A DNA stretch of 64,000 nucleotides from Sorghum bicolor (lineage: Eukaryota; Streptophyta; Magnoliopsida; Poales; Poaceae), in the NCBI RefSeq assembly GCF_000003195.3, contig NC_012875.2:18608398-18672397 (forward strand), in the 5' to 3' direction. Below are positions 1-64,000 of this stretch, piece after piece. The position numbers and the translations under genes are program-made. The notes beneath the pieces are model-generated. The model was given only the letters and a program-made list of their open reading frames with translations. It had not been told where the DNA came from and did no database searches. Position 1 is the stretch's first letter; every line of letters begins with the position of its first letter.

Positions 1-2018
1 GTGCCTCAACAATCCCAAGAGGCCGAAACATATCAACAACCACCATCACCAATGCATGCTCCAGCATCCCCGTACATTTATGAGCCACCACCATCCTCCC
101 CAATACATGAGATGGCATTCTTGCAGAATGAGCCCGAGGTGCCAGCCAAGGAGAACATGCCTGAGCAGCAGACTCCGCCATCCAAGGAGAACAAGCAAAC
201 TCCCCCACCACCTCCAAAGGAGAAGGAGGATGAGCAAACTCCCCCACCACCTCCAAAGCAGAAGGAAGATGACCAAACTCCCCCAGCAGCACCGGCGTCA
301 AAGAAGGTGAAGAAATTTCCAATTCCAAAATTGATTTCTCCCTTTGAGCCAAAAAAGGGGAAAGCAGCAGGCACAGCTCTCTTTCTTAAAGGACTTGGAA
401 AGCAGCGGACAGCACGGCTTATTGAGCTCGAACCGTCACAGAAAAAGGAAGCCACCGCCCAGTCAATAGAAGCCATGCCCCCATCAAAGGAAGCCCCAAG
501 TGGCGATGTACATGTCAAACAGCCATCAAGTCAACCATTGACCCTAACGGATATCAGAAAGCCAACGATTGATGATTATGTCAATGTCCCCAGTGACTAT
601 GTGCCTGGAAGGCCTATGCTCCAATGGACGATGCTTGATAAGATTCAATGGCCGATAAAAAGATTTCATAACTGGTACATGAGAGCAGTGCATGCTGGCC
701 TCCATGCAATCAGAGTTGATATACCAGCAGACGTGTTTGCTACTGGTAATGAAAAAAGCAAGGCATTTGTTACCTTTGAGGACATGCACTTGTTATTGAA
801 CTATAGGCGGCTTGACGTCCAACTCATAACAATCTGGTGTCTGTAAGTATCACTCATGCACACACAATTATTATTAATATGTAGTGTGAAACTCTAATAT
901 GTAGATGTTGTCTGTAGTTTGCAAGATCACGAGCAGAGGTCATTATTATCTACCGGATCGATGGTCGGTTATCTGAGCCCTATCAAGTTACAAGAAAATA
1001 TGCACAAATTTGTACTATCAATGGACGATAGAGCAAAGATAGAGAAAGACAAAACACCAGAAGAAGTTGCAGAAGCTATTAAAGAGTTGCAAAGAAAATA
1101 CGAGGATAATTATGCCCTCTATCTTGGTAGATCAATGCTGAGGTATAAGTATAGGGATTTTATATTGGCACCTTACAACTTTAGGTAAGCTTGACTTCAT
1201 ATACGTACTTCAAATAATTATCGTGCAAACAATATACATGTGTCGCTCACTCATTTATTCATGCAGTGACCATTGGATTGTTTTTTATATTTATCCCTTC
1301 GAAGGGAAGGTGCTTGTACTAGATTCTTTACATGTTCCTCCCGAGAAGTATCAACCATTCTTGGTTCAATTAGAAAGGTGAGCCAACATATGAAACCACA
1401 TGCGTACTTATATAAATTAGAGTTTCGAAATAACTTTAGTGATTTATAATCGATATCTACAGGGCATGGCGGTTTTATAAGAGACAAAAGGGACCAGTCG
1501 ATGCCGCACGCTCAGATCCTAGGGTGCCATTGATGATACAACACCACTATCCGGTAAGTTGTCCAAACACATTTCATCATATAAATAATACATAAAGCAT
1601 GGCAAATTTAGAATAATCCGTTGCTCATTATATAGTGCCACAAGCAACCACCTGGATCAGTCTATTGTGGGTACTATGTCTGTGAGTTTATAAGACAGCG
1701 GAGACGTTACGTTAGGGACAAAAATATGGTAAATAATATATATGTATGAAGTTTTTTCATTAAAGTTGCAAAATTATATATTGAACATGTGTCAATCATG
1801 CTTTTAAACTTTGTTTGCAGCCAAAAAAGCAACGAAAGGACGTGCCCTTTACACCAAAGACGCTGGAAGATATAGTAGCAGACTTGTGTGGTTTCATAAT
1901 GAGAGAAATAATTCCAAGTGACGGTGCATATTTTGATCATGAGGGCGATTTAGCAAGTGATAAATTTAGAGTGCTGACAGACATAGCAGGTCTAAATCTG
2001 AAGCGAAATGACATGTAA
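1..2018 (+). CDS. Transposon-borne Ulp1-like (C48) cysteine protease, 5' end cut by window edge
   Basis: This is a multi-exon gene. Exons inferred from GT/AG borders are 1-842, 918-1184, 1267-1377, 1463-1553, 1636-1728 and 1821-2018, and the phases join without a stop. The N-terminal part is low complexity, with Pro/Lys/Glu repeats (about residues 15-100). The C-terminal part has the C48 layout: His followed by Trp in exon 3 (DHWIVFY), Asp in VLVLDS, then a Gln in KQPPGS before the nucleophile Cys in [10 protein letters not shown] (exon 5). Known C48 enzymes remove SUMO or ubiquitin-like modifiers. Plant CACTA and MULE elements often carry such ORFs, and their role in transposition is not established. 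Stop TAA at 2016-2018. The domain call is firm, activity is unknown, and the true start is outside the window. Confidence 0.78.
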
Positions 2019-2261
2019 ACACTGTATGGTTGTGCGGATAACATGCATTAATTGATGTGTATATATGTAATTTTATGGTTGATGTTTGATTTCATGTTTA
2101 CAATTCTATAATATATATATGTGGTGTATATGTACGATGTGTGTGTGAGTGTGTGTGTGTGTATATATATATATACATATATATGGTGTTTAGCACTGTG
2201 TTTGGTGGGAAAAATTAAAATTTGAAATATATATATAAAAAATTATTTACATAGGCAGTGT
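2019..2261. other. AT-rich 3' flank of the CACTA gene
   Basis: No ORF is supported. The stretch holds TA/TG simple repeats (about 2110-2185) between the protease stop codon and the subterminal repeats. It probably includes the 3' UTR. Confidence 0.5.
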
Positions 2262-2509
2262 AGTGTGAGCCGCCTGTGTAAATTACATTTATACAGGCGG
2301 CTCACATTGTCAGCCGCTTGTGTAAAAGTTCATTTACACAGGCGGCTGGCTAGGTGCGCCGCCTGTGAAAACCATATTTTCACAGGCGGCTCACACAGCA
2401 CCGCCTGTACTGTGGTCCATTTTGTACTGACCCCTGGTACAGGCGATGTGCTCGGCCGCCTGTGAAGATGCCTTTAGCGCCGCCTGTAAAAATATTTTCC
2501 GTAGTAGTG
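2262..2509. repeat. CACTA subterminal repeats and terminal inverted repeat
   Basis: At least eight copies of a GCCGCCTGTG(T/A)A unit occur in both orientations, arranged as hairpin pairs with short AT-rich loops. An example is the pair around 2270-2305. The array ends with the 9-bp GTAGTAGTG terminus. In characterised CACTA elements such subterminal repeats bind the element-encoded accessory protein. Confidence 0.85.
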
Positions 2510-2584
2510 AAGGTGAGTGTGGTAAAAAAAGAAAGGAAAAAGGATACACGGACGACTTGGTTCGAAACTAGCACAGCTACCGTT

Positions 2585-2601
2585 CCCCGGCAACGGCGCC
2601 A
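2585..2601 (-). other. Primer-binding site, tRNA-Asp type
   Basis: The minus-strand sequence TGGCGCCGTTGCCGGGG is complementary to the 3' end of plant tRNA-Asp, the usual primer of Athila-type gypsy elements. It starts 7 bp inside the LTR border. Confidence 0.85.
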
Positions 2602-2608
2602 GAGAGCT

Positions 2609-3865
2609 TGTTGGGTATTTTAAACGCAAACAGAAAAATCCGTAAGCGCACGGATACCGATGTAGCCTTCACCCGGGAGTATTCCAGAGTATCGATTTTC
2701 CACAGGGAACGTGAGTGTACTAATTAAGATCCAAGATCGCCCAAGGATAACTATATAATTATTTTTGGTGGGAAGAGAGGAAGTTTCCTGAGAGTTCTCT
2801 AGTTGATCTAAGAATCAAGAATTACTTCAAGATTATCTATTTCGGGACATCAGAGCACTAACCACAGAAAGAGATGAGAAGGGGGCTAGGAAGGTCTGAC
2901 TACGGTCCTACAAACACCGATCCGAACGAGGTGGAATACGTCGACCGTTAGGGCTGTCACTACCCTAAGGCTACCACAACAATCCGCAGGATTGGGTGCA
3001 ATTCCAGGTAATTGCAAGACTAAACACCACGTCTAATCTATTAATTACTACTCTAATGTTGCAAAGATTAGAGCACTTGATGCAAGCGGGAATCCAATAA
3101 ATAACTTGAATGTAAATAAAAGTAATTAAAGAACTCAGGATTATGAATTGAAGAACCTGGACAGCGATGAAGAACGAACCAGTTGCTGCAAAAGTACAAT
3201 GTTGAGGAAGATCCGACAGATCCGGCTCCTCCTCCGCTCTCCTCTTCTCTCTCCCTATTTTCTAGATTACAACTAGAACTAACTAGAACTAGAACTAGAG
3301 GAACTATAACTAGAACTAGATGAGCTAGAACTAGATCTAGATGAACTAGAGGTAGAACTAGAAGAACTAGAGGGATCCTCTCTACTTGGATGAAGAATTG
3401 AAACCCTAACTTTGATTCTGTAGAAGAGGTATGATCTCTAGGGGCCAGGGGATCTGGTTTTATAGTCCCTTCAAGTGAATATGGGCCGTTGGACCAAACC
3501 AACATTGATCGCACGGTTTTCCTTGATCCTTTAGGTCGGTGGAGCATAATCCGCGAAACATGTCCTGATTGGGCACTGTAGCTGGGCGGGCGCCCTGCCT
3601 CCGAGCCTGATTTCCTTCCCGTTCGTTCCCGTTGCTTCTAGAGTCTTCTAGATGATAGAAAATTGTGCGGTACGTTAATATCTCTATGTAAACCCGACGT
3701 GTGGGCCTTTCTTCCGTATTTCCTGATAACCCCCTGCAGAAATAGACAAACACCAAAACTCATGGAATTCTGTCAGATAAAACCCTAAGTCTAGGTGTTA
3801 GTTGCATTTGGATCCTTTTCTATGATTAGTTGATGGTTAAATGTGAGCATTAAGGACCGTCAACA
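2609..3865 (-). repeat. 5' LTR of Athila A (1257 bp)
   Basis: The borders are TGTTG...CAACA. A minus-strand TATA box (TATAAAA) sits at 3458-3464. A CTAG-rich AACTAG minisatellite lies at about 3270-3373. It aligns along its whole length with the LTRs at 12967, 19350 and 53398. Relative to those it lacks one of the two GGGCGGGCGCCC blocks near 3580. Confidence 0.85.
3270..3373. repeat. AACTAG minisatellite in Athila LTR
   Basis: Imperfect tandem units of AACTAG, AACTAGA and GAACTAGAT are rich in CTAG palindromes. Equivalent arrays with different unit counts lie in the sister LTRs at about 13626-13733, 20008-20115 and 54060-54152. Confidence 0.8.
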
Positions 3866-4460
3866 ACAACAGCGATGCACCCGGATGTCATGGCCAAGAG
3901 GTGATCACGCGGAACTTGAGAACGCGCCGAGCTTAAGTCGACGAATTCCTAAGAACTCGTAGTAAAAAGAAAATATGACGAAGTCGTCGAAAAAGTTGAT
4001 GCTGGAAAATGAGTAAAAACTTGTGTTTGATTGATTGATAGATTGTTCATTACAAGGCCCTAGGGTCTACATTTATACCCTGCTCAAAGAGCTACAATCA
4101 GACACGACTAGGACTCAAATTCCAAATTAAACGAAATTCGTATACAAAACGAATTTAAATAACTAAGGAAAACATAAAACTATCCCCTTGTAACCGACCG
4201 GGACACCGCCACAGATCAATCGGCAATCTCCACGCTTTCCTTCAGAGTCATCGGCAGACCTCCTCTTATGGCCATCGGCAACCACTAATACTGATCATCG
4301 GCACGAACACGTCACCACCTCTGGACTTAGTCACATTCAACTGTCTCTTCATCGGCAACCACCCTCATCGGCAACTTCCCTGCAGACTAGTTACCGTTAC
4401 TCCATCTGCCGATCTATACTTCACCAATCTCCGGGTACGTGTCCAAAAACGGTGTCAACA
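3866..4460 (-). mobile_element. Tat/RIRE2-like gypsy LTR fragment
   Basis: The right border GTGTCAACA at 4460 gives a minus-strand start TGTTGACACCGTTTTTGGAC, typical of grass Tat/RIRE2-type LTRs. A minus-strand TATA box (GGGTATAAAT) lies at 4071-4080. CATCGGCA motifs recur at 4208-4385. The LTR is cut on the left by Athila A. No coding sequence is seen. It could be a 5' LTR or a solo LTR. Its insertion splits the zinc knuckle of T1 gag. Confidence 0.65.
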
Positions 4461-5424
4461 CCCGGCTCACCACAGCTGTAGCATTTATTATCATTGTTAG
4501 CATTTGGTGCTTTTGGTGCACAATTCATTGGTGGAGCATTGGGAACATTTGTCTTTACTGGAGCATTATATTGACTGGCTACTGACGTTGGTTAGGAGCT
4601 CTGTACTACTGCTGCTGGTGTGCACGTTGTGGTTGTTGATTACGATTGATCAGACTCGACTGACCCTGATAACGTTGCTGTTGATAAGGTTGCTGGGAAT
4701 TGGTATGGGTACGTGTGTTGTTTCCTGACTGTTGTCCTTGGAACTTCCTTTTCTTATCTTCCATCTGACGACGTTTGTTTTCAATCACCAAGGCCTTGTC
4801 TACCAGATACTGAAAACATGCAAAAGTGTGGGATAGCAGTTGATACTGGAGCCCATCATTCAAACCTTCCATGAATAGTTCTTGCCTCTTCTCATCATTT
4901 TCCACTTCAATGGGAGCATATCGTGACAATTGTATGAACTTGTCACGATATTCTGCAACAGACATACCTCCTTGCTCGAGGGAGAGAAATTCCTTCTTTT
5001 CAGTTTCATTAGCCCAGCAGGGACATGATGAGAGCGGAAAGCATTACGGAACTCCATCCAGGTTATCGGGTCAGCATCTGTACGGCCAAAACGGAATGAA
5101 TCCCACCAATCAAGGGCAGCCCGCTGCATACAACACTTTCTCTCTGTCATTACACTGTGGTTGTCTTTCAATAGCACGAAGCCAGTCATCAGCTTCGAGA
5201 GGGTCGGTGGAGTGTTTGAAAACAGATGGATGTCCCTTCAAGAATTCTCCTCTCTTGTCCCTAACATGAGGAGGTGCATTTCCATTTCCATTTCTGTTGT
5301 TCTGCATATTTTGAGCCAGCTGCAGCAGCAGTTGTGTTTGCATCATCATCAGCTGCTCCATAGTAGGAGGTGGTGGTGGTGGTGGCAAGTCCTCACCCCT
5401 CCTGTTCCTCCTAGTGTTCGCCAT
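4461..5424 (-). pseudogene. gag: T1 gag (nucleocapsid region truncated, frameshifted)
   Basis: The start is the ATG at 5422-5424 (MANTRRNRRGEDLPP), just after a TACAG splice-acceptor-like end. A Pro run and a Met/Gln-rich helix are followed by the gypsy gag core (EADDWLRAIERQ, DWWDSFRFGRTDADP, MSVAEYRDKFIQLSRYAP). The core is spread over three frames, with frameshifts near 5115 and 4985. The Gln-rich linker leads into the first half of a CCHC knuckle (CYSCGEPG) at 4461-4478, where the Tat-like LTR cuts it. Gag would form the particle shell and bind RNA. It is not functional here. Confidence 0.75.
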
Positions 5425-6193
5425 CTGTACCGGATACACAATATGAGTCTCATATGTCTAAGATACTTAATATATATATATATATATTTAGAGACATAAC
5501 ATGCTAGAATTTATATCATCTGATTAGTTACGGGATTACATATGTTGTGAGTACAAGGTAGTATGCATTCTGTATTTTTCTGCTTTCCTCACTAAAACCA
5601 CAGTGAAGTAAAACAAGCATATCTTTCCCTCTTTTTAAAGTCTGACTGCGAACGTTAACTTTCTGGAAAGCTTGGAAATTTTCCTACAACTTTCATTCAG
5701 ATCACTTTCTCAAATTCTGGCGTTTACATAGGTGAAAACAAATGACAACTTTTACTGTTCTGGAATTTCTGACTGCGCAGAGAGGTCACCTTGTAATAAT
5801 TTTATTTCTCAAACGTTCACAGATATTGAGGTGGTTCCAGGGCCGATTGAAAGATATAGAAGTCTATTTTATTCCATAAATGTTTTGTATTTTTAGACCG
5901 TCCAGAACTCGGGATATACAAATATTAAGGCAGACTGCTCAGAGGGAAAAACATGGGTGGACAGCAAGATATAAGTAAACCCAACTATTTATTCATATTA
6001 TCCTTAGACCTTAGCCCTAATCTAAATGACTGCGGGCATGCCCACAATCATTAAAATCATGACAAAAATCCTACTCACCCATTAAGAATTATTACAAACA
6101 TGCATTCACGTAATAGCAATTGTTCAATCAGTAGAAAATAAAAACACACTCTCACATCTCTATGCGTACTTATTACAAGTGGGGAAAATCCTC
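5425..6193 (-). other. Spacer between T1 ORF0 and gag
   Basis: No ORF is supported. It is AT-rich with a short TA run at 5470-5488. It ends on the minus strand in GGTACAG just before the gag ATG, which resembles a 3' splice site. It may therefore be an intron allowing gag expression from a spliced RNA. Confidence 0.4.
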
Positions 6194-7168
6194 CTAAGGG
6201 TCAAGGTTGGTGCCGGTGTTGGGGTCCTCTTGGTTTCTTGGGGGTGACTCTGCGAGGATGAGTGGTACTTCTTCAACATGACTCCCCTGCTGTTGCTTCA
6301 ACATGGCGTTCTCAACAGCCAACTCAAGGTAGGCCTTCCTCAGGGCATCTAGCTCATCTGAGACTTGATCTAAGTCAGTGTTGGTTTGAGCCAAGCATGC
6401 CAAGGTGGGTCGGATCCTAGGGTTCCCTACCCCAAGTGGTGCAGCGATGTTGTAGGATGTCTGACCACTCCGCCGGCGTGGTAGATAGCGATCTTCTTCC
6501 CATGCAATATCAGCAAAGTGGCGGTCGCGGTTTACCACTAAGGCCTGCCGGGCAGCGTCCCGGATAGCTGCTGCGCGGGTAGTCCTGGCGGTGATCGCAC
6601 GGTGGATGTAGCACACCCGACTTCCTTCTCGGATGTAAGCTTCAGTCTCCCAAAAACCGATGTAGTCGGGGTGGGTCCAATGCTCGGTGCGGTACTGTAC
6701 GGTACACCGGGTGTGATAACGACGTGCGAGAGTAAGGAGCTTCGGGTGGTAATAGGCGTCACCATGCAAGTCAAAATGGATCACCACTGTCCATCCCTTT
6801 GCCAGAAGTGCGGTATGGTGATCACGGCTATCTCCATCACCATCACCATCATCACCACCACTGCCATGGTCGTTCGAGTCAGAGCTGTCGGAACTATCTA
6901 CATCATCTAGATCACCAGCACCCTCTTGTTCATCTTGCTCCATGGGCTCCTCTTCGGTGTCCTCATCTTCAACAGGTTCCTCTATCATGGCTTCCTCCTC
7001 AGCATCCTCATCCATGGGTACATCCATGGTTTGTTCCTCTTGTAGCTCCTCCTCAATGTCTCTCAGTGCCTCAACCAGATGCGGGGGAACACGCTTGCCT
7101 AGAATGAACCTTGTCCTCTTGTTGGGCATGATGACACGTTTGCGAGCTGTCCACTTGGTACGGGCCAT
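6194..7168 (-). CDS. T1 ORF0, histone H3 tail-like N-terminus, acidic and coiled-coil protein
   Basis: An open frame of 324 codons lies upstream of gag. The start at 7168 is chosen because the ATG is directly preceded on the minus strand by TTTTCTTATAG, a good 3' splice site. Residues 1-10 (MARTKWTARK) match the histone H3 start except W for Q. Next come a basic patch, a strongly acidic block (about 45-110, Glu/Asp/Met-rich then Asp/Ser-rich), a globular middle (about 120-240) and a C-terminal helix with heptad-like Leu/Val (about 250-290). Grass Tekay-group elements are known to carry an ORF of unknown function here. The frame is intact although neighbouring gag is broken. Function unknown. 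Confidence 0.65.
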   Translation of the reverse strand: MARTKWTARKRVIMPNKRTRFILGKRVPPHLVEALRDIEEELQEEQTMDVPMDEDAEEEAMIEEPVEDEDTEEEPMEQDEQEGAGDLDDVDSSDSSDSNDHGSGGDDGDGDGDSRDHHTALLAKGWTVVIHFDLHGDAYYHPKLLTLARRYHTRCTVQYRTEHWTHPDYIGFWETEAYIREGSRVCYIHRAITARTTRAAAIRDAARQALVVNRDRHFADIAWEEDRYLPRRRSGQTSYNIAAPLGVGNPRIRPTLACLAQTNTDLDQVSDELDALRKAYLELAVENAMLKQQQGSHVEEVPLILAESPPRNQEDPNTGTNLDP

Positions 7169-7328
7169 CTATAAGAAAATATATGAGGATTAGAACAAAA
7201 AAATTTTCTTAATAGATATTAGGCAGATTATAAGCAATAATTTTATAGAAAATAATTAATAAAATAAGTGCTCAAGACCCTAAGAACGTCCATTTCTAAC
7301 TAGGCTGATCGTCCTATAGTCAGGCTAA
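7169..7328 (-). other. T1 5' leader
   Basis: A short AT-rich non-coding stretch lies between the primer site and ORF0. It ends in a polypyrimidine/TATAG acceptor-like sequence next to the ORF0 start. Confidence 0.5.
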
Positions 7329-7340
7329 GCTTTGATACCA
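7329..7340 (-). other. T1 primer-binding site, initiator tRNA-Met type
   Basis: Minus-strand TGGTATCAAAGC lies 3 bp inside the LTR border at 7344. It differs at one base from the usual TGGTATCAGAGC. Confidence 0.75.
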
Positions 7341-7343
7341 ATT

Positions 7344-7596
7344 TGTCGAACCCAGTTTTGATAACAAAACCAAGTACGCAAATATGTGCGCCCAGGATGT
7401 CCAAACACACATATTATCACAAATTGTAAATATATCAATGTAAAGTACTTTATTACATCGCATATTCAACTTAAACATCTCACATAGTCTTGCTCATTGG
7501 CAACATTATTACATAAAGCGGAAAGCTAAGCCCTTGCTGCCACAAGGACACCAACTGGTGAACACCAGAATTCTAGAAGTCCTGGACATCTCCAGG
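7344..7596 (-). repeat. T1 5' LTR, inner piece
   Basis: It starts with TGTCGAACCC and is interrupted at 7596 by the Sirevirus. The LTR resumes at 28431 after the CCAGG duplication. Together the pieces make about 3.2 kb with TGTCG...TTACA borders. Confidence 0.75.
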
Positions 7597-9145
7597 TGAA
7601 AGGATCAAGATGCCCAAGAGGGGGGGTGAATTGGGCTTCTCTAAAAATTTAAGCAACCTATAAGCTCTAATTCAACCCCTTGTGCCTAGTGTGACCTAGA
7701 GAGCTACCGGATAAAAAGTTTTGCAACCTAGTTCCAATCCTATTCTAGCATGGCAATTCTAAGAATGTAAAAGCACAAAGTAAATGCTAGAAAGTAAAGG
7801 AGTAGTGGAAGAAAATGCTCGGCGATGTTTTGCCGAGGTATCGGAAAGTCGCCACTCTCCACTAGTCCTCGTTGGAGCACCCGCGCAAGGGTCTTGCTCC
7901 CCCTTGGTCCGCGCAAGGACCAAGTGCTCTCTACAGGCAGATTCTTCGACACTCCGTCGCGGTGAATCGCCCAAAACTGCTCACAAGCTTGACACGAGCC
8001 ACCCACAAGAACTCCAGGTGGTCTTCGTACCTCCAATCACCACCGAACCGTCTAGGTGATGGCGATCACCAAGAGTAACAAGCAAAGAACTCTCACTTGA
8101 CCCAAACAAGGCTCAAGAGAGTGGTGGATGCACACTTGACTCTTGGAACTCACTAGAGAAGGATTCTCTCAAGAAATCACTCAAACTTCAATCCTCTCTA
8201 GGCTCTTGCAACTCTCTTGCTCCACAACAAGTTTCTATGATGTTCAAATAGGCAAGAGACCTCTCATGGACGAGGTGGAGGAGTATAAATACTATCCACG
8301 AAGTCCAAAGGTCGGCCAACCGTTTTCCACTGAAAACGGGGTCACCGGACGCACATTATGTTGCACCGGACGCACTGCACCGAGCGTCCGGTGCTTCATA
8401 ATGGCTACCTGAACTTCTCTCTGACAGGTCACCGGACGCTAACTCCCAGCGTCCGGTGCACCGTCCGGTGCTCGGGGGAACTTTACAAGCTCCCTGCACA
8501 TGGGACCGGACGCTACCCGGTGCGTCCGGTGCTAGCGTTCGGAGCTCAGGGAAGGCTTGCAACCTCCCTGGGTATGGGACCGGACGCTACCCGGTTCGTC
8601 CGGTGCTAGCGTCCGGTGCCTAACCCTAAGCACCACACTGTTCCAACGACTAAGGACCTCACCGGACGCACTCATAGAGCGTCCGGTGCAGCGTCCGGTG
8701 CCCCTTTGGGCACCCAAACTTCGTCGAAACGCGATCGCTCCAAAACGAAGTTGGTTCCTCTCGATCTAAGGACTATCTCTGAGCTACCTAGTGCTAGGTT
8801 TACCAAATGTGCACCACACCTAAACCTAAAGCCTTGCCTAAGTCAAGCTACTAGATCAAAGCACCTCTTAATAGTACGGTCAAAGGAAAACAAAGTCCTA
8901 AACTATTCTAAGTGCCCTTCTTCATCATATGGCACTTAGACCTTGTCTAGTCTTGACGATGTCCATCCATCCTTTGAAAACCGAAAACGATTTCCACTAT
9001 TAAGTAGGCATGTTCGTCCCTGTCCATCGAGTACCTATTTACCATGACCTTACCTATGACTTTGCCTCTGCAAAACACACGTTAGTCATAGTAATCAATA
9101 ATGTCATTAATCACCGAAATCACTAGGGGCCTAGATGCTCTTTCA
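7597..9145 (-). repeat. Sirevirus 3' LTR (1549 bp)
   Basis: Borders are TGAAAG...CTTTCA. A TATA-like TATAAATA / TATTTATA element is at 8284-8291. A field of CACCGGACGC and GCGTCCGGTG inverted repeats occupies about 8338-8705. Confidence 0.92.
8338..8705. repeat. CACCGGACGC/GCGTCCGGTG palindrome field, 3' LTR
   Basis: About a dozen copies of the 10-bp unit occur in both orientations and pair into short hairpins. Published work on maize Sireviruses describes comparable CG-rich palindromes in the LTR regulatory zone. The partner LTR has the same field at about 27648-27985, with two short unit deletions. Confidence 0.85.
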
Positions 9146-9160
9146 ATCTCCCCCTTTTTG
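9146..9160 (-). other. Sirevirus polypurine tract
   Basis: Minus-strand CAAAAAGGGGGAGAT abuts the 3' LTR start and would prime plus-strand DNA synthesis. Further AGGGGGAG-type tracts on the same strand lie at about 9546-9555 and 9583-9592, and near 20911. Such tract repetition is typical of Sireviruses. Confidence 0.85.
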
Positions 9161-9610
9161 GTGATTGATGACAATCCTTGAGTATGAAAAGAGTTGAGGT
9201 TTTTAAAGTGACTTGGTTTCAATAAGCATGTTGCAATAAGAACAACGGGATTAGTCATGCTTATATCAACCGAGTCCAATATCCTGCATCCAAATATGTG
9301 AGAGATATATGACAGGATATAAACATAAGGCTCATAAGTACATCGGAGTACAACGCGGAAGCAAAAGGTAATATGAGCCAAAACACATGACATTAAGATA
9401 TCACAATAACCACAAGTCATGTCTCACAACCATAGTATCTCACACAAGTGCAATGCATAAAAGTAAACATGATGCATGATAAAGTAACACACATAAAAAG
9501 TATCTCAAAAGAATAAAACTCCTAAACACTCTCACCCTCTCTAGCTCCCCCTAACTCCTAACTAACTCTCATATGCAATCTCTCCCCCTTTGGCATCAAG
9601 CGCCAAAAAG
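9161..9610 (-). other. Sirevirus 3' untranslated region
   Basis: No coding potential is supported. It contains two extra purine tracts (minus strand) and otherwise simple AT-rich sequence. Confidence 0.6.
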
Positions 9611-12179
9611 CTAAGAAGACGGTGGATGAGGCGGAGCAGTGGAGTCCCTCGGCACGGCCACGAAGCGAGCTGCATCATCTGAACTGTCGGCCGTCGAGGC
9701 AGAGGAAGTAGAGTGACCCTCTGAAGCTGCAGGAGCTGGTGAAGCGGTCCGGGTCTGCTCTGGAGCTGTCACAGGTTGTGCTGGCTGCTCGAGTCCGACT
9801 GACGAAGCAGGCACGGGCTCGGTCGCGGTAGCTGTCGTCTCAGGTACTGTAGAAGATGGTGCAAGCTGCTCGGATGACGCTACAGACGACGACAGAAGCT
9901 CTGTAGTGGTAACTGGCACCGTAAAGACTGTAGGGGCCTGCAGAGGAGGAGGCGTAGGGTCACCAGTCAGAGCACTGTAGGTGAAGCTGAGGTGCGGATC
10001 TGTCTACGAGTCCCACACAAGCTGTGATGCTGAAGCTGACTGAGGAGTGAAGCCTGAGCGGAGAGGAGTAAACTGAGGTACCTGCTCAAAGCCTGAAGAG
10101 ATAGCACCCTGAGACACCTGGTGCTGTGGCGTCGAAAATGGCTGACTCTGAGCTGGTAGCGGGAGAGGCTGCTGAGACGGGCTCTGAGTCTGGGGCGCCG
10201 GAGTAGGTGGCCTGACAGTCGAGGTGCCTGGGAGCTGAATCTGCGGTAGCTGGATCCCTGAGGCGGCCATGAGAGCGGCCATCATCGCTGTCTGCTGGGC
10301 CTGGAAAGCAAGCTGCTGCTCCTGAAAGGTGAGAAGCTGACGCTGGAGCTCATCCTGCCTGGCCTGCATGGCTGCATTGATGGCAGCCTGGTCCCTGTCT
10401 CACCTCGCCTGCTCCTCAGCTGCGCGGCGCTGGTCTGCCCTCATCCCCTCTAAGATAGCAAGCAGGGCGGGGTCTGAAGCACTCGAAGAACCGCCTGCCT
10501 CGTGGTCGTGTGCTCTGGGAGGGAGATCTGTCACTGGCGGCTGATAGTCATCATCTGAGCTGTCTGACGCAAAATCAAACTCTCCCTCAGCCTCTGCATC
10601 GGCGAAAATTCCAATCGCTATGTCCTGCTACTCCTCTGACTCTGCAACTGCTGTTGTACTGCGGGTGCCCCTAGGAGAAGGTGGGGGCACCGGTCCACGT
10701 GGAGCACGAGGAGGAGGTGTAGCGCGAAGGTCTTGGTGCGCTCTCAACATCTGCCTGGGGTCGTAGTGGGGGAAGACGGTGTCTGACTCTGTGAACTCCC
10801 TCTGCAAGTGAGCTGGCAGGGGCAGTGGCCTAGCACGAAGTATAAGCAAGGTGATCCAATGTGCGTAGGGCAACTGATGCTGGCCCCTGAAGCTCTCTGA
10901 GATGGTGTCCTCTATCTCTGAGACAATCAGATCCCATAGGTCAAACTGTGTCTGAGTGATGAGGTGAGCAACGAGCCACTGCTGAATACGAGTGAATCCG
11001 TCTCTGTAGCCTGTCCTAGGGAGAAGAGTCTTCCTCAACACAAAGTCGAGGATCCTAGCTGGGCGTGTCAAATCTCCCACTGTCCTGCTGGAGCCCTCCC
11101 CAAAAGGTGGACGGAAACAGGGAGTCACGAAGTTAACCGGTGGTACCTCACCACCGTGAGGACGACGAGGGAGATCCACGTTCCCGTAGCACAGCTGGTG
11201 AATCCTGGTGGGAGAGGCTCGCAGTCCAAGCACCTCTCTAGCCCTCTGAGCTGTCACTCTGTAGTCTGTCCCTGCCAGTGCGTAGTGGATATAACTGTGA
11301 TCTGGAGAAACCCACACTGACGCGTAGAACTCTCTGACCCACTGCTCACAGTAAGTGCTGGGGAGTGCTAGTAACTCTGGAAGTCCGTGGAGGTAGGTGA
11401 AATACTGACGAATGTCTGCTCCAACCACGTTCCCCAGTATCTCTAGGTCTATCACTCTGTGCTCCCTGAACTGTGCCTGAGAGCGAACCAGTGCCTCGTA
11501 GATGTCCTCCTAGACGACAGTGTAGAACCTGGCACCAGCTCTGGGATCCCTGGCAGCTGGAAACCAGGTGGGAAACGGAACGAACCTCAGCTGCTGGATC
11601 TCTCTGGCTGACACAAGAGTGAGATCCCTGTGGATCCTAACTGGCCTCTGTCGTGAAGCTGGAGTGCCTCTGGCTGGTGTGGCACGAGCAGTGGAGGTAG
11701 ACTGACTCTGCGTACCAGTCCGAGGAGTGGCCTGGGTACGAGCACGAGTTGACCTCCTGACGGTCTGCTACTGCTCCTGCTCCTGTGCTGGACCCTCTGC
11801 CTGGGTCTCTATCTCAGTCTCTGGATCCTCCTGAGCCTGATCCCTAACCACGAGCCTAATCCTCTGTCCTCCAATCGTCACGGTGCCAGGAGGGGATCCA
11901 TGGAATGCCTCTGTCTCAAGAACTGCACGCCGCTGCCGTGGCGTGAGGTCATCCCCAATCCTCAGGGCACCTAAACGACCACCCCTCTCGGCTGCCTCAG
12001 CCGCGGCTGCAACTGCCTCTGCGACCTCTGTCACTGGCCTTCCGCTTCTTGGTGGCCAGCTTCTTGCCTTTCCCTTTCTCTGCCACTGACAGGCGACGGG
12101 GAGGATCACCTCCACCATCACCCCCTGGGGAACCTCCTGAGCCAGCTGCCGGACCACTGACGTTCTTGGTACGAGCCAT
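9611..12179 (-). pseudogene. Sirevirus ORF in env position (putative plant transposon protein-like), several stops
   Basis: One long reading unit lies downstream of pol. It starts at 12179 (MARTKNVSGPAAGSGG) with a Gly/Pro and Lys-rich N-terminus. A frameshift lies near 12040. Then comes a charged segment and a folded domain at about 11455-10800 (REFYASVWV, YRVTAQRAREVLGL, FTRIQQWLVAHLITQ). The domain resembles the 'putative plant transposon protein' family. A Gln-rich helix and a Pro/Ser/Thr-rich tail ending at 9611 follow. In-frame TAG codons are at 11768-11770, 11510-11512, 10628-10630 and 10004-10006, with a TGA at 10400-10402. No signal peptide or membrane segment is evident, so an envelope role is not supported. 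Confidence 0.6.
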
Positions 12180-12750
12180 TGCAAAACAAGCGTCCGACAA
12201 ACAACAGACTGACAATGGAGAACAACGCGTTGCAGATAATAGACAAGATAGGGTATATATAAGAAATTATAACAACTAGAGGTGAGTGAACCCTATAGAT
12301 CGCAAGAGTAGACGAGGAACGGGAGCGAATAGCTTAAGATCCACAAACGAGATGCGTTCCGGATGAAATATCACGATCGGAAACTGTCAGAGAACGCGTA
12401 TCTTCTCCTTAAGGTGCCGCACAGGGTTAACGAAGAAGATCGAGGTCAATAACCCTTTTCTAATCCAATGAAACGAAACCTCAAACACCTTAAGGGCATG
12501 AACCAAAGGACTCACCCAAACCCTTGAAATCTCGCGAAAACAGATCCACGCGAGAAGAGGAGGGAGGGGGACGAGTCCGCGGCGGATCTGGCGCGAGGAA
12601 ACCTCCAAGGACGCCGGAGATTGGCGTCAACGACGGCGGCGGCGAAGTCGGCGAGATGGCTTAGGGCTCGGTTGCGGAAGACTTCGCGAGAAGAGAAAGA
12701 AAACTAACCGATCAAGATCCGGGGGCGCGGGTTAAATGCGCTGTCCGCGG
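12180..12750 (-). other. Leader of the env-position ORF
   Basis: No ORF is supported. Moderately GC-rich sequence separates the palindrome field from the ORF start. Confidence 0.45.
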
Positions 12751-12961
12751 GGTCACCGGACGCTCTTTATGTGGCACCGGACGCGTCCGGTGACCACCGG
12801 ACTCATGCGCAGAGAGGTCTGCAAATCTGCATCGCACCGGACGATGGGCACCGGACGCTGGCTTTAGCGTCCGGTGCTTCAGGTCACACTAGGTGAGCAC
12901 CGGACGCACCTCACCGGACGCTGCAGGGACACTGTTCCTGCGTCCGGTGAGTGCAGTCTGG
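12751..12961. repeat. Second CACCGGACGC palindrome field, between pol and env-position ORF
   Basis: At least eight copies of the same ACCGGACGC / GCGTCCGGTG unit found in the LTRs occur here. The field continues at 20634-20668 on the other side of Athila B, which inserted into it. On the minus strand it lies upstream of the env-position ORF. Confidence 0.8.
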
Positions 12962-12966
12962 CACAC

Positions 12967-14245
12967 TGTTGGGTATTTTAAACGCAAACAGAAAAATCCG
13001 CAAGCGCACGGATACCGATGTAGCCTTCACCCGGGAGTATTCCAGAGTATCGATTTTCCACAGAGAACGTGAGTGTACTAATTAAGATCCAAGATCGCCC
13101 AAGGATAACTATATAATTATTTTTGGTGGGAAGAGAGGAAGTTTCCTGAGAGTTCTCTAGTTGATCTAAGAATCAAGAATTACTTCAAGATTATCTATAT
13201 CGGGACATCAGAGCACTAACCACAGAAAGAGATGAGAAGGGGGCTAGGAAGGTCTGACTACGGTCCTACAAACACCGATCCGAACGTGGTGGAATACGTC
13301 GACCGTTAGGGCTGTCACTACCCTAAGGCTACCACAACAATCCGCAGGATTGGGTGGAATTCCAGGTAATTGCAAGACTAAACACCACGTCTAATCTATT
13401 AATTACTACTCTAGCGTTATAAAGACTAGAGCACTTGATGCAAGCGGGAATCCAATAAATAACTTGAATATAAATAAAAGTAATTAGAGAACTCAGGATT
13501 ATGAATTGAAGAACCTGGAGAACGATGAAGAACGAACCAGATGCTGCAAAAGTATAATGTTGAGGAAGATCCGACAGATTCGGCTCCTCCTCCGCTCTCC
13601 TCTTCTCTCTCCCTATTTTCTAGATTATAACTAGAACTAACTAGAACTAGAACTAGAGGAACTAGAACTAGAACTAGATGAACTAGAACTAGATCTAGAT
13701 GAACTAGAGGTAGAACTAGAAGAACTAGAGGGATCCTCTCTACTTGGATGAAGAATTGAAACCCTAGCTTTGATTCTGTAGAAGAGGTATGATCTCCAGG
13801 GGCCAGGAGGGTCTGGTTTTATAGTCCCTTCAAGTGAATCTGGGCCGTCGGATCAAACCGACATTGATCGCACGGTTTTCCTTGATCCTTTAGGTCGGTG
13901 GAGCGTTGTCCGCGAAACGTGTCCTGATTGGGCACTGTAGCTGGGCGGGCGCCCAGGAGAGTTGGGCGGGCGCCCTGCCTCCGAGCTCGATTTCCTTCCC
14001 GTTCGTTCCCGTGGCTTCTGGAGTCTTCTAGATGATAGAAAATTGCGCGGCACGTTAATATCTCTATGTAAACCCGACGTGTGGGCCTTTCTTCCGTATT
14101 TCCTGATAACCCCCTACAAAAATAGACAAACACCAAAACTCGTGGAATTCTGTCAGATAAAACCCTAAGTCTAGGTGTTGGTTGCATTTGGATCCTTTTC
14201 CATGATTAATTGATAGTTAATTGTGAGCATTAAGGACCGTCAACA
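12967..14245 (-). repeat. 3' LTR of Athila B
   Basis: TGTTG...CAACA borders; minus-strand TATAAAA at 13817-13823; AACTAG minisatellite at about 13626-13733; two GGGCGGGCGCCC blocks at about 13945-13976. Confidence 0.92.
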
Positions 14246-14260
14246 AGCTCCCCCAAGCTT
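14246..14260 (-). other. Athila B polypurine tract
   Basis: Minus-strand AAGCTTGGGGGAGCT lies immediately before the 3' LTR. Confidence 0.85.
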
Positions 14261-16418
14261 AACCTTTGCTCGTCCCTGAGCAAAGATGAACTCAAGAGTT
14301 TCTGCAGTGGTTTCATAACTTAAAGATACACATGCGTTTAAACAAGATCTCATCTTTGGTTAGAGTAAACTGTTAAGACTTAAAACTTACTCATTTACCT
14401 TTCACCATGGGACTTGTAACCGTCACTTCTGTCTTGAGCAGTTAAAAGATAGAACGGTCTAGTCAAGCGCCATGTCTCTTGTTCTTCGATTAACTATAGC
14501 TCTAGAGTTTTTGCAGATTTTCAAATAAAACTCAGAGATTCCTTGTATGACTCTCTCTAGTCTCTCTTTTGTGGTATTTCTGGATCCTTACCAAGGCAGT
14601 AAAGGTGTATGCCTTCTCTCAAAGTATGTGGTATTTTTGGTATGAGTCATAGTGACATTGCCTTCTCTCTCACCCTACTCTAATAAGGTTTTGATATCTG
14701 GAGCTCATAGGTGGGAGACAGCTAATACATACTTACAAGACATTTATTGCATAGTCAAACCATGGATCCAGAAGAACAAGTCAATAAGTCAAATCAAGAT
14801 GTGCATGTGTGGCGAATGAATGGTGTATGGTGATGATGGTGATAACAATGGTGAAAGTCTAATTCTACTTGTGCTCTTTTGAGGGGATACATACCTTTCT
14901 TGCTGTTTTGAAACTTTTTGAGGAGAATGAGATGCTCTATATTTTCTTTTTTTTTCTTTTCTCTCAGGTGGGTATCTTGTACCCCTAATTCTACTGTCGG
15001 ACACTTGTCCATTTTTACCTCTCGTCTCACTTTTTTTTCTTTCGAGGTTCCGGGCACTTGCCCCTTTTTATTTCCTTGTATTCACTTTTTTTTTCTCTCT
15101 CTCTTCTTTTTTTAGAGCACTCATCTCATGAGATAATATAGCAAGTGGTAGTAACCAAGATAACTTGAGCATTTATTTCAAAGGGGAAAACAGAAATATT
15201 TTTGGCTATTCTCTCCCAGATTAGGAGTAGAATATTTTTGAGTGGTTGTGGAGATGGAAATGAGTGGATGTATGTGGATGCGTAGAAGCAGCATGTGTGA
15301 GTGAACGTGCAAATGAATCTTGATTTAACCACATGACAAGCTCCTAAGGGTCTACACAGCTTGACCACACTCAATGCTCATAAGCAGTAAAAAGTAAATG
15401 TGTGGCTCATAGTCTAGCAAGCATGTATATATGGCTGTGGTAGAAATTTAAACTCTCATCATACAGGAACTCATCATGCAACAATTTAAAGATTTTCAAA
15501 GACAAAATTCTCCAGAATTCTAGCATCTCTAGGAATAGATAAACAGCAGCTCAACCTTCCCATATCATATCCGTTAACGACTTAGAAGTTATATCAAATA
15601 CTCTTCCCACAAGTTCAGGTTTAGAGCAAATCTTAATTAATAACAGTCATGCCTAAACTTGAGAGAGATTTCAATTTTGAGAACTAGTCATGACAGAGCA
15701 ACTATTCATCATTTCCAAGTGAGAGCTTATCATGAGGGTTCATAGCAAATTTTATTTATTTATTTATTTAGCAAACTAAGAAAAGATATATATGCACAAA
15801 ATCTTTATTTAGGTTTATATGATTATGCATCTTTTTATTATTAGAGTAAAGTATAAACGTGAGTAGAATACTTAGCTGGATAAATGGGGGTGCTCTCCCC
15901 TAAACTGGATTTGACGCAATTTCTTCTAATGTAGCTAGCAGGTGGCGGAGGTGTATTTGAATGTCGGCAGCACCCTGACAGTGATTAGGATGCCCTCCGT
16001 CTACTAGTCTTCTTTGATCCTTGAATTCTGTGGAGCTCAAATAGACAACAAAGCTTTGTGGAACTAGTTAAGTGTTAGCATAAATATCTAGCCTTTATCA
16101 TGTTGAGCCTCCTCAATAAATGTTACTCTCTTTAGTAGGATCATAAATTTATTTTTATATTTTCATTTATATAGGACAGGAATATATATATTTATTTTTA
16201 CGCCACCACAGTGAATGTACTTATGGGTTTTATGCCATGAGCATACTCACATGGGGCTTACTATTTTTAACATTTTTATTTTCTTTTCAAGATAGCATGA
16301 ACCTGGTTAACTAAGCAAACTATTTTAAATAATTGAAAGGAAAAGGATAACTACCAAGTTTACCTCTTGGCAAGGCGTTCGGTGTTTTTAAGTCCTCCGA
16401 ACGAGACTCTCTGTTTTC
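14261..16418 (-). other. Athila B long 3' non-coding region
   Basis: No supported ORF. T-rich runs (14940-15115) and a TTTA microsatellite (about 15752-15773) are present. It is homologous along most of its length to 39880-41760 in Athila D. Confidence 0.7.
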
Positions 16419-17530
16419 TCAATCGTCCTGGGATTCGATGGATGGCGTAGTCGGTGGTTCCGGCGGTGCCTGGTCTTCGTGTATAACTATCTTCTCTCTC
16501 CACACCTGACTCGGTGCTACGGTATCCTCAGGACAGTTCTGTTCAAGCTTTATGTCTTCAGACCTTACAACTTCTCCTTCATAGTCTACCCATCCGTCCT
16601 TGATGATTTTGCCTTCTCTGGTTACGGTTGCGTCGTCTTCTTCTTGTCCTGACCTGCTTAGAGTCGTCAACTATATAATTAAGGTCAGTAAAATAGCGGC
16701 GTACCTTGTTAGAGGGCAAGTTCATGTGGACTTCTCCGGTTCCAATGTAGATGATTGCTTTAACGGTGCTGAGGAACGGTCTCCCAATGGTGATGGGTGG
16801 ATTGTACTCGTCTTCTCCCATGTCAATAACCTTAAAAGCATCTGGAGCTGAATGTATGTTGGTTGTAGGGACATGGTTCTATGCAGGAGCTGATAAGTGA
16901 CTGCGGCCATTATGTTGACGTTAGATCCGGTGTCGTAGAGTGTCTTCTGAAAAGAATATCCGTTGATTGTGCACTCGATGCTTGGCATGCCTGGGTCGTC
17001 CTTTTTGGTCAGGAACGGTGACTTAAATAGATGATCTTGACCTCCTTGAACTGCAGTGACCATCTTAGCTGACTCGGTCCACACTTGCTTGTTCCTGTTC
17101 CTCCTGTTGGTCCTCTTCCTTGGTTCATGTCGGAAATGCTCTGAGATTTGTGTAGTTTTGTTCTTGAAGGAAAACATCTCCTTCTTCCCCTTGATGTAGA
17201 AACTGATCTTGGCAGCACTAGTGTAGATGATAGCTCCCAAGGTGTTCACGAATGGCCTCCCTAGGATGATGGGTGCCCTCTCATCAGTATCAGTCTCTAT
17301 CACCACCAAGTCTATTGGAGCGTATAAGATACCAACTCGGACGTAGAGGTTCTTCAATATTCCCTTTGGGAAACTTAGTGTCTGATCTGCAAGCTGCAAA
17401 CACATGGTTGTTTCTTATAAAGGATGTGTAAAGAATTTTTCATAGAGTACCCTGGGCATAATGTTGATGCTGGAGCCAAAGTCACAGAGTGCTTCTGGGA
17501 AGTCCACCATGCCGATGGAGATCGGGATGA
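16419..17530 (-). pseudogene. Athila B double retropepsin-like region
   Basis: Two aspartic-protease-like modules follow each other. The first, reading from about 17525, has CDFGSSINIMPRVLYEK and the flap/second-strand motif APIILGRPFVNTLGAIIY, with an in-frame TAA between them near 17420. The second has YDTGSNVNIMAAVTYQLL (near 16930) and PITIGRPFLSTVKAIIYIG (near 16760), with a frameshift between. A basic Arg/Asn linker separates them. Athila-type proteases cleave Gag-Pol. DFG in place of D-T/S-G in the first module may abolish catalysis. No reverse transcriptase follows. Confidence 0.65.
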
Positions 17531-19325
17531 CAGGGCGTCCTGATTGTCTCTCTTGACCGACAGAAATTCAGTAATTACTTCCACAATGAGGTTACTCCAG
17601 TAGTTACATCCTCAAGCATCTCAGGGCAGTGTTTGCATGAGTGTCCAGTATCTCCAGCGTGTTTGTGCTCATAGATCGATGTTCTTCACTTTGGTGGAGT
17701 CTGGGAGTTGTAAAACTCCTTCATATTTTGCTCAAAGTGTACCTACTCATAGAGACAAGGCAGAGATCAAGTGCATGGGCCCTGTTGGTGGAAAACACCA
17801 ACAGAACCAAAAGTGTATTTGCTCTTCTCTATCCTTAAGCATAGTGAGCAAGACAAAGTTGATGGATAATAAGATCATAAGTGTAGCATTTAAAATATTT
17901 GTCAGATCAGATCACTCAACCTAATGGAAAGATAATCTATCTATACATATGTTTTGTTTATATCTTCCAAAGATTGAGTGTGCAACATTTTAGCTTATAT
18001 GATTAGGAGTATGGGATCACAAAGGTGGAAGGTCTAAACATGTTGAATCGATTAGGTTGGTTAATCTAGAGTTGTAAATCATACATGTTTGTCTCTTTTA
18101 TTCATGTGAACGCCAGAACAAAGGAGAAGCTTATAAAAGTGATAGTCAAGTACCTTAAGATGTTACCTTACTTGAAGAGTGATGGTACAGTATCACCTTG
18201 TGGAAGCTTTCCTCTCTTAGCGGTTGTGCATCGTGTTTGTGGCACCTCCATGGATCATCTCTTGTGAGCTATGCCTTCCTTGTGTAAATTGTTAAACTTC
18301 ATGTGTGTCTCTCTTTGTCTCCAATGTGAGTTTATCTAAGGACTTTCCAGGTCGATATTGAAAGTTTTCCTACAGGGGTTAGTCCAACAAAATATACCAA
18401 TGTCTACACAAGCAGTTTTTAGTTCAATAACCAAACTAGACTCCATGTCTAATTAGATTAAGGAAGGCTGTTTAACCTAAGCACCATGCTTAATTTAAAA
18501 ACCAATAGAAGTATGTACAGTACTTCCAAACTAACACTTACTAGGATAAACAAAGGTAGCGTGATGGCTTTTATAGAGATCTATTCAAGTGGAGATGAAG
18601 TAGTGTGATTAGTATTTAACAAATTGAGCATGTCTCAAAGGTAGGGACAACCAACATAGCAACATGGCAAAGGATGTTTTTAATGTAAAGTACTCCCCCA
18701 AGCTTGAATTTTGCAAAATTCAAGTTTGGATGAATTTAATTCAATGTTGTATGATGATTGGTTGGACATACCTTGTGCTTGTCATTCATCCGATCTTCTT
18801 GCTCCAATCCTGAAAAGGTTAGTGACAAGAATACCCGAAGGAATTTTTTACAATTATCCTTATATGCTCAATACACAAGGTAATGTTGTAAATAATTAAA
18901 AGCTCATGTTACGATCTGATCAGTGCTTATTTTAGGACACTAAGCTTGTCCTTGGGAAACCATCAATTTATGTCAGTGAAGTGGTTTCCCCTCCAACGCT
19001 GACCTATATCAAGATCAACTCAACGAGATCTGCAATATTTAATATAGACATATGCATCGACAACCGCCCTTTTAAAGTTTTTATGAATAGAAAGGAAGAG
19101 GGGGTTGGAGATCTCAAATGTGGTGATGCTGAGAGACCAATGGATTGTGAAGATGTTGCATATAAGCATGGAGTAAATGAAGTGGCTATGAAATAAATTC
19201 CATGCTCATTAATGCTTAGAGTGAAATCCATGTGGTATGGTGAAAGTGATAAGGTGAGTGTGGTAAAAAAAGAAAAGAAAAAGGATACACGGACGACTTG
19301 GTTCGAAACTAGCACAACTACCATT
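17531..19325 (-). other. Athila B 5' internal non-coding region
   Basis: No supported gene. The segment 18797-19195 matches 41775-42180 in Athila D. The region where D has gag is absent here. A CTCCCCCAAGCTTG tract at about 18693-18706 resembles an internal copy of the polypurine tract. Confidence 0.6.
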
Positions 19326-19342
19326 CCCCGGCAACGGCGCCA
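19326..19342 (-). other. Athila B primer-binding site, tRNA-Asp type
   Basis: Minus-strand TGGCGCCGTTGCCGGGG lies 7 bp inside the 5' LTR. It is identical to the site in Athila A. Confidence 0.88.
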
Positions 19343-19349
19343 GAAAGCT

Positions 19350-20628
19350 TGTTGGGCATTTTAAACGCAAACAGAAAAATCCGCAAGCGCACGGATACCG
19401 ATGTAGCCTTCACCCGGGAGTATTCCAGAGTATCGATTTTCCACAGAGAACGTGAGTGTACTAATTAAGATCCAAGATCGCCCAAGGATAACTATATAAT
19501 TATTTTTGGTGGGAAGAGAAGAAGTTTCCTGAGAGTTCTCTAGTTGATCTAAGAATCAAGAATTACTTCAAGATTATCTATATCGGGACATCAGAGCACT
19601 AACCACAGAAAGAGATGAGAAGGGGGCTAGGAAGGTCTGACTACGGTCCTACAAACACCGATCCGAACGTGGTGGAATACGTCGACCGTTAGGGCTGTCA
19701 CTACCCTAAGGCTACCACAACAATCCGCAGGATTGGGTGCAATTCCAGGTAATTGCAAGACTAAACACCACGTCTAATCTATTAATTACTACTCTAGCGT
19801 TATAAAGACTAGAGCACTTGATGCAAGCGGGAATCCAATAAATAACTTGAATATAAATAAAAGTAATTAGAGAACTCAGGATTATGAATTGAAGAACCTG
19901 GAGAACGATGAAGAACGAACCAGATGCTGCAAAAGTATAATGTTGAGGAAGATCCGACAGATCCGGCTCCTCCTCCGCTCTCCTCTTCTCTCTCCCTATT
20001 TTCTAGATTACAACTAGAACTAACTAGAACTAGAACTAGAGGAACTAGAACTAGAACTAGATGAACTAGAACTAGATCTAGATGAACTAGAGGTAGAACT
20101 AGAAGAACTAGAGGGATCCTCTCTACTTGGATGAAGAATTGAAACCCTAGCTTTGATTCTGTAGAAGAGGTATGATCTCCAGGGGCCAGGGGGGTCTGGT
20201 TTTATAGTCCCTTCAAGTGAATCTGGGCCGTCGGATCAAACCGACATTGATCGCACGGTTTTCCCTGATCCTTTAGGTCGGTGGAGCGTTGTCCGCGAAA
20301 CGTGTCCTGATTGGGCATTGTAGCTGGGCGGGCGCCCAGGAGAGTTGGGCGGGCGCCCTGCCTCCGAGCTCGATTTCCTTCCCGTTCGTTCCCGTGGCTT
20401 CTGGAGTCTTCTAGATGATAGAAAATTGCGCGGCACGTTAATATCTCTATGTAAACCCGACGTGTGGGCCTTTCTTCCGTATTTCCTGATAACCCCCTGC
20501 AGAAATAGACAAACACCAAAACTCGTGGAATTCTGTCAGATAAAACCCTAAGTCTAGGTGTTGGTTGCATTTGGATCCTTTTCCATGATTAATTGATAGT
20601 TAATTGTGAGCATTAAGGACCGTCAACA
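19350..20628 (-). repeat. 5' LTR of Athila B
   Basis: Same length (1279 bp) and borders as the 3' LTR. Minus-strand TATAAAA at 20200-20206, the expected promoter of the element. Confidence 0.92.
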
Positions 20629-20633
20629 CACAC

Positions 20634-21182
20634 TCACCGCACCGGACGCACAGAGGCAGCGTCCGGTGCTCCTCTGAGCACTTTTTCAACTAAGTACCAC
20701 GTCCGACTTTGACCCAACCAAGTTCCATCTTCAATAACACACAAATAAACACCAAATGGAATTGGTATGAGTGACTTCTCTCAAACCCTCAAATTTTCAC
20801 AAATATTTAGCCATAGGCTTAGTAGTTTTTATGAAAATAATTCGAGAAAATCACCAAGGAGCATCATATGGCCATAAAGCTTGGGGTTTAAATCACAATG
20901 GGCTTTGAATGCTCCCCCTATCTAAGGACGAACACAGCGGATGCTCAACGAACAACCGAAAAGAAACGGTCAACTAACAAGCATGCATATGATATGAGTT
21001 GTAATGCAATACTTGAAAGTAAACTAATGCTTGTCAAGTTTGATCCAAGGTTAAGCTTTTTCACACACACAAGGGGGTTATCTTAACCATGTTAGACAAG
21101 CCCTATATGCAAGTTGGATTTTAGTTTTAGTATGCATGATATGCCAAGCAAAAGTTATTTACAAGATTCAACACACAACTTT
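20634..21182 (-). other. Sirevirus post-pol spacer
   Basis: No ORF is supported. It contains the continuation of the palindrome field (20634-20668) and an isolated AGGGGGAG tract (minus strand) near 20911. Confidence 0.6.
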
Positions 21183-24100
21183 TTATCTCTTAATGAAGTT
21201 GGATAGGTCAAGCACATTAAGTTCATTTCTCAACATACAAAACCTAGCTTCATCTAGGGGTTTTGTGAAGATATCCGCCAATTGATTTTCCGTTCCCACA
21301 TTCTCTAGAGATATGTCACCTTTAGCAACATGATCCCTAAGGAAGTGGTGGCGGATGTCAATATGTTTTGTGCGGGTGTGTTGAACCGGGTTGTTTGCAA
21401 GTTTTACAGCACTTTTGTTGTCACACAACAAAGGTACTTTGTCTAGTACTACTTCATAGTCTAGCAAAGTTTGTTTCATGTAGAGTATTTGTGCACAACA
21501 AGCACCGGCAGCAATGTATTCCGCCTCGGCCGTTGACAAGGCAACACTATTTTGTTTCTTTGACATCCAAGAGACAAGTGATCTACCTAGGAAATGGCAC
21601 TCTCCGGATGTGCTTTTTCTATCAATCCGGCACCCGGCATAATCCGAATCGGAATAGCCTACAAGTTGGAATCTTGCACCTTTGGGATACCACAAGCCTA
21701 GGCAAGGTGTGTATTTTAGATACCTAAGAATTCTCTTGACCGCGATCAAGTGAGATTCCATAGGCATTGCTTGATATCTTGCACACATACACACACTAAA
21801 CATTATATCGGGCCTAGATGCGGTGAGGTAGAGTAGACTTCCTATCATGGAGCGATAGAGAGTCTTGTCAATTGGGTTACCTCCCTCATCCAAGTCGAGA
21901 TGCCCATTTGATGCCATGGGAGTCTTGATTGGCTTGCAATCCATCATCTTGAACCTCTTGAGAAGATCTTGAGTGTACTTCTCTTGAGAGATGAAGACCC
22001 CTTCCTTCATTTGCTTGACTTGAAATCCTAGGAAGATGGATAGCTCACCAATCATGGACATCTCAAACTCCTTGGACATCAAATCACCAAATTCCTTGCA
22101 AAAATCTTCATTAGTAGAGCCAAAAATAATATCATCAACATAAACTTGGCAAATGAAGATTTCCCCATTCATTTTCTTGGTGAAGAGTGTTGTGTCAACT
22201 TTCCCAATCTTGAAGCCCTTCTCAATGAGGAAGTCCCTAAGCCTCTCATACCAAGCTCTAGGAGCTTGCTTGAGACCATAGAGAGCCTTAGATAACCGGT
22301 AGACATGCTTGGGGTACCTAGGGTCTTCAAAACCGTGGGTTGCTCAACATAGACAAGCTCATTAATATATCCATTTAAAAAGGCACTTTTCACATCCATT
22401 TGAAATAACTTGATATCATGACTAGATGCATATGCATGTAGGATACGGATTGCTTCAAGTCTTGCCACCGGTGCAAAGGTTTCACCGAAGTCAAGACCTT
22501 CCACTTATGAAAAGCCCTTTGCCATGAGCCTTGCCTTGTTGCGCACCACTTTGCCTTGATCATCCTTCTTGTTCCGGAAGACCCACTTTGTTCCAATCAC
22601 TCTTGCATCTTTTGGTCGCTCTTCAAGTGTCCATACTTGATTGCGCGAGAAGTTGTTCAACTCCTCTTGCATGGCCATGATCCAATCCGCATCACGAAGA
22701 GCTTCCTCTATAGTTTTTGGTTCATCTTCAAGAGACACAAAAGCGTGATGTTCAATAAATAAAGCATGTCTAGAACGAGTAGTTACACCACGTGATGGAC
22801 TCCCGATGATGAGATCTTGAGAGTGATCTTGGAGGAGATGTGATGTTCTTCTTGGTGCCACTTGAGGGATTGGTTGGGGAGCATCAACATCTTGTGCTTG
22901 TGCCACCGCTTGCTCATGAGTGACTTGTGTGTCTTCATGAGCATCTCTCACATCCTTGTCTTCATTTTGTGGACCTTGTGAGGTGGATGGTGGCTCAATG
23001 ACTTGTACATCATTATCATCTTCTTTAGGCTTGATGTCTCCCACGGGTATGTTCTTCATCGCATCCCTCAATGGTTCCCCACCTACATCATCAAGATTAT
23101 CACTTGCTCCTTGGGAGCCATTAGTTTCGTCAAATTCAACATCAAAAGTTTCTTCAACCATGTTTGTGGCATGGTTAAAGACTCTATATGCCTTGGACTT
23201 TGATGAATAGCCAACCAAATAGCCAATGTCACATCTTCTTTGGAATTTTCCCAAGTGTTGGCGCTTCTTGTAGATGTAGCATTTGCATCCAAACACTCTA
23301 AAGAATGAGACATTGGGCTTCTTCCCATTGAGCAACTCATATGGTGTCTTCTCTAGGAACTTGTGAGGAAAGAGCCGGTTTGAAGCATAGCATGCGGTGT
23401 TGATTGCCTCGGCCCACATCTTCTCCGAAGTGTTATACTCATCTAGCATTGTTCTTGCCAAGGTGATCAATGTCCGGTTCTTTCTTTCTACAACCCCATT
23501 TTGTTGTGGTGTGTATGTTGAGGAGAACTCATGCTTGATTCCCACTTCATCACAATACTCTTCAATGTTGGTGTTGTCAAACTCATTGCCATTGTCACTT
23601 CTAATTTTCTTGATCTTCACATCAAATTGATTTTGGGCATTCTTTGCAAACTTCTTGAATATTGATGCAACTTCAGCTTTGTCTTGCAAGAAGAATGTCC
23701 AAGTGTACCGAGAGAAATCATCAACTATGACCAAGCAATATTTGTTGCCTCCAAGACTAGCATATGTGGTTGGTCCAAACAAATCCATATGAAGTAGCTC
23801 AAGCACTATTGAAGTGGAGAGATAGGCTTTGGTTGGATGAGTGTTCGCAACTTGTTTCCCCGCTTGACATGCACTACAAAGCTTGTCTTTTTCAAATGTC
23901 ACATCCTTCAAGCCTCTAATCAATTCTTTCTTCATCAACTTCTTGAGTGTGCCCATTCCAACATGTGCTAACCTTCTATGCCACAACCACCCAAGTGAAG
24001 TCTTGGTGAATAAGCAAGTCTTGACATCAACTTCATCGGATGAGAAATCAACTACATATAAGTTGTTGTGCCAGAAGCCTTTGAAAATCACTTCATTGTC

Positions 24101-24409
24101 ATCTTCCTTGGTCACAATTACTTCCTTCTTCTTGAATAGGCATTCAAATCCAAGGTCACATAATTGTCCAACCGAGAGCAAGTTGAAACTCAAAGATTGC
24201 ACATAGAGCACATTGGTGATGGAGTTGTCATTTGATATAGCAACCTTTCCTAGTCCCTTGACTTTTCCTTTTGAATTGTCACCAAATGTGATCTTCTCTT
24301 GGTTGTCAACATCTTCATCAAGAGAGGTGAACATCCGAGGATCTCCAGTCATATGTTGAGTGCAACCACTATCAATTACCCAATGTGATCCACCGGTCTT
24401 GTAGTTCAC
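21183..24409 (-). pseudogene. pol: Sirevirus pol: protease, integrase, reverse transcriptase, RNase H
   Basis: Copia order from the minus-strand start: protease WVIDSGCTQHMTGD, GAG-pre-integrase His/Cys motif (LWHRRLAHVG...CSACQAGKQ), integrase D-D-E (MDLFGP, IRSDNGNEF, NGVVERKNRT), C-terminal GKKPNVSFFRVFGCKCY. Then come RT (IGTKWVFRNKK, MDVKSAFLNG, YVDDIIFGS) and RNase H (YSDSDYAGC, STAEAEYIAA, HIDIRHHFLRD). Only two breaks are seen: a TAA at 22505-22507 and a frameshift near 22340 between the two RT halves. The YVDD catalytic motif is intact. The end ILTKPL-like IFTKPLDEARF is near 21235. A nearly complete, recently active element. Confidence 0.88.
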
Positions 24410-24423
24410 CTACACACAAGAGA

Positions 24424-26846
24424 TCAAGCTTGAGATTTAGGGACCCACATTTGCTTAGGGCCCTTGACCTTCTCTACTAGTTGCTTTGGCACCCAAATCT
24501 TCTTTGGCCTTTGCTTGTTGGGCGGCCCCATGAAGCTAACCTTGACCTTGCCACACTTGTCTTTTGTTACAATGTAATGAGCATTGAAGGAAAATGGTCT
24601 TGCATGCTTGGGCAAGGGTGGTGGTAGTGGTGCCTTACACTCATGAGCAAAGTGTCCTTCTTGACCACACTCAAAGCATCTCTTTGGCTTTGGCTTGCTT
24701 GGTTGATCATGAGTGGCTAGAGACTTGATGAGCTTTGTTTGATGACCTTTATAGCCAATCCCACTATTGTCCATCTTCATGACGGTGTTCATGAAAAGCT
24801 CACTTTGAAGGTCTTTCCCTTTGGTGAACTTTGCTAACCCCATGGTTAAATGTTCCTTCTCTTTCTTGAGCTTGTTGTTCTCTTGAGTTAGCTTCTTGAT
24901 GATTGGGTCATTGTTGCTAGCTAACTCATCCAAGATGAAAGTTTCATCTTCTTCTTGCTTGTCATACATCAAACCAAGCTTGAGATATTGATTTTCTTCC
25001 TCGAGCAACTTGTTCTCATATGCAAGCTTCTTATCTTGGTCAAGTGACTCAATCACAATGGTCTTGTGCTTGACTTGTTCTTGCAACTCTTTCTTGAGCT
25101 TGACAATTTCATTCTTGAGCTTGATAGTGTCCTCATAGCTCTCGGCCACTACCACTTTCTTGCCCTTGCAATCAACACATTTGCTTGTGCTCTCCACAAG
25201 TAAGTCATCACAAGATGTGGCTACATCAAGCTTAGCAACATTGTTAGTAGCAACATGTGTTTCATCAATTGCAAGTTCATAAGCAATCTCAAGGTTGTCA
25301 TAGTTTGCTTTTAGAGTTGTTAGCTCTTCTTTCATTGCTCTATATCTAGTGATAAGCTCATCATGAACACTCTCAAGTTTATCATGTTTTTCTTTGAGCT
25401 CTTTTAGAGAGAGTTTGAGCTCCTTGAGCTTGGTGGTCATGATCTCATTTTGGTCTCTAAGCTCATCACTAGATTTAAGCTTTGCTAGAAGAGTGTCATT
25501 TTCAAGTTAAAGCTTTTCATTTTCACTTCTAGTTTTTCTTATGACTTTTGTGTACTTGTTTAGAATTTTACAAGTTCATCATAAGAAGGTGATTCATATT
25601 CACTATCACTTTCACTACTCTCATCCTCACTTTGTACCTTCCGGTCACCCTTAGCCATAAAACATAGGTGTGTAGAGGATGTAGATGGTGGTGAAGATGA
25701 TGGTGATGGAGCATCGATGGCAATGGCGGCAACCTTCTCATCATCACTTTCATTGCCGGAGGAGTCACCACTTGAGCTTTCAATGTCGGTGAGCCAATCA
25801 CCAACAATGTAGGCCTTGCCATTCTTCTTCTTGTAGTGCTCCTTCTTCTTGCCACCTTTCTTCTTGTATTGCTTCTTCTCATTCTTGTCATCATCATTTG
25901 AGTCATCTTGCTCTTTGTTCTTCTTTTTGTACTTGTCCTTCTTGGGCTTTGGACATTGACGAGCAAGATGACCAAGCTCACCACAATTGTAGCAATCCAT
26001 CTCGGAGATGGGCTTCCTCTTGCTACTTGTGAAGAACTTCTTCTTCTTGGAGTCAAAGTTGACTCCATTCTTGTTGAGCTTCTTCAACATCTTTGTGGTT
26101 CTTCTCACCATGAGGGCAATAGATGCATCATCATCACTTGAAGTTGATGACTCAACTTCATTCTTCTTAGCCTTGCCCTTGTGAGAAGCCTTGAGAGCCA
26201 AGTCCTTCTTCTCTTTCTTGGCCGATGAGGAGCCATCTTGGGGGTTCATGTGCATGTACATCTCATGAGCATTGATCTTTCCCAATATGGCGGTTGGTGT
26301 AGCGGTGGAAAGATCTTCTTGATGAAGCACCGTTACTATGTGCCCATATTTTTCAATGGGAAGCACACATAGTATTTTCCTTGCTACATCCGCCGCATTC
26401 ATTTGAGTGAGTCCAAGTCCATTTAGCTCCTCTACAATGACATTCAAGCGAGAATACATTTCATTAGCATTTTCTTTGGGAAGCATTTCAAAAGTATTAA
26501 GCTTGTTCATCACTAAGTGATAGCGTTCCTCGCGTTCACTCTTTGATCCCTCATGGAGCGCACAAAGTTCCTTCCAAAGAGCATTGGCGGTTTTGTGGCT
26601 CCGAACGCGGTTGAACACCTCCTTGCAAAGGCCTCTAAAGATGTGGTTTTTGGCCTTCGCATTCCACTTCTCGTTTTCTTGCTCTTGTGGAGTAAGAGCG
26701 GTGGCTCTTTCCAGAGGGGCAAACCCTTCGGTCGTGGCTTTTAGGCACTTTACATCGCATGCCTCAAGGTATGACTCCATCCGTATTTTCCAATACGGGA
26801 AGTCATCCCCATCGAACATGGGTGGCGGTCCATCCCCGTTAGACAT
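24424..26846 (-). pseudogene. gag: Sirevirus gag with two zinc knuckles and a coiled coil
   Basis: The first 428 codons (26846-25560) carry the copia gag core (FPYWKIRMESYLEA, ALWKELCALHEG) and a CCHC knuckle CYNCGELGHLARQC. Acidic/Ser-rich and Lys-rich stretches follow. A one-base loss near 25562 and a TAA at 25507-25509 break the frame. It resumes at about 25440 with a long Lys/Leu/Glu coiled coil and a second CCHC (CFECGQEGHFAHEC, near 24660). The extended coiled coil and knuckles fit Sirevirus Gag. Gag would assemble the particle and bind RNA. Confidence 0.8.
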
Positions 26847-26884
26847 CTTTCTCTAGGCGGTGAAGCCTAAATAATGAGCACTAG

Positions 26885-26897
26885 GCTCCGATACCAA
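26885..26897 (-). other. Sirevirus primer-binding site, initiator tRNA-Met type
   Basis: Minus-strand TGGTATCGGAGCC lies 2 bp inside the 5' LTR, one base from the canonical TGGTATCAGAGCC. Confidence 0.85.
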
Positions 26898-26899
26898 TT

Positions 26900-28425
26900 G
26901 AAAGGATCAAGATGCCCAAGAGGGGGGTGAATTGGGCTTCTCTAAAAATTTAAGCAACCTATAAGCTCCAATTCAACCCCTTGTGCCTAGTGTGACCTAG
27001 AGAGCTACCGGATAAAAAGTTTTGCAACCTAGTTCCAATCCTATTCTAGCATGGCAATTCTAAGAATGTAAAAGCACAAAGTAAATGCTAGAAAGTAAAG
27101 GAGTAGTGGAAGAAAATGCTCGGCGATGTTTTGCCGAGGTATCGGAGAGTCGCCACTCTCCACTAGTCCTCGTTGGAGCACCCGCGCAAGGGTCTTGCTC
27201 CCCCTTGGTCCGCGCAAGGACCAAGTGCTCTCTACGGGCTGATTCTTCGACACTCCGTCGCGGTGAATCGCCCAAAACCGCTCACAAGCTTGACACGAGC
27301 CACCCACAAGAACTCCGTGCGGTCTTCGTGCCTCCAATCACCACCGAACCGTCTAGGTGATGGCGATCACCAAGAGTAACAAGCAAATAACACTCACTTG
27401 ACCCAAACAAGGCTCTAGAGAGTGGTGGATGCACACTTGACTCTTGGAACTCACTAGAGAAGGATTCTCTCAAGAAATCACTCAAACTTCAATCCTCTCT
27501 AGGCTCTTGCAACTCTCTTGCTCCACAACAAGTTTAATTCTCTGATGTTCAAATGGGCAAGAGACCTCTCATGGACGAGGTGGAGGAGTATAAATACTAT
27601 CCACGAAGTCTAAAGGTCGGCCAACCGTTTTCCACTGAAAACGGGGTCACCGGACGCACATTATGTTGCACCGGACGCACTGCACCGAGCGTCCGGTGCT
27701 TCATAACGGCTACCAGAACTTCTCCCTGACAGGTCATCGGACACTAACTCCCAGCGTCCGGTGCACCGTCCGGTGCTCGGGGGAACTTTACAAGCTCCCT
27801 GCGCATGGGACCGGACGCTACCCGGTGCGTCCGGTGCTCAGGGAAGGCTTGCAACCTCCCTGGGTATGGGACCGGACGCTACCCGGTGCGTCCGGTGCTA
27901 GCGTCCGGTGCCTAACCCTAAGCACCACACTGTTCCAACGGCTAAGGACCTCACCGAACGCACTCACAGAGCGTCCGGTGCCCCTTTGGGAACCCAAACT
28001 TCGTCGAAACGCGATCGCTCCAAAACGAAGTTGGTTCCTCTCGATCTAAGGACTATCTCTGAGCTGCCTAGTGCTAGGTTTACCAAGTGTGCACCACACC
28101 TAAACCTAAAGCCTTGCCTAAGTCAAGCTACTAGATCAAAGCCCCTCTTAATAGTACGGTCAAAGGAAAACAAAGTCCTAAACTATTCTAAGTGCCCTTC
28201 TTCATCATATGGCACTTAGACCTAGTCTAGTCTTGACGATGTCCATCCATCCTTTGAAAACCGAAAACGATTTCCACTATTAAGTAGGCATGTTCATCCC
28301 TGTCCATCGAGTACCTATTTACCATGACCTTACCTATGACTTTGCCTCTGCAAAACACACGTTAGTCATAGTAATCAATAATGTCATTAATCACCGAAAT
28401 CACTAGGGGCCTAGATGCTCTTTCA
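26900..28425 (-). repeat. Sirevirus 5' LTR (1526 bp)
   Basis: TGAAAG...CTTTCA borders match the LTR at 7597. The palindrome field lies at about 27648-27985. Two short deletions relative to the partner (about 13 and 11 bp) both fall in that field. Confidence 0.92.
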
Positions 28426-31370
28426 CCAGGGAACTCCTCAGTACACACATCTGTTACCCATCCGGGATTTTCATTGAAATATAAACAAGTGTAAGCGCAC
28501 CATGCTTAGCAAGTATAACATCGAGGTATATATAGGCTCAAAGGCTTGACTCAGTTTAATAGCGATTAGCATTTTAGTTGGTCATATTTTATTACCCAAG
28601 ACTTGTTACTTTTAATGAGAGACCAACCCTGGTTACATAAGTGTTAATCAAAGTTATTACCTTTCCCAAGTATAGCCAAGTAACCGCTAACCAAGAAGGA
28701 TCCAGGCCGCTCATGACCGAGAGCTCGGCTGTTATAACAGGTTTAGATTTCTGCAGAAATTGTACAACTTTACCCCCGAGCCGTGGTTCCCTAGTGTTGG
28801 GGTTTGCAAGGCCCACACCACTTCTACCGAGGAAGTGTGACCAGGTTCCATTACTTAACCTTTCACTAGTCACCCTAACAATATAGTAGCCGCGAGGTTT
28901 CAGTGGCAAGTGTGCATAGATGGCCTCCTTCAAGAGGCACATGTGGTCGCGACACTGTACACACCCAGGTAGGAGTGACATCTATACACCACGAGGCACC
29001 CCCCTCTAGCGCCTTTCGGTAACTAATAAACTGCTAGAGACATACTAGTTATATGATTAAGGTCAGAGCCATTTGACTCTCGGGATTGTACGTGACCTCC
29101 TGGGTGGCCGCTTCAGGATTAAGTCCTTATGGAGAGGAATCTAGAGCTTGCAAAACCGAAGCTCTAGCCCCCTGAACCAAGTTACTAGAACATATTTTAT
29201 CACATTGCATATACCAATTAATCAGGTTAATTTATTAACTTGGGTTTTTCAGCGTAGCAGGAACTACCTAAATAAATGCACACCTTCCCATGGGTATCAA
29301 GGATTTGTGGTACAAAATTATCTAGGTAAAGTCCTTATAGGTATTTCAATTTAGACACATGCATATGTATGAATTAAATAATATTCATAGGTACAAGGAA
29401 GCCTATATTACACTTGCCTTCCTCAAAATTTTCCTCCTGGTAGAGCTCCACAAACTGCTCCTCAACCACTCCAACCTGATCTCCTTCTATTAACGATCCA
29501 AACACCAATCAAGCATCCAGTCCAATCATCACATGCATACAAATAAAGTTCTATTAGAACAGTACACCAAACAGTAAAAACAGTGACTGAAAGATATATA
29601 AATCTACTCTACGCCTTTCTACGAACACATGACCGAAAGAATCACTCTAATCGGACTTAAAACGTGAAAGTTATGCATAAAACAAAATGAATGGCATTTA
29701 TGTGAATAAACTGAATCAAAAACGAATTTAAAAGAACTAAAACTAAATTTCCAATGGTTCTAGACTACGTGCACTATTATATAAAAGTATAGGGTTTAAA
29801 ACAGAAGAAAACATGATTAAAAAGAAATACTTTTGAACTAAGTTGGACTGCGGGTTGATTTGCTTGAAACAGGGGGGTTAAAGCGCAAAACTCCCAGTGG
29901 TCCGCGGCTGACCGCGCTGCTGGCCGGCAGAGGGGCCACGTGGCGTGCTGGGGTTGGCTCGGTCCACCACTGTGCGCGTGGACCGGCCGACCGAGCGCCC
30001 GTGGACCGCGCCCATGGCCCACGGTGGACCGGTTACATAACTCCGAAGGGGTATGTAATCTGGGCCGTTAGAAACAGATCGGATGGCCCTGGATGAAAGG
30101 AGGCGGGGCGCTCGCCTGAGCCGAGGCTGACCATTGCGGCGCCATTGCCGCCGACGAGGTGAGCTCCTCGGAGCTCGCCGGAAACACGTTCCCGGCCACG
30201 CCAAATAAAAAGGAGACTACCACGGTGACCAGCGCGACGAGGCGAACACGATAGGGTAAAAAGAAAGGGCGGGGAGCACGTCGGGACGACGGCCCCGTGG
30301 TGGCGCCACTTCCACACCCTCGGAGAGCCTCGGATTCGGTGTTAGAGCGCCCTAAATTCACGATTAAAGACATGGGGAGCATCGGGGCTATACCGTGGTC
30401 CCGTTGGAGGTGTTCGCAGCGTCCGAGAAAACTCCGAGCGGCGTGGCCACGAGCGAGGCGGGCTGGGAAGAGAGAGACAGCGATGGTGAGCTCGGTTTCG
30501 ACCAAATCGTGAAGAAAGGTAGAGGGGAAGTGTACCTACGGCCGCGGTATCGCCAGGCGAATGTGTTGTGCACGTTCGCAGCGTCCACCGTGCCCTTAAG
30601 ACGGAGAATTTGGGGGGGTTGAGCTTGGTTCACGAACGGAAGGAGGAAAGGAGAGCTCGGCCGCGAGCTTTATAGGGCGAGCAGGGGCACTGAGGGGGCG
30701 AACACTCGGGCGATTAAGCCCGGCATCAAGGCGGCTTGAAGGCCGATTGATGGCCTCCATCAATCGGAGCTTGAAGGCTGGGGGGAAAGAAGTGATGGCG
30801 TTGAATGTCGCCGTGCTCTCGGCTCAGCGAGGAAGAAAGGGGAGACGCTGACAAGCGGGCCCCACGGCGCAGTGAGAGAGAGATGGGAAGGGAGAGCGCC
30901 GATAGGCGGGCCCTACTGCGCAGTGAGAGGGAGAATGGGGAGGGCGCGCGGGCTGTCCGCGTCGGAGCGGGCCGCGCCACTGGGCTGTGTGCGCGTCGCG
31001 GGCGAGGGGCGGGGAGCTGGGCCGCCAACGGCCCAAGGCCAGGGGTGAGCGCGGGGTATAGCTGGGCCAGGGTTTGGGGCCGGGCCAAAATCGGTGAAGG
31101 GGATAAAAATAAAAGAGAAACTCTTTTATATTTTTCAGAGCTGTAAATTTGTATATATTCTATCAAATTGATTTTTAAACCAAACAACCTAGTCTTACCA
31201 TCAATCAAAATATGATGCACCAGCATGAATGCAGCATTTCATGTTTCTAGACCTTATAGTTTATTTTAAATAATTCCAAAAATTGTTATTTTGCCTAAAC
31301 AATTCTCAATAATTCCTATAATTATGCCAAATTAAATACTAATTTGAAAATAAATTTTCAGAGTGTTACA
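28426..31370 (-). repeat. T1 5' LTR, outer piece
   Basis: It resumes the LTR begun at 7344 after the Sirevirus and its CCAGG duplication. It ends GTGTTACA, so the minus-strand start is TGTAACAC. AT-rich arms flank a GC-rich core at about 29880-31090. No gene is supported; ORFs in the core are composition-driven. Confidence 0.75.
29880..31090. other. GC-rich core of T1 LTR
   Basis: About 1.2 kb of CpG-rich sequence sits in otherwise AT-rich LTR DNA. It has overlapping ORFs on both strands, none with a recognisable domain. Comparable cores occupy the T2 and T3 LTRs. Confidence 0.6.
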
Positions 31371-32017
31371 TGCGGTGGCACACAACGTTCTCCCATAACA
31401 TAACTAGCGTTCTTGGCGGGCACGTGGTTAGCGTACCTGTAGAAAACTCATTTCAGCCCAACTATAGTATGAACATGCAGAGCAAGAATTTAGAGCTATA
31501 CACCCCACACACATAGACACCACATCCATGCATATGGTGTGTTACTACCCACATCATCGCCCTAGTGACGACATCGCCTCTTAGGACAGAATCTCCCAAC
31601 ATGCGGTACTGCTCCCAGGCACACCAAACATGCGTGCATGAAACAACCCTAATATCACTTCCCTAGATCGGCAGTGTATCCGATCATGCTCTCACAGCTC
31701 CCACTTACCGAGGCGTAGAGGAAAAATTGATCCATACATTACCACTCAAATGAATGGCACTCATACTATTGCACGCCGTATGAGCGACGAAAATATAAAT
31801 ATGATGCATAACCCCCAAGTCAGTACTTAACTAGCCACCTTAGAGTCCTTAACTGGGCATAAAAGATATGACCATGGCACACCGTGTAGTTTTCCAAAAA
31901 CTCATTTTAACACCTCGATTATCATTAATTGCATAGTTAACTTTTATTAACCGGTTTAAGTTTAGTTTAGAACGTACTTATGAAAAGTAACTCGCTAAAC
32001 CTTGCTTCGATGTCAGC
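31371..32017 (-). other. T3 leader with primer-binding site
   Basis: No ORF is supported. A primer site lies at 32004-32015 (minus-strand TGACATCGAAGC), two bases inside the LTR border. It has diverged from the T2 version TGGTACCGAAGC. Confidence 0.6.
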
Positions 32018-35000
32018 TGTAACAGAACCGCCCAAATTATAAGAGATTAAGCCTAATGGTGACCATTTGCACAGTCGAACCATCGAGCTTAAGCCCATAT
32101 AATCCCGGTAGTCCGTGAAATCTCGAAGGATTTCAAACCACACACATACATACAACTAGGATCGTAATAAGTTCAGCGGTCAGTATTCACAATTACATCC
32201 AGTTTGTAGCATTCATCACATTACATCAGAGTTCAATATAGTTATTACAAACCAAGTTCTCAAGTAGTGGAAGCTCATAGTTTTGAAATAACACACACAC
32301 ACACTTAGATTGATACAGTGCCATTTTGGATCATTTCCACAAAATCAAAAGAGGAGGTAGAGTGACCATCGCCCTTGGTCTAGTCATCACCCATCGCTGG
32401 GTACAAGCAGTGAATGCAATAACCATAGTACATCTGCCCATCTGCAAAACAACATGGGAATAGAACCCTGAGTACGATAATGTACTCTGCTAGACTTACC
32501 CGTCATAAACCAAAGACTGTTCAAGGATCATGAGGGCTGTATAGTGGGGTAGCTGAGTCCTTTTGCAAAAACGCACTACTCAACTAGAAGTACACACTAA
32601 CAATACCCCTTCTTCTTTTAATTAGCTCAGGTTAAGTGTTATTACATATCTTCTAGATTTGCACATGTACTATTGCAAACAAGTGTTGCGATATGATGGT
32701 ACCTCATCATAGCATTCATAAATCATTACTCATCATAACCCAAGTGTTTCATAGTCCTTATTACGAGGATGAAGCTCATGTCAAGTTCTCACTATCCAGG
32801 AGCGATGGCAATTCGAATCGATTTCTAACCAGGTGGCGAGTTATTCCCCACACAAACCACACTCACTGATCAGTGAGCTACAGATCAACGTATTACACTA
32901 TCTAGGACCAAATCGCGGGTTCAGCAGGCACCCCCAGTACCAGAGGACCCTTCTTGCGACCGAGGTATCCATGGTACACCAAGGTTGCACGCCCTCGTCG
33001 TTCTCCTCAACCATCACTAATATAGCGCATGGCGGCTCGACTCCCAGCCTGGATTGTGTTCAGGCTTCGCAGTCGGAACGACTTATCCTTCCAGCTAAGT
33101 GTGGGGCATGCGTTCAACATGACAAGAGGGCCATCAATGATCGGTCCTTAATCGACACAGGTAGGGGCACTACAGTCAACTCCACCATAAGACCCTGTCC
33201 GGTCTCAAGTTCATTCCCACACTTGGTTACTTTTCCTCATAGCATTAACAGCTAATTAAACAGGTGTCCACCTATATCTCGCAGGTGACCGAAAATCATC
33301 CAACTTCTACCGTGCTAAGCAAGCTAAGCAAAGACTCCGAGCCTATCTACATAGGACAAGGTCGATAAATAGGTGGTAATATCAAGGAGTAAGTATGCAT
33401 CAACGGTATCAAGCAATTCCTATCACATAAATGCAACATAGTAGAACAATCATAATATATCAATTAAGTTAGCGAGAATAGGGAGACTTAGAATGCTCCG
33501 GGGCTTGCCTTTCTCGAACGTGCTAGGCTTCTGGTCCGGGCACTCCTACAGCTCTCCTTCCGGCTCGAGTCCTCTCGGAAGTTCCTGCTCCTGGGTCTCC
33601 TCTTGCTCCTTGGGTCCCACCTCGTTCTCCTGCGAGCCTGTATGATGCATGTGTGCTCATGAGCGGAGTGCGAGATGCCCGAGGTGCAGTGCTTATGCAA
33701 GTGGGTACCAGATGCTCATGACATGGTGCATAGTTGACATAGGTGATTATTTCTACAAGGTAGTCAACATCATCCAAGAACATGTACTCAAATTAAGCAT
33801 CTATTGCATTCTCTTCTACAAGTTGTTTTCATGGTTAACCAGCAAGCTAACATGATGCTTCAAAGATACACCAAACACCCTTTATTCCATTTAACTTATG
33901 CATAACAAATCATACTTTATTTGAGTTATTATTGGGCCTACAACAGTAGCATGTACTTCTGCTTATCAATAAATTCTACAAAAATTACAGTGGATTACTG
34001 GTCAAGCATAAAGTCTACCACAAATTTTTGATAATATTTGGACACTCAGTTTGGCCTACAAAAATTACAAGATTACTCAATATAATTCAGTATAAATACC
34101 CTACTGTTGACCAAGTGTCAAACAACAGATTTCATATTTTTATAAATTACTTACTAGCATAAGAAACACCCACAAAAATTTCCAAATTAATTGCATGATC
34201 TAATTATTTATTAAAAATCATCAACCACTGCCATGCAAGCAATTAAATCATCATAATTTAATTTATACAGCAAATATTGGGTGACATATTTTTCCCAGAA
34301 GCTAAACATCCATGCACAGCTAACAAAACAAGTTTCACATTTTTCTGAGTCATATTCCAATTATTGTGCATTTTCTAAATATCAGCAAAAACATGGATTA
34401 AATACATTTGTACAGAAAAGTTGTTCAACCATGACATGCAATTACACCAAAAAGATAGATATTGAATTATAGAACACACCAAAACTTATTTCATCGTTTT
34501 TAGAGCTATGGATCTCAAGATATAGATTTAATACCATCTAAATCATTTTTTGGAATATCTTTTAAAACAAAAATCGACTTAAAACGCTAAGTGCACCCGG
34601 ATTCAAACCCTTAGAGGCGCTGACAGGCGGGACCCATGAGTCAGCTGACCCCACTTGTTAGCCACGCCGTGACTCCGCGGCCAAAGATCGGCTAGAATCT
34701 CACCGCCGGTGAGGTCTCCAGCGACTGCGGGAGCACCTACGGCTTCGCGAGAGCGAGACGAGCCTAGCCGTGCCCTTTTTGGCACGTGACGAGCACTGGA
34801 ACTACCTCGCCGTCGAGAATGGTGGACGCGGCGGTAGAGCGTGCGCTAGCGACGGGGAAAGATGCGCAATGCCAAGGCGAAGCTAACGGACCTACGAACG
34901 AAAGCAATGGCGGAAAGGAGAGAGAGAAACGCGTGAGCCGAGAGGTCGTCGGAGCTCTGACTCACTCCGGTGAGCTCTACCGGACACGCGGGGCTTACCG

Positions 35001-35902
35001 AGCGCGGTTGAGCGCGAGCACGGGGTGCGGAATGGCGAGACGGACTCGCTGGTGCTTCCGGATGGGAGGGAGGAGGCCAGAGCTGGCAAGGAGAAAAGCT
35101 CCGAGCGTCGGCGACAATGGCGCGCGGCGGTGCGGCTGCTACTACGCGCGAGCAGAGGGGCGTGTCTGGCAGCGGGGACGGAGGCGGACGCGGCCGGGCG
35201 CACCTGGTGGCCGACCAGGGCGCGTCCAAGCCGCCGCATGCGCGCCACGCGGCGGCCGAGCTCTGTCGGCTCGCCACGGCGGCACGGCGCGGCCGTCCGC
35301 GCGCGTGGACACGGCGCTGGCGCGAGCGCGGGGAAGGGGGAAGCACGGGCGCGGGGAGGCCGGGCCGGCTTCGCTGGCTGGGCCGGTTGGTTGGCGCCGG
35401 CCCGCCAGTGAACAGCCCCCCTTGCCCTTTTTTTTAATTTATTTTTCCCAAAAAGCTTAAATGAGATTTTTTAAGCTTTTGCACACTTTTTCAGGGGTTG
35501 AAGTAAATAGAAGCATTGTTCCTCACAAAATCCTCTACAACTTTGCTTTAAGATGCAAATCCAAATTCCAAACAAAATTTGAATCACAAAGCAAAACTAG
35601 TTCTAGGTTTTCAAATAAATTCATTTTAGGGATTTTTGTATAATATCCATTTCTCAATTTCTATAGCTCCAAAAATTTCACAAAATTACTCTTAATTCTT
35701 CTAAAATATATTTCAACCTATTTTGGGCATCACAAGGATTTTTGGAATAAGCATACTATTTTTATCATATTTAATTCACATAAATTAAGCACATAAAATC
35801 ATACTTGAATTAATGCCATGCTCATGTGATGCTATGCTTAATGAGAATGCTTAGGAAAGGGTTTATGAGACTAAGTGCATGCTTAACACCTAGGGTATTA
35901 CA
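32018..35902 (-). repeat. T3 5' LTR (3885 bp)
   Basis: TGTAACAG...ATTACA borders. AT-rich arms are similar to the T2 LTR. The GC-rich core at about 34605-35430 is much less similar to T2 than the arms are. ORFs seen in the core are not supported as genes. Confidence 0.8.
34605..35430. other. GC-rich variable core of T3 LTR
   Basis: It begins near the GACAGGCGGGACCC segment. It contains a 224-codon Arg/Gly/Ala-rich frame on the plus strand without any domain. The flanks align to T2 but the core only patchily. Confidence 0.55.
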
Positions 35903-36054
35903 CTGGGCGCCCGCCCTCATCATCAGGGCGCCGCCCTGTGCGTGGCCCCGTTGTGGGCCCGCTTCCTTGAGCATGCTTCTAGATGCAAACTTTATTTGAA
36001 AAAATATATATGTGGTCCTAAAACGTCAGATTAAAAAGATCAGGCTCTAATTCT
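35903..36054 (-). other. Athila C 3' internal segment resembling LTR motifs
   Basis: It contains GGGCGCC inverted blocks followed by CTTCCTTGAGCATGCTTCTAGATG, recalling the GGGCGGGCGCCC plus CTTCTAGATG order inside Athila LTRs. It could be a diverged 3' LTR piece or internal sequence. No polypurine tract is visible next to it. Confidence 0.35.
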
Positions 36055-38528
36055 CCATGGGAAGGTAAAAATGGATCACGTCTATCTCTTCTAATTCTTT
36101 ATTAGGCTCAAAAAATAATTTAAGACATTGACCATTTACCTTGAATAATGTACCTTCGTCATTTTGAAGTGTGATAGCTCCGTGGGATGATGAATTGATT
36201 ACCTTGAATGGTCCTTCCCATTTACTCTAGAGTTTTCCATGCCCGAAAAGCTTCACCCTAGAATTAAAAAGTAATACCTTATCTCCTGGTGCGAACTCCT
36301 TCGTCTTGATCCTCTTGTCATGCCACCTTTTGACTCTTTCTTTGTAGATCTTCGAGTTGTGATATGCTTTCTCTCGCCATTCTTCCAATTCTGATAGTTG
36401 CATTCTTCTATGATCTCCAGCAACATCTAGGTCCATATTCCATCTCCTTATGGCCTAGTGTGCTTAGAATTCTTGTTCAACAGGTAGGTGGCAAGTTTTC
36501 CCGTACACCAATTGGTATGGGGACATTCCAATTGGGGTCTTGTATGCTGTCCGGTATGCCCAGAGTGCATAAGGTAACTTGTCCTTCCATGCCGTTCCCA
36601 TCTCATTGACTGTTTTCTGAAGAATATTCTTGATTTGCTTGTTGGAAGTCTCTGCTTGGCCACTTGTCTAAGGATGGTAGGGAGTAGCGACGTTGTGACG
36701 GATTCCATGTTTTGATAGATAGTGCTTGAAGCATTTGTCGATGAAGTGTGCTCCTCCATCACTTATCACTACTTTGGGAACTCCAAATCTTGGAAATATG
36801 ACTTCTTCAAACGTCCTCTTTGAACTGATGTTGTCGGCGTGTTTGCAAGGTAGTGCCTCTACCCACTTGGAGACGTAGTCAACTGCCACCAAGATGAACT
36901 CACACTTCTTTGATGGGGGAAATGGACCCATGTAATCTATTCCCCAGACATCAAAGAGCTCAATCTGAAGGTTGTTGGTGAGTGGCATGGCATCCCTTGT
37001 GTTTATGTTTCTGTGCCTTTGACATGGCCCACATCTTCTGATATATTGCTTCGTGTCCTCATACATTGTAGGCTAGTAGAATCCACACTGCCAGATCTTT
37101 GAATGTGTACGGAATGCTCCATAATGACCTCCATATGATGATGAATGACATCTATCAATGATCTTCCATCCTTCCTCGGTGGTCACACATCTCCTGAGTA
37201 AGCCATCAGAGCATACTCGGAACATGTATGGCTCATCCCATATATGTGAACGACTTTCTTGAATAAGCTTCTTCTTGTTCGCTCCTGGTGGTACATACCC
37301 TGAAACCATAAAATTAACAATATCTGCATACCAGGGGTCAGACCTGTTAATCCCGTAGAGCATGTCGTCCCGGAGTGAATCATTGATGGGGGTGTCCTGT
37401 GGATTCTTAAAATACATTATAGACAAGTGATCAGCAACAGAATTTTCTACTCCCTTTTTATCTTTTATTTCCATGTCAAATTCTTGAAGTAATAAGATCC
37501 ATCTAATCAGGTGTGGTTTAGCATCTTTTTTAGTGAGCAGATATTTTAGTGTAGCATGATCAGTGTAAACAATTATTTTAGCTCCAACTAAATAAGATCT
37601 AAATTTATCAATGGCAAAGACAATGGCCAGAAGCTCTTTTTTAGTGGTTGCATAATTAAGTTGAGCTCCTGTCGAAGTTTTACTGGCATAAGCAATTGCA
37701 TGATGCTTCTTATTTTTAGTTTGTCCCAAAACTACCCCCACAGCATTGTCACTAGCATCACACATAATTTCAAAAGGCAACGACCAGTCAGGGGGTTGAA
37801 TGATTGGTGCAGAGATGAGTGCATTCTTTAATAAATTAAAAGATGTTAGGCATGCATCATCAAATTCGAAAGGAGCATCCTTGGTTAGCAAAAGAGTAAG
37901 TGGTCTAGCAATGAATGAAAAATCTTTTATGAATCCACGATAAAAACCAGCATGGCCAAGGAAGCTTCGAATTCTTTTTATATTCACGGGTGGAGGTAGT
38001 TGTTCAATTACTTCAATTTTAGCTTTGTCTACCTCAATACCTCTTTCAGACACTAGGTGTCCAAGCACTATTCCTTCCCTAACCATAAAATGACATTTTT
38101 CCCAATTGAGGACTAAGTGCTTTTCTTCCCACCTTTGCAAAACCTTGTCTAAGTTTTCAAGACAACTATCAAAAGTTTTTCCATATACAGAGAAATCATC
38201 CATGAAAACTTCCATAATCTCTTCAATCATATCAGAAAATATAGACATCATGCATCTTTGAAAAGAAGCTGGTGCATTACATAACCCAAAAGACATTCTA
38301 CGGTAAGCATAAGTTCCATATGGGCATGTAAAAGTGGTTTTGCTTTGATCATCGGGATGGATCGGGATTTGGTGATACCCTAAATATCCATCTAAGAAAT
38401 AGAAGAACGAATGGTTCACTAATCGCTCTAGCATCTCATCTATGAAAGGAAAATCATCATTTTTCATGACTTTGTTCAGTTTTGTATAGTCTATGCACAT
38501 CCGGCACCCTGTGACGGTGCGTTGCGGA
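36055..38528 (-). pseudogene. pol: Athila C pol, main part: RT, RNase H, integrase
   Basis: The frame enters at the Athila D junction with PQRTVTG and continues [19 protein letters not shown] (RT catalytic motif intact), [16 protein letters not shown]. RNase H ([24 protein letters not shown]) and an integrase zinc finger (H-H-C-C around GGHYGAFRT...CGPCQRH) follow. The D-D-E core is GIDYMGPFP, ISDGGAHFID and [10 protein letters not shown]. The tail is [10 protein letters not shown]...SKWEGPFKV. Stops include TAG at 37073-37075, 36668-36670 and about 36229, with two more near 36460. RT to RNase H is one open frame of 475 codons (38500-37073). Inactive but readable. Confidence 0.87.
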
Positions 38529-39864
38529 TGTTGACACTTGCTAACACCACTTGAATACTAGGTTGTCATCCCCAGCATGACACTAGAGTGTACTATGGTA
38601 TTTATACGCGCACAGATAATCCACAAGCGCACGGATACCGTTATAGCTTTTACCCGGTTAAAGGTTTTATCGTATCCACAAGGAAACGGGAGAACCAACT
38701 ACGCTCTAACTTAACCAAGATAGATAGATAGGTGTGAATAGGAAAGATGGTAGAATTGAATAAGAACAATATTAAAGGTAAGATAACAATGGGTGATAAT
38801 ATGGGAATAGAGTAGAGCAATTCTAGTATATGGGCGATGGTAGCAGAATAGAGAGAATAACTATGGTTTCTCTCTTTTAAAGGGGTATGTCTATGTCTGG
38901 GACGAACCACGTGATAAGAATACACCACAAAGGATGCTTATCCATAGGCCGATAAACCCTACCCGTCCTGCTAACAAGAGGTGGACTACAGGGGACCAAC
39001 GTAACTGTCACCTACGCGGCCTACCACACGATCCAGCTAGACAGGGGATATCCACAAGTAATCTAGGTCGAAGCACCACGCTTACACCTATACTACAACT
39101 CTCACCTATAGCATCCTATAGATTAGAAGTACTCAAAAGAGTTGTGAACCAGAACATACATGATTAGTAATTGCATAATGAATTAGAAGTAGATTACCAG
39201 AGTCATCCCATGAGCAAGCTTGATTAGAGCTTGATCATGGCGAAGTACAACCAGAGGAAGAACCGACAGGCCGGCCTCTCCTCCAATCCTCCCTCGCTCT
39301 CCATCTTGCTACTATCTAGATCTACTCTAGTTTAGAGAAGAGAGGAGAGCTCTCATCTCCAAACCCTAGCTTTTGCTCTGTCTATGAATAATGAATAATG
39401 ATCAAGGGGGTGCCTCCTCCAAGGGCAAGGGGGTCTGGTTATATAGTCCCCTCAACTGAATCTGGGCCGTCGGATCAAACCGACATTGATTGAATGGTTA
39501 TCCTTGATCCTTTAGGTCGGTGGAGCATAATCCGCGAGATTGAGCGTGATTGGTTGAAACTCCAGGGTGGGCGCCCAAGGGGGGAGGGCGGGCGCCCTGC
39601 CCCCGAGCCCGCTCGGCCTCCCGTTTGTTCCCGTGGCTTCTGGAGTCTTCTAGATGATAGAAAATTACGCGGCACGTTAATATCTCTATGTAAACCCGAC
39701 GTGTGGGCCTTTCCTCCATATTTCCTGATAACCCCCTGCAGAAATAGACAAACACCAAAACTTATGGAATTCTGTCAGATGAAACCCTAAGTCTAGGTGT
39801 TGGTTGCATTTGGATCCTTTTTATTTATTTGATGATTAAATTTGATACTTAAGGACCGTCAACA
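38529..39864 (-). repeat. 3' LTR of Athila D (1336 bp)
   Basis: TGTTGACACTTG...CCGTCAACA borders. Minus-strand TATATAA at 39439-39445. The outer third (shared GTCTTCTAGATG to CAACA part) resembles the A/B LTRs, while the inner part differs. Confidence 0.9.
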
Positions 39865-39879
39865 AACTCCCCCAAGCTT
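39865..39879 (-). other. Athila D polypurine tract
   Basis: Minus-strand AAGCTTGGGGGAGTT next to the 3' LTR. Confidence 0.85.
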
Positions 39880-41400
39880 ACCTCTTGCTCGTACCGGAGC
39901 AAGGATGGACTCAAGAGTTTTTACAGTGGTTTTATGCCTTAAAGGTACTCATGCGTTCAAACAAGATCTCATCTCTAGGTTAAGGTCAATTGTTAAGATT
40001 TAAACTTACTCATATTACCTTCCACCATGGGCCTTGCAACCGTCACTTGTGTCTTGAGCGGTTAAAAGATAGAACGGTCAAGTCAAGCACCATGTCTCTT
40101 GTTCTTTGATCAACTATAGCTCTAGAGTTTTTGAAGATTTTCAAATAAAACTCAGAGATTCCTTGTATGACTCTCTCTAGTCTCTCTTTTTTGGTATTTC
40201 TGGATCCTTATCAAGGCAGTAATGATATATGCCTTCTCTCAAAGTATGTGGTATTTGTGGTATGAGGCATAGTGATATTGCCTTCTCTCTCATCCTACTC
40301 TAATAAGGTTTGATATCTGGAGTTCATAGGTGGGAGACAGCTAATACATACTTACAAGACATTTATTGCATAGTCAAACCATGGATCTAGAGAAACAAGT
40401 CAATAGGTCAAATCATGATGTGCATGTGTGGCAAATGAATGGTGTATGGTGATAATGGTGAAAGCAATGGTGAAAGTCTAATTCTACGTTTGCTCTTTTG
40501 AGAGGATACATACCTTTCTTGCATTTTGAAGATTTTTGAGGGGAATGAGATGCTCTATATTTTCTTTTTCTTTTCTCTCAGGTGGGTATCGTGTACCCCT
40601 AATTCTACTGTAGGACACTTGTCCATTTTTACCTCTCGTCTCACTTTTTCTCTTCTTCGAGGTTCCGAGCACTTGCCCCTTTTTATTTCCTCGTATTTTT
40701 ATTTTTTTCAGAGCACTCACCCTCCTGGAATAATGTAGCAAGTGGTAGTAACCAAAATATCTTGAGCATTTATTTCATAGGGAAAAACTGGAATGGGATA
40801 ATGTTTTTGGCTATTCTCTCCCGGATAGGAGAAGAATAATTTTGGGTGAATCTGGAGATGGAAATGAGTGGATGTATGTGGATGCGTACTTCCGGAGTAG
40901 AAGCAACATGTATGAGTGAACGTGCAAGTGAATCTTGATTTTAACCGCATGACAAGCTCCTAAGGGTCTACACAGCTTAACCACACTCAATGCTCATAAG
41001 TAGTAAAAAGTAAATGTATGGTTCATAGTCTAATAAGCATGTATATGTGGCTGTGGTAGGATTTTAAACTCTCATCATACAGGAACTCATCATGCAACAT
41101 TTTAAAGATTTTCAAAGATAAAATTCTCCAGAATTCTAGCATCTCTAGGAACAGATAAATAGCATCTCAACCTTCCCATATCATATCTGTTAACGACTTA
41201 GACTTTAGATCAAGTACTCTTCCCACAAGTTCAGGTTTAGAGCAAATCTTAATTCATAACAGTCATGCCTAAACTTGAGAGAGAAATCAATTTTTGAGAA
41301 CTAGTCATGGGAGAGCAACTATTCATCATTTCCATGTGAGAGCTTATCATGAGGGTTCATAGCAAACTTTATTTATTTATTTATTTAGCAAACTAAGTAA

Positions 41401-41433
<33 letters not shown>

Positions 41434-42140
41434 CATAAAATCTTTATTTGGGTTTTTTATGATTATGCATCTTTTATTTGAGTAAAGTATAAACGCGAGT
41501 AGAAACACTTAGCTGGATAAATGGGGGTGCTCTCCCCCAAGCTGGATTTTGACGTAATTTCTTCTGATGTAGCTAGCAGGTGGTGGAGGTGTATTTGAAT
41601 GTCAGTAGTACCCTGACAGCGATTAGGATGTCCTCCGTCTGCTAGTCTTCTTTGATCCTTGAATTTTGTGGAGCTCAAATAGACAACAAAGATTTGTAGA
41701 ACTAGTTAAGTGTTAGCATAAATATCTAGCCTTTATCATGTTGAGCCTCCTTAATCAATGTTACTCTCTTCTTGCTCCAATCTTGGAAAGGTTAGTGACA
41801 AGAATACCCGAAGGAATATTTTTATAATTATCCTTATATGCTCAATACACAAGGTAATGTTGTAAATAATTAAAAGCTCATGTTGCGATCTGATCAGTGC
41901 TTATTTTAGGACACTAAGCTTGTCCTTGGGAAACAATCAATTTATGTCGGTGAAGTGGTTTCCCTTCCAACACTGACCTATATCAAGATCAACTCAACGA
42001 GATCTGCAATATTTATTATAGACATATGCATCGACAACCGCCCTTTTAAACTTTTTTTAAATAGAAAGGAAGAGGGGGTTGGAGATCTCAAATGTGGTGA
42101 TGTTGGAGAGACCAATAGATTGGGAAGATGTTGCATATGA
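39880..42140 (-). other. Athila D long 3' non-coding region
   Basis: No supported ORF. It is homologous to Athila B 14261-16135 and then, after a junction near 41770, to B 18797-19195. A (TA)n microsatellite lies at about 41404-41431 and a TTTA repeat near 41370. Confidence 0.7.
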
Positions 42141-43556
42141 TCATGGAGTAAACAAAGTGGCTATGAAATAAATTCCATGCTCATTAATGTTATCTTCGTC
42201 TCCAATCTGAATGTTCGGAGTTTCTCCTAGATTGGTCTCACCTATGTCCTCTTCTATAGTTGGATGAATCCCATCTTCAAAGGGAGTCAAGAACTCACCA
42301 TTTGAAATTGATCCAAAGTTAGAATCCATTAAGGCTTCTTCCTTGTCCATCCATTCTACACATTCTAGCCATTTAGAACTTGTGATCAAGATAGGGGAGC
42401 TGTTAGAATTTTCTATATGGCTTAGCTCTCCTATGACATTACTTGACATGTCATCCTCATAGTCTTTATGAATCCTATGGTTTGATTGTCTTGATGGATT
42501 GCTAGGATCATCATGAGACTGGAAAGGAGAGGGATAAGAGGGGCCTCTAAGGTCAAGGATGGATTTAGAATTTGTGAACATTGAAGGGGAGCAGATAGAG
42601 ACTTCTATATGGTTTAGCTCTCCTTCACTTGATATGTCATCCTCGACTTCTTCATAATAGGAACCAGGACATTCTCTAAGAGAACCATTATTGCAAGGAT
42701 TTGAATTATCCCTGCTTGAAGGTCTCTTATGGAACCAGAAGTCTAAACCATTAGTATCTGAAAGATTTAAGGTCGGAATTCCTTCCTCCCTTGGAGAATT
42801 TTGGGGTATTGATGGTTTAGGATCGATAGCTAAAGTTTGGAATTTAAGTGGTTGTGATCTGGCTATCGAAACTTCTTCTTCTTGTCTAGGAACTGGTTCT
42901 TTCTCTTTCTCAGGGATATAAAAGCTAGGAGACTTTCCGCTCATTAAATCAATCAAATTCCAAGCTTCACTAGCAGGTAGGTGATAGAAAGATCCTCCGG
43001 AGGCTGTATTCAATGTTTGCTTATTTTCCATACTAAGGCCCTCAAAAAAGTGAATTCGAAGAACTTCTTGTGGAATAGAAAGCTTTGGGCCAGTGAGAGT
43101 AAGGTTAATAAAGCGGTCCCATGATTTTCCAAGAGATTCTTCTTCCAGTTTTCTAAAAGAAATAATCTCACGCCAAAGTTCCGCCACTTTAGAGATTGGA
43201 AAATATTTTAAAAGAAAACTATTATGTAACTCCTTCCAATCTCTATGAACACTCCATACTTTGAGTTTATACCAATATCTAGTTGTTCCTATTAAAGAGA
43301 ACGGAAAGAGCTTCCATTTAAGGGTCTCATTGGACATGCCTTCTATGCGAAGGAGGTCACAGACTCGATAAAACTCTCTTAGGTGTGTGTATGGGTTTTC
43401 CTCACCTTCTCCTGAGAAAGGTTGTTTTTGAACAAATTCTATGTATTCGGGGTCTATCTCAAAACTAGATGCTATGATAGGCTTTGAATATTTTGGTGGT
43501 TCGAGATGTGTGCCCGTAGGTCTATGAAATTCATAGATAGACATGTTTGAATTCAT
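42141..43556 (-). CDS. gag: Athila D Gag, intact 471 codons
   Basis: An uninterrupted frame runs from ATG at 43556, about 130 bp inside the primer site. The N-terminal half has the retrotransposon gag core (PFSGEGEENPYTHLREFYRVCDLL, WKLFPFSLIGTTRYWY split over residues 50-110; ESLGKSWDRFINL near 160; LRIHFFEGLSMENKQTLN near 185). The C-terminal half is acidic and Ser-rich with two internal repeats of an EDD(I/M)SS...GEL(N/S)HIE motif. No zinc knuckle is visible. With no pol it would depend on enzymes from another Athila. The last residues (INEHGIYFIA) run into conserved leader-type sequence shared with B, so the annotated C-terminus may be secondary. Confidence 0.82.
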   Translation of the reverse strand: MNSNMSIYEFHRPTGTHLEPPKYSKPIIASSFEIDPEYIEFVQKQPFSGEGEENPYTHLREFYRVCDLLRIEGMSNETLKWKLFPFSLIGTTRYWYKLKVWSVHRDWKELHNSFLLKYFPISKVAELWREIISFRKLEEESLGKSWDRFINLTLTGPKLSIPQEVLRIHFFEGLSMENKQTLNTASGGSFYHLPASEAWNLIDLMSGKSPSFYIPEKEKEPVPRQEEEVSIARSQPLKFQTLAIDPKPSIPQNSPREEGIPTLNLSDTNGLDFWFHKRPSSRDNSNPCNNGSLRECPGSYYEEVEDDISSEGELNHIEVSICSPSMFTNSKSILDLRGPSYPSPFQSHDDPSNPSRQSNHRIHKDYEDDMSSNVIGELSHIENSNSSPILITSSKWLECVEWMDKEEALMDSNFGSISNGEFLTPFEDGIHPTIEEDIGETNLGETPNIQIGDEDNINEHGIYFIATLFTP

Positions 43557-43688
43557 GATAGACCAGAGATCAAGGATTAGATAAGAAGAAAGAATAGCAG
43601 AGATAAGGCACAGGATAAAAGGAAAAATATTTTTTTATTTTTTTTAGAAAATGATTAAGCTAGTTCGTAGTCAACTCAGCAACCGTCT

Positions 43689-43705
43689 CCCCGGCAACGG
43701 CGCCA
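43689..43705 (-). other. Athila D primer-binding site, tRNA-Asp type
   Basis: Minus-strand TGGCGCCGTTGCCGGGG lies 8 bp inside the 5' LTR. Confidence 0.88.
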
Positions 43706-43713
43706 AAAATGCT

Positions 43714-45048
43714 TGTTGACACTTGCTAACACCACTTGAATACTAGGTTGTCATCCCCAGCATGGCACTAGAGTGTACTATGGTATTTATACGCACACAG
43801 ATAATCTGCAAGCGCACGGATACCGTTATAGCTTTTACCCGGTTAAAGGATTTATCGTATCCATAGGGAAACGGGAGAACCAACTATGCTCTAACTTAAC
43901 CAAGATAGATAGATAGGTGTGAATAGAAAAGATGGTAGAATTGAATAAGAACAATATTAAAGGTAAGATAACAATGGGTGATAATATGGGAATAGAGAGT
44001 AGAGCAATTCTAGTATATGGGCGATGGTAGCAGAATAGAGAGAATAACTATGGTTTCTCTACTTCAAAGGGGTATGTGTATGTCTGGGACGAACCATGTG
44101 ATAAGAATACACCACAAAGGATGCTTATCCATAGGCCGATAAACCCTACCCGTCCTACTAACAAGAGGTGGACTACAAGGGACCAACGTAACTGTCACCT
44201 ACGTGGCCTACCACACGATCCAGCTAGACAGGGGATATCCACAAGTAATCTAGGTCTAAGCACCACGCTTACACCTATACTACAACTCTCACCTATAGCG
44301 TCCTATAGATTAGAAGTACTCAAAAGAGTTGTGAACTAGAACATACATGATTAGTAATTGCATAATGAATTAGAAGTAGATTACCAGAGTCATCCCATGA
44401 GCAAGCTTGATTAGAGCTTGATCATGGCGAAGTACAATCGGAGGAAGAACCGACAGGTCGGCCTCTCCTCCAATCCTCCCTCGCTCTCCATCTCGCTACT
44501 AACTAGATCTACTCTAGTTTAGAGAAGAGAGGAGAGCTCTCATCTCCAAACCCTAGCTTTTGCTCTGTCTATGAATAATGAATAATGATCAAGGGGGTGC
44601 CTCCTCCAGGGGCTAGAGGGTCTGGTTATATAGTCCCCTCAAGTGAATCTGGGCCGTCGGATCAAACCGACATTGATTGAACGGTTATACTTGATCCTTT
44701 AGGTCAGTGGAGCATAATCCGCGAGATTGAGCGTGATTGGTTGAAACTCCAGGGCGGGCGCCCAAGGGGGGAGGGCGGGCGCCCTGCCCCCGAGCCCGCT
44801 CGGCCTCCCGTTTGTTCGCGTGGCTTCTCGAGTCTTCTAGATGATAGAAAATTGCGCGGCACATTAATATCTCTATGTAAACCCGATGTGTGGGCTTTCC
44901 TCCATATTTCCTGATAACCCCCTGCAGAAATAGACAAATACCAAAACTTGTGGAATTCTGTCAGATGAAACCCTAAGTCTAGGTGTTGGTTGCATTTGGA
45001 TCCTTTTCTTTATTTATTTGATGATTAAATTTGATACTTAAGGACTAT
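43714..45048 (-). repeat. 5' LTR of Athila D, main piece
   Basis: It matches the 3' LTR except for scattered substitutions. TATATAA at 44626-44632. It is cut five to ten bases before its end by a solo LTR; the last bases (GCCGTCAACA) are at 46677-46686. Confidence 0.88.
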
Positions 45049-46676
45049 TGTTGGGTATTCTTAACATCATTACCAAAAGTAGACAATTTTCTAATTCTAG
45101 TAACGGTGCCAAAAATGCCAAACCTATCCCTCATACCACTTAAGCCAAGTTGTCATCCCCAGCATGACATGAGAGACGCGGTATTGAAATATGCAATTGC
45201 TCTTCTAAATAAATAATGAATGGGATCTGCAAGCGCACAGATTAATACCGATGTAGCATTTTAACCGGGAAGTATTCCAGGTATCGTTATTTATATTTTT
45301 ACCACTGGGAAGGGATTAACAATCATCAATATTGATTACAGAATAGAATATGAGATTGAGTATCTATCATTGCATGTATAATTGAGAACATTTATATAAT
45401 TCTTTCATATAGGGGTAAGTGTCACATAAAAGATATATGAAGTAATGAATAGTGACAAAGATAATTAATCTGATCATACTTAGCCACATAATAAATATGA
45501 TAAGCACCTCAATTAGATACTCTAGAAAGTCATTTGCATGGTATTAGAACGAACTACAAGAATATTCCCTAAGTTATTCTCAACTATGTAGTCTAGCATT
45601 ATCATAGTTAGTGCAAGCATACTTAGCAATCATTGCGAGACAAGACTACGCCCATGCATAGTGATATTAGCAAGGTAAATGAGAAACATAGCAATCGCTC
45701 CCCTGTAATAATGTTGCTCTGCCAGCCCAATACACGAGAGGGGGACTATATAAAAATCAATGAAGTTGTCACTATCACGAACTACCCCACGATCTGGCAT
45801 ATTGGGTACAATCGCAGATAAATACGGTATAAGCACCACGCCTACACAATATCTATCATTTACCCATGGATCCGATGGATAAACGCTATACGATCCTAAG
45901 CCTGTATATAGATCCAATCTAACTAAGCCAAGTACATAACTATGATAAACTAAGAACAATATAATCTTGAATATAAGCAAGTAGAGCAAAGTCATAAGCA
46001 ATATATTGAAGTAGAACAAAGTCATATTCATAATATTGAAGAACAAAGATAATTATAAAGCAATTAGAAGCACAATTAGAGAATTACCAAGAATCCTCTT
46101 AACAGATCCGGAAACCAATCGAAGATTGACTCCTTCTAGTTCTAAGCTATGCTAATCTAGATGTCTAATTGATGTGGTGGCTCTAATCTTGATCAGAGGC
46201 TTCTTCTCCCTTGAGGAATAATGAATTAGGGTTAAGAGGCTCTCTCCTCCAGGGGCCAGGGGGTCTGGTTTTATAGTCCCTTCAAGTGAATATGGGCCGG
46301 TGCATCAAACCAACATTGATTGAACGGTTATCCTTGATCCTTTAGGTCGGTGGAGATCTTCCCCGAAACAGAGTCCTGATTGGACTCAGCAGGAGGGCGG
46401 GCGCCCAGGTCCTGGCCCCGTTCGGCCTCCGCTTCCTTCCCGTGGCTTCTGGAGTCTTCTAGATGTAAGATAATTGCGTGGCACATTAATATCTCTATGT
46501 AATCCCGACGTGTGGGCCTTTCTTCCGTATTTCCTGATAACCCCCTGTAGAAATAGACAAACACCGAAACTCATGGAATTCTGTCAGATAAAACCCTAAG
46601 TCTAGATGCTGATTTCATTTGGATCATTTTCTTTGTTTATTTGATAATTAAATTTGACACTTAAGGACCGTCAACA
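45049..46676 (-). mobile_element. Solo Athila-like LTR (1628 bp) inside the Athila D 5' LTR
   Basis: TGTTGGGTATTC...CCGTCAACA borders, with no interior or second LTR. Minus-strand TATAAAA at 46269-46275. Flanks are ACTAT (45044-45048) and GCCGT (46677-46681), both explained as decayed copies of ACCGT, the sequence at this place in the intact 3' LTR. A solo LTR implies loss of the element body by LTR-LTR recombination. Confidence 0.82.
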
Positions 46677-46686
46677 GCCGTCAACA

Positions 46687-47842
46687 GCGGAATTAGCTCG
46701 TTCTTTTCATTCGTAACGACAGTCATGCCTCCCTTTTTAGGCACAACTTGAACTGGGCTCACCCACTCACTGTGCAGCACAGGATATGTAATCCCTGCAT
46801 GTAGCAACTTTATAACTTCCTTTTTAACTACCTCTCTCATCGTGTTGTCAAGTCTATGTTGGGGCTCCCGAGAAGGTGAAATAGAAGGATCTGTCAGAAT
46901 AGGATGGGTACAAATCATAGGACTGATTCCTGTAAGACCTTGGAGTGAGTAGCCAAAAACTGAGTGATGTTTCTCAAGAATGGTCATCAAACACAGAGTT
47001 TGCTCCTGAGTGAGTTTATTACTAATGATCACAGAAAACTCTAGATTATTGTTTTGGAAAGCATAGATAAGACCGGATGGTAAAGTTTTAAGCTCTATGG
47101 GAGGTCTAGGTGTTTTTGCAAACTCATCTAAGGGTTTAGGTTCAGAAGGTTCGGCCTCTTCTTCTGTGATGAAAGGAGCTTCTTCTTCTAAGTCTGGTTC
47201 TTCTAAAAGCTGTAAAGATGCAAGCTTTACCTCCTCCATAGGATCGGGCAAAAGGTATGACTCAGTCTTATTATTTAGGGAGTGTGAAATCGTTATTGGA
47301 AATTTAAAAGTTTTTCCAAAAGAAATGTGTAGCTTTCCAGTATGACCTTCATAAAGGAGTCTTCTAAAAGGTTGTCCTATCAACAGGTCGAAGTCTCATG
47401 TATCAAAGATATAAAAGTTCAAATGAACCATGGAGACTTCTACCAATAAGGGTAGGACATTAATAATTCCAAGACTGGGGACTAATCGTTTCGAAGATTC
47501 CTTTATGACCTTTGTTGTGGGGGTTAAGACCAAATTTTTAAATAATTTAAGTGCAAAAGATTTAGACATGATGTTGGTCCCCACGACAGGATTATAGAGA
47601 GCATCAAAGTGATTAGAATCATAAGCACAACATATAGTTATAGGAGGTGTGTCCAAACGGATCACATCAGAGGAAAGCTCTGACTCCTCCAACCATTCGC
47701 TACTCATGACTGAGATAAGCTCTCTCAATTCATGTTCACTTGGCAAACAAATGCTAAAATGGCCATTTTGGGGTCTGTCTATAGAATGGTAGTTTGAAAT
47801 GTTTCCAAAATCGGCATAACGGTCAGATTTTATATCCAGCAT
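46687..47842 (-). pseudogene. pol: Athila C pol, first part: protease to start of RT
   Basis: Minus-strand reading gives a protease-like segment (VVGTNIMSKSFALKLFKNL; the expected catalytic Asp-Ser/Thr-Gly is not clear). DFDLLIGQPFRRLL follows after an in-frame stop near 47398, then a spacer. The RT N-terminus follows (LHAGITYPVLHSEWVSPVQVVPKKGGMTVV, NEKNELIP). At 46687 the frame is cut by Athila D and resumes at 38528. Confidence 0.8.
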
Positions 47843-48821
47843 GAAATCAGGTGGTGGAATTTTTCCTTTTGTGGCTCAAAACTTGGGATAACTAAAGTAG
47901 ATGGAGAATTTGGCAGAGTGTCTACTTCGGCTTTGTGGGTTCCACAATGAATGGTATTATCCATCTCAGCTTCTAGGAATCTATCTAGGATCACTCTAGC
48001 GTCATAAGTAGGGATGCGAAAGAAAGAACCACTAGACATTGTATGTAGCATTTGTTTATGATCTTTCTGAAGACCTCAAAAAAAGTGAAATAAAAGAACA
48101 GGGTCTTCAAGATTAAGGTTTGGACCAGATTCTAAAAGATCAGAAAAACGTTTCTAGGATTTTCCCAAAGTTTCATTATCTTTTTGTTTAAAAGATAGGA
48201 CTTTGAGTCTAAGGTCGCCGATACGGTCGAGGGAACAAAAATCTAGACAAAAGTTGGCTAGACATTGTATGTAGCATTTGTTTATGATCTTTCTGAAGAC
48301 CTCGAAAAAAGTGAAATAATAGAACAGGGTCTTCAAATTTAAGGTTTGGACGAGATTCTAAAAGATCAGAAAAACGTTTCCAGGATTTTCCCAAAGTTTC
48401 ATTATCTTTTTGTTTAAAAGATAGGACTTCGAGTCTAAGGTCGCCGATACGGTCGAGGGAATAAAAATCTAGACAAAAGTTGGCTCGTAAGACTCCCCAT
48501 TCACCTTGTTGTTGACTTACCTTTTGACTATACCATTGTCTAGCTTCTCCCCTTAAAAAAAGGAAAAAGCTTCCAATGTAAAGTCTTATCAGAAATGCCT
48601 TCAATGCAAAGACAATCACATGTTTGCTCAAAATCTCTAATATGAAGGTAAGGGTTTTCATCTTCCTTTCCTGAAAAAGATATGTTTTGAATCATGGCAA
48701 TCAACCTGGAACTTAACCTATACTGGGATGTTTGGATAGGCTGTGATGACTCCCATGGTAAAAGGTCATTTTCCGAAGTTGTTGCAAATTGATAGATCGA
48801 TCTAGAATCTTGGTTTTCCAT
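47830..48821 (-). pseudogene. gag: Athila C gag with internal tandem duplication
   Basis: Start ATG at 48821 (MENQDSRSIYQFATTSENDLL). The gag core is visible (ISFSGKEDENPYLHIRDFEQTC, GISDKTLHWKLFPF, WYSQKVSQQQGEWG, NETLGKSWKRFSDLLESRP, LLFHFFRGLQKDHKQMLHTMSS). Frameshifts occur near 48555. A 226-bp tandem duplication (48034-48259 and 48260-48485) repeats the mid-gag segment out of frame. The C-terminal part (48051-47830) continues into the protease. Confidence 0.78.
48034..48485. repeat. 226-bp tandem duplication in Athila C gag
   Basis: Two adjacent copies, each starting near AGACATTGTATGTAGC and ending AAAAGTTGGCT, are about 97% identical by eye. The length 226 is not a multiple of three, so it shifts the frame. 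Confidence 0.85.
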
Positions 48822-48925
48822 AAGGTAAGAGTAAAGAATAAAGAATATAAAAAGATAAGAAAAGATAAAAGTATGAATACAAGCTAGTAGTAAGACTCAT
48901 GGTTATCTCAGCAAACAGTCTTTCT

Positions 48926-48942
48926 CCCCGACAACGGCGCTA
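48926..48942 (-). other. Athila C primer-binding site, decayed
   Basis: The plus-strand complement CCCCGACAACGGCGCTA differs at two positions (both G/C to A/T transitions) from the tRNA-Asp site in Athila A, B and D. Confidence 0.75.
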
Positions 48943-48950
48943 GAAATGCT

Positions 48951-50180
48951 TATTGATATTTGGTAACGCAATCGGGAATTAATCCGCAAGCGCACGGATA
49001 TCGGTGAGCACTTCACCCGGGATGTTATCCAGAGTATCGTATTTATATTTTTACCACTAGGAGAAAGCGTGCATCTGACTAACCCGGTCTATTACTACTA
49101 ACCTTTAGGCTACAAACTATGTGATTCGATGTGAGTGATGTATAGAGAAGACTACAACCGCACTCTCGTTCTAACCTTGGTAAGGATGATCTACTGTTGT
49201 GTTGGGGAGGCTCACGGAATCTAGACACCACAGAGGATGTTCGACCCGCACCTATAAACCCTATTGATCCTGCTAATGGGATATGGGCTACAAAGGTAAC
49301 TCGGAAATGTCACGTTCCTTGCTACTACCATGGTCCAGCTAGTCAGGGGATATCTATGAGTATCCTAGCTCAAACACCACATTTACGCTAGAGATGATTA
49401 CTCTAAACTCTACGCGAAGAGATCAAAGTAAACTCATAAACCAAATAACAATAAAACAAAGAACTTACTAGAATTTAGAAGTCAAAATACTGAAGAATCC
49501 TAGGAGCAAGCCTTGGGTTAGGAGACTTGATCCCGTAGGTACAACCTCGGAGTAGACACCGACAGGCCGGGCTTCCTCCGATCTACACCTCCACTCTATC
49601 TCTCTCAATCTAGTAGAACTAGTCTACTCTCACATTGGATGCTATGCCTTATGAGGTGGGAACCCTAAGGAACCTCTCTCTCTGAATCCTCTCTGGAAAA
49701 TATGCTAATGAATAATGGGGATTCTATCTCTCTAGGGGCCAGGGGCCTTGCTTATATAGCCTTTTCAAATGAATCTGAGCCATCGGATCAAATCGACATT
49801 GATTGAACGGTTCTCCTTGATCCTCAAAGGCGGTGGAGCATAATCCACGTGATTCACCTTGATTGGCCACCAGAGGTGGGCGGGCGCCCAAGGGGGGAGG
49901 GCGGGTGCCCTGCCCCCGGGCCCAACCGGCCTCCCGTTCGTTCCCATGGCTTCTGGACTCTTCTAGATGTTGAATAATCGTGGTGCACGTTAATATCTCT
50001 ATCTAAACCCGACGTGTGGGCCTTTCTTCCATATTTCCTGATAACCCCCTGCAGAAATAGATAAACAGCAAAACTCGTGGAATTCTGTCAGATCAAACCC
50101 TAATTCTAGGTGTTGCTTGTATATTGGTCCTTTTCCTTGTTTATTTCATGATTAAAATTGATACTTAAGAACCATCAACA
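48951..50180 (-). repeat. 5' LTR of Athila C (1230 bp)
   Basis: It ends CCATCAACA. The inner end reads TATTGATATT where relatives have TGTTG, so the terminal TG is mutated. TATATAA on the minus strand at 49752-49758. GGGCGGGCGCCC and GGGCGGGTGCCC blocks lie at about 49878-49911. Confidence 0.8.
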
Positions 50181-51368
50181 GTTGACTTCATGTTTTCTCA
50201 ACTGTCGTGAAGCATAAGCTATAACTCTACCTTCTTGCATCAGCACACATCCCAAACCACTTTTCGATCCGTAACAAAACACATCAAAAGGCTTCTCGAT
50301 ATTCAGTTGTGCTAGAACAGGAGCAGTGGTTAGTAGCTTTCGCAAGGTGCGGAAGGCTACTTCACACCCCTCTGTCCAGGCGAACTTATGATCCTTTTGT
50401 AGCAAACTGGACATTGGCCTAGCTATCTTGGAGAAGTCGGGGATGAAACGACGATAATATCCGGCTAAACCAAGAAAGCTTCGAACTTCCGAGACAGAAG
50501 TTGGTGCCTTCCAGTCCAGAACTTCCTGTATCTTTGATGGATCCATAGTGATCCCTTCTTCTGACAGAATGTGTCCTAGGAATGGGACTTTCTTTAGCCA
50601 GAACTCACACTTGCTGAATTTCGCATATAACTGATGTTCTCGCAGTTGTGATAGCACGACCCTCAAATGCTCAGCATGATCTTGCTCATTTTCTGAATAG
50701 ACTAGAATCTCATCGATGAACACTACCACAAACTTGTCTAACTCTGGCATAAAGACTGAGTTCATTAGATACATAAAGTATACATGAGCATTTGTCAATC
50801 CAAAGGACATGACAAGATACTAATACAACACATATCTGTTAGAAAAAACTAGTCTTTGGTATATCTTGCGGGCAGATCTTGATTTGGTGATACCCAGACC
50901 TCAAATTTATCTTGGAGAACACTTTTGCTTTTGACAACTGATCGAACAGGATACCAATCGACGGCAAGGGATACTTATTCTTGATCGTCACTGCATTGAG
51001 TGGGAGATAGTCCACGCACATGCGTAGGGATTGATCCTTCTTTATCACAAACAACACCGGACAAACCCATTCCAATGAACTTGGCCGGATGAAACCTTTG
51101 TCCAGCAACTCTTTCAATTGGGTTTTCAGTTCAGCGAGCTCATTTGGTGGCATTCGGTACGGCCTTCTAGAGATTGGTGTTGTACCCGGTATCAACTCTA
51201 TAGCAAACTCTACTTCCTTATCCGGGGGATGTCCTGGCAACTCTTCTAGAAAACATCAGGAAACTCGCAAACCACGAGGATTTGGGGCAAAGGAACCACT
51301 TGTGTAGCACAAGAGATGCTAGCAAAGTCAAACCAACGAGACAGGGGTACTTGAAAAGAACCACTGCC
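50181..51368 (-). pseudogene. pol: T2 pol: reverse transcriptase and start of RNase H
   Basis: RT begins [21 protein letters not shown] (near 51200) and continues [47 protein letters not shown] break follows near 50830. The next frame gives [22 protein letters not shown] and [28 protein letters not shown] and RNase H ([19 protein letters not shown]) end it at EVNC at the Athila C border. The catalytic FIDD-type motif reads FIDE and the RNase H Asp region reads CYGS, so both active sites look damaged. Confidence 0.82.
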
Positions 51369-51795
51369 CTAAGGCTCCCTGAGAGATAACACCCTTTTCC
51401 CGACATCTATAACAACATCCCACTCTTTCATCCAGTTCATGCCAATGATAACATCCAAGGCTAACCCAAGCATGACCACCAGGTTCACTCGAAACACGAG
51501 ATTACTTATATCCAGGGTTGCCCCTCGGACCACTCTATTGGTTAGCACATCTGCCCCTACTGAGCTGATGCGATAGCCATAACCCAGACCTGTAACTGCT
51601 TGGTCATGCTTTTGTGTGAATGCTTGGCTCATGAATGAATGCGATGATCCAGAATCAAACAAAACAACTGCAAGATGTTGGTTGACAGGGAACATACCAG
51701 CTGTTACTGGTTCTCCTTCCGGGATCTCCTCTATCGAGGTGTGGTGCACACGGGCTGGGTAGGTCGTCTGCTGTTTTTGGGGTAGGGACATTCTT
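51369..51795 (-). pseudogene. T2 retropepsin-like protease
   Basis: An open stretch with VVLFDSGSSHSFMSQAF (catalytic Asp-Ser-Gly near 51657) and DVIIGMNWMKEWDVVIDVGKR, the usual Tekay protease pattern. The polypeptide link to gag upstream and RT downstream is broken by stops (SLREP stop near 51369). Confidence 0.75.
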
Positions 51796-52856
51796 TAGCA
51801 AAGTGTCCCATTGTGGCAGTTGTAGCATGGCCCCTTGGTCATGGTGTTGGCAGCAGGTGCTGCAACTTGATTCGCCCTTTGGCCTTGCTGGAGCCACTGC
51901 TACCTTGTACGGCTTCTGCTGTGTTGGATGTCCTGTATTTCTCTTTTGCGGAGGTTGGAACCTAGCACCCAGGGCAGGAGGACAATACTGCTGATGTCCT
52001 GCCACTGGTGCCCTGGACTGAGACGATCCGGCTTCAAAAGCCCTCTTTCGCGACTTGGATGCACTATAGCTGTTGTTATTGTTCTCCTGGGTCAGACAGT
52101 CACTGATGTAGGCATTGAAAGTAGCCCGGGTCCCTGTGCCCACAGTCTTCAGCATCTTCGGGCTCAAGCCTCTCTAGAAACTAGCAATCTTCTTGGCATC
52201 TATGTTAACGAACTCTGGAGCGTAGCGAGCGAGATTGTTGAAAGGGTGGAGATACTCTTTCACATACTTGGTTCCCTGAGGCAGCTTCATGAATTCTCCA
52301 ATCTTCATTTCCACCACACCCGGAGGAATATAATTTCCCCGAAAGGCGGTGGTGAAGCGGTTCTAGGTGATCGGGGTCCCCTCTAGATAGGTGGTACGAT
52401 GATGGGACCACAAAATCCCAGCAGGCGCCTGCAGCTGATGCACTGCATATTCTGCCTTGAGCTCCTCGGTAATCCGAAGGAGACAGGAACTTCTGCTCCA
52501 TGGTGTTGATCCATTCATCTGCTTCATGCGGTTCCACGTCCTCTTTAAAGACTGGTGGTTTGGTGTCCATGAAGTCCTTGAAAGAGCTTTACTGATTTAC
52601 TTCACGGCCACCATGGTTATCCCCACGACGGGTGTTGTCGGTGATATTGCATAGGGCTTCTTCCATGTTGCGCTGCATCTGTTCCATGTTTCGCTAGCTC
52701 CCCAGAAACCGCACGAAAAACACGTCCGCAGTGTACAGAGGGGGCGGTGGTTGTGGCGGTGATGGTGCTCTTTCCTCATTCCTGCGAGCCTCACCTCCGA
52801 AGGAACCTTCTCCAACACCGGGGTTGCTGTTACCCCAACCACGCGTTTGCACCATC
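51796..52856 (-). pseudogene. gag: T2 gag
   Basis: Start at 52856 (MVQTRGWGNSNPGVGEGSF), preceded by GCATACAG, an acceptor-like end. A Pro-rich N-terminus is followed by DTKPPVFKEDVEPHEADEWINTMEQKF (in two parts near 52570) and frameshifted core fragments. A Lys/Arg linker (SKSRKRAFEAGSS) and a zinc knuckle near 51795-51830 (CYNCH then GHFAKEC in the next frame) follow. At least three frameshifts are present. Confidence 0.7.
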
Positions 52857-53191
52857 TGTATGCGTCAATGATAAGCAGTCGTTAGGAGTTGTTATCAACT
52901 GGTTGACATATGCAAAATCATGCCCTTACTGAATTTACTGATGAGAAATAAATCCACACCATAAATAGACGCACAATAAATCATCCACACACAACATCAC
53001 TAACTAATTACTTAACATTAAACCAACAGGGTTCGCATACTTCATAATTGCTAGCATACATACACTGGACTTTAGCATCAACATAGATTCAACACATAAA
53101 GTCTTACACATCCAAGATCCAACAGATTACAAACACATGCCATGCAACAACAACGGCGAAAGAAGAAGAGCTAGCTCTAGAGCCCTAGCAT
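52857..53191 (-). other. Spacer between T2 ORF0 and gag
   Basis: No ORF. AT-rich, ending in an acceptor-like GCATACAG before gag, as in T1. Confidence 0.45.
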
Positions 53192-55507
53192 CTACTCGCT
53201 ATGGTCACTGTCCATGCCGGAGCCTTCCTCGTCCTCATCTCCACTAGCGGCTGCCTCCATCTCTGGATCCTCATCCATCTCATCCTCAGAATCTAAATCA
53301 GCTGCTCCAGGCAGGTGGTGAGGACAGAGCTGGTTATGCAGCTAGTGAATCACCTCATCCAGGTTCTCATTGTACTCCTCTGCATTGGCTAGCTGCTTGT
53401 TGGGAATTTTAAACGCAAACAGAAAAATCCGCAAGCGCACGGATACCGATGTAGCTTTCACCCAAGAGTATTCTAGAGTATCGATTTTCCACAGGGAACG
53501 TGAGTGTACTAATTAAGATTCAAGATTGCCCAAGGATAACTATATAATTATTTTTGGTGGGAAGAGAGGAAGTTTCCTGAGAGTTCTCTAGTTGATCTAA
53601 GAATCAAGAATTACTTCAAAGATTATTTATTTCTGACATCAGAACACTAACCACAGAAAGAGATGAGAAGGGGGCTAGGAAGCTCTGACTACGGTCCTAC
53701 AAACAACGATCCGAACAAGGTGGAATACGTCGACCGTTAGGGCTGTCACTACCCTAGGGCTACCACAATAATCCGCAGGATTGGGTGCGATTCCAGGTAA
53801 TTGCAAGACTAAACACCACGTCTAATCTATTAATTACTACTCTAGCGTTATAAAGACTAGAGCACTTGATGCAAGTGAGAATCCAATAAATAACTTGAAT
53901 GTAAATAAAAGTAATTAAAGAACTCAGGAATTATGAATTGAAGAACTTGGAGAACGATGAAGAACAAAAAAGTTGCTGCAAAAGTACAATGTTGAGGAAG
54001 ATCCGACAGATCCGGCTCCTCCTCCTCCGCTCTCCTCTTCTCTCTCCCTATTTTAGATTACAACTAGAACAAACTAGAACTAGAACTAGAGGAACTAGAA
54101 CTAGATGAACTAGAGCTAGAGGAACTAGAGCTAGAACTAGATAAACTAGAGGGATCCTCTCTACTTGGATGAAGAATTGAAACCCTAACTTTGATACTGT
54201 AGAAGAGGTATGCTCTCTAGGGGCCAGGGGGCCTTGCTTATATAGTCTTTTTAGATGAATCTAGGTCGTCGGATCAAACCGACATCAATCACACGGTTTT
54301 CCTTGATCCCTTAGGTCGGTGGAGCGTGATCCGCGAAACGGGTCCGAATTGGACACTGTAGCAGGGCGGGCACCCAGAAGAGTAGGGCGGGCGCCCTGCC
54401 TCCGAGCCCGATCGCCTTCCTGTTTGTTCCCGTGGCTTCTGGAGTCTTCTAGATGGTAGAAAATTGCGTGGCACGTTAATATCTCTATGTAAACCTGACG
54501 TGTGGGCCTTTCCTCCATATTTCCTGATAACCACCTGCAGAAAAAGACAAACACCAAAACTCGTGGAATTCTGTCAGATAAAACCCTAAGTCTGGGCGTT
54601 GGTTGCATATAAGTCCTTTTCTATGATTAGTTGATGGTTAAATGTGAGCATTAAGGACCGTCAACACTGCTGCTCAAGCTCTAGCTATTGGGCCCTCAGG
54701 GTGTCCTCCTCGTGCCAGGCTTCATTCCTCTGACCAAGCACATGAACTAGCATGCGCTCGCAGTTCCTATGAGCTGTGGTCACCCTGTCCCTCTGCTCTC
54801 TCACTGCGAGTAGGTCCTCACTCAGCTCACTGTTCTGCTGGACTGTTTGGTCCCTCTCTAGAGTCACACGAGGAAACTCTGCCTGCAGCCTCTCAACCTC
54901 ACTGTCAAACTCATGCTGTAGCTGGCGCTTCTCATCCTGAACTGTCAGAAGAGACCCAGACAAGTGTCCCAAACAACGCTCTAGACCCCCATAGGTTTTC
55001 ATCATGGCAAACATAGCACTCATAGTTGTACTGTCACTGTGCTGATCCTCATCCGCACTCCTCTCTAGAGCTTTCACCTCGGACTGATCCCACACCGAAG
55101 TGTAGGGGTCACCCTGGGGAAACACTCCAGCGAGTGTGGGCCAGCTCCTGCGGAAACCTCTCCACGATGTCCCTTAGAACCGCAAAAGTAGCCCTGCTGG
55201 CACCCTAGAAAGGCGTGGTACCTCGGGACTCGTACACCCAGCCACCCTAGGCGGGGTCACCTCCACTAGTCGGGATCACTGCCTCAATCCCCACCAGGAT
55301 CCCATCACCGAGCTGCTCTCTGTTCCAATAGTAGCAAGGCTCCCTTCCTTCAGGATACCCCATCGAACTGAGCACTCTCCAAAGCAAAGTAGGCATCCCA
55401 AACTCCCCTAGGAACTTGCTCTTGTGACGTGAGCTCCTTGGTGCTAATTGGTGGCGAGGGGCCCGCCCACCACTGGACTTGCGAGCGGTGAGCCGAGTGC
55501 GTGCCAT
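53192..55507 (-). pseudogene. T2 ORF0 with histone H3 tail-like N-terminus, interrupted
   Basis: Start at 55507, directly after TTTTCAGCAG on the minus strand. Mature residues 1-20 read ARTRLTARKSSGGRAPRHQL, with 15 of 20 identical to histone H3; Lys9 and Ser10 are kept while Lys4, 14 and 18 are Arg, Arg and His. A globular part follows (GYPEGREPCYYWNREQLGDG), with TAG at 55247-55249 and 55205-55207 and a frameshift near 55150. A coiled coil (about 55125-54685: LTVQDEKRQLQHEFDSEVERL) is split by the solo LTR at 53398-54666. An acidic tail (DLDSEDEMDEDPEME) ends at 53192. The layout of H3-like start, coiled coil and acidic block parallels T1 ORF0. Function unknown. Confidence 0.65.
53398..54666 (-). 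mobile_element. Solo Athila LTR in T2 ORF0 (1269 bp)
   Basis: TGTTGGG...CGTCAACA borders, flanked by a perfect CTGCT duplication (53393-53397 and 54667-54671). No interior. TATATAA on the minus strand at 54238-54244. It carries the AACTAG array (about 54060-54152) and belongs with the A/B LTRs. Confidence 0.92.
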
Positions 55508-55547
55508 CTGCTGAAAATAGAATACCTTGGGTATGACTGAGGATTAT

Positions 55548-55827
55548 TGTAACACCCGGCCCAATGCTTAATAGGATTAATAGGAGACTCATACCAACAA
55601 GTTGCAACTTCTTTTCTGGGAGCCTATCTCCAAAGAACTCTAAAGTTAAGCGTGCTTGGCCTAGAGTAATTTAGGGATGGGTGACCGACCGGGAAGTAGT
55701 TCCCGGGTGCGCACGAGTGAGGACAAAGTGTGCAGAAAAGACTAGTGTTGGTCTGTGGGAGCTGTCTATGTCCTAGAAAAGCTGCCAGATGTAAGCGGGC
55801 CCGGCCTCGTGGAGGCGGGACGTTACA
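55548..55827 (+). repeat. Cassandra 5' LTR
   Basis: 280 bp, TGTAACACCCGG...CGGGACGTTACA. Contains the 5S-like segment and is followed by GAA and the primer site. Confidence 0.92.
55580..55715 (+). ncRNA. 5S rRNA-derived domain of Cassandra LTR (copy 1)
   Basis: Matches the plant 5S gene around the internal pol III promoter: box A-like AGTTAAGCGTGCTTGG at 55644-55659 and box C-like GGATGGGTGACC at 55675-55686, with CTCATACCAACA near the start. Known Cassandra 5S domains can be transcribed by RNA polymerase III. This is not a ribosomal gene; its 5' half and the stretch between the boxes have diverged. Confidence 0.85.
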
Positions 55828-55830
55828 GAA

Positions 55831-55843
55831 TGGTATCAGAGCC
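55831..55843 (+). other. Cassandra primer-binding site
   Basis: TGGTATCAGAGCC, a perfect initiator tRNA-Met complement, 3 bp after the LTR. Confidence 0.9.
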
Positions 55844-56031
55844 GACTCTCGCGGTTTCACGGGCGCGTGTGTCGCAGTTGCACAGGCATGGTGTGCATGG
55901 CTGGTGTGGACCCAGAGTGGTCACACAGCATGGCACATGCGCTGGCACTAGATGCACGGACGTGGCCAAGAGAGGACGTTCCTGGCTTGGGGTTGATCGA
56001 CGAGGACATCGATCTATTAAGGGGGTGAGGA

Positions 56032-56311
56032 TGTAACACCCGGCCCAATGCTTAATAGGATTAATAGGAGACTCATACCAACAAGTTGCAACTTCGTTTC
56101 CGGGAACTTATCTCCAAAGAACTCTAAAGTTAAGCGTGCTTGGCCTAGAGTAATTTAGGGATGGGTGACCGACCGGGAAGTAGTTCCCGGGTGCGCACGA
56201 GTGAGGACAAAGTGTGCAGAAAAGACTAGTGTTGGTCTGTGGGGGCTGTCTATGTCCTAGAAAAGCTGCCAGATGTAAGCGGGCCCGGCCTCGTGGAGGC
56301 GGGACGTTACA
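56032..56311 (+). repeat. Cassandra 3' LTR
   Basis: 280 bp, equal to the 5' LTR except for about five substitutions, four of them clustered between 56095 and 56110. Confidence 0.92.
56064..56199 (+). ncRNA. 5S rRNA-derived domain of Cassandra LTR (copy 2)
   Basis: Same box A-like and box C-like elements as copy 1, offset by 484 bp. Confidence 0.83.
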
Positions 56312-56316
56312 ATTAT

Positions 56317-57054
56317 CTTTTATCATTTTAATTGAAATTGGAACAGATTTAAATAAGGGGAGGAAGTAAGTAATGATATGAAACGAACATGATGCATGCA
56401 CGAAACTTACGACCTCACAAACTTAGAAACAAAAGTCAATACTAATCGGTATATGCGGTGGCACACAACGTTCTCTCATAACATAACTAGCGTTCTATGC
56501 GAGAACGTCGTTAGCGATGCTGAACAAGAAATTAAAACTATGGACCCCACAAACATAGGTACCACACCTATGTATATGACGTGCCACTACCCACATCATC
56601 GTCCTAATGATGGCATTGCCTCTCAGGACGGAATCTCCCAACATGTGGTACTGTTCCCAGGCACACTGGATATGTGTGCATGACATAGCACCCTAAAGCA
56701 CTTCCCTAGATCGGCAGTGTATCCGATCATGCTCTCACAGCTCCCACTTACCAGGACGTAGAGGAAATTGATCCATTCATTACCACTCAAATGAATGGCA
56801 CTCATTATTACATGCCATATGAGCGATGAAATAGAAATATGATGCATAACCCCCAAGTCAGTACTTAACTAGCCACCTTAGAGTCCTTAACTGGGCATAA
56901 AGGATATGACCATGGCACACTGATTAGTTTTCCAAAAATTCGTTTCCACACCATGATTACCATTAATAGATAATTAACCTTTATTAACCGTTTTAAGTTT
57001 GTTTTAGAACATACTTATGATCAGTAATCTGCTGAACCTTGCTTCGGTACCAGC
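56317..57054 (-). other. T2 leader
   Basis: No ORF. It aligns with T3 31371-32017 from 56452 on. The primer site lies at 57041-57052 (minus-strand TGGTACCGAAGC), two bases inside the LTR. A purine run (GGGGAGGAAG) lies near 56358. Confidence 0.6.
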
Positions 57055-60000
57055 TGTAATAGAACCGCCCAATTTATAAGAGATTAAGCCTAATAGTGAC
57101 CATTTGCATAGTCGAACCATCAAGCTTAAACCTATATAATCCCGGTAGTCTGTGAAATCTCGAAGGATTTCAAACCACAACGCATACATACAGCCAAGAT
57201 CGTAATAAGTCCAGCGATCACCATTCACAGTTACATTCCATTCACGACATGCAGCGATTACATCGGAGTTCACTTAAAGTTATTACAAACCAAGGCCAAG
57301 AGTAGCGGAAGCATCATAGTTTTAAAATAACACACACACTTAGTCTGATACAGTGCCATAGTTTGATTATTCCCACAACAGCAAAAGAAGAGGAAAAGTG
57401 ACCATCGCCCTTGGTCTAGTCATCACCCATTGCTGGGTACAAGTAGTGAATGCAATAACCATAGTACATCTGACCATCTGCAAAACAACATGGGAATGAA
57501 ACCCTGAGTACGAGAATGTACTCAGCTAGACTTACCTGTCATAAACCAAAATAAAAGACTCTTCAAGGATCATCAAAGCTGTATAGTGGGGTGGCTGAAA
57601 CCTTTTTGCACAAAAGCGTTACCCATCTAGAAGTATATTTTGATATCCTCCTTTCTTTTATTTAGCTCAAGTTAAGTATTATCATTACCTATCATCCAGA
57701 TTTGCACCTGTACTATTGCAAACAAGTGTTGTAATATGATAGTACCTTATCATAGCATTCACAATTCATTACTTATCATAACCCATGTGTTTCATATTCC
57801 TTACTACGAGGACGAAGCTCAAGTCAAGTGCTCACAATCCAGGAGTGAGGCGATTCGAATCAATTTCTGACCAGCTGGCGAGTTTATTCCCCTTACAAAC
57901 CACACTCACTGATCAAGTGAGCTACAGATCATGATATTACACTATCCAGGACCAAATCGCGGGTTCGGCAGGCACTGCCAGTACCCGAGGACCGTTCCGG
58001 CGACCGAGGTATCCAAGGTATACCAAGGTTGTGCACCGTGCCCTCGTCGTTCTCCTCAACCATCACCAATACAGCGCATGGCGGCTCGACTCCTGGCCCG
58101 GATAGTGTTCAGGCTTCACGGTCGGAACGACTTATCTTTCCAGCTAAGTGTGGGGCATCCGTTTAACATGACAAGAGGGCCACCAACGATCGGTCCTTAA
58201 TCGACACAGGCAGGGGCACTACGGTCAACACCACCATAAGACCCTGCCCGGTCTCGCTTTTCTTTCCCACACTTGGTTACTTTTCTTCATAGCACTGACA
58301 GCTAACATTCAGGTATCCACCTATATCTCGTAGGTGACAGGAAATCACCCGACTTCTACCGTACTAAGCGGGCTAAGCATAGACTCCGAGCCTATCTACA
58401 TAGGACAAGATAGATAAACAGGTGGTGATATCAAGGAGGAAACATGCATCAACGGTGTCAAGCAACTCCTACCACTTAAATGCAGCATAGTAAAACAATC
58501 ATGATATAACAATTTAAGTTAGCGAGAATAGGGAGACTTAGAATGCTCCGGGGCTTGCCTCTCTCGAAAGTGCTAGGCCAGTGGTCCGGGCACTCCTGCA
58601 GTCTCCTTCCGGCTCGGGCCCTTCCGGAAGTTCTTGCTCCTATGTCTCTTCCGGTTCCTCGGGTCCCACCTTGTTCTCCTGCGAGCCTGTATGATGCATG
58701 TGTGCTCATGAGTGGAGTGCAAGATGTCTGAGGTGCAATGCATATGCATGTCAATACAAGATGATCATGACATGGTGCATAGAAGACATAAGAAATTATT
58801 TCTACAAGGTAGTCAACATCATCCAAGGATATGCAACCAAATTAAGCATCTATTGCATACTCTTCTATAAGTTGTTATCATTTTTAACCAGCAAGCTATC
58901 ATGATGCTTCAAAGATACACCAAACACCATTTATTCCATTTATCTCATGTATAACAAGGTTTAATTTATTTATCTTTGATTAGACCTATAACAGTAGCAT
59001 ATATTTCTGATCATCAATAAAATCTACAAAAATTACAGTAAGTCACTGGTCATTTATAATGTTTACCACAAATTTTACATAATTGTTGGACAGGTAACCT
59101 GGCCTACACAAAAACCACAAGTTTAATCAACACAACTAAGTGTAAATACCCTACTGATGATAAAGTGTCAAACAACAGATTTCATATTTTTATAAATTAC
59201 TTACTAACATAAGAAATGCCCACAAAAATTTTTAGATTAATTGGATGAACCAGTTATTTATTAAAAATCATAAACCTTTGCCATGCAAGAATTTAAATCA
59301 TCATAAATTAATTATACAGCAAATATTGTGTCACATATTTTTCCCAGAGGCTAAACATCTGTGCAAAGCTAGCAAAACAAGAATTGTATTTTTCTGAGTT
59401 TTTTTCTATTTACTATGCATTTTCCAAATATCAGCAAAACATGGAATAATTATATTTTTACAGAAAAGTTGTACAAACATGACATGCAATTACACCAAGT
59501 TGTAGATCTGGATTTATAGAACACATCAAACTTTATTTCATCATTTTTGGAGCTATGGATCTCAAGATATGGATTTAATACCATTTAAACATTTTTCTGG
59601 AAAACATTTTCTACAAATCTATTTCAAAACAGCGCTGGAAAATGCTAGGAACACCCAGATCTCTACCCGCCTCGGTCTCCTTACGGCTGACAGTGGGCCC
59701 CCGACCCCACTGGTCAGCGTGACTAAGAGGAGGAGCACCTCCGACGAGTAGATCTCGCCGGCGGTGAGGTCTACGGCCACGGGATGAGCACCAACGTGCT
59801 CCCCGCAGTGAGGCGCACCCGAGGGTGCCCTTAGCTTGGCCGGAGCACCCTTGCTAGCGTGCATGGCGGCACGGCGGTGCTGCTCGCCGTGGCCACGCCA
59901 CTCCGACGGGGTAGAGCGCTCGCGAAGTGCCAACGGAGCTTGCTCAAGACACCCTGAACACGACGCACACGAAAACAAGCGAAAAGTGGTGAGGAGGGGA

Positions 60001-60969
60001 GAGTTCAAGCGCGGCGGGGCACTCCGACGAGGTTGGTGACCTCCGGCGAGCCATTGTGGCCGCACGGGGGCTTACCACCTCGGTTGAGAGCACGCAGGGG
60101 CTTACCGCGGCTATGACGAATACGGCAGAGCTCTTAGCGTGGAGAATAGCCTGCCGAAACGGCCGGCAATGAGCGGCGGCGCTCGGCCAGCAATGGCGCC
60201 GCGGCGGCTGCTGCTGCTGCTACGCTCGCGAGTGGGGAAGAAGAGAGAGAGGGAGGGAGATAGAATAGAGGGCGGTCTAGGGGAGCGGGGCGGCGTCCCG
60301 ACCAGAAGGCACGGTCGGAGCGGTCGTGGACCAACGTCGCTAGTGTACGGCTGCCACGTGGTGGCCGTCGGCGTGGGAGAGGCGGGCGCGTCCGTGCGCA
60401 GGGAGGAGGATGGGGATTGGGCCGCGCGGGCGAGCGGGCCGAAAGGGAGGCGGCCGACCCAGCAGCGCCTGCCCCCTTTTCTCATTTTTCTTTGAATTCC
60501 TTTCTCCCAAAAAGCTTAAATTCCATTTTTGAAGCCCTTGCAAACTTTTTCAGGAGTTGAAGTAAAAAGAAGAATTGTTCCCCACAAAATTCTCTATAAC
60601 TTTCCTTTAAGATGCAAGTTCAAATTCCAAACAGAATTTGAATCACAAATTAAAACTAGTTCTAGGTTTTTGAATAAATTCATTTTGGTGATTTCGTATA
60701 AACTCATTTCTCAAATTCTAGAGCTCCAAAAATTTCACAAAAATATTCTTAAATCTTCTAAAACACATTTCAACCTACTTTGTTCATCACAAGCAAATTT
60801 AAAGCAAGCATGTTGATTTATTCTATTTAATTCATTTAAATCCAGCACATAAAATTATACTTAAAATGCTACTATGCTTATGTGATGCTGTGCTCATGCT
60901 TTGCTTGATGAGAATGCTTATGAGTGAGTTTATGAGACCAAGTGCATGCTTAACACCTAGGGTGTTACA
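57055..60969 (-). repeat. T2 5' LTR (3915 bp)
   Basis: TGTAATAG...GTGTTACA borders. The arms align with the T3 LTR. The GC-rich core at about 59640-60480 differs strongly. ORFs inside it have no recognisable domain. Confidence 0.82.
59640..60480. other. GC-rich variable core of T2 LTR
   Basis: CpG-dense, with repeated CTCGCCGGCGGTGAGG-type motifs also found in the T3 core near 34700, but little overall collinearity with it. Confidence 0.55.
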
Positions 60970-61417
60970 TGCCAAAGATTAAATTCTTTACCTGGCTTTT
61001 ACTGATGGACAGATTGAACACTCGAGATGTTCTAAGAAGAAGGAAGAAGTTCGAAGAAGAAGGTTACAGCTGTGCCCTGTGGCATGAGCATGTGCAAGAG
61101 ACAGTTTTCCATCTGTTCTTTGGCTGCCAGTCCTCGGTTACCCGATGGTTTGCGATTGGTATCCAATGGCATAATTCTGGAGATGTGTGTCAGATGATCA
61201 TCCATCAAAAATCTCTCTTCAGGGGACGTTTTTTCATGGATCTTTTTATGTTGCCTGCATGGAACATTGGAAGGAACATAATGATTATATTTTTAATCGT
61301 AGAGCACCTTCACTGGCTACCTGGAAGGAAATTTTCAAGAATGAAGTTAAACTTCATCTCTTTAGGATCCCTCCCTCAAAACGTGTTTCAATTATGCATT
61401 GGATAGACAATTTGTAA
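60970..61417 (+). pseudogene. LINE ORF2 C-terminus with reverse-transcriptase zinc-binding domain
   Basis: The first frame reads PKIKFFTWLLLMDRLNTRDVL, then C-W-H...H-LFFGC spacing typical of the zf-RVT domain (ALWHEHVQETVFHLFFGC). After a frameshift near 61195 it continues FHGSFYVACMEHWKEHNDYIFNRR and SKRVSIMHWIDNL stop, the usual plant LINE ORF2 end. The catalytic RT lies beyond T2, outside the window. Confidence 0.8.
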
Positions 61418-61565
61418 TCTTGATACCTCCCCTTTTTTCTCTCTAGGTAAGTTTTGTAGGTGAGTCTTTTGTTAGCTTCTGGCTAACATGTCTATACTTG
61501 CTTGGTTTCTTTCCTTTTATTATATCTTCCTGGGGAGCAATGCTCCACAGTTTTCGTCAAAAAAA
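61418..61565 (+). other. LINE 3' UTR with two hairpins and A tail
   Basis: Stem TGTTAGC/GCTAACA (61470-61488, loop TTCTG) and stem GGAGC/GCTCC (61533-61545, loop AAT). The second sits about 14 bp before the A run. Confidence 0.6.
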
Positions 61566-63700
61566 TGATGGAGAAGACACCATATGAGATTTTGAATGGT
61601 AGAAAGCCCAATATTTCATACTTTCGGGTTTTTAGTTGCAAATGCTACATATTGAAGAAAGGCACTAGATTGAGCAAATTTGAAAAGAAATGTGATGAAG
61701 GCTTCTTGCTTGGTTACTCCACTACTAGCAAAGCTTATAGAGTTTGGAATTTGGCTAGTGGTACTCTTGAAGAGGTGCATGATGTTGAGTTTGATGAAAC
61801 CAATGGCTCTCAAGAGGAAGAAGAGAATCTAGATGATGTGAGAGGCACTCAATTGGCCGATGCAATGAAGAATATGGATATTGGTGATTTAAGGCCTAGA
61901 GAGGTGATTGATGTTGAAGATGACAAAGATCAAGTGCTTCCTACCTCTAATGTGCAAGCTCGTGGTTCTCATGATCAAAATCAAGCTAGTACAAGTGGTA
62001 CTCAAGTGCAAGATCAACATGCTAGTACATCATCTCATGATCAACAAAGTGCAAGCAATCAAGTGCAAATACTCCAACCAACAAATATTGCAAGAGATCA
62101 TCAATTGGATCATATCACTGGTGATATTCAAAGAGGAGTGCAAACTAGATCAAGATTAGCATTATTTTGTGAGCATTTCTCCTTGGTGTCTCACATTGAG
62201 CCAAAGAAGATTGATGAAGCTTTGAGAGATGTTGATTGGGTTAATGATATGCATGAAGAGCTCAACAATTTCAAGAGAAATCAAGTATGGGAATTAGTTG
62301 AGAGGCCTAGTGATCACAATGTCATTGGTACTAGATGGGTCTTTCGCAACAAGAAAGATCATGATGGGATAGTTGTAAGGAACAAAGCAAGATTGGTAGC
62401 ACAAGGCTATACTCAAGTTGAAGGTCTTGACTTTGGTGAAACATATGCCCCGGTTGCAAAATTGGAGGCAAATAGGATCTTGTTAGCCTATGCTTGTGCT
62501 CATAATATCAAGCTATATCAAATGGATGTGAAGAGTGCATTTCTCAATGGCTATATCAATGAAGAAGTTTATGTTGAGCAACCTCCCGGTTTTGAAGATG
62601 ACAAGAAACCCAACCATGTTTACAAGCTAAGAAACGCATTGTATGGTTTGAAGCAAGCACCAATAGCATGGTATGAGAGATTGACAGATTTCTTACTCTC
62701 TAAAGGTTTCAAGATGGGAAGGCTGACACCACCCTCTTCACCAAGAAGATTGGCAAAGACTTGTTTGTGTTGCAAATCTATGTTGATGATATCATATTTG
62801 GATCAACCAACCAAGAATTTTGTGAGGAGTTTGGGAACATGAAGGCTAATGGGTTTGAGATGTCAATGATTGGAGATCTTAGTTACTTCCTTGGTCTTCA
62901 AATCAATTATTGAAGAATGGCACATTTGTGAGTAAAGGCAAGTACATAAAAGACATGCTCAAGAAGTTTGGTATGGATGATGCAAAATCAATTAGCACTC
63001 CAATGGTAACAAATGGAAGCTTAGATAGTGACACAAGTGGAAATATGGTGGATCATAAGTTGTATCGGTCTATGATTGGAAGCCTACTCTATGTGATCGC
63101 ATCGAGACCGAATGTGATGTTTAGTGTATGCATGTGTGCAAGATTTCAAGCCTCACCAAGAGAAGTCATTTGAAAGCAACAAAGAGAATATTGAGGTACT
63201 TGAAGCATACACAAAATGTTGGTTTGTGGTATCCCAAAGGTGCAAAGTTTGAACTTGTTGGATATTCCGACTCAGACTATGCAGGATGCAAAGTTGAAAG
63301 AAGAACCACATCGGGCACATGTCAACTATTGGGTAGATCACTTGTCTCATGGTCATCCAAGAAGCAATATAGTGTTGCACTATCAACCACCGAAGCGGAA
63401 TACATTGCGGCCGGTAGTTGTTGTGCACAAATCCTATGGATGAAGGCAACCTTGAAAGATTTTGGAATCTACTTCAAGCAACTGCCATTGCTATGTGACA
63501 ATGAAAGTGCCGTGAAGCTCACCAACAATCCGGTTCAACAATCAAGAACAAAGCACATAGATGTCGGCCATCATTTCATAAGAGATGACCAACAAAAAGG
63601 GGACATTTGCATTGAGAGTATAGGCACTGATGATCAACTTGCCGATATATTCACCAAGCCACTTGATGAGAAGAGGTTTTGCAAGCTAAGAATGAATTGA
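61566..63700 (+). pseudogene. pol: Copia pol: integrase C-terminus, reverse transcriptase, RNase H
   Basis: It starts inside the integrase C-terminal region (MMEKTPYEILNGRKPNISYF) right after the LINE tail. An acidic linker leads to RT (VIGTRWVFRNKKD, MDVKSAFLNGYINEEVYVEQPPGF, YGLKQAP). A frameshift near 62716 precedes YVDDIIFGSTN. Stops near 62911 and 63170 separate SMIGSLLY and RNase H (YSDSDYAGC, STTEAEYIAAGSC, HIDVGHHFIRD, DIFTKPLDEKRF). TGA at 63698-63700. At least one frameshift and two nonsense changes. Confidence 0.85.
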
Positions 63701-64000
63701 ACATACTTGACTTCTCAAATAGGTGTTGATGCACCCCATTATATGACATGCCTCTCCTTCATGCAAAGTAAGGTAAATTTGTTTGACATGTCATCCATCC
63801 TATGATAAGGACTTGTTTAATGCATCTAGTCATTCCTTACATATCTTAGGATCATTCATGAAAACCAATTGAATTTGATGCTTATATGGTACCACTATTG
63901 CTTCTATGCTTGACTTGATCTAGTGGTAGCATATGACATGTTTGTGGGCTTGTAATCCTAGTGTTTGATCTAGAATATGAGCTAGAAGTGTTTAACTCAA
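63701..64000 (+). other. Copia post-pol region
   Basis: No ORF, polypurine tract or LTR border is visible before the window ends. Confidence 0.5.

Follow-up and report, generated by a model that had tools for sequence, protein, structure and literature searches.

A conserved histone H3-like N-terminus on the ORF0 proteins of abundant grass retrotransposons

Introduction

Retrosat2, RIRE3, RIRE8 and their homologues in grasses are retrotransposons with long LTRs that carry an additional gene, ORF0, upstream of gag; the main text of Gao et al. 2012 (PMC3485330) describes this gene as fast-diverging and restricted to grasses, and gives its product predicted hydrolase-like functions. The products of the 5' additional ORF (aORF) of Tekay elements, including those of sorghum Sb7 and maize, are predicted to be nuclear in the main text of a 2024 study (PMC11728184), where the maize and sorghum proteins are found structurally similar to a DRBM protein (TM 0.35-0.37) and modulation of RNA silencing is raised as a possible role. 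In neither main text does the ORF0 or 5' aORF protein of these abundant grass retrotransposons have an established function; the word 'histone' is absent from the first (PMC3485330) and has 0 occurrences in the second (PMC11728184).

Here we describe ORF0 proteins with an N-terminus resembling that of histone H3, starting from a window of 64,000 nucleotides of Sorghum bicolor DNA (NC_012875.2, positions 18,608,398 to 18,672,397). Influenza NS1 and SARS-CoV-2 ORF8 are viral histone-tail mimics, in which the imitation is internal or C-terminal. ORF0 is like them in that a parasite's accessory protein bears a short imitation of the H3 tail, but here the protein belongs to a plant retrotransposon family and its imitation occupies the N-terminus, in the register of H3 itself. 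No report of the tail was found among the papers listed in searches of the open-access PMC literature, outside which most subscription journals lie; as far as the literature was searched, the H3-like tail is new, whereas ORF0 was already known and its dsRBD-like part already proposed.

Results and Discussion

Two elements with ORF0 genes

The window holds the ORF0 genes of two elements, T1 and T2 (Table 1), which are like those of Retrosat2, RIRE3 and RIRE8, as presented in the main text of PMC3485330, in lying upstream of gag-pol on the same strand. T2 runs along the minus strand from ORF0 (55507-53192) through the protease to the reverse transcriptase remnants, which match RVT_1 and RT_RNaseH_2 above the cut-off at 50178-50810 and RVT_1 below it at 50842-51255; Pfam recognised no gag in the two pieces scanned, and T2 shows no clear PBS. 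Both this order and the type of LTR resemble the Retrosat2/RIRE8 group of that text (PMC3485330), the putative T2 LTRs exceeding 3 kb and starting with TGTAACACCC, one mismatch away from the TGTCACACCC of Retrosat2 and RIRE8. A target duplication matching between the probable 5' LTR and its candidate 3' partner was looked for and none was found.

The window's copy of T2 is a dead pseudogene, in whose ORF0 stops interrupt the frame at 55249 and 55207, the frame changes, and a solo LTR has inserted. The family to which it belongs is large and includes many open copies. Around 40 bases upstream of its ATG begins a complete TRIM/SMART-like element, whose 280 bp LTRs (55548-55827 and 56032-56311) are 98% identical and which has an exact PBS, TGGTATCAGAGC, at 55831-55842. 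In T1 the order along one strand is a PBS-like site (7340-7329), ORF0 (7168-6194) and gag (below 5457); the intact ORF0 product is laid out as the tail, an acidic linker, a dsRBD-like domain (residues 137-216) and a coiled coil (252-293).

Table 1. Features of the two ORF0-bearing elements and of their insertions in the window
Feature	Positions	Strand	Details
T2 ORF0, H3-tail-like N-terminus	55418..55507	-	Met and 29 residues
T2-family ORF0, open remnant	55247..55507	-	86 aa; first in-frame stop 55249-55247
T2 ORF0, continuation in another frame	54685..55125	-	resembles the middle of an open family copy
Solo-LTR-like insertion in T2 ORF0	53398..54666		1.27 kb; target duplication CTGCT at 53393-53397 and 54667-54671
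T2 ORF0, C-terminal end past the solo LTR	53192..53397	-	QLANAEEYNENL ... GMDSDHSE stop
TRIM/SMART-like element	55548..56311	+	target duplication ATTAT
Probable 5' LTR of T2	56446..60969	-	around 4.5 kb; minus-strand start TGTAACACCC; inner boundary approximate
Related LTR, candidate 3' LTR of T2	31364..35902	-	81% identical to 56446-60969
Protease remnant downstream of T2 ORF0	51372..51794	-	RVP_2, E 7.1e-25
Reverse transcriptase and RNase H remnants downstream of T2 ORF0	50178..51255	-	
T1 ORF0, intact	6194..7168	-	324 aa; MARTKWTARKRV...
T1 PBS-like site	7329..7340	-	TGGTATCAAAGC; around 160 bases upstream of ORF0
T1 gag downstream of ORF0, broken	4609..5457	-	Retrotrans_gag in 4609-5043, E 1e-8

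Similarity to the histone H3 tail

The ORF at 55507-55247 on the minus strand begins with an ATG and encodes 86 aa with the N-terminus MARTRLTARKSSGGRAPRHQLAPRSSRHKS. The preliminary description had likened this start to the H3 tail, with Lys4, Lys14 and Lys18 replaced by Arg, Arg and His; a recount of residues 1-20 (MARTRLTARKSSGGRAPRHQL) again gives 15 identities, and the three replacements are as described. Identity is 10/13 over residues 1-13, 16/21 over residues 1-21 and 17/29 over 29 residues, for which the best of 1,000,000 shuffles of the peptide reached 13. A search of the six-frame translated window with the H3 tail returned E 6.7e-9, whilst in a phmmer search of PDB sequences with the T2 ORF the best 60 of 131 matches (E<=10) were all histone H3 or H3-like, the top one at E 1.4e-5. 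Just two of the 1,411 ATGs in the window that are followed by at least 11 open codons, both strands included, score above 4/10 against H3: both reach 8/10, and they are the starts of the T2 (55507, minus strand) and T1 (7168, minus strand) ORF0s, the latter reading MARTKWTARK. The two runners-up each score 4/10. A broken retroelement ORF extending from 12179 on the minus strand to around 11400, with the start MARTKNVSGPAAGSGGSPGGDG, has 4/10 matches to H3, at residues 1-4.

A motif this short might resemble H3 by accident. Against this stand the six-frame and PDB searches and the ATG null, as well as the family copies, the genome query with H3 and the profile of 13 tails described below. Given the shuffles, the ATG null and the fact that the best 60 PDB matches are H3 or H3-like, the similarity is not due to chance, an origin to which we give a negligible probability and which the shuffles and the ATG null rule out.

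No histone fold was recognised behind the tail, the Pfam listings for the scanned ORF0s containing no histone family. Residues 1-31 of the T2 ORF weakly match PAF15/PCLAF (PF15715, 'PCNA-associated factor histone like domain'), a host protein, at E 0.15, which is below the cut-off and without significance.

ORF0 families in the sorghum genome

In the window's own genome (709 Mb, with ten large contigs), a first look for the T2 family gave 2,403 candidates, and all 150 that were scored had E<=1. Seventy copies were fetched, comprising the 30 best-scoring and 40 picked mostly for long open frames, and these have Ala1 in 68, Thr6 in 69, Arg8 in 68 and Lys9 in 68 cases. The 27 copies open for at least 345 aa all conform to A[RC][TS]RL[TI][AT]RKS, with Lys9 in every one. 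The preliminary description had asked whether Lys9 is invariant, and would have treated the similarity as chance or a one-off capture if most intact members lacked an ARTxxTARKS-type start; Lys9 is very nearly so in the fetched copies, and within the part of the family covered each open copy keeps such a start. Because the open copies retain it, the H3-like start is not peculiar to one element, and the size of the family together with the retained tails rules out a one-off capture in the window's copy.

Querying the 709-Mb genome with H3 itself, with 150 of 1,066 candidates scored, produced 34 matches. A T2-family ORF0 closes the list (67% identity across residues 1-30, E 8.8e-4), and the remaining 33, at 46-100% identity, are presumably histone genes or exons. 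The T1 family occupies 34 places over residues 1-324. A third, young family (L011-L030), with the start MTRHLTCRKSVIRF, was found through T1 residues of approximately 79-317, and hence independently of the tail: 19 of its 20 fetched copies read MTRHLTCRKSV, the remaining one (L015) having a shorter ORF. Thr6, Arg8, Lys9 and Ser10 are retained in this family, whilst Ala1 and the register of residues 1-4 are lost, and among our results this start weighs most heavily against a universal mimic with a free N-terminus.

Relatives in protein searches

Protein searches listed 280 relatives (P0001-P0280), two of the listings comprising 120 of 160 and 120 of 193 matches. As all three queries included the tail and the matches were partly listed, the proportion of relatives that bear the tail is a biased figure. 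Proteins of Miscanthus and Urochloa are among the listed relatives, and some of those with an H3-like tail come from these genera; searches of viral contigs and bacterial genome contigs for ORF0 relatives found none. Adding T1 and T2 gives 282 sequences, of which 262 could be tested, having a Met within the first 60 residues, many of the others being fragments; H3-like tails, with at least five of ten H3 residues, are present in 73, or 67 unique tails. Among these 67, taken from the matches listed and counted conditionally on the five-residue match that admitted them, Thr6 and Lys9 are each found in 66, Thr3 in 61, Ala1 in 59, Arg2 in 58 and Arg8 in 55. Positions 4, 5 and 7 vary, with Lys (36), Tyr (27) or Arg (3) at position 4 and Pro (38) or Ala (27) at position 7. 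P0166 is an example of an ORF0 of the Tyr4 type. Some relatives are closer to H3 than T2 is: P0259 has 12 identities over residues 1-13, compared with 10 in T2, and P0139 has H3 residues 1-9 complete.

Ten representatives sharing less than 60% identity in the folded domain are 67% identical over H3 residues 1-10, the best conserved run of ten columns across them; the corresponding figures are 33% for the folded domain and 26-32% for other parts. Within three closer groups of proteins the excess is modest, tail identity being 0.82-0.86 compared with 0.58-0.79 elsewhere. A profile of 13 tails, chosen as H3-like and excluding T2, the Tyr4 group, P0245 and P0259, retrieved H3 with E values down to 9.1e-8, the best 60 of 138 matches (E<=10) all being H3 or H3-like. 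A tree of the proteins lacking residues 1-30, its root placed for drawing only, has H3-like tails on either side of the deepest split as drawn.

Among the matches listed, 51 relatives are full-length by a rule based on the domain and the C-terminal end; 28 of these have the tail and 23 have none. Most of the 23 begin within the acidic linker and look truncated at the 5' end, and P0200 begins within the tail itself, whilst P0265, a long relative with no H3-like tail, may represent a genuine absence. In one predicted protein, P0263, an ORF0-like part is fused with a reverse transcriptase and RNase H part (PF17919, PF17917); it is probably a rearranged copy.

The folded domain

The predicted structures of two divergent ORF0s, one of them T1, contain a dsRBD-like fold with the alpha-beta-beta-beta-alpha arrangement, matching solved dsRBDs. 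With Foldseek alone neither model had a match at E<=0.001, and for T1 the best row was a ribosome factor in a list consisting mostly of beta-lactamases; Pfam listed no dsRBD match in the ORF0s scanned, leaving the folded domain unrecognised. The KKxAK motif contacts RNA in dsRBDs; on inspection by eye, helix 2 begins without a KK pair in all ten representatives. The profile match of T2's own folded domain was marginal (probability 1.6%, E 0.031), and T2 ORF0 without its tail matched P0153 at E 2e-4 and P0163 at E 0.025 in BLAST. The Tekay aORF, as presented in the main text of PMC11728184, occupies the same position as the T1 and T2 ORF0s; the present additions are the H3 tail and, in models of two divergent ORF0s, the match to solved dsRBDs.

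Selection within and between families

Open copies of all three families were used to estimate pN/pS: 27 of T2, 22 of T1 (from the 30 loci L001-L010 and L031-L050, eight with broken, short or start-less ORFs being dropped) and 19 of the 20 loci of the MTRH family. Over most of ORF0 the ratio lies between 0.10 and 0.34 by segment, with values beyond the tail of 0.16-0.28 in T1 (from residue 22), 0.12-0.34 in T2 (segments from residue 31) and 0.10-0.29 in the MTRH family (from residue 22), and hence the ORF0 protein is under purifying selection. The preliminary description had proposed a test for such selection on residues 1-28 relative to the rest of the protein, and the signal is mixed: the T2 tail has a low pN (0.019, versus 0.028 elsewhere), but its pS is low as well (0.034, versus 0.197 outside it), and pN/pS is accordingly 0.57 in the tail and 0.14 in the rest. 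By segment, the T2 ratio is 0.26 for residues 2-11, 1.66 for residues 12-22 and 0.57 for residues 2-22 together, and then falls to 0.06 for residues 23-30, where pS jumps to 0.25. The T1 tail gives 0.65 (residues 2-11) and 0.41 (12-21), with a pS of 0.028-0.036 compared with 0.12-0.19 elsewhere. Since synonymous sites in the tail are themselves conserved, dN/dS within families fails to single the tail out.

In both the T1 and the T2 family, codons 2-22 have a synonymous diversity several times lower than that of most of ORF0, which may reflect a role of the RNA. The strong conservation of these sites would suit a signal at the RNA or DNA level, such as one for packaging or translation or in the leader, or else a generic basic tail for nuclear import or nucleic acid binding, derived from H3 or convergent on it. 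Such an explanation could also accommodate the variation at positions 4, 5 and 7, and the fact that, of 22 diversity windows along the 27 T2 copies, the tail contains the two with the lowest values (0.010 and 0.023), although values as low as 0.024 occur outside it. Comparison between families points the other way. T1 and T2 have seven of residues 1-10 in common, and five of the seven codons differ synonymously, indicating that it is the residues and not the DNA that are kept; conservation at the protein level is thus visible between families. In the MTRH family residues 2-10 vary synonymously (pS 0.062) and never in amino acid (pN 0.000), the only one of the three families to combine the two. 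Moreover, a basic tail need not hold Thr3, Thr6 and Lys9 in register with the Met. We therefore keep a generic or nucleic acid-level explanation as a possibility, and a clearly lesser one than that developed below.

Origin of the tail

The preliminary description also suggested that the tail might be a captured H3 exon. In three intron-bearing H3 genes that were fetched, which we take to be of the H3.3 type, the first coding exon ends after Lys23; the similarity of T2 to H3 covers residues 1-21, fades up to residue 28, and so stops near the exon 1 boundary. A recent capture of the first exon, without function, could account for this; one of the three genes (L134) shares the most codons (8/21) with each of three T2 copies compared, and has exact runs of 17 nt with two of them and 13 nt with the window's copy. 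However, the codon match of T2 to 11 H3 genes is not above that expected from codon usage, the best match being equalled in 4,611, 7,943 and 5,865 of 20,000 random draws for the three copies, so that a recent capture is unsupported. The tail is also old, being common to ORF0s with around 30% identity elsewhere, and has not decayed. A recent capture is consequently rejected as very improbable, whilst ancient capture of H3 and convergence are both possible origins.

A proposed interaction with the silencing machinery

Taken together, the sequence comparisons show that the ORF0s of these abundant retrotransposons have a conserved H3-like N-terminus, in register, on a selected accessory protein. 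That the start is kept in many related elements suggests an interaction with the silencing machinery. Our preferred reading, to which we assign a probability of roughly 0.5, is that ORF0 bears a mimic of the H3 tail that engages the host's H3-tail enzymes or readers and thereby blunts or redirects silencing. ORF0, encoded upstream of gag, carries its imitation of H3 in register from the initiator Met, as T1, T2 and many relatives show; removal of this Met, which the Ala at position 2 suggests, would expose A-R-T-[K/R/Y]-x-T-[A/P]-R-K. An acidic or coiled region would follow, and then, judging from the two models, a dsRBD-like fold; the coiled coil could allow ORF0 to dimerise, and the protein would act in the nucleus. 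There the tail probably engages those host factors that recognise the H3 N-terminus, or modify it, in the region of Thr6, Arg8 and Lys9, and the chromatin silencing of the element might be blunted or redirected as a result. ORF0 may act as an H3K9-like substrate or decoy, as the preliminary description proposed. The neighbourhood of Lys9 is favoured over Lys4 or a chromodomain as the site of contact, since Thr6 and Lys9 are the firmest residues, with Arg8 close to them, and Lys4 and Ala7 are replaceable.

If correct, this would make ORF0 a transposon-encoded histone mimic, a kind of protein for which viruses provide the known examples, and would help to account for the amplification of these elements in genomes where H3K9 methylation and RNA-directed methylation silence them. 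The conserved imitation of the H3 tail provides a concrete and cheaply testable hypothesis for the function of ORF0. A broader version, in which ORF0 is an anti-silencing protein that pairs an H3 decoy having a free N-terminus with the dsRBD-like domain, so opposing both arms of silencing (H3K9 methylation and the small-RNA machinery), and in which the H3 part derives from an ancient capture of exon 1, strikes us as rather doubtful. The anti-silencing proteins of VANDAL transposons, as covered in the main text of PMC11728184, would be analogous in their accessory role, to the extent that ORF0 does have an anti-silencing effect.

A different partner for the same residue would be the element's own integrase: methylated Lys9 of ORF0 could be the ligand of its chromodomain, tying ORF0, and any RNA bound by the dsRBD-like domain, to the integration complex. 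The conserved context of Lys9 is consistent with this. Chromodomains bury Ala7 of the H3 tail, and its replacement by Pro in 38 of the 67 unique tails speaks against a simple role as chromodomain ligand for the families concerned. No chromodomain was seen among the few ORFs of the window scanned with Pfam. Typical Tekay elements do pair a type II chromodomain with the 5' ORF according to the main text of PMC11728184, but in a scan of the genome in which 150 of 3,648 chromodomain candidates were scored, comparison of 55 of 273 ORF0 places with 81 of 149 chromodomain places on four contigs found the two on the same strand and less than 15 kb apart in one case, at a distance of 10.4 kb. We consider the integrase an improbable partner, and favour host proteins of the silencing machinery.

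Other LTR sequences in the window

Related LTR ends occur eight times in the window (3422-3865, 13780-14245, 20163-20629, 39417-39864, 44604-45045, 46234-46676, 49725-50180 and 54203-54666), some of them inside other elements and the last being the end of the solo LTR in T2. Two pairs, 12967-14245 with 19350-20628 (99% identical) and 38529-39856 with 43714-45045 (97%), look like the ends of elements.
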